Origin: Undaria pinnatifida
Taxonomy: Eukaryota > Sar > Phaeophyceae > Laminariales > Alariaceae
NCBI GenBank assembly: GCA_012845835.1
Contig: JABAKD010000010.1
Coordinates: forward strand, 17,991,204 to 18,055,203
Length of the DNA stretch: 64,000 nt
Direction of reading: 5' to 3'
The notes beneath the pieces are model-generated. The model had not been told where the DNA came from and searched no databases. It worked only from the letters and a program-made list of their open reading frames with translations. Of the stretch, positions 1 through 64,000 are shown piece by piece. The translations under genes and the position numbers were made by a program. Position 1 is the stretch's first letter, and each line of letters begins with the position of its first letter.

Positions 1-296
1 TCTTTGTCGATTTCTTATCATTATTGGCGTTGAGCTATGGGAAGCTCAAGGAGACAGGAAAGGAGAAGGAGTGAGAGCATGGGGCTGGGCTGAGGCTCAC
101 AGAGTTCGCTTCACCCTCCAGCATTGCTGCTGTGCTCTCTTCTGGACCTTTACCTATGGAACGTACAAGGAACGTTTTCCTAGGTGTTCTATATTCTCAT
201 GAGCGCTTAACGCGCTTACTTCTACCTATCCTGCCCAGAGGAGGAACGTTCCATTACCAAGAACGCTTTTGTGGTATAAGCTAGCTAGGTTCTATG
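1..296 (-). repeat. Element 1 3' LTR, partial at window edge
   Basis: This segment matches 12729-13016 with scattered substitutions and a small indel near 230. Position 1 corresponds to about 12729, so roughly 80 bp of this LTR lie outside the window. Both copies end with the same GCTAGCTAG and then diverge. I see no clear polypurine tract next to it, so the internal boundary is approximate. Confidence 0.6.
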
Positions 297-399
297 GGTT
301 GTCCGCTTCACTCAGAATATTCCGTTCAAGAGAATCTTCTTGTGGCCAATAGACTATAACTATGCGGGCTATCTTACCGAATTTATTGCCAGCTATACT

Positions 400-580
400 G
401 ACACTCTATTACATTAGCCCATCCTGAATAGCAATATATGCAGACCTCAAGACGGTCAAAAGGTGACGACAAAGTTCATCCTGAAAGACCGGAAAAGGGG
501 GTCGAAGATGCGGCTATTTCCGAAACAAAGGCATGAGGCTATAGATTGCCTTCCATCTCGTAATGAGGCCAAAACGCCAA
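400..580 (+). repeat. Dispersed repeat family, copy 1
   Basis: A stretch containing ATTAGCCCA, then GGGGGTCGAAGATGCGGC, then TCGTAATGAGGCC recurs in the same order at about 22460-22625. Shorter matches to the central motif lie at 14826-14915 and, inverted, near 50932-50955. It looks like an old interspersed repeat; its class is unknown. Confidence 0.6.
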
Positions 581-1959
581 GGATAGGGCCATTCAATAAT
601 AAAGCAGATCGCTGAAAGAAAGACCATAGGAAGATAGAGGAAGACAGAAACCCAGAATTGGGCAACCTAAGTAAAGCAATCAAAGCTGGAAACGAAAAAG
701 GAAACCTGAAGACTAAGCGAAGGTAGCTAAGAAAGACAGAAATCGAGGCGAAGAAAAAGGGAAAAACAGAAACATATTACCGGAGCGATCTATGTGGGAC
801 CCAGGGAGGAGCGAACGGGGAGTCGTTCGCCGTACAGGGTCGGTTACTCGAAAGCTCAACATCACCCAAATTGGAAAGTATATACCTCCGGGAGGCATTA
901 CGCGTAGCCGCGTGGCCAAGGCCCGAAGAAAATGGAAAATAGCACGTAGGCAAAAAGAACGAGGCTAAGTTGTCGTAAGGCTGGCTAAAAATAAGAGGCT
1001 GCTAGGACCACTTGGTCGAGCAAACAACGTGGCGCCTTGGGAGGCCTGTTTGCGCTGGGAACAAAACCGGCAAACGTAGCAAGGTAACTCAACCAACACG
1101 AACAGAAAGTCAGGGTAGCCAAAGAGGTACGCGAGTGGATCGACCTAATTCGTCCAAAACAAGAAAAAATGTCAGCAGCGCTGAGCGACGGGGTTAGCCG
1201 AAACAATGCCTACAGGGGGCCGACTGACGCGTCATATAGTGCAGAATGGCAACGCAAAGTGTACACAAAAAAAAAACAAAAACGAAAAGACATAAGAAAG
1301 GGAGAACATAATTACCGCCGTGATTGGGAAGTTCACGGGAACCTGAGCACAGTTCCAGGGGATCAACCGTGGCAGGAATATGATTACCGATAATCCGGCG
1401 GCCTTGCGGGGCGGCAAAAGCTACCGTGACCCAAACACGAAGAAAACACGAGAAAACAAAGAAAGGATGGCAGGTATTTCGGTGGTCTTGCGAGTTTGCG
1501 AGGCTACCGAGGCCCTACTTGGCAAAGCGCGCAGAAAACCGATCAAACCTAGAGCTCGGCGATGCCGTCAGGACAAAGCGGCACCGGCGGCGGTCAGGAT
1601 ACAACACAAAGGTCAAGCGCCGAGGGGCAAAATTACCGAGCATCGGCGGAGGAATCGTGAAGTACAAACACAAAAGAAAAGAAAAACAGATGACCACGGT
1701 TCGGGAGCCTGAACGAAACGAGACTAGCGAAGGCCGAAGTGGTAGAGAGAAAACGAAAATAATATATATAAAAAAAGGGGGAGGGGGAGGAACACTTTAA
1801 CACACCCTAGGTACGAGACGGTTCTGGTTCGATAGCCATCTCAGAGTGGCGCAAAGGAAGACCAGGTCATCAGACGGACGTACCAAAAAGACTGCATACT
1901 GCCGAAAATTATAAATACCTCTCTACCACCACGAGTTGTCAGCCGTCACGGAGTGGGAC

Positions 1960-2330
1960 AGGCGGAATCGATGGTGGTGAGAAACTCAGACAAACGCTGG
2001 TATGAAGAACAACGAAAAGCGGAGGTATTACGAGGGACACCACTATGTCAAAACCAAATCCAAAACCTGATAACAATTGTAGGCTAACCATGAGACGACA
2101 TGACGAAGAACCACTCTAGGTCGGAAGGATGACCGCGATAATACCACTAAAGTTACTGCGGGTTAAAGGCTGACTATAAAGAATCATTCCCAATGCTACT
2201 GTAGGTGAAAGACCTAACCATGAGGTGGTACTTTCAAAACTGTTGTAGAAGGCTGACCGTGACGATCTAATCCCAAAACTACTGTAGAATCATCAAAAAC
2301 AGATAAACACACGAAACTAACCAAGGGAGG
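1960..2330. repeat. Diverged short tandem repeat
   Basis: Phrases such as AAACTACTGTAG, GCTGACCATGA and AATCCCAAAACT recur about every 55-70 bp, four to five times, with many substitutions. It lies in the non-coding 3' part of element 1. Confidence 0.45.
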
Positions 2331-2389
2331 GAGTTGGAACGGTAGGGGCACCGCGGGAAGCATCAGAGTTCCGTAGCACCCACGGGATA

Positions 2390-4019
2390 GGCTCCCATGC
2401 CCATGGCGTTGAAGGCACTATGATCCGGCGACGGCGTTCCGGGCCGTAGTGTATCGAGCTGGCTGGAGGTCGATCTTGATCGGGCCGGGATCGCCCAGGA
2501 ACCTGATGATGTGGGAACTACCCGGGGAAGGGTCCGGGGGGGTTTGCGAAGAGACGTTCGGTGGCGCGCGGTGAGCGATCTTGCCTAGCCACCAGAGGCC
2601 GTCACGTGCCTTGTATCAGACGTGTGCCCCGGAGGGGAGGGTGGAGTTGCTGAAACTGCGAAGCCAAAGGTCGCGGGGGACCAGGGCGTAGCCGGGGGCG
2701 AGGAAGAGTTGACCTTGAGATCGGGAGAGCTTGCGGTGTACGGGGCCGTTGCGCACCTGGCGGTAGAGGCGGTTGGTCTGCCGGTGTTGTGTCGGCTTTC
2801 CGGACCAGTAGAGTAAGATATGGCACCTGAAGTGTTGGGGGTAGAGCTCGCGTTCCCCCGAGGGGCTGAGGAGTTCGGTTCAGTGGGTCTCGCATAGGAC
2901 GGCGATGACCCCGCCGCGGCCGCGGACGAGTTGGTGGCCGGTGAACTGCTCAACCTCGAGACGCTCTGGTGGTGGTGTGACGTCGTCGAGAATGACGTGG
3001 TAGGGGGGGGACTTAGCAGCGGAAGCTGTGAGGACGTATGTTGTGAGTTCCGCCGGTAGGTGCTTGGGTATGTCGCTGGTGTCGTCGGGTTTGTGGCAGG
3101 GCTTGCATCGTTTGACGGAGACGCGTGGTTTGGAGTCCCGTCCCGGAAGGTCTGAAAGTAGATCGAGGAAGAGCAGCTTGTCTTGTAGGGGGCGATTGTC
3201 GTGGGTGTCGGAGGCGGCAGTCGGGCCTACCGCGAGGATCTTGAACGGTCCGTTCCAGTGCAACGAGAGCTTCGTCTTCAGAACGGTTGCGTCGATGCCC
3301 TTCTTGGCACCCTGACGGATTGTGAAGGCGGAGTTGTAGACCGAGGCCCAGCCGCCAACGGAGAAAGGGGGGAAGGCAAGGAGGGCGGCCATGATGGGTG
3401 CGTTGCGGCGTTGTAGACGCGAGACGGTGAGTCGGTGGAGCTCGCGGACGAGGGAGTAGGCGCGTTGTTGCCGGTCGGTGGCAAGGTTGATGTAGACCAG
3501 GTGGTCGCGATCCAGGCTGTGGTGACCGCCGATGTTTTCGGGTTCGAAGACCGAGAGCGGGAGGCGTGGTAGGCGGCCGATGTGGATCTCGTTGGGCGCC
3601 AGTCCGGTGGCGACGTTGACAGAGTTGTTGTAGGCCGCCGACACGTGCGGCAGTAGCACGTCCCAGTCGGTTTGCTCCTCGTTGCCAACCATGGAGAGCA
3701 TCTGGGCCAGTACATGGTTGACCCGCTCGACGTTGCCGTTGGTGCAGGGGTGACATGCGCTGGTGTTGACCTTGCGGATGCCAACGCGGTCGTAGACGAT
3801 GGTCGCCAGCTTGGAGGTGAATTGTTGACCATTGTCGGAGAGAAGCGTCACTGGGCATCCCCAGAGAGAGATGTACTCGTTGAGCAGGATGTCGGCAGTT
3901 CCGGCGGCCGTGAAGTTCTCTGCAGAGACAGCGAACATGTCGGCCCGGCGGCTGAAACGGTCGGTAAATAACAGGATGTGCACGTTCCCGCGCGGTGTGA
4001 GAGGTAGGGGCTCGACTTA
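2390..4019 (-). pseudogene. Element 1 integrase core, chromodomain and C-terminal extension
   Basis: This is the second half of the integrase plus downstream domains. The DDE triad is visible as Asp in FTDRFSRRADMF, Asp in LLSDNGQQF and Glu in NGNVERVNHVL. After a linker comes the chromodomain (LEVEQFTGHQLVRGRGGV), then an extension containing DGLWWLGKIA and FLGDPGPIK, which matches the intact extension of element 2. Breaks: an in-frame TAA at 4017-4019 replaces the Tyr of the YFGPLP motif seen in element 2; a TGA at about 2877-2879 replaces the Trp of the chromodomain HWAGL motif; another stop lies in the extension near 2620. Integrase would insert the cDNA, and the chromodomain would target chromatin. 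Confidence 0.88.
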
Positions 4020-5830
4020 GTCGACGCTGACGGTGATACCAGGGCCGTTGGGTATAGGTAGGGAGAGGGCCGGCCAGCGAATGGTGTGTCGGGAGGTCTT
4101 CTGCGCCTGGCAGTGAAGGCAGCGACGGATCCACCAGCCGGCGGAGACGTTCATGCCGATCCACCAGTAAAACCGTGCCAGCATGCGAACCGTCCGGGTA
4201 ACTCCAAGGTGTAGGGAGGTGTCGGCGTGGCATGTGTTCAGCACCCAGGGGCGCATCAGCATTGGAACGTAGACGCGGGGGGAATAGGGTGCGGGTGGCG
4301 GGAGGCTGGTCCCGGGTTGGGATGTGGGCGTACGTAGGACCAGGAGGGCAGTTTCTTCGTCAGTGCGGTGGAGTCTGCCTTTGGCGGCGAGAGCGAGGAC
4401 GTCGGAGAGTAATGGGCGCTGGGCCAAGGGGATGAAATCTAAGAGGTCAGCCGGCGGCGGAGAAGGGGAGTCCAACGATAGGAAGCGGATGGCGGCGTAG
4501 CACACGGGCTCTGTGCGTTGTTCGCGCGCCCAGTCTCTGTAGGTGCAGCGCTCAACGCGGGCGAGGAGGTGGGGGTCATTGTTGAGGTCGACAACAGGAT
4601 CCGGGAGCAGAAGCGCCAGTGTTGATGGGGATGTCGGAGAAGTCGTCAAAGGAGGGGCCGGCCTTGATGGGGTTGGTGCGGATGACGCGGGCGGCGTGGG
4701 GGCGGCAGCTGGAGACGTTGTCATCGGAGGAAGCCTTGGCTGGACCCCGGCCGGGGGCGTGGGTTGTCGACGGGTGGATGTAGGTGTTTTGGATACGGTT
4801 GTTTTCGGACGGCGTCCGAACCCATAGTCTGCGGTACGTCGGGGGGTTCCCGCGGCAGCGGCGGTGCGATGGCGGGTCCGTGAAGAGATCAGACCCGAAG
4901 GCGGTGGTTCCGTGGCGCCAATGGTGGACAGCGGGGAGACGACGGGTGGCCTGCAAGCCGAGCCAGAGGGAGCGCCGGTGTTCACGGCGGCATTTTCAGG
5001 GCTGACGAGCGGCCTGGCGGTGGAGTCGCGGGTCGAAATGGGCCCGACGAAGTTGTTGGAGGTGCCGTGGTGCTCTATGCGTGATCCCAGTCGGCGGAAG
5101 TCACCATAGTCGTCGGTGGTGAAGGGAAGAGGTTGGATTGTTGGAATGGGTCTTGAAGGGGGGGATACGAGCCCACCCAAGCCGATGCCCGGTGTAGGCG
5201 GCTCGTCCGGTGCGGAGCCGCAGGGGCGGATGAGGTAGATGCCAACAGTGTCGGGGCCAGTGAGACGGTTACGTCCGGTGCGGTCGGCGTCGGTGGCTGG
5301 TTGTGGTAGGCGTGAGAGGAAGTCGGCGTTGCCGTTGGCCGTACCTTTGCGGTACTTCAGTGTGTAGTTGTAAGCCGACAGGAACTCGAGCCAGCGCCGG
5401 ACGCGAGCATTGTGCTCGCCAACCTTGGCGATGTTCTCGAGTGCCTTGTGGTCCGAATATATGTGGAAACGGGTGGACCACAGATGCCCGCCAAGTCGCT
5501 TGATTGCCCAGACGATGCTGCCAGCCTCGAGGTTGAGGGGTGTCCATGAACGTTCGCAGTCCCGGGTGGCACGACTGACGCAGACGATTGGGCGGACGGA
5601 GCCGTCAGGTTGTTCCTGCTCGAGAGTCGCTCCAAAGCCGTCGATGCTAGCGTCGCAGTAGAGACGGAAAGGGCGGGAGTTGTCGGCGACGGCGTCCCAG
5701 TCGGAGTAGACGAGGATCGGTGGCTCGGTAAGTTCGTGGAGGACGGCTCGGATGGTGGCTTCCATGGCGGGGGTGAAGTCGAAGGTGGCGCCTTGCTTGA
5801 GTAGAGCGTTGATGGGACGAAGACGTCTGG
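4017..5830 (-). pseudogene. Element 1 RNase H, linker and integrase N-terminus
   Basis: The RNase H domain shows its acidic residues in YCDASIDGFGATLEQEQ, LNLEAGSIVWAI, IYSDHKALENIA and GNADFLSRL. RNase H removes RNA from the RNA/cDNA hybrid. A Pro/Ser/Thr-rich linker of about 230 residues follows, then the HHCC zinc module of integrase (CHADTSLHLG with CLHCQAQKT). The frame is open from about 5830 to the stop at 4017 and is shifted relative to the RT frame upstream, so a frameshift lies near 5830-6060. Confidence 0.87.
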
Positions 5831-6060
5831 AAAAAGGTTTGGTAGGACCTTGCCGTAGTAGTTGATGCCTTCGAGGAGTGATCGCACCTGTTTCCTGTCG
5901 GTGGGCATGGGAAGTTTGGTGAGGGCGGCGACCTTGTCGGAGGTGGGGCTGTAGCCGCCAGCGGAGATGGTGTGCCCCAGGAAGTCGGCGGTTGTGGCGC
6001 CAATTTGGCCTTGGAGGAAGAAAGGTTGAGGTGGTGCTTACGGAGGCGACCAAAAAGGGC

Positions 6061-7356
6061 TCAGATGTTGGCGACGTGGTCGGTGGGGTCGGGGTCGAAG
6101 ACGATGATGTCGTCGAGGTACGCGGCGACGCGTTTCAAGCCTTTGATGACCTCGCCAATGACCTTAACGAACCAACTGGGGGGGGCACTGCTGCCTTGCA
6201 GCGTCACAAGCCACTCTAAGAGCCGGTCTGGCGTGCAAAACCCCGTCAAAAGGATGGTATCCTTGTCGATGGTGATTTGGTGGAACGAGGAGACCAAGTC
6301 GAAGAGGGAGAAAATGCGTCCTTTTCCTAAAGAATCGAGGACCTCGTCAACGCGGGGGATGGGAAGCTGTCCGAGGGAGCTGATGGCGTTCAGCTTCTTA
6401 TAGTTGATGGGGATGCGGACATCGCCGTCCTTCTTTGGGATGGCGACCATGGGGCTGGAGTAAGGTGAGGTCGAATGCTAGATCAAGCCGGCGGCCAGGT
6501 ACTGGTCGAGGACGGCGTCGGCCTTTTTGGCAAGGATGGGGTTGATTCTGTAGGGTCGGGAGGTAACTGGTTCGCTGTGCGGAGGTACGGAGATCTTGAA
6601 CGGCATCAATGAGCACGAGCCGAAGTCGGTCTTAGAGGCGGAGAAGACGTCCGGAAACTCGCAGAGGACATCTCCCAGGCTGTCTATCACCGATGGAGAC
6701 CATCCGGAACCGTGGAGGTCGAAGATGATGTCGCGCAGATGCGGCGGCAGACGGTCCCAGAGGTTGAGGAAGCTAGTTCGTTGATCGGCGTCGAGGCGTG
6801 CAAGGAGTTGTGGGCATAGGGCTGTCGGTGGGTCGTGGGGATCGGCTGGTGGGGGGTTTTCGCTGGCCACAGGGATGTTGTCGTGTAGGGCATGTACGCC
6901 CGGCGTAGGCGGAGGGGCTGGGGGGTCCAAGGAGGGGTGCCCAAGGGTGGCTAGTGGTACTTGCATCAGCGGGGATAGGGAGGTTCCGAGGAGGTCGCCT
7001 GGTTCGAGATCGATTGATCCTGACAATGGGATAGTCTGGTGTCCGTCGGAAACGAAAATTACCTTGTCGGTGAGAAGGTCTTCGCGGGGGAGCATGTTGA
7101 CCATGTACTGCCCGGTAAACGCCGGGGCGCCTGGCTGGCGCACGGGGTTGACCGAGGAGGAAAGCGAAATAACTTTCATGCCGGCGAACCGGAGGTGGTA
7201 GACGTCGTCGGTGTATCGGTCGTCGGGAATGAAGGCGGAGGCCCCGTTGGGGTCGTGGTGGTGCAGAGAAAGTGCGCCACGGGTCGGTTGGGGGGGCTGG
7301 TGTGGCAGCTGGGGCTGTCGCGGGAGCGTGGTATACGAGCGTCGCTCGAAGCGCAT
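6061..7356 (-). pseudogene. Element 1 reverse transcriptase with upstream linker
   Basis: The first ~200 residues are a Pro-rich connector after the protease. RT then begins with SRPYRINPILAKKADAV. Recognisable blocks include VAIPKKDGDVRIPINYKKLN, FSLFDLVSSFHQI (first catalytic Asp in FDL) and AAYLDDIIVF (the YxDD box, as YLDD). RT copies the element RNA into cDNA. An in-frame TAG at about 6478-6480 separates the first RT block from the rest. A TGA at 6061-6063 ends the frame just after the palm, so no functional polymerase can be made from this copy. Confidence 0.88.
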
Positions 7357-7450
7357 TTCGCCCCAAGAGGATGGGGTGCTGCATAGTTCCTGCAGGAACG
7401 ACGCAAGCCCATACTGCCAGGGCGGCGGTGGGAGTTTGGTGGTGCTTAAA

Positions 7451-8695
7451 CTAGATGCTTAAGCGGATGGAAACGGAGGTGGAGAGGGGAGTCGAGGTTC
7501 CGAAACCTCCCCATGAACGAGGTGAATTTTGTCGTTCGCACTCATCCGTTGCTGACCGGGACGCCTTCAGTTGTTCCACGGCGGCGGCGGTGATGAACGA
7601 CTGAGGGGAGCCTGTTACGAGCAGCGCCACGAGTTTGCATCGTTTGGCGGCAGTAGGGCCGCTGTGGACTAGCGCTTCGGTCGTGAACGACGCGTCGCCG
7701 ATAGTTAGGATGCCGCTTGTAAGGTACGGTCCATGTTCTGGTATCGTGGGCGCGGTGGTAGCGGGGTATAGGTTGGTTGCGCCGTCGACGGTGGAGATCT
7801 GAACGAAGTGGCAGCTGGGGAAGGCGTCCGGAGTGGAGGGTGGCAGAAGGAGTCCAAGCGGGGTACCCGGCGTTTGTTGAAGGGGGGAGGGGCTTGTCTC
7901 GTGGATGCCATCGGCGGTGGGGAAGACCCGGCTGGAACTATCGCCGGTGGGGAAGACCCGGCTGGAGTCGGTGAGGGCGGGCGTTGGCTCAGCGGAGCAG
8001 GGGAGGAGGGCGCTTGTGGCGTGGAGGCTCGAGCGAAGGCGTTCGCAGACGCCCATAAGTGCCCGGCCTAGCAGGTTCCCACCGCGCCAGCGCGCCCTTT
8101 CGCAGGTGAACGGGTGGTCGGCTCTGTAGCCGATGCCCCAGATGAGGTCGTACGGGCTGGCCTCAGCGATGTGCTTTTCGCCAGTTGCCTCGAGCGCTCG
8201 TTGTAGGTCCGGGTTCTGGCTAAACTTGCAGAAGTTGGTGTTGAGGACGATATCGTAGCGGTGTTGCTCCCACTACTCCTGGTCGAAGCCGGACACGGTG
8301 CGTCTAAGAGATATTTTGGCGACGGGGTCAGGGGTGGTTCGGATGCGAAGCTCTGTCGCCGTGTCACCGAAGAGCGCAGTCTTCTGTGCCATCATCATCT
8401 GTTCGGCGCAGTTGTACGTGACGCCCTCGTACTCGATGTCGCACAAATACCACTGTGAGAAGGCGGACGAGGAGTTCCAGAAAAAATGGAAAGAATCCGG
8501 GGGGTCCGCGGTGTCATGTGCTAGCGAGGGCGAGTCGTCGGACGGGTGTTGCGGGGGTGGGGGTCGGCGATTGTTGGTGATGTCACCGTGTGGCGTTGTC
8601 GGGGGTAGAGTCAGGTCCGATCGGGCGGTGCTGACTTGAACGCCCAAGGTCGCGGGGAAATTGCTCGCCAAAGCCGAGGTACTGGGAGGGTCCAC
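7451..8695 (-). pseudogene. Element 1 NADAR domain fused to retropepsin
   Basis: From about 8510 to 8040 the translation matches the NADAR/YbiA (DUF1768) family across its full length. The blocks are FFWNSSSAFSQWY, TYNCAEQMMMAQKTALFGD, SLRRTVSGFDQE, CKFSQNPDLQRALEATGEK, IAEASPYDLIWGIGYR and GGNLLGRALMGV. One in-frame TAG at about 8264-8266, just before WEQHRYDIV, is its only break. NADAR proteins act on ADP-ribose-type N-glycosidic bonds, and characterised members remove ADP-ribose from guanine in DNA. A retropepsin follows at about 7540-7760, where TGSPQSFI is present but the catalytic Asp is replaced by Val (LLVTGS). The same domain order occurs in element 2, so the fusion belongs to the element family and is not a chance insertion. 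Confidence 0.85.
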
Positions 8696-8699
8696 GCGG

Positions 8700-9550
8700 T
8701 GGCGCGTACGCTGGGCGGGGATACCCTGAGATGTCCTGTCTTCAGGCGTTTGGAGAGCAGGGCTGTACTCTCTAGGGCATGCAGATCATGTGGCCCGAGT
8801 ACACGCAATGCGTGAAGCCGGCGAGGATGACGGAGCAGGGTGCTCAGAGCATATCCTGGTCGACTGTGATCGCGAGTCTTTCGTCTGTAGGACGGGGCTG
8901 TCCCTCGAGCTCAGGGGCAGTGGTGCTGTCAACACCGTGGCAGCGAATGGGGATCCGTCGTTCGCGGGCCCAACGTTGCCACTGAAAAGGCGCACGTCCT
9001 GTGACGAGCGGGTGAGCAGTGGGCAATCTGGGGCCGAGGCGGGCTCAGGGGGCGACGGTCCGGTAGGCGGAACAGCCGTTTCGTGTGAACCGGAACCGCT
9101 GGTAGTCGTAATCGTCGAGACTTCGCCCAGGTTAGCAATGTCTGGAATCTCAGCGATAGTCGGCAGGTAGCACTGCACATCGCGGGAAGGCGTCGAGTGG
9201 AGCATCCCAGTAGGGCTCGACGTCTTGGCCTCCTCCCGCCTACACCTCAAGGCAATCACTGGAACAAGAGCATCAGTGCTTGCACAAGTGGTTGGAGATT
9301 GGGCTGGGATAGGGGGGGTGGGTAGGGGGGCAGGGGCAGGGAGGCGTGACGCGCGTGGTGTACTCGGGCGTCTTGAGACCCGGTGTTCGCAGTAAGTGCT
9401 GTTGGCGGAGATGCTGCAGTTGCTCCACCACCGGCTCTTCAGTTGGTGCGAAAGGTGCCAGGTAGTCTTTGGTTGGGGTTGGTGGCGTTTTTGTTGCCGA
9501 TCCGCATGTTCGACGGGGCGGCGGCTGCGGGGGCATTGGTGGCCGGGTTG
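8700..9550 (-). other. Element 1 linker between Gag zinc knuckle and NADAR
   Basis: The minus strand keeps an open, Pro/Ser/Thr-rich frame through 8786-9259 with no recognisable fold. The corresponding part of element 2 is filled by ~230 bp tandem repeats. It probably encodes a disordered spacer between Gag and the NADAR-protease segment. Confidence 0.45.
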
Positions 9551-9557
9551 TGTACCG

Positions 9558-12007
9558 TCAGGGCTGTCGACTGCGTTGCGGCTGCGGCGCGCCGTTGTTG
9601 AAATTGCTGCCCTTGCGACTGTCGGTTGCCATTGTCGTAGGAGCGGCCGTTGTTGTGGCGTCCGTTGTTGGAGCGTCCGTTGTTGCCCCGGTGTTGGTTG
9701 GAGTAGTCGTGGTTGTGGCGTTTGTTGTTGTTGGCGCCCCGGTTGTTGTTGTGGTAAGTGCCCCGACGGTTGTCGTTACGATGGGTGTAGCGGTTGGAGT
9801 TTCAGTCGACGTTATGCTCCTACTGGCCCCGGCGGTAAGAACGCATCCGTTGTTGCCATTGACGTAGGCGTGGCCACCATCGTTTAGCTGGCCAAGCGCA
9901 GGGTTGAGAATGCCGGATATGTTGAGGAAGTCCTGAGGGCAGGTCTTCATGCTGTGATCCGTACTGTTACAGTTAAGGCAGTGTCCGCCGTGAGCACGTA
10001 GAGCGTGAACGCGGGCCGAGCTCGTGAGGAGCGAGATGAGCAGCAGAGAGTCCTGCGTACTAAACGTTGTCGTGACCATCTACACCTCCTCGTAGTGTCG
10101 GAGAGACCAGTCGGATTCGTCCTCGCAGAATGGGTCGCGGTCGGCCTCGGCTATGTTTATGATCAACGGGTTGGACGCGGAACCCATTGCGCGAGTGCCG
10201 GGGCCACGCGTGTTGGTGTGTCGCGCAGGGGGTGGTGGCGAAGAGGAGTACGTGACATGCCCGCCTGAAGAGGTCACATGGAATCCTTGGCAGTTGATAG
10301 CCAGCGTCTTGTTCGTCGCCAGTACCTCGAAAGCCGCCCACATGTCTGCAACCGTGGCGAACGGCTGCGGGACCGTCATGAGGTGCCCAGGGTAGAGATT
10401 TGGCATCAGTGGCACGTACTGACTGCTGGTGACCCCGCGTACGATCTCGACGACCATATTGTCACTGGGCTTACAAATCTGTTCTGTGCCCTGTGCGATC
10501 GAGACACGCTCCTTGAACGCTCGCAGGGACGTGGAGAAGTCTGTTGAGCTCCGTACGCCGAAGGAGTGCAGCTGTTGGAAGGCGCGTCCCTGGTCGCCGT
10601 CGTCGACGTGGTTGGTTAGGAGCTGCAGTAGCTGCTTGAAAGCCGACGGTCCGGTTCCGTCGGTGCCGAGTTCCTGACAACTTGGGCTAAGAAATCGTCG
10701 ATGAGGCGGGTTAGGGGAGACGCCATGACCTGCGGATACCCGAGAGCCTTTCGGAAGCATTAATGGAGACTTCTGTGCCATCCCTTAACCCAGGGGGGTG
10801 TGTCGAATAATTGTTTTCCAGACTCGTCGCTGATCGTGAGGATCTTCCTCATCGCCAGTTTGACGCTACCTAGGAACATGCCCAGGTAGACGGCGGCATC
10901 GCTGTTGGCCGGGAAGGGTAGGCGTACGAGTGGTGTCAACTTCCGCATGTCCACCACCTCGTACTGGCGCGTAACGGCATGATGTTCGTCGTCCATCATA
11001 GGTCCCGATCGGGCTGGCGTTGTCCTGGTGGACGGGGTGGGGACCGTCGCCGGCGTGGGCGTGTTCGTGGTGGGCTGGGGCGGCGTCGCCGCCGTGGGTG
11101 CGGCCGTCGTGGGGGGGGGGAATGAGGCGTGCAGTGGCGTCGGGACGGTACTCTGTCTGGTTCCACACGTAGCCGCGGCCGGAGTTGTTGTGGAAAGTGA
11201 CGAAGGGCGAGTACCAGGGTGTTGGTGGCTCTGATGAGCTCGTCGGATGCGCTAGTGGTGCCGGCACGGGTTTGGACGAACGCGACCGATGGGTCGCTAT
11301 CGGGGGCGAATAAACCCCACAGGCGGTGCGCCGCCGATGAGACATCAGAGAAAGCTGCTCCGCGTGTTCTCTGCATGCAGCGGAGTGTATGGTCGCAGAA
11401 ATCGCAATCGATAGCCTCGCGCGGTAAAACCGTCGGTCGTGAGGATGCCAAGGGGGTGGGGGGGGGCAAGGGCTGGGCAGGCGGTGGCACCTGGTAGGTT
11501 GTGGTAACCGGCTGGGCCGGCGGCGGCAGCTGGAAAGTAGTGGCTCCAGGCGTCACGGCGGGCGCATGGGTTGGCGGTACCTGCAGTGGCTGTGTACGCA
11601 AGGTCACAGGCACTGAGGATTGCGGGGGGGGGGGGGAGCGGCTGCGGTTGGACCGGAGTGGCCGCGGTCGCAGCTGTCGCCGTATATGACGGCGAGAAGG
11701 GGTTTGTGGAAAGGGTTGGGGATGGGGGAAGCCTAAGCAAGAGTTCGGCGCTCTCCTTAAGCTGGAGAAACAGTTGTTTGTGGTGGGCTTGCAGGGCTGC
11801 GCGGCGTTCGCGAAAGACCACGCGGTGGCCCTGGGCGTTCCCCGGGTCCGAGATTGGGCTTGCAGGATCCTGCGATGTGGTTTCAGGTTTTACGGTGGGC
11901 TCCCGCCCGGCACTGGAGGTGCTTGCTCCTAGGGGAGGGACGCCCGGAGTGGCCTTGGGGAGCGTCAAATCGCTCAGAATGGATTCCACGTTCGGGATGT
12001 TGTCCAT
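9558..12007 (-). pseudogene. Element 1 gag
   Basis: I place the start at the ATG at 12007 (MDNIPNVESILSDL). The N-terminal part has a basic, Gln-rich helical stretch (RERRAALQAHHKQLFLQLKE) followed by Pro/Thr-rich sequence. The capsid-like part lies at about 10300-10680 and includes FKQLLQLLTNHVDDGDQGRA and FQQLHSFGV; element 2 has the same block at 42990-43100. A CX2CX4HX4C zinc knuckle (CLNCNSTDHSMKTC) lies near 9944-9985 and is followed by LNPALGQLNDGG, also shared. At least three frame changes break it. Gag would form the particle that packages the element RNA. Confidence 0.8.
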
Positions 12008-12630
12008 GTTTGCGCGGGCGGTCCTGGTGGTGTATTGGTCCTCGCGGGAGCTGGGGGAATCAGGGGTGTGGGCCGGTGTCGGAAACGTATCTCTCAGCCA
12101 TATCGATGTCGAGGAAAGGTGGGAGGAACGCTTTGCACTGGAGTAGAGATTGGTGGGGTGAGAGTGTAGAGGAAGGTTGGATCCAGGCTTGGATCTCGGG
12201 GCGGCAGCTACGATCACCAACAAATCGATCTAGAGGGGAAGGGAAAAGAAGAAAAAACAATATACAAAGTTGAGGTAAGGGCGTACGGTAGGGGGGGTGG
12301 GGGGGGGATGTGCCACGATTTTAGTGCTCGTCCGAGGGTATATGTTCATGGGGTTTGGAGAGTATCTGACTAGAAATCAGACGTTTCGTTTTTGGCAGAC
12401 GACAGTTATACTCACGTCACTTGAGCGATACCTATGAGACTGAATTGGGCAGAGCTCCGTCTGAACTGCAGGATTCCTCTACTATGGTATCAGGGCGTGA
12501 CAACTGTGGGACGATGGCAGTGCAAAGCCGATCGCACGGGTACGATTGATCAGTACCCAAAAAGAGCGAAGGGTGAAAAAAATTTCAGCATGCCGGCACT
12601 ATTTGGTAGGCACACAAAATACCGGGCGGT

Positions 12631-12646
12631 CCTGCCGACGACGCCA
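12631..12646 (-). other. Element 1 primer-binding site
   Basis: The minus strand reads TGGCGTCGTCGGCAGG two bases after the LTR end (TCTACA). Element 2 has TGGCGTCGTCGAGC in the same position, so both would be primed by the same tRNA 3' end. I cannot name the tRNA. Confidence 0.65.
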
Positions 12647-12648
12647 AA

Positions 12649-13016
12649 TGTAGAAGAGTCGTGGTACCGGAAGGTGAGAGGGAAGGGACGCAGGGGTATT
12701 AGCTTCGCTTGGAGACAGCACCGGTTTTTCTCTGTCGGTTTCTTGTTATTATTGGCGTTGAGCTATGGGAAGCTTAAGGAGACAGGAAAGGAGAAGGATT
12801 GAGAGCATGGGGGTGGAGTGAGGCTCACAGAATTCGCTTCACCCTCCAGCATTGCTGCTGTGCTCTCTTCTGGACCTTTACCTATGGAACGTACAAGGAA
12901 CGTTTTCCTAGGTGTTCTATATTCTCATGAGCGCGTAACGCGCTTACTTCTACCTACTTGTCCAGAGGAGGAACGCTCCATTACCGAGAACGCTTTTGTG
13001 GTATATGCTAGCTAGA
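12649..13016 (-). repeat. Element 1 5' LTR
   Basis: Its inner end is set by the primer-binding site at 12631-12646 and the terminal CA. Its outer part, 12729-13016, matches the repeat at the left edge of the window. The outer end has no clean TG and directly abuts LINE sequence at 13017, so it may be truncated. Confidence 0.6.
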
Positions 13017-14770
13017 GGTGAAGGTGTTTGAGGTGCCCGTCGGCACTGACGAATACGTGAGGGAGAGCGCAATGGAGATAGTCCAAAGCGGGGGAAGGGA
13101 GCAACTACTCTCGCGAAAGCTGTCGCGCATGTGCCAGGCAAGCAATCAACCAACCTGATCACCGCTGGCTCTATGGTGCAACTGACCGCCTACATTGAAC
13201 GCGTGATGGAACCATAATTGTCCCTACTCGAATGCTGAAAGCAGGTAGCAAGGCCACGACTATGGTATTGTAGTATCATACCCTCATATCACCTCATATC
13301 ACTGCCGGGTTCGGGCCACTCGCCCGAGTAACTCTGTACCTCATAGGTAAACAGTACAGCAGGCGAGTTTTTTAATGCAGCGCAGCTAACCATTTCATCG
13401 CGGTGTCACATCGCCTAACTAGAACAACCTACACTATAGCTTAAGACCGCAAAGGAGCAGGGGGGTCAATCGAACGAGTGAGCCAGACCCACTAAAAAAA
13501 AGAGGACCCAGAACTGCCCCCCCCCTACCCGCTTGACTAACTGCTTGATCTCCCGGGGGCAGCAGAAAAATCAACGTTTTTCGAGGACGGGTGCCCGAAA
13601 AATCAGTTGACCTTGCAACCCTACCAACAGGCGTAGGAGAGGCTGTCCATGGGGACCGGAGGGTTGGACTGTCGTCGGCTGAAGCCGAAGGATGTCAGCA
13701 ACCGTCGCAAGCTTGGTGGCGACGGTGTTGGACGTGCTTGCTGATATGTCGGGGGGCTATGTGGGGACAAAGTCCGGAGGGAGCTGCCCGATCCAGACCT
13801 CGTTCGGTGCATTTTGGAATAACGCCAAGGGCCTCCGCGATGTGCACGGGGTTACAGAGGAAGCCGTGGCGAACATCGTGCCGGAAAGCTGACGGGACAC
13901 AGAGCCTTTAGAGCAGGAGAACAACATGCATCAGGGCAAGATCAGTTGCGGAAGTGCTGCCGGCACACGGCGCCGAAACTATCAGTTCGAGCAAAGAGCA
14001 GCATAGACTGCGGAGGCTGGTAAACCGAGCCGGTTACGATAGGTACGTCGCATCGCTAGACCAGCTCGCCGAGACTACGCCTCAGCGAGGCACTGGCGAC
14101 TCACAAGGAGAGGAAACTCCGAGAGATTTGGCCAAGCCCCGGCAAAGGAGGTAACCGGAATCAGGGGCTACGTCCTTCTTAAGGGCGAGGCCTGTCGACT
14201 CGGCTAGAGTTATCCCAGCGTCAGAGTTCGTGACTACAGGAAGATTATTGGAGATTGAGGAGTTCTTGGCGGCGAGGTGCCCCTGATGAGGTGTAGTGGA
14301 GGTTAGTATGCGGTGTGCACGATTATGTCATCAAGACAGCGACGTGATCGATCTGATAACGGCCAGCATCGTCGGAGGGACGGACGGATCGTCCCTATCG
14401 CCGAAAGGGGCCTGCAAGGAACGCTTCTTCTAGCTAATCTCTGTGACCACCCAGGTCGCGATTTTGCGTCGCGTGAATAGATACAAACTAGCTGTGAGGG
14501 ATCGCCAGGCCGCGAGGGGAAGGGAGGAAGAAAACCCGAGGACTGCGGCCAATGACCTAGAGACAGATTTTTATGAGGATTAGGATAGTTCTAATCTATC
14601 GGTAATGGATAAAATGAAAATATGTGGGGAACGGAAACTTGGAAATGGTCGGCAGATGGTCATACGAGAGATACTACCGCTTTACGGGAGGGTATTCGAT
14701 TTATATCGGAGCGACATCTATCTACGCTCTAAAGTCAGAGGGAAAAGGCAACAACAACAAAAAAATAGAT
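13017..14770 (+). mobile_element. LINE copy 1, 5'-truncated and decayed
   Basis: This copy is homologous over most of its length to the minus-strand copy at 33416-35720. It starts in the region after the RT palm, with codons for a VPVGTDEYVRESAMEIVQ-like stretch (VPIGTDEYARESAMKIVQ in the other copy). It continues through degenerate sequence to the 3' UTR, with stops and indels throughout and a different or deleted segment at about 13230-13590. It ends near 14745-14770 in a short (CAA)n-type tail, at the position where the other copy has (AAT)n. The LINE clade cannot be fixed because fingers, palm and endonuclease are missing. Confidence 0.75.
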
Positions 14771-16430
14771 GCAGATGACACGGCAACTAGACAATGGCAA
14801 CAATAATAAACATCCAGGAACTAGAAAGGGGTCGAAAATGCGGCTACTCGAACTAAACAATAATAAGAGTATGCACGTTGCTAGGGGATCGAAGATGCGG
14901 CTATTCGAAACAAACAAAACGCAAAAGATACACATCTTTTTTTCTCATCATCATCAATTTTACTTTCCAACTCAAATCGCCGGAGGTTTTACCCTCATTC
15001 GACCTTCTGCCCAAAGCCGTGGATTCTGGCCGTATGCCACTGTTGGCGTCTAATAATTGAAACGAGTTGTTCTAAAAATTGTAACATATTTTAAGGTGAT
15101 GCCAGCCAAGCTCGCGATGTTCACGAACCGATTTGCTCGAATTTATCCATCCGGAAATTGGATCCATAAATCTAGCCGCGACCCGCGCTACGATAGAGGC
15201 ACGAGCAGTTTTCGTCTGAAATGTTTTCTGGATGACGGGGAGCTCCTTGACCCCTTTAAACCCCCCGAACCCCTCCCTATACTAAATCCAAGTAATTTTG
15301 TCCACAAAAACGGGTTTCCAGTTGCAAAGGGGTTTAACCAATCCGCCGGAATTTCACTTTTCTTTTTTCAAAGCGTTTTTTTTCGTTGTATATACCTAGG
15401 CCATGGGGATGTTCGTCGGGAAGCGCTTTTGTTTTTGTCCGAAACAGCCTATGGTCGCCGTATAGAGCCCTTCAAGCGATGAACCCCAGGAAATAAACGG
15501 CGCACATCTCTACCGTACATAGCATGGGCCCAGCCCGGCCCGCAGTGTGAAAAGTAAGAGGGAGGGGCAGCGTGGATTCCCAGGAGCGTCTCGAAAAATG
15601 CCCGTTTATGGTGCAGGCACATATTACTTCGAAGCATTGACGAGGGTGCCGAGTTGCTGAGTTGTTTATTGCCAACGTTGATCCTGCGTGCGGGGCTGGA
15701 ATATTGGGAGTTAGAGCTTGGGTCTATAGTACGCGTAGGACATGCATGTTGAATGCTTCCTCGTTTCAGACTATTCACCGTCTTCTTCATGAGACAGGTG
15801 AGATACGTAGCATCGAACAAGAGGTGCTCATACAGTTCTCCCCACCCAAACGAAACCGAACACAAGAAACGCAAGGGAAACACGTCAGGCTTGTGCACAC
15901 CCAGCAACGAACGCCTCGTCTTCTCTGCAGCACCTCGGCATCGCTGGGTGTCTTCCTAGGCCCGGGAGAGCTGGGGGGTGTTCAGTATGTGTTCCACGAA
16001 GAGAAACCGAATGCCCCCTATTTATGACAGGGCTGACAAACAACTAAATAATAATATTGCAACATACAGCAAACTCATGCCTGATGAAAAAAACCCATTA
16101 ATATTATATACCCACGACGTTTCCAACTTAACTGCGCTGCTCTTACGACGTAAGAATGTGAAAATGTGCACGTTGTTGCGATAGCATCACGTGCGGTGCT
16201 CAGAGATATTACTGTGGAGCAAAACGGCCGTCACCCCACGCGCCCTTCTCGCCCTATCGGGATGATAGGCGTCGCCTTTCATGCGTGCATGTGTGCCGCC
16301 ATCTTGCATCGGGCCCATTGCGCCAGGACAGACCACTCCTAATTCAAATAATCAAAACAGGGAAGCCTGTAGGTGAAACTACTGGTAGTATTTAAAGCAC
16401 AGCCGCCAGACAGTACATAACCTTTGACAA
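14771..16430. other. Intergenic region, no supported gene
   Basis: Two copies of the GTCGAAGATGCGGC dispersed motif lie at 14826-14915. An open frame on the minus strand at 15449-15907 (152 codons) and one on the plus strand at 15057-15482 show no domain, no signal peptide and no homologue I recognise. I treat both as chance frames. The strip around 15226-15400 is pyrimidine-rich. Confidence 0.4.
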
Positions 16431-16439
16431 AAACACGCC

Positions 16440-17160
16440 TTTGGACAAAGATTGCTGTCGACAAAACATGCTGGCACCTGGGCAGCGGCGCACAACCCCT
16501 AACCTACACCGTCAGCTTGCGCAACCACACCTACCTGTTGCATTTGACATTTTAGTGCTTGGAGGAATAGCTTACATGGAATTAGGGCTCCATATGCAGC
16601 CACCACACACTACAGCACCTTTCGCACAACAGGCCTGTTGCCAAAACGTGCCTCTTGAAAAACCACGGCTGGCATCTGGCGAGCAACGCACCACTCCTCT
16701 GCTACACGTTCAAGTTGCGCCAATTATACCTGTTGCACCTACAGCAGTAGCATGTTTTGTTCTGGGGAAACACCGCTTGGAACTAGGGATGAAAAGGGCC
16801 TTAAGTAAATGCAACCGCCACGCGCTAAAGCTCGTTTTGACATAGCACGCATGTTGACAAAACACGCTTGAGACCTGGCGAGCAACGCACCACTTCTCTC
16901 CTACACGTTCCAATTGCGGAATTGCACCTATTGCGCTGAATACCTTTTCGTTTTGGGAGATAAAATACCTGGAACCACGGGTCTAAATGACCTCAAGCGA
17001 ATGCAACCGGGAGGCGCTACAGCACCTTTTGACATAACACGCCTGTTGATAAAACACGCCTGTTGGTAAAACATGCCTGAAACCTGGCGAGCAACGCACC
17101 ACTTCTCTTCTACGAGCACACGTTCAAACTGCGGAAGTATACCTGTTCATCTGACACCTT
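16440..17160. repeat. Four-copy ~200 bp tandem repeat downstream of the transporter
   Basis: The phrase CCTGGCGAGCAACGCACCAC, with changes, recurs near 16480, 16676, 16873 and 17080. In each copy it is followed by a TACACGTTCAA-like phrase and then CACCTGTTG-like text. Copies differ by many substitutions, so this is an old array. It ends about 400 bp beyond the transporter stop codon, in its downstream flank. Confidence 0.7.
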
Positions 17161-17545
17161 AGAGTTTTGAGGGTTACAACGCTTAAATCTTGGGGTCAAA
17201 GTTGGATACAAAACTTTTGGCAGTGAAAAATTTGTAAGACCCAACACCAATCTGTTATCCAATTTTCCTTCCAACAACGTGCAGTGCATGTGCTTCACTC
17301 TTAAAGCAAAAGCTGACACAATGCACCGAACACCACCACTCTCGCCCAATCCATGCTCCTCCCCGGCGTGTCCTCCTTTGAATGCGCGCTTTACAGTGAT
17401 CACAGTGAGTGTACTACAGCGGTACATTAACTCACAAAATATATACCGGTACATGCTTGGTACGTAAACAAAATGAAATGAAAGGAAACACAAACTATCA
17501 CACAAAAGAAAACACGAAGATGAAACGCACGCAGCGCACAAGTGA

Positions 17546-51919
<34,374 letters not shown>

Positions 51920-52299
51920 GGTGCAGAGGGAGTTTGTGTCAAGTTGCAAGTGTAGCAACTCTGCAAGTTGCAATCAGAACACGAAATAATAAACTTCGTA
52001 TAGTCTATTTATGCACCTGGTAGGCCTTTACGACAAGGGGACGTTGATATATTTTTCCCTTGTGAGGAACAACAACTAACCAGTAACTATGGCCATTTTA
52101 CCTACATGCACGGGCTGCTTGGCAATAATAGGCGCTGCTCCTCCCTAGCTGCGGTGTGAGTGGATACCGAGTACCACTGCTGTATGTATCTGGTATGGGG
52201 TTCAGGGATATCAGGATACCCGAGATAGACGTGATCGAAACATCAGTCGTAGCAGCCATTACGAGACGATTAGCAAAACGTACATATATATTATGCTTC

Positions 52300-52371
52300 T
52301 TCCATACCAATACACCAGTACGGACCTGAAATAAATTTATTTCAGGTCCGTACTTGTGTATTGGTATGGAA
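52300..52371. promoter_or_regulatory. 72 bp near-perfect palindrome upstream of the transporter
   Basis: Two 36-base arms (TTCCATACCAATACAC through AATAAA, and its complement) meet at 52335/52336 with one mismatch. It lies about 380 bp upstream of the transporter ATG. A role is not shown. Confidence 0.85.
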
Positions 52372-52384
52372 TGAAGTATCATTG

Positions 52385-52571
52385 TTGTTGTTAATCTCAC
52401 ATTAACTCGCATAATCAAGTCCGTGGTCACAGGACAGGCTCCAGTCACTCTGGAGCTGAGGAATACCCCAGGGAAAAACACAAACAACCCAAGGTGGTAC
52501 ACACATATATCACAGCTGACGCAATTCATGCCTCCACCAGAAACTTATAAAAAAATTGAAATCGGGAGTCA
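52385..52571. repeat. Inverted-repeat arm, right of exon 1
   Basis: Reverse complement of 51435-51640. It ends with AAATCGGGAGTC, mirroring GACTCCCGAT at the other end. Confidence 0.85.
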
Positions 52572-52734
52572 GTCTACGATGTGCCAGGTCCATACCGGTG
52601 CATACGTCTCATTACTCACGCCTGGAGAAACCGACTATCTATACAGATTGCCACCCAAGAAATACTACCACGTGTATATTACACGTAGTATCTATCACTA
52701 CGCATGCGCACGGCGGACGTAAGTCAGTTGGAGA

Positions 52735-52920
52735 ACAGAAACAAAGAAAAGAGAAGAAAAATAAAAAAGAAAGGAAATAAAAGAGAAGAAAGCGAAACAA
52801 ACGAAATAGAAACTAAAAGAAAAAAAAGAAAAAGACAAGAAAGGCAAGAAAAAAACAAGACGAGAAGAGGAAGCAAGGAAAGGAAAAAAGAATTAAAAAA
52901 AAAAAAATAAGAGAAAGAAA
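52735..52920. repeat. Purine-rich (GAAA-type) low-complexity tract
   Basis: Almost pure A/G on the plus strand, without a fixed unit. Confidence 0.8.
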
Positions 52921-53099
52921 AATGTCATACGAACTAGCAGACCCTAGGAATTGACTAAAGACGGCATTGGGCTCATAGAGGGTATCAAGTGCATCATCAA
53001 AATTTAATGGCACTGGGGAGAGAACGCAACATGGCGAGGAAGTCAGGGCGGTCTTACGCTATCTTGTCGCGGCCATTAGGAGGCCCACAACTTTCAAGA

Positions 53100-54000
53100 T
53101 GATGATGGCCAAACTCAGACTTCAGTCTCTAGGGCATGACGCCCCCCCTCCCCCCCTTTCCCCCTCTCCCCTCCCCCCCTCCCCTCCTTTCCCCCCCCCC
53201 CGCCCCCCTTCCCCCTCCCTTCGGCCGCGTAGAGGTGCCAACGGTGGATGGTGCTGCCGCAGCCTTTGCGCGTCGCTCTGCAGCTTTGCGTTTCTCCGTT
53301 TCATGCCAATTCCGCATGAACAACTCGGCTCCCTCCTCTACTCGTCGAAACCATCTGCCAGCGTTCTGAGCAGCCTTTCGACATCCTTCGAATTTCATTC
53401 CAAAGACCGACATATCCTCCTTCAAATGATCCATCCAGTCTTTCTCTTGCCCCCCTGAGTAGCCCTTACCCCCAACAAACTCCCCAAACATCACCCTCTG
53501 TGACAGACGCTCCTCTCCCATACGTGCTACGAATCCCGCAAACATTATCCTCCGTCTGCGCACTATCGCCTCCATGCTCTCGGAAGCTGTCTTGGCAAGC
53601 GCGTCGGCGTACGATAGGGTGTGGTCGTCGCGCTTCCGTTTTCGCCATCCAAGACATCGGAGGAGCATGGAGTGGTGAACCCGTCGTAGCCTGCCATAGT
53701 CAGGCTTCTTCGGGCTCCACGTTATGCAACCGTAAATCAGTGTCTCGACCACCTCAGCTTTCAGCAACCGCACCTTTAACCGTAAGCGCAAACCCGGGCG
53801 ATCTTAGATTTTCATCTTGAACCGCTGGAAGCACGCCCAGGCCCTCTGAAGACGCCGCGTTATTTCAATGCTAACGTCTCTGTCTGCGGTGATAGCCTCG
53901 CCCAAGTACACAAACTCGATTGTTTGTATACCTGGTCGACTGCATTGATTGTGAAGGACACTTTCCCCCCGCCTTTGGTTTCCAGGTATCATTCGAGTAG
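53100..54000 (-). mobile_element. 3' part of a second type of LINE
   Basis: Two minus-strand frames, 53804-54000 and 53129-53791, join into the C-terminal part of a non-LTR RT protein. It starts with IEFVYLGEAITADRDVSIEI and continues with VRLLKAEVVETLIYGCITWS, HHSMLLRCLGWRKRKRDDH, RRRRIMFAGFVARMGEERLS and YSGGQEKDWMDHLKED. The YLG, LIYGCITW and CLGWR blocks are typical of the region after the RT palm in many LINEs. A frameshift lies near 53800. The reading frame runs into a C-rich stretch at 53140-53225. It is 5'-truncated, as is usual for LINE insertions, and unrelated to the LINE at 13017 and 33741. Confidence 0.88.
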
Positions 54001-54009
54001 TATGTTGTT

Positions 54010-54440
54010 GTCTCACATTAACTCTTGTCAAGCATCTAGTGTCTGTCGTCACACAAAGGTGCTGGAGCCCTAGAAAGATCCGAAAAACCAAATGAAATCA
54101 AAATTCGTCCGGGAAATACTACGCTTTCCCGCCTAAAAACGCGATACGACGAAGAAGGCGCGCAAGTGAAATGATCCTATGTGCAAACGGAACTCACACG
54201 GCCGCGGGTATCCACTCAACTACGGCATAGAGTTCCACCGTTCCAACAACTAACGAACTAGCGCCTACAAACTACGTACAGCGATTGGGCTGCCTGCACC
54301 GTACGAACCGCACGGTAATCGTGAGCACAGACGAACGCGCCTGTTGTCTCGAGTGCTGTCAGAGTGACGACCCGCGGGCATGCAGTGAAAAAAGAGCAAT
54401 GGAACCAAAAACCACCATACAAATATCAATGATCGCCCCG
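54010..54440 (-). repeat. Inverted copy of the 36480-36890 repeat
   Basis: Matches the reverse complement of 36480-36890 with moderate divergence. It directly abuts the truncated 5' end of the LINE, so the LINE may have inserted into it. Confidence 0.8.
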
Positions 54441-54559
54441 TCTTCCCGGGTTATCTGACAGGTTGCAGCGCAGCTATGACGCCCGTGCCTGAAAATTGAA
54501 AATTGCGGGGGGTCGTTCCCCATGAAGGATATAAACATAATTACCATAGTCTAAGTCGC

Positions 54560-55295
54560 GGTCGGTCGTTAAACTTTCGTTTTTTGGACTTTTGGACTGT
54601 ACAGACTTTCAAAGCTGCAACTGCTGCTAGACTCTTCGAGCAGCTGCCGCAGCTGCTGGGCCATTCGAGCAGCTGACGCAGCTGCTGGGCCATTCGAATG
54701 GCTGTCCAAGAACTTCAAAACGTCAGCCATGTTTTGTGATTTCAATGCTGGTGGTGGTGATTAAGGCTGCAAATTTTGCATCAGCTGCTGCTGCTGCCGT
54801 TCGTTTTTTCCCCCCTATCCGCTGCAGCTCACGACGTCAGCAGATTCCGTGTGGTACTTGGTGCTGTTTTTTTACCGCTATACCACAGCGCTGTCGCCAA
54901 AGCTTCCAGCGCCACCGCCAGTACCCCCGCGCCGCCGCGGCAGCCGCTGATGCTGCTGCTGCTGCTGCTGCTACTGCTGTTGGCGTCTATACTGCGTAAG
55001 TTTGTAAAGGTAAAAAGTCGGCTGTCTGTGGTCATGACCTCGCCTAGCCTACCTTCCTTGCTATATACTCGCTCCATGGCGGAGTGCCTATGCGTGGGGA
55101 GCATGGGATGGAGGGAGCTGGCCGTGATAATGACACTATTAATAGTGCTATCCGTGACTGGGCACCTTAGGGGAACGCGCTCAAGTGCTGGCTGCGGAGG
55201 TCGCCGTTGCTGCAGCAACGTGTTGCGCGCATTCGCATCGTTTATTTCGGATTGCTCAACATAGCTGCAGCTTCAAGTATTTATATACACCAAGA
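54560..55295. other. Region with CTG-rich repeats, no supported gene
   Basis: AGCAGCTGCCGCAGCTGCTGGGCCATTCG-type units are repeated two to three times at 54635-54705, and a (CTG)n run is at 54950-54978. A plus-strand frame at 54776-55264 (162 codons) has a poly-Leu stretch and a possible membrane segment (ELAVIMTLLIVLSVTG). I cannot tell it from chance and do not call it. Confidence 0.4.
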
Positions 55296-55725
55296 TGTGG
55301 AAGACAGGGTCGTAGATACCTATCGTAGATCGCGTACACGCATGCGCGAGAGGACACGTCACCGGTCAGGCAATACACGATCCCGCGTCGCGAATGGCGT
55401 CACCCGTCATAGACGGCGTTGACCCGTCCCCGGAAGGTCAGCCACCGAAAGATGATCCCGCCGCATGACGAAGGGCATAAGCCCACCGTCACTCTAGCTC
55501 TAGCTTTAGCATCTCCTCGCTACATATAAGAAAGAAAGGTTTACAGCGTGCGTCCGCTGTGAGGACGATCGTCAAGGGACCTCAGCACCGCGACGTCCTC
55601 TCCGCTTCAACTTCAGCTCTGCGACGCCCTCTCCGCTTCGACTTCCGCTCTGCGACGAGTACCAGACCTCCGGGACCACCCTCTTCACTTCGACACCGGG
55701 ACCCCGTGAGAGACCAGGTTCCATA
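55296..55725 (+). repeat. Element 3 5' LTR
   Basis: 430 bp, starting TGTGG and ending CCATA (not the usual CA). A TATA-like CATATAAG lies near 55525. Short direct repeats (CTCTCCGCTTC, CTCTGCGACG) occur at 55595-55660. Confidence 0.93.
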
Positions 55726-55726
55726 G

Positions 55727-55745
55727 TGGTGACCACCGTCGGAAC
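55727..55745 (+). other. Element 3 primer-binding site
   Basis: TGGTGACCACCGTCGGAAC starts one base after the LTR. It begins with TGG, complementary to a tRNA CCA end, and differs from the site of elements 1 and 2. Confidence 0.6.
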
Positions 55746-55804
55746 AACAAAACCTATATAAAAACCTATATAAAGTTTGCCGTCGGAAAAGAAGAAAAAA
55801 CAAC

Positions 55805-57516
55805 ATGCCACGCTCAGGAGCTCGCTCCAAGAAGAGCCGCGGGAAGGCCCGCAAGGCATCGCCCTCTCCGGAGGAACCGACTCCCGCACTGGCGGGGAAC
55901 TCCTTTGCGGCCCTCGCACCCACCGACCAGGGCGGACCGGCCGAGGATGACGAAGAGCAGCCGGACGCTGCAGATGAGGCTGGTGCGCTCAGCACGACGC
56001 CTGCATCAGCTGGGGAAGCCGTTGAGGAGGGCTCGAGCCTGGCAGAGGACATCCTCGCCGCGCCAAGCGCTCTCCCCGGCCACGACCCCGTCCGCGTCGA
56101 GACCGCCGCGTACCTCAGGAAGTGCATGCTCGACGGCACCACGCCGCCGGCGTGGGTCTTGGAGATGGTGCTGCCTGACAGCCGGAAGCCTGTGAGTGGG
56201 CCTTCCGACAAGAAGGTAGACGAGGTGAGAGGAGTACCACAGCCACAGCAAAACCTCGACGTTGTTTTTGAACGCGTGCAGCACCCAACGACTCTTGCCA
56301 CGCCTATACAACAGCAGTCGAGTAGCTCTGACAGCAGCTGTACCCCTCCCCCTGACCACTCTCAACCAGACCCCCCGACAGCACGTAACACCTCTGCTGT
56401 AGAAGCAATGCCCACAAACCCCCTGACAGCACGTAACACCTATGCTGTAGAAGCACCTCAAACAGCACGTACAACCTCTGCTGTAGCACCCCCGAGCGCA
56501 AACCATAACCACAACGAAGGCCACAAATTTTCGATCAAAACATCGGATATGCCCCCTTCACTCAAGTTGCACGGGTTACCAACTGAAGATGTGCCCGAAA
56601 TCATGGCGCTCTTTCACGCTCACATCCGTTTGCACGCCCCTGACGGCTCCCTGGATTCGGTTGTCGACCGCCACGCCGTAAGATACCTAGCATACTTGGT
56701 GACCGACGGCGCAGCTAGCACCATGAATCTAAGCCAGTGTGGGACGTTAGAGTGGCGCATAGGCAAAGAGCTTGCCCAACTGAACACGGAAGCTGTAGAC
56801 GTCAGAGCACCACGCAACTGGAAGGAGTGGGCGGATGCTTTCACAAACCTGTTAGCCCCGTGAACCGCATCGTCCTCCTCGCTCGCACCGTCTCTACCCT
56901 AAAGCAAGGCCGTAGTGAATCCGTCGACTCGTACGGACTGCGTGTAACTCAAGCATACGCGCGCCTCCTAGCCGAGGCAAAACGAACCACTCCCGTCAAC
57001 GTCTCGCCATACCAACATGCATGGCAAACATCGCTCATGGCATCCTTCGAAGCCGGTCTAGTTCCGCACGTACGTCTAAAACTTATTCGTGAAGACCCCT
57101 CCCTCACGTACCAAGCCTCGCGGACTCGCGCCAAGAAACATGAGACCAAAGCTTTACGCGCGGCCCCCACCCCCTCCCCGACCACGTATGCTTCGGCCGT
57201 CACTGGCACATCTCCTGGACCCAACCGACAGTTGATAACTTCGATGGCCAAACTCGAGAAAGCCATCGCATCAAATCTGACGGCGGCGCGAGGCCGAGAA
57301 CGAAGAGTGACCTTCGAGCCAGCAACATATGGCTGGTCCGGCAAGCGAGGCAGGTCGCCGAGTAGCGACGCGAGTAAGAGTAGAAAGGCAAAAGTAGCGT
57401 CGGGCGACGAGTGCGACTACCCGATGTGTCGCCACCGCAGCTCGCACTCGCGCCCGGATTGCAGGCTGGCCAGAGCGCACGAGCGCGACGGCATAGTAGT
57501 CACGAAAAAACCGTGA
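55805..57516 (+). pseudogene. Element 3 gag
   Basis: ATG at 55805 begins a basic N-terminus (MPRSGARSKKSRGKARK) and an acidic, Pro/Thr-rich region with repeated TARNTSAVEA-like motifs. A capsid-like domain follows (LHGLPTEDVPEIMALFHAHI, then WADAFTNLL). The first frame stops at 56863. The protein continues in another frame from about 56860 with NRIVLLARTVSTLKQGRSES, typical of retrotransposon Gag, to 57516. One frameshift near 56855 therefore splits Gag. Near its end CDYPMCRHRSSHSRPDC has an unusual CX4CX5HX4C spacing in place of CX2CX4HX4C. Confidence 0.85.
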
Positions 57517-57992
57517 GGGGGCCCGCGCCGGTTACCTCAAACCGGTTCGGGGAGTAGGCATACTAGGATCACCAAACCCGCGGTAGAAACGATAGCGCGT
57601 TCAGCTAGCGTAGCCTTGGAATGTTCCGGTAGACCTAGTAGTAAGAGGAGGGATAAGTGTGGCCGAACAAAGAGCTCCACCCCTCTGGCGAGTACCCATG
57701 CGAAACAAGTACATGCAGACAACCAGTCGAATACTGTAACAGACTTGGAAAATAAGCAGCAGGTCCGAGTGTTCTAGCAGTACCGCGTGGAGTTGGACCA
57801 GCCGTAGAAACAGCACGCAGAGTCGAGAAGAGTAGTTAGCGTCAGAATGATACGTTTTCACCTTCCATGGTACCACAAGCGTTGTATGTTTCTGCTGCGT
57901 CCCGCAAACTAAATGAGAAAATTTAAAATCAAGTTTTATTATCATGCAACGCTAACCGGGAAACGCACTTTGATGCTTCCCACGCGTCTGCC
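57517..57992 (+). other. Spacer between element 3 gag and pol
   Basis: Stops occur in all plus-strand frames and I recognise no domain. It may be decayed coding sequence linking Gag and protease. Confidence 0.4.
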
Positions 57993-59141
57993 ATGAGTGG
58001 GTATCCCAGATATCCCACAGCTCTCAACTCTACGTCAAAGCGCGTACGAGTAAACGCCAGAGTTAATGATTATCCGGCGCACAATGTCACGATTGACACT
58101 GCGACCGATGTACCATGCATATCTGTTCACTTTGTACAGACACATCCCACAATGAAAGACACTCAGATTTTTGCAGTGCTCCCGGGAGCGATCAACCTCA
58201 GCAGTGCTGATGGGTCGCCTCTCAAAATTTTAGGATATGTTCGCTTTCAACTTTTACTCAGAGATATTACCCTACCAGTCGAAGCGCTCGTATTGCCCTC
58301 TTTAGGGCCAGACATTATGCTACTCGATAACACCATCATGGGCGCCTTCGGAGGTGTCTTCGACTGGAGTACAGATAAATTGTCATTCAAAACCTCTCAA
58401 GTGACGATTAAAGCATCTCATCGTAGAGTAGACTTTACAGCGCGCCCCGAAAACACTGCGACAGCTCAGTGCTCCGTGGTCACAGTTAACACTGATGTAG
58501 AGTCGGTGCCAGTCTTGTTGCGACACAAATGCTGTATCCCCCCCCAGAGTGAGATGGCAGTACAAGTAGAGTCAGCGACAGCACCCACAGAAACCACTGC
58601 TGCACTCATTGAACCACTTATCGTCACGTTTGAAGACATTGAATCGTCCGCCGTACCTGAAGCTTTTCAAAATATGATAGTTGCTCGTACAGTGAGTTAC
58701 TGGTCGGCCGCTGATAAAACAGCAGTAGTCCAGATCGCGAACCCGTCCCACCAATACGTATACTTGAAACGCAACACCTTACTGGGTCACATTGCGCCCG
58801 TATCGGTAGCCCTGAACAAAACGACCAGTGCAATTCAAACAGACAGCAAGACAACGGAATCCATGCGTAACGAGCTTCGCGCAGCACTTACTCGAGCATA
58901 TGATCAAACCACGTTTACACCGGCCGAATGCGAACAAGTACTGACTCTATGCACGAAATATCGCAGCGTTTTTTCCTTGTCACCTCAAGAGCTAGGTAAA
59001 CATACCCTGGCCGAAGCAAAGTTTCCTCTTGAACCAGGAACACGGCCTGTAAATAGAACCCCGTACCGTGCGAGCCCACGCGTACAGGAGACTATCGACA
59101 AGTGCGTGAATCAGATAGAACGAGAGGGAATCATTGAATAG
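57993..59141 (+). pseudogene. Element 3 protease and RT start
   Basis: The retropepsin has VTIDTATDVPCIS, where the usual DTG or DSG is DTA, and LGPDIMLLDNTIMGAF as its second conserved block. The frame continues to the first RT segment (FPLEPGTRPVNRTPYRASPR and IEREGIIE) and stops at TAG 59139-59141, at the point where Ty3/gypsy proteins usually continue with a Pro-Ser-rich link to SPWxSP. Confidence 0.88.
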
Positions 59142-59730
59142 CGCCCTAGTCCCTGGGGCTCCGCAGTAGTAAGTATTGTCGCAAAATCAGACGGCACTCC
59201 ACGGTTCTGCGTAGATCACAGGTCGACCACAAATAAGAATCTGATTAAAAAATCGTGGTCTATGCCTAACTTAGAAAACCACCTTGACACGGTCGGAGGA
59301 GCGCGTTATATAACTGTGTGTGTGACGTACAAAATGCTTACCAGTAGCAGAGAGCGAACAAGATAAAACTGCTTCTGTGACGCAGAACGAAAAGTGGGTT
59401 TTCAAACGCCTACCCTTCGGTATAGCTAACGCGCCGTTTCTGTTCTCGCGAATTATGTCACTAGCTTTTGCACATTTTGGTCCAAAAAGTGGGCTCTTGG
59501 TTTATATGGACGACTGTATATGTTGTTCATCTACCTGGACAGGCCACTTACAGCTACTAGAAAACATGTTCACAGCCTTGCAAGCGGCCGGCCTCACCCT
59601 CAAACCATCGAAAGTACAGTTTGGCCCCCGAGAAGTTAAAAACGTGGGACACATACTGACGGCCGACGGTATTCGGATCGGTGAGGATCGCGTAAAAGCT
59701 ATAGTTGACTTGCCGACGCCTAAAACATAA
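59142..59730 (+). pseudogene. Element 3 reverse transcriptase palm
   Basis: After the stop, SPWGSAVVSIVAKSDGTPRF and CVDHRSTTNKN are the next RT blocks. The segment that should carry the first catalytic Asp reads VCVTYKM, so this Asp is lost. A stop at about 59362-59364 and a frameshift follow. From 59377 the frame has FKRLPFGIANAPFLFSRIM and LVYMDDCICCS (YxDD box, as YMDD), then the thumb (LTLKPSKVQFG, VGHILTADGI). Confidence 0.9.
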
Positions 59731-59735
59731 AGGAG

Positions 59736-60407
59736 TTGCGGTCAGTGCTAGGGATGGTCAACTTTGTACGCAAGTTTATACCTAACTTAGCCGGTATCAT
59801 AGCACCCCTGGTAGCCCTCACGAAAAAAGAGGCCGCCAAAGAAGTCGCTAAACGTTGGAGACCAGAACACGATCAGGCGTACGCAACGGTGAAACATTTG
59901 CTCACTCAGGCGCCCGTACTTCAATTTCCCGATTTTTCCAAAGACTTTGCGATACACGTTGACGCTTCAGAAGCAGGTGCAGGTGCATTCCTCGCCCAAA
60001 AGAAAGGCGGTGACCTCAATATAATCGCATACTTTAGTCAACGCTTCAACGACAGCCAGCGCCACTACTCTGCTATGCTCAAATAATGTTATGCTGTGGT
60101 CTTGGCCATCCAGCACTGGCGACCTTATTTATGAGGACGACGTTTTGGGTGTGTGACAGATCACGCGGCCCTGCGATACCTATACTCAATGCAAGATACA
60201 TCGAACATGTTAACACGCTGGGCAATGGCATTACAGTCTTTTGACTTCACCGTCCAACACAAACCAGGCAAACTGCACGTCGTACATGACACGCTTTCAC
60301 GAATGTTTGCGTTCGAGCACCAGCAAGAAGTAGCCGTGCCGTCCCTCGCGCCCATTTGCCGCAATGTACCAGATGACCCCAAGCTACAAGCAGCCCGTGT
60401 CCCCTGA
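59736..60407 (+). pseudogene. Element 3 RNase H
   Basis: LGMVNFVRKFIPNLAGIIAP is the RT-RNase H connection. IHVDASEAGAGAFLAQ carries the first catalytic Asp. A TAA at about 60084-60086 falls in the YSAMLK-CYAVVLAI block, where the catalytic Glu usually lies. VTDHAALRYLYS and VVHDTLSRM follow in another frame; the Asp of the usual ADALSR block survives in HDTLSR. Confidence 0.88.
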
Positions 60408-60476
60408 CCATATCAGATCTCCGCCGACAAACTGGCTAACCTAATACCATTACGCAGCGATGAAGAGCTCTTTAGT

Positions 60477-62031
60477 GTGAAATCAGTATTCGTGAGCGCG
60501 ACAAATGTTTTCATGCCCGTCGATCAAGAAAAACTCCACTCAGCACAACCAGTAGAGTACGGACGGTACATCGATTACATACAGCACGCAGACGCACCAT
60601 TACCAGAGAAAGAAACGGAAACAACCATGTCTTACTATCCAGTGCAGGAAGGGCTGTTGTTTAAATCGTACTTCACGGGATATCTTCGAAAACGAAGCAC
60701 CTTCCGCGATCAACTCGAAGTACCGGAGGCCCTTTTTGGATTAATTCTGCACGCCTACCTCAATCACGTTCTATCCGGAGGACACCTCGCATCTCGCCCG
60801 ACTTATGAAAAAATCCGCCAGAAATATTGGTGGCCCACCATCAGCCGCGACGTACGAGAGTGGTGCGAAAAATGTCAAGCTTGTCAACGACGAAAAACAG
60901 CACACAACAGACCCAAGCTCCCGACAGGCCATTTACCTGTCGAGCGGCCATTTCAACGAATATTGGTTGACTTAGTAGAGTACAAATTGGTATTAACTTT
61001 ACGTTCTATCCGGAGGACACCTCGCATCTCGCCCCACTCATGAAAAAATCCGCCAGAAATATTGGTGGCCCACCATCAGCCGCGACGTACAAGAGTGGTG
61101 CGAAAAATGTCTAGCTTGTCAACGACGAAAAACAGCACACAACAGACCCAAGCTCCCGACAGGCCATTTACCTGTCGAGCGGCCATTTCAACGAATATTG
61201 GTTGACTTAGTAGAGTACAAATCGGTATTAACTTTAGCCGCAGGGATCGAATGCAAATACGTTCTCTCCATGATGGACCTCCTGACGAGGTTTGCGGTAC
61301 TGCTGCCGGTACGTAATAAAACGGCCGAAACAGTAGCCAATGCCATAATCGAGAGAATAATCAGCATTTTCGGCCCACCAGAAACCTTGCATAGTGACCA
61401 AGGCCCCGAATTCGAGGATAAGGTGATATACCAGCTGCAACAAATACTCGGATACAAAAAGACCCGCACAACGCCGTACCGGCCGCAGGGTAATTCGGTG
61501 TCCGAACGGGTGCACTCAACGATGCACAGCATACTAGCAATGCACAGTGCAATCGATCAAAGCAACTGGGCCACTTTCTTACCGTTTGTGCAGCTAGCGC
61601 ACAACACTAGCTTTAGTGCAACGATGCATGAGACACCATTCTTCTTAATGTTCGGACGACAACCCCGACTCCCAGTCGATATTATCCTCGGTATTCCTCA
61701 TGTAGGAAGAACAGCAGACACCGAGGAACTCGCACAAAACACACGGGACAATTTGCAAATCGCTTTCGAGCTCGCACGCCGAAAGTTAACCGAGCGTGCA
61801 GACAAACAGGCAGAACAAAATAGCAAACTTAAACCGTACCCGGTGTTCAAACCTGGACAGGAAGTACTCGTGTACAGACCTTACCAGGATTCGGATGGGC
61901 CCAACCCAAAAAAACTGCTATTACCATGGCGAGGACCGTATGTCGTCTGCTCACAATTATCACCAGTGGTGTATAGAGTACGACTCACGAACGACACCCG
62001 AGAAGTGTCAGTCCACCTAGCCCATATATAG
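60477..62031 (+). pseudogene. Element 3 integrase with a 235 bp internal duplication
   Basis: The HHCC module is seen as HAYLNHVLSGGHLASRPTYE with CEKCQACQRRK. The segment 60766-61000 is repeated as 61001-61235, which doubles the zinc-module region and shifts the frame (235 is not a multiple of three). The core then reads DDE: Asp in SMMDLLTRFA, Asp in LHSDQGPEF, Glu in GNSVSERVHSTM. The C-terminal part ends with LPWRGPYVVCSQLSPVVYRV, the GPY/F-like module typical of gypsy integrases. Stop at 62029-62031. Confidence 0.92.
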
Positions 62032-62118
62032 CCCTACAATCAACGGGAAACACCACCCGCACCTCAATTTGAGAAGCTGGCGGAATTTTTTTTAGGGGAG
62101 CCCATTCCCCTACCCGGG

Positions 62119-62325
62119 TTGGACCATCCAGACGCGGCTCAATCCAAAATTGAGTCCTACTTCGTAGACAGGGTAGTAGATCATAAAAGGGGACCTGGCA
62201 GACCAAGCCCCCACAACTACAAGTACCGCCTAAGACTCCGAGGATACGGCCCTGAATCCGACCTCGAGTATCGCGCGGACGAAGTGCCCCAATGTCACGA
62301 ATTGATCGCCGCATACCGAGCCTAA
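62119..62325 (+). pseudogene. Element 3 chromodomain
   Basis: KIESYFVDRVVDHKRGPGRP, YKYRLRLRGYGPESDLEYRA and LIAAYRA follow the chromodomain pattern (hydrophobic core, LRGYGPE in place of WKGYxxE, terminal helix). The Trp residues of the aromatic cage are partly missing. It is in a different frame from integrase, or separated from it by the stop at 62031. Confidence 0.85.
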
Positions 62326-63252
62326 AAGGGTTTGCAACTCGCGATAACCTCACCTTCTTCCCTCCCCTTCCCTTCTCTCGGGAAACGGAAGCGTATAGTA
62401 GGCAGGGACGAGCACGAACTGAGACAGCGCAAAAAATAGATTCTCAGATGCTCCGCGGGGTAACCGAATGACGAACAAGCTGGCTAACACAGTTGACTCA
62501 GCCGTAGGCACAACACTCAACAACGGTGATGAGAGTAGCACCAGCAGACACGGCAGTACACACTCGTGTCGACCATGATCTGACGGGCACTCTACCCGGC
62601 ATTCCGATGGGAATAGCCGGGGGCAAGGAGACGTTAAGAAAATTGTTGTACCCAACGGGGAGAGGCTGTAAGAAACGTGACAATTCATGCCCGTGCCCGA
62701 CACTCCGTTCCAAACGGGACAAAACAGCAACACCACCGTCAAGCCAAAAACAATATTGTTTGAACACTAAACACACGGGGAAAATGAGATCCACGCGACT
62801 CCACCCCATCTAAAACGAAGTCACACGTTGATGCACCTAGATCAACTGAGCTGACTCCGAGTGAAAATATCTAGGCGGACCCGCCCACAAAAGAGAAATC
62901 ACTAAACAATTTCGCTGCCCGTGGTTCCCAGAACAGCAACCACGAGGGGCGCACAAGTACGTGTGGCCACACGGAATACGCGGGTTGGGATAATATTTGG
63001 AAACCCCATACAACTCCAGTTCACGCTGTCAGCATACAAGCTCGAAAATGTAAACATCTTCGCTGGCCCGGTGTTTCACACCCGTGTTTGCTAAACACGT
63101 CAGTTATAAGGAGTGGATGCACGCATATAACAGCTGCTGTTTCTCCATCCGATAAATCGACACCCCGTTTCCTAAAATTGCCATCCTCCCGATGACCGCT
63201 ACAATACCATCCATAGCTAAGATGGGCGTGCAGCGAATACAGAGGGGGGTGA
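62326..63252 (+). other. Element 3 3' non-coding region and polypurine tract
   Basis: No domain is visible. AGAGGGGGGTGA directly before the 3' LTR (63241-63252) is a clear polypurine tract for plus-strand priming. Confidence 0.7.
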
Positions 63253-63684
63253 TGTGGAAGACAGGGTCGTAGATACCTATCATAGATCGCGTACACGCAT
63301 GCGCGAGAGGACACGTCACCGGTCAGGCAATACACGATCCCGGGTCGCGAACGGCGTCACCCGTCATAGACGGCGTTGACCCGTCCCCGGAGGGTCAGCC
63401 ACAGAAAGATGATCCCGCCGCATGACGAAGGGCATAAGCCCACCGTCACTCTAGCTCTAGCTTTAGCATCTCCTTTTGCTGCATATAAGAAAAAAAGGTT
63501 TACAGCGTGCGTCCGCTGTGAGGACGATCGTCAAGGGACCTCAGCACCGCGACGTCCTCTCCGCTTCGACTTCAGCTCTGCGACGCCCTCTCCGCTTCGA
63601 CTTCCGCTCTGCGACGAGTACCAGACCTCCGGGACCACCCTCTCCACTTCGACACCGGGACCCCGTGAGAGACCAGGTTCCATA
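63253..63684 (+). repeat. Element 3 3' LTR
   Basis: 432 bp, about 2 percent different from the 5' LTR by eye, which argues for a fairly recent but not immediate insertion. Confidence 0.93.
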
Positions 63685-64000
63685 AAGACAGCAGTCAAAT
63701 CGCACATACATCAAAAAGTACCCGCAAATTGTTTTAAGAATCCATTACATACTTTTCCATATACTTTTTAGAACGCACACTGGTGGGGGACCTTCCAACG
63801 CACACTGTCGGGCCCCTGCCAACGCACACTGAAGGGCGTCCGGGGAGGGGGGGGTTCGGGGGGGGGCGCATCGCCCCCCCCGACACTGCTAGTAGCGTCC
63901 AAGCACCGTTCGGCTGCCCTGCCCACCCAGCGCTGGTGGTGCATTTTGGGACACACACACCAACAACACCAACACACACTACATTTTATGACACACCAAC
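63685..64000. repeat. Window end, CCAACGCACACTG repeats
   Basis: After the AAGA target duplication the flank has three ACGCACACTG-containing units at 63773-63830, G and C runs, and ACACACCAAC-type repeats at 63950-64000. No gene is visible. Confidence 0.6.

What the first reader, a model, noticed from the sequence alone, without database searches (positions are those of the whole stretch)
8035..8510. A NADAR (YbiA/DUF1768) domain built into a Ty3/gypsy retrotransposon
Seen: all ordered conserved NADAR blocks lie in element 1 between the Gag zinc knuckle and retropepsin, in one frame with the protease. Family knowledge: NADAR enzymes cleave ADP-ribose N-glycosidic bonds, and some remove ADP-ribose from guanine in DNA, reversing DarT-type modification. 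Inference: the element may remove ADP-ribosylation from its nucleic acid, or act on NAD/ADP-ribose signalling of a host defence, as an accessory counter-defence. I know of no standard description of gypsy elements carrying NADAR.
Basis: partly seen in the sequence, partly recalled or inferred. Interest (0 to 1): 0.88.

Follow-up and report, generated by a model that had tools for sequence, protein, structure and literature searches.

The report
NADAR enzyme domain inside kelp retrotransposons
A worn-out copy of a seaweed jumping gene carries a domain from a family of enzymes that strip ADP-ribose off guanine; such elements were reported from another brown alga in 2025, and here the domain looks to be under selection in several element lineages of one kelp, but its function is untested.

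Summary
Window 8033-8485 (minus strand) encodes a full NADAR domain (PF08719, half-matches E 1.1e-11 and 9.1e-25) between a Gag zinc knuckle and a retropepsin of a Ty3/gypsy element with LTRs. This copy is dead: a stop lies inside NADAR, the protease motif lacks its Asp, and the frames are broken. The genome (Undaria pinnatifida, judged from scaffold lengths) gave 150 scored NADAR matches; 20 of 20 fetched 10-kb loci show NADAR-PR-RT-IN in order. The idea is not new: Dinatale et al. 2025 (PMC12477816) described NADAR at the N-terminus of Pol in an Ectocarpus Gypsy lineage. Added here: four divergent versions in one kelp; 59 of 65 sampled copies (nearly all high-scoring) keep the E/K/E triad; between lineages dN/dS is 0.16-0.31 in NADAR against 0.58-0.59 in the neighbouring linker; an in-frame UGA between Gag and Pol in 17 of 18 copies with the junction motif; grouping of one lineage with single NADAR proteins of brown algae; and one NADAR-PR-RT-IN protein from a clearly different gypsy element. 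Most likely role (inferred): a Gag-Pol-borne hydrolase removing ADP-ribose from guanine in the element's RNA or cDNA. No activity was tested.

The parts
12698..13015 (-). 5' LTR of element 1 (element lies on the minus strand)
   Evidence: 94.4% identical over 319 bp to a copy that starts 31 bases left of the window and ends at 288
1..288 (-). 3' LTR of element 1 (31 more bases lie left of the window)
   Evidence: with the left flank from L029
9939..9980 (-). Gag CCHC zinc knuckle CLNCNSTDHSMKTC of element 1
   Evidence: read in ORF 9558-10079; homologous to zinc knuckles of copies L009 and L011
9439..9441 (-). TGA at the Gag/Pol junction, after ...PGTFRTN
   Evidence: TGA at this place in 17 of 18 copies in which the motif was found
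8033..8485 (-). NADAR domain of element 1, with an in-frame TAG at 8270-8272
   Evidence: Pfam PF08719
7460..7690 (-). retropepsin-like protease region of element 1; catalytic Asp missing (LLVTGSPQSF); low end approximate
6070..6630 (-). reverse transcriptase of element 1
   Evidence: Pfam RVT_1 E 1.7e-14; high end
5370..5774 (-). RNase H of element 1
   Evidence: Pfam RT_RNaseH E 1.9e-26, RT_RNaseH_2 E 3.3e-17
3747..4268 (-). integrase of element 1 (H2C2 zinc finger and rve core, in two ORFs)
   Evidence: Pfam Integrase_H2C2 E 2.5e-13, rve E 7.1e-7, the latter just below its cut-off
38349..38618 (+). left LTR of element 2 (TGTTAA...TTAACA); preceded by GTAT
   Evidence: identical (0 of 270) to 51027-51296
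51027..51296 (+). right LTR of element 2; followed by GTAT, a likely 4-bp target-site duplication
44064..44066 (+). TGA at the Gag/Pol junction of element 2
45933..46430 (+). broken NADAR domain of element 2
   Evidence: profile match of 125.3 bits with stops inside
48068..50215 (+). integrase ORF of element 2 with a C-terminal stretch of unproven chromo/Tudor type
   Evidence: Pfam H2C2 and rve; no Pfam match for the C-terminal stretch; single-sequence model of low confidence, pLDDT 43

Best explanation
This is a decayed member of a Ty3/gypsy lineage of brown algae whose Pol begins with a NADAR (YbiA-type) domain. SHOWN: element order LTR - Gag with zinc knuckle - UGA - linker - NADAR - protease - RT - RNase H - integrase - LTR; other copies in the kelp genome with frames open through NADAR and Pol; retained ADP-ribose-contacting residues; fewer amino-acid changes than expected in NADAR between lineages. 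INFERRED: the UGA is sometimes read through, so that NADAR is made with Pol at low dose and enters the particle as part of Gag-Pol; the protease may free it; inside the particle it hydrolyses the N-glycosidic bond between ADP-ribose and guanine on the element's RNA (or its cDNA), removing a block to reverse transcription or integration placed there by a host or competitor ADP-ribosyltransferase.
For: Domain and order. Open frames: 20 of 150 matches lie in frames of 2,302-2,473 codons. Residues: mapped onto the P. nicotianae NADAR-ADP-ribose structure (PMC11543638 section 12; chain 8bau), E43, K50 and E125 are kept in 59 of 65 distinct copies and all 13 listed positions match one of three intact patterns in 52 of 65; 43 of 43 relatives at about 57-62% identity, which I take as non-algal, keep the triad. 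Selection between lineages: dN/dS L009-L024 NADAR 0.16, linker 0.59, RT 0.03; L011-L026 NADAR 0.31, linker 0.58, RT 0.11. Gag-UGA-Pol junction in 17 of 18 copies with the motif, lineages A, B and L026. Published activity: the NADARs tested remove guanosine-ADP-ribose from DNA (PMC11125620 passages) and from RNA (PMC11833690 passages). Parallel: NADAR lies in polyproteins of several RNA viruses (PMC9503650 passages; Foldseek matches).
Against: No activity, expression or substrate data. E. coli C7 NADAR is inactive on uracil-ADP-ribose RNA (PMC13036486) and on phosphate-end ADP-ribose RNA (PMC11833690), so the substrate class is narrow. No DarT match in this genome; no writer of guanine-ADP-ribose is known here. 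NADAR evolves faster than RT: 47% identity between lineages A and B against 81% for RT. Within close pairs NADAR dN/dS is 0.29-1.51, and in the A-type pairs it is hardly below the linker's (L009-L014: 0.46 both), so constraint shows only between lineages. The 64 copies other than element 2 come from the best-scoring matches, so retained residues are over-represented. One copy with the junction motif, L014, has CGA instead of TGA. RNA downstream of the UGA folds no better than shuffles (z -0.85, 0.24, -0.77), so read-through rests on position and conservation alone.
Confidence: 0.4

Rival explanations
1. The domain acts on small molecules (free ADP-ribose derivatives, cyclic ADP-ribose, NAD-derived signals, or reactive riboflavin intermediates as E. 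coli YbiA does) and thereby dampens a host alarm signal.
For: E. coli YbiA acts on riboflavin intermediates (PMC11543638 passages); phage NADARs are argued to target diffusible ADP-ribose derivatives (PMC9503650 passages). The lineage has the YbiA-type Glu at the position of E125.
Against: A domain locked into Gag-Pol at low dose is poorly placed to clear a cell-wide signal (inference); RNA-virus polyprotein NADARs are argued to act on macromolecules.
Confidence: 0.2
2. NADAR works as a reader: it binds ADP-ribose on chromatin, proteins or nucleic acid and steers Pol or the pre-integration complex, with catalysis unimportant.
For: Ectocarpus Gypsy elements carry chromatin-reader domains (PMC12477816 section 5); pyrophosphate- and adenine-contacting residues are kept.
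Against: The catalytic E43 and E125 are kept as well as the binding residues (triad in 59 of 65).
Confidence: 0.15
3. RNA-end or tRNA-primer processing in the retrotransposon RNA, in concert with a Tpt1/KptA-type enzyme (the RNA-processing idea of Dinatale et al., in a specific form of mine).
For: The host genome has a Tpt1/KptA gene (three exon-like matches on C48); the authors of PMC12477816 suggest RNA processing.
Against: NADARs did not act on ADP-ribosylated RNA phosphate ends (PMC11833690).
Confidence: 0.1
4. A passenger: the captured domain has no role for the element.
For: Copies with a broken NADAR exist (7 of 65 have a stop inside), and element 2 looks like a recent insertion (identical LTRs) although NADAR is broken and PR and RT were not found. 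In close A-type pairs NADAR dN/dS is no lower than 0.37 and near the linker's.
Against: dN/dS 0.16-0.31 between lineages against 0.58-0.59 in the adjoining linker; the domain aligns over its whole length while the linker aligns in part and at 21-27% identity (B, P0121). Element 2 lacks Pol functions too, so it probably moved in trans and says nothing about need.
Confidence: 0.12

Closest known systems
NADAR-bearing Gypsy lineage of Ectocarpus (Gypsy-12_Ec32; Dinatale et al. 2025, PMC12477816)
   Different: Another brown alga, of another order (order recalled); several divergent versions in one genome; dN/dS, active-site census, Gag-UGA-Pol junction and trees are given here (the paper's supplements were not open to me, so some may be there). 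Sequence-level clade membership could not be tested, since the Ectocarpus consensus sequences were not at hand; a C-terminal chromodomain was not shown here.
Tx1 LINEs of Crassostrea gigas with a NADAR-like ORF1 domain (PMC12477816)
   Same: Retrotransposon with a YbiA-type NADAR.
   Different: Non-LTR element; domain in ORF1; described there as divergent. Not examined here.
NADAR domains in polyproteins of nidoviruses and other + strand RNA viruses (PMC9503650)
   Same: NADAR fused into a replication polyprotein of an RNA-based element; BFVD structure matches to long viral polyproteins.
   Different: RNA viruses without reverse transcription; only about 12-20% identity in the structural alignments to long polyproteins.
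DarT1-NADAR toxin-antitoxin (BC4488 family, PMC11543638)
   Same: Superfamily and ADP-ribose-binding residues.
   Different: YbiA-type Glu, not Asp, at the position of E125; no ADP-ribosyltransferase match in the Pol; no DarT match in the genome.
Single NADAR proteins of brown algae (P0045 Pylaiella, P0063 and P0094 Ectocarpus; Esi0017_0056, PMC7922944)
   Same: P0045, P0063 and P0094 are about 58-62% identical to lineage A in the domain and group with A and P0121 apart from the bacterial-type rows (98/96; 93/95.9). Esi0017_0056 was not compared here.
   Different: Short proteins (227-248 aa) with NADAR as the only Pfam domain given for them, and an N-terminal Cys/His stretch.

Membership tests
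NADAR superfamily (PF08719) | Full-length profile match above the curated cut-off | tested here: met
   154.9 bits over profile 1-163, cut-off 35.1; halves 45.6 and 88.2 bits
NADAR superfamily (PF08719) | ADP-ribose-contacting and catalytic residues (E43, K50, E125 in 8bau numbering) | tested here: met
   Present in element 1 and in 59 of 65 distinct copies; element 1 departs, as aligned, at positions 75 and 78 and has a stop
NADAR superfamily (PF08719) | YbiA fold | tested here: met
   Model of P0001 (91% identical to lineage A over 89% of the domain) matches 8bau (E 1.2e-10, TM 0.47/0.60) and YbiA 2b3w (E 1.3e-5), the only two PDB matches with E <= 0.001; mean pLDDT 74.6, ends disordered. 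The window copy itself was not modelled.
NADAR superfamily (PF08719) | Guanine-ADP-ribose hydrolysis | not testable with these tools
   Needs an enzyme assay
Ty3/gypsy (Metaviridae) | Order PR-RT-RNase H-integrase after Gag | tested here: met
   Element 1, and PR-RT-IN in 20 of 20 fetched loci (RH in 19, zinc knuckle in 18)
Ty3/gypsy (Metaviridae) | Flanking LTRs | tested here: met
   Element 1: 94.4% over 319 bp; element 2: identical over 270 bp
Ty3/gypsy (Metaviridae) | Target-site duplication | tested here: inconclusive
   GTAT on both sides of element 2; none recognised at element 1
[quoted passage not shown]
   aa 408-557 (A, L009) and 319-469 (B, L011) of the frame behind the TGA
Ectocarpus NADAR-Gypsy lineage (Gypsy-12_Ec32) | C-terminal chromodomain | tested here: inconclusive
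   No Pfam match; single-sequence model pLDDT 43
Ectocarpus NADAR-Gypsy lineage (Gypsy-12_Ec32) | Same clade in a Pol/RT tree | not testable with these tools
DarT1-NADAR toxin-antitoxin | Asp in place of Glu at the position of E125, and a DarT partner | tested here: not met
   Glu; no DarT match in the genome

The most novel reading that the evidence does not exclude
Brown algae, or a competitor of these elements, mark retroelement RNA or cDNA with ADP-ribose on guanine, and a widespread family of Ty3/gypsy elements carries its own eraser inside Gag-Pol; the same solution arose again in a distant gypsy element (P0122) and in animal LINEs. That would make nucleic-acid ADP-ribosylation an anti-transposon defence of eukaryotes.
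Probability: 0.18. Interest if true: 0.88.

Novelty: new member of a known kind. Interest (0 to 1): 0.52.

Why it matters
Retrotransposons seldom carry captured enzymes beyond their own replication set (general knowledge). A constrained ADP-ribose-hydrolase domain with its active site kept inside Gag-Pol, in several lineages of a kelp and in at least one sequence of a second gypsy group, makes a concrete question testable: is retroelement nucleic acid ADP-ribosylated in eukaryotes, and is that a defence? It also offers eukaryotic NADARs with a defined place of action.

Tried and rejected
Chance match: rejected (E 6.6e-43 for the whole domain). Bacterial contamination or mis-assembly: rejected, since the same order is found in 20 of 20 loci on many contigs and long open frames run through NADAR. 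Two separate captures by lineages A and B: suggested by the free tree (one group in 0 of 200 bootstrap trees) and by A being nearer to bacterial-type NADARs (57-62%) than to B (47%), but one origin is not rejected (p-AU 0.12 for A+B; 0.43 with the algal single proteins and P0121), and NADAR diverges about as fast as, or a little faster than, the protease in these pairs, so I do not claim two captures. Separate origin in P0122: favoured by the tree, not significant (p-AU 0.09 and 0.18). Direct transfer from bacteria into the element: not favoured over capture of an algal NADAR gene, because A groups with algal single proteins and P0121 (98/96; 93/95.9, not starred); domestication of an element domain by the host is open too. 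A strong stem after the UGA: none seen. My first junction scan printed only copies with a stop near the motif and so hid L014; one search repeated it without that demand. Viral contigs: three scans, no relative. PDB by sequence with the window copy: 0 matches; with a bacterial relative: 8bau and 2b3w, and two matches with E 0.59 and 0.8 that I take as chance. A single-gene NADAR of the kelp itself could not be picked out, since the 150 scored matches are filled by element copies; three further matches proved to be broken A-type copies. PARP genes and the share of related RT copies without NADAR stayed unanswered.

Full report
WHAT IS IN THE WINDOW. On the minus strand a Ty3/gypsy element (element 1) runs from an LTR at 12698-13015 to an LTR that begins 31 bases left of the window and ends at 288 (94.4% identical over 319 bp). 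Between them lie, in order, a Gag zinc knuckle (9939-9980), a TGA at the Gag/Pol junction (9439-9441), NADAR (8033-8485), a retropepsin-like stretch, RT, RNase H and integrase. Pfam NADAR matches both halves of the domain, E 1.1e-11 and 9.1e-25, and 154.9 bits when read as one stretch. The copy is dead: a stop codon at 8270-8272 lies in NADAR, the protease motif LLVTGSPQSF lacks its Asp, and Gag and Pol are spread over several frames. A second element of the same kind lies on the plus strand between LTRs at 38349-38618 and 51027-51296, which are identical over 270 bp and have GTAT on their outer sides. Its NADAR (45933-46430) is broken, and protease and RT were not found, so it seems to be a recent insertion moved in trans (inference; gene conversion of the LTRs is not excluded).

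HOST. The window is C2:17991204-18055203 of a 511,146,479-bp genome of 68 contigs. Contig C34 is 16,510,065 bp long, exactly the scaffold N50 of the Undaria pinnatifida assembly of 511,280,173 bp in 114 scaffolds (PMC7058681, passages read). I take the host to be Undaria pinnatifida; this is an inference from lengths.

OTHER COPIES. A NADAR search of the genome scored 150 matches out of 1,454 first-look candidates, 150 of 150 over the cut-off; the number is a cap, not a count of copies. Twenty of the 150 lie in frames of 2,302-2,473 codons. I fetched 20 loci of 10 kb, picked from 176.7 down to 113 bits, all without a stop inside the match and many with long frames, and 40 loci of 1 kb, mostly high-scoring; eight 3.4-kb loci came, five of them repeats of the others. 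In 20 of 20 of the 10-kb loci NADAR is followed by PR, RT and IN in order and orientation, RH in 19, and a zinc knuckle lies upstream in 18. Four divergent versions were seen: A (L009, with a 95% variant L014), B (L011; element 1 is of this type, 88% in NADAR), L024 (69% to A) and L026 (49% to B, 46% to A). Element 2 is A-like (integrase 100%, NADAR 59%).

GAG-UGA-POL. In 8 of the 20 10-kb loci a Gag frame (up to 1,019 codons in A, 938 in B, stop to stop) ends with one TGA and the Pol frame (up to 2,473 / 2,371 codons) goes on in the same frame. A search for the junction motif without demand for a stop found it in 16 of the 20 loci and in both window elements; 17 of these 18 have TGA right behind it, in lineages A, B and L026, and one (L014) has CGA; L010, L024, L025 and L027 lack the motif. 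NADAR lies about 320-410 residues behind it. I infer stop-codon read-through, which would tie NADAR to Pol dose and packaging. The codons after the TGA differ (CAG, AGA, CCT), and the next 110 bases fold no better than shuffles, so the way of read-through is unknown.

IS NADAR KEPT WORKING? I mapped 13 positions that contact ADP-ribose in the P. nicotianae structure (PMC11543638 section 12) through chain 8bau. Of 65 distinct copies, 52 carry one of three intact patterns at all 13, and 59 keep E43, K50 and E125; the six that do not are L015, L023, L027 (partial), L052, L054 and element 2; seven of 65 have a stop inside the aligned domain, element 1 among them. Sixty-four of the 65 come from the best-scoring matches, which biases this upward. 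Between A and B 11 of 13 positions agree against 47% overall (hypergeometric p 0.005; the positions are conserved in the wider superfamily, so this is a weak test). dN/dS by a simple Nei-Gojobori script on 13 pairs: L009-L024 NADAR 0.16, PR 0.11, RT 0.03, RH 0.08, linker before NADAR 0.59; L011-L026 NADAR 0.31, PR 0.22, RT 0.11, RH 0.15, linker 0.58; L009-L011 NADAR 0.18 and RH 0.09 with dS near saturation, PR and RT saturated; L009-L026 NADAR saturated. dS is about 1 or more in these pairs and L024 and L026 are themselves damaged, so the ratios are rough. In the nine close pairs NADAR is at 0.29-1.51, as expected where copies decay, and in the four A-type ones (0.37-0.46) it is hardly below the linker (0.46-0.58). 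So NADAR looks constrained over the long run, less than RT and far more than the linker beside it; within recent copies this is not shown.

ORIGIN. A search with the A domain gave 1,091 proteins, of which I saw the best 120. Many of the best (up to 91%) are unnamed ENA proteins. The named ones are Pylaiella littoralis and two Ectocarpus (60-61%) and three Nannocystis bacteria (59-61%), among unnamed metagenome proteins at about 57-62%. The brown-algal single proteins (P0045, P0063, P0094; P0055 of an unnamed eukaryote goes with them) group with A and P0121 apart from the bacterial-type rows (98/96; 93/95.9, not starred); the order inside that group is open. B falls elsewhere in the free tree, but one clade of A and B is not rejected (p-AU 0.12), nor one of A, B, algal proteins and P0121 (0.43). 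P0121 is a 1,680-aa Pol with NADAR and RT 67% identical to A; P0122 is a 1,415-aa protein with NADAR directly before PR-RT-RH-IN and RT only 36% identical to A. P0122 rests on one 6.8-kb contig of unknown host; a common origin of its NADAR with the others is not rejected (p-AU 0.09, 0.18). Searches for long NADAR proteins gave these two and three others for which no Pfam RT was listed (P0123-P0125).

WHAT IS KNOWN. Dinatale et al. 2025 (PMC12477816; [quoted passage not shown] In the held library 'NADAR domain' with 'gypsy' and 'YbiA' with 'retrotransposon' each return that paper alone; 'NADAR' with 'retrotransposon' returned 104 papers, of which I saw 20, most of them by title on other matters; 'NADAR', 'LINE', 'transposable element' returned 4; 'DUF1768' with 'reverse transcriptase' returned 2, one of them on a stress-induced Ectocarpus DUF1768 protein (PMC7922944, passages). 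I saw no report for Undaria in these or in 'NADAR' with 'brown alga' (80 papers, 20 listed); papers outside the library and supplements were not searched. The finding is thus a new member of a known kind, with new detail.

FUNCTION. Published NADARs remove ADP-ribose from guanosine in DNA (PMC11125620, passages) and in RNA, where they are the only hydrolase family of those tested to do so (PMC11833690, passages). They do not act on RNA phosphate ends, and the NADARs tried did not act on uracil-ADP-ribose (PMC13036486, passages). NADAR also sits in polyproteins of several + strand RNA viruses, where it is argued to act on macromolecules (PMC9503650, passages). The simplest fit is an eraser of guanine-ADP-ribose on the element's RNA or cDNA. 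What would write that mark is unknown: no DarT was found in the genome, a Tpt1/KptA gene was, and the PARP search did not complete. Confidence that this is a NADAR-bearing Ty3/gypsy element is about 0.98; that it works as proposed, 0.4.

Noticed in passing
window 9439-9441 and 44064-44066; L009-L028: A TGA separates Gag from an in-frame Pol (17 of 18 copies with the junction motif; L014 has CGA): possible opal read-through in brown-algal Gypsy elements.
   Followed up: partly
window 38349-51296: Element 2 looks like a recent insertion (LTRs identical over 270 bp, GTAT on both sides) although NADAR is broken and PR and RT were not found; its kind may be moved in trans.
   Followed up: partly
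L073, L075 and window 45933-46430: A-type copies that by eye share a frame break near the C-terminal end of NADAR; a number of further matches also end near query residue 213, perhaps one defective subfamily that multiplied.
   Followed up: partly
window 40559-41293: Tandem array of an 84-bp unit in the leader upstream of Gag, shared with other A-type copies.
   Followed up: partly
window 45118-45925: Repeats of about 230 bp in the Pol linker just before NADAR of element 2.
   Followed up: no
window 55294-63684: A third LTR-like pair (434 bp, 97.2%) around integrase ORFs (H2C2, rve); five ORFs scanned, no NADAR match, apparently another LTR element.
   Followed up: partly
window 33410-33740, 18810-19030, 60766-61236: Further tandem arrays (6-bp, short-period and 235-bp units).
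   Followed up: no
P0125 (1503 aa): Protein with NADAR, many zinc-finger-like Cys stretches and a C-terminal part that by eye resembles a DIRS-like reverse transcriptase; no Pfam match but NADAR.
   Followed up: no
P0045, P0063, P0094: Brown-algal single NADAR proteins have an N-terminal Cys/His stretch (...PGCSxPC...YC...HA) that by eye recalls stretches of P0125.
   Followed up: no
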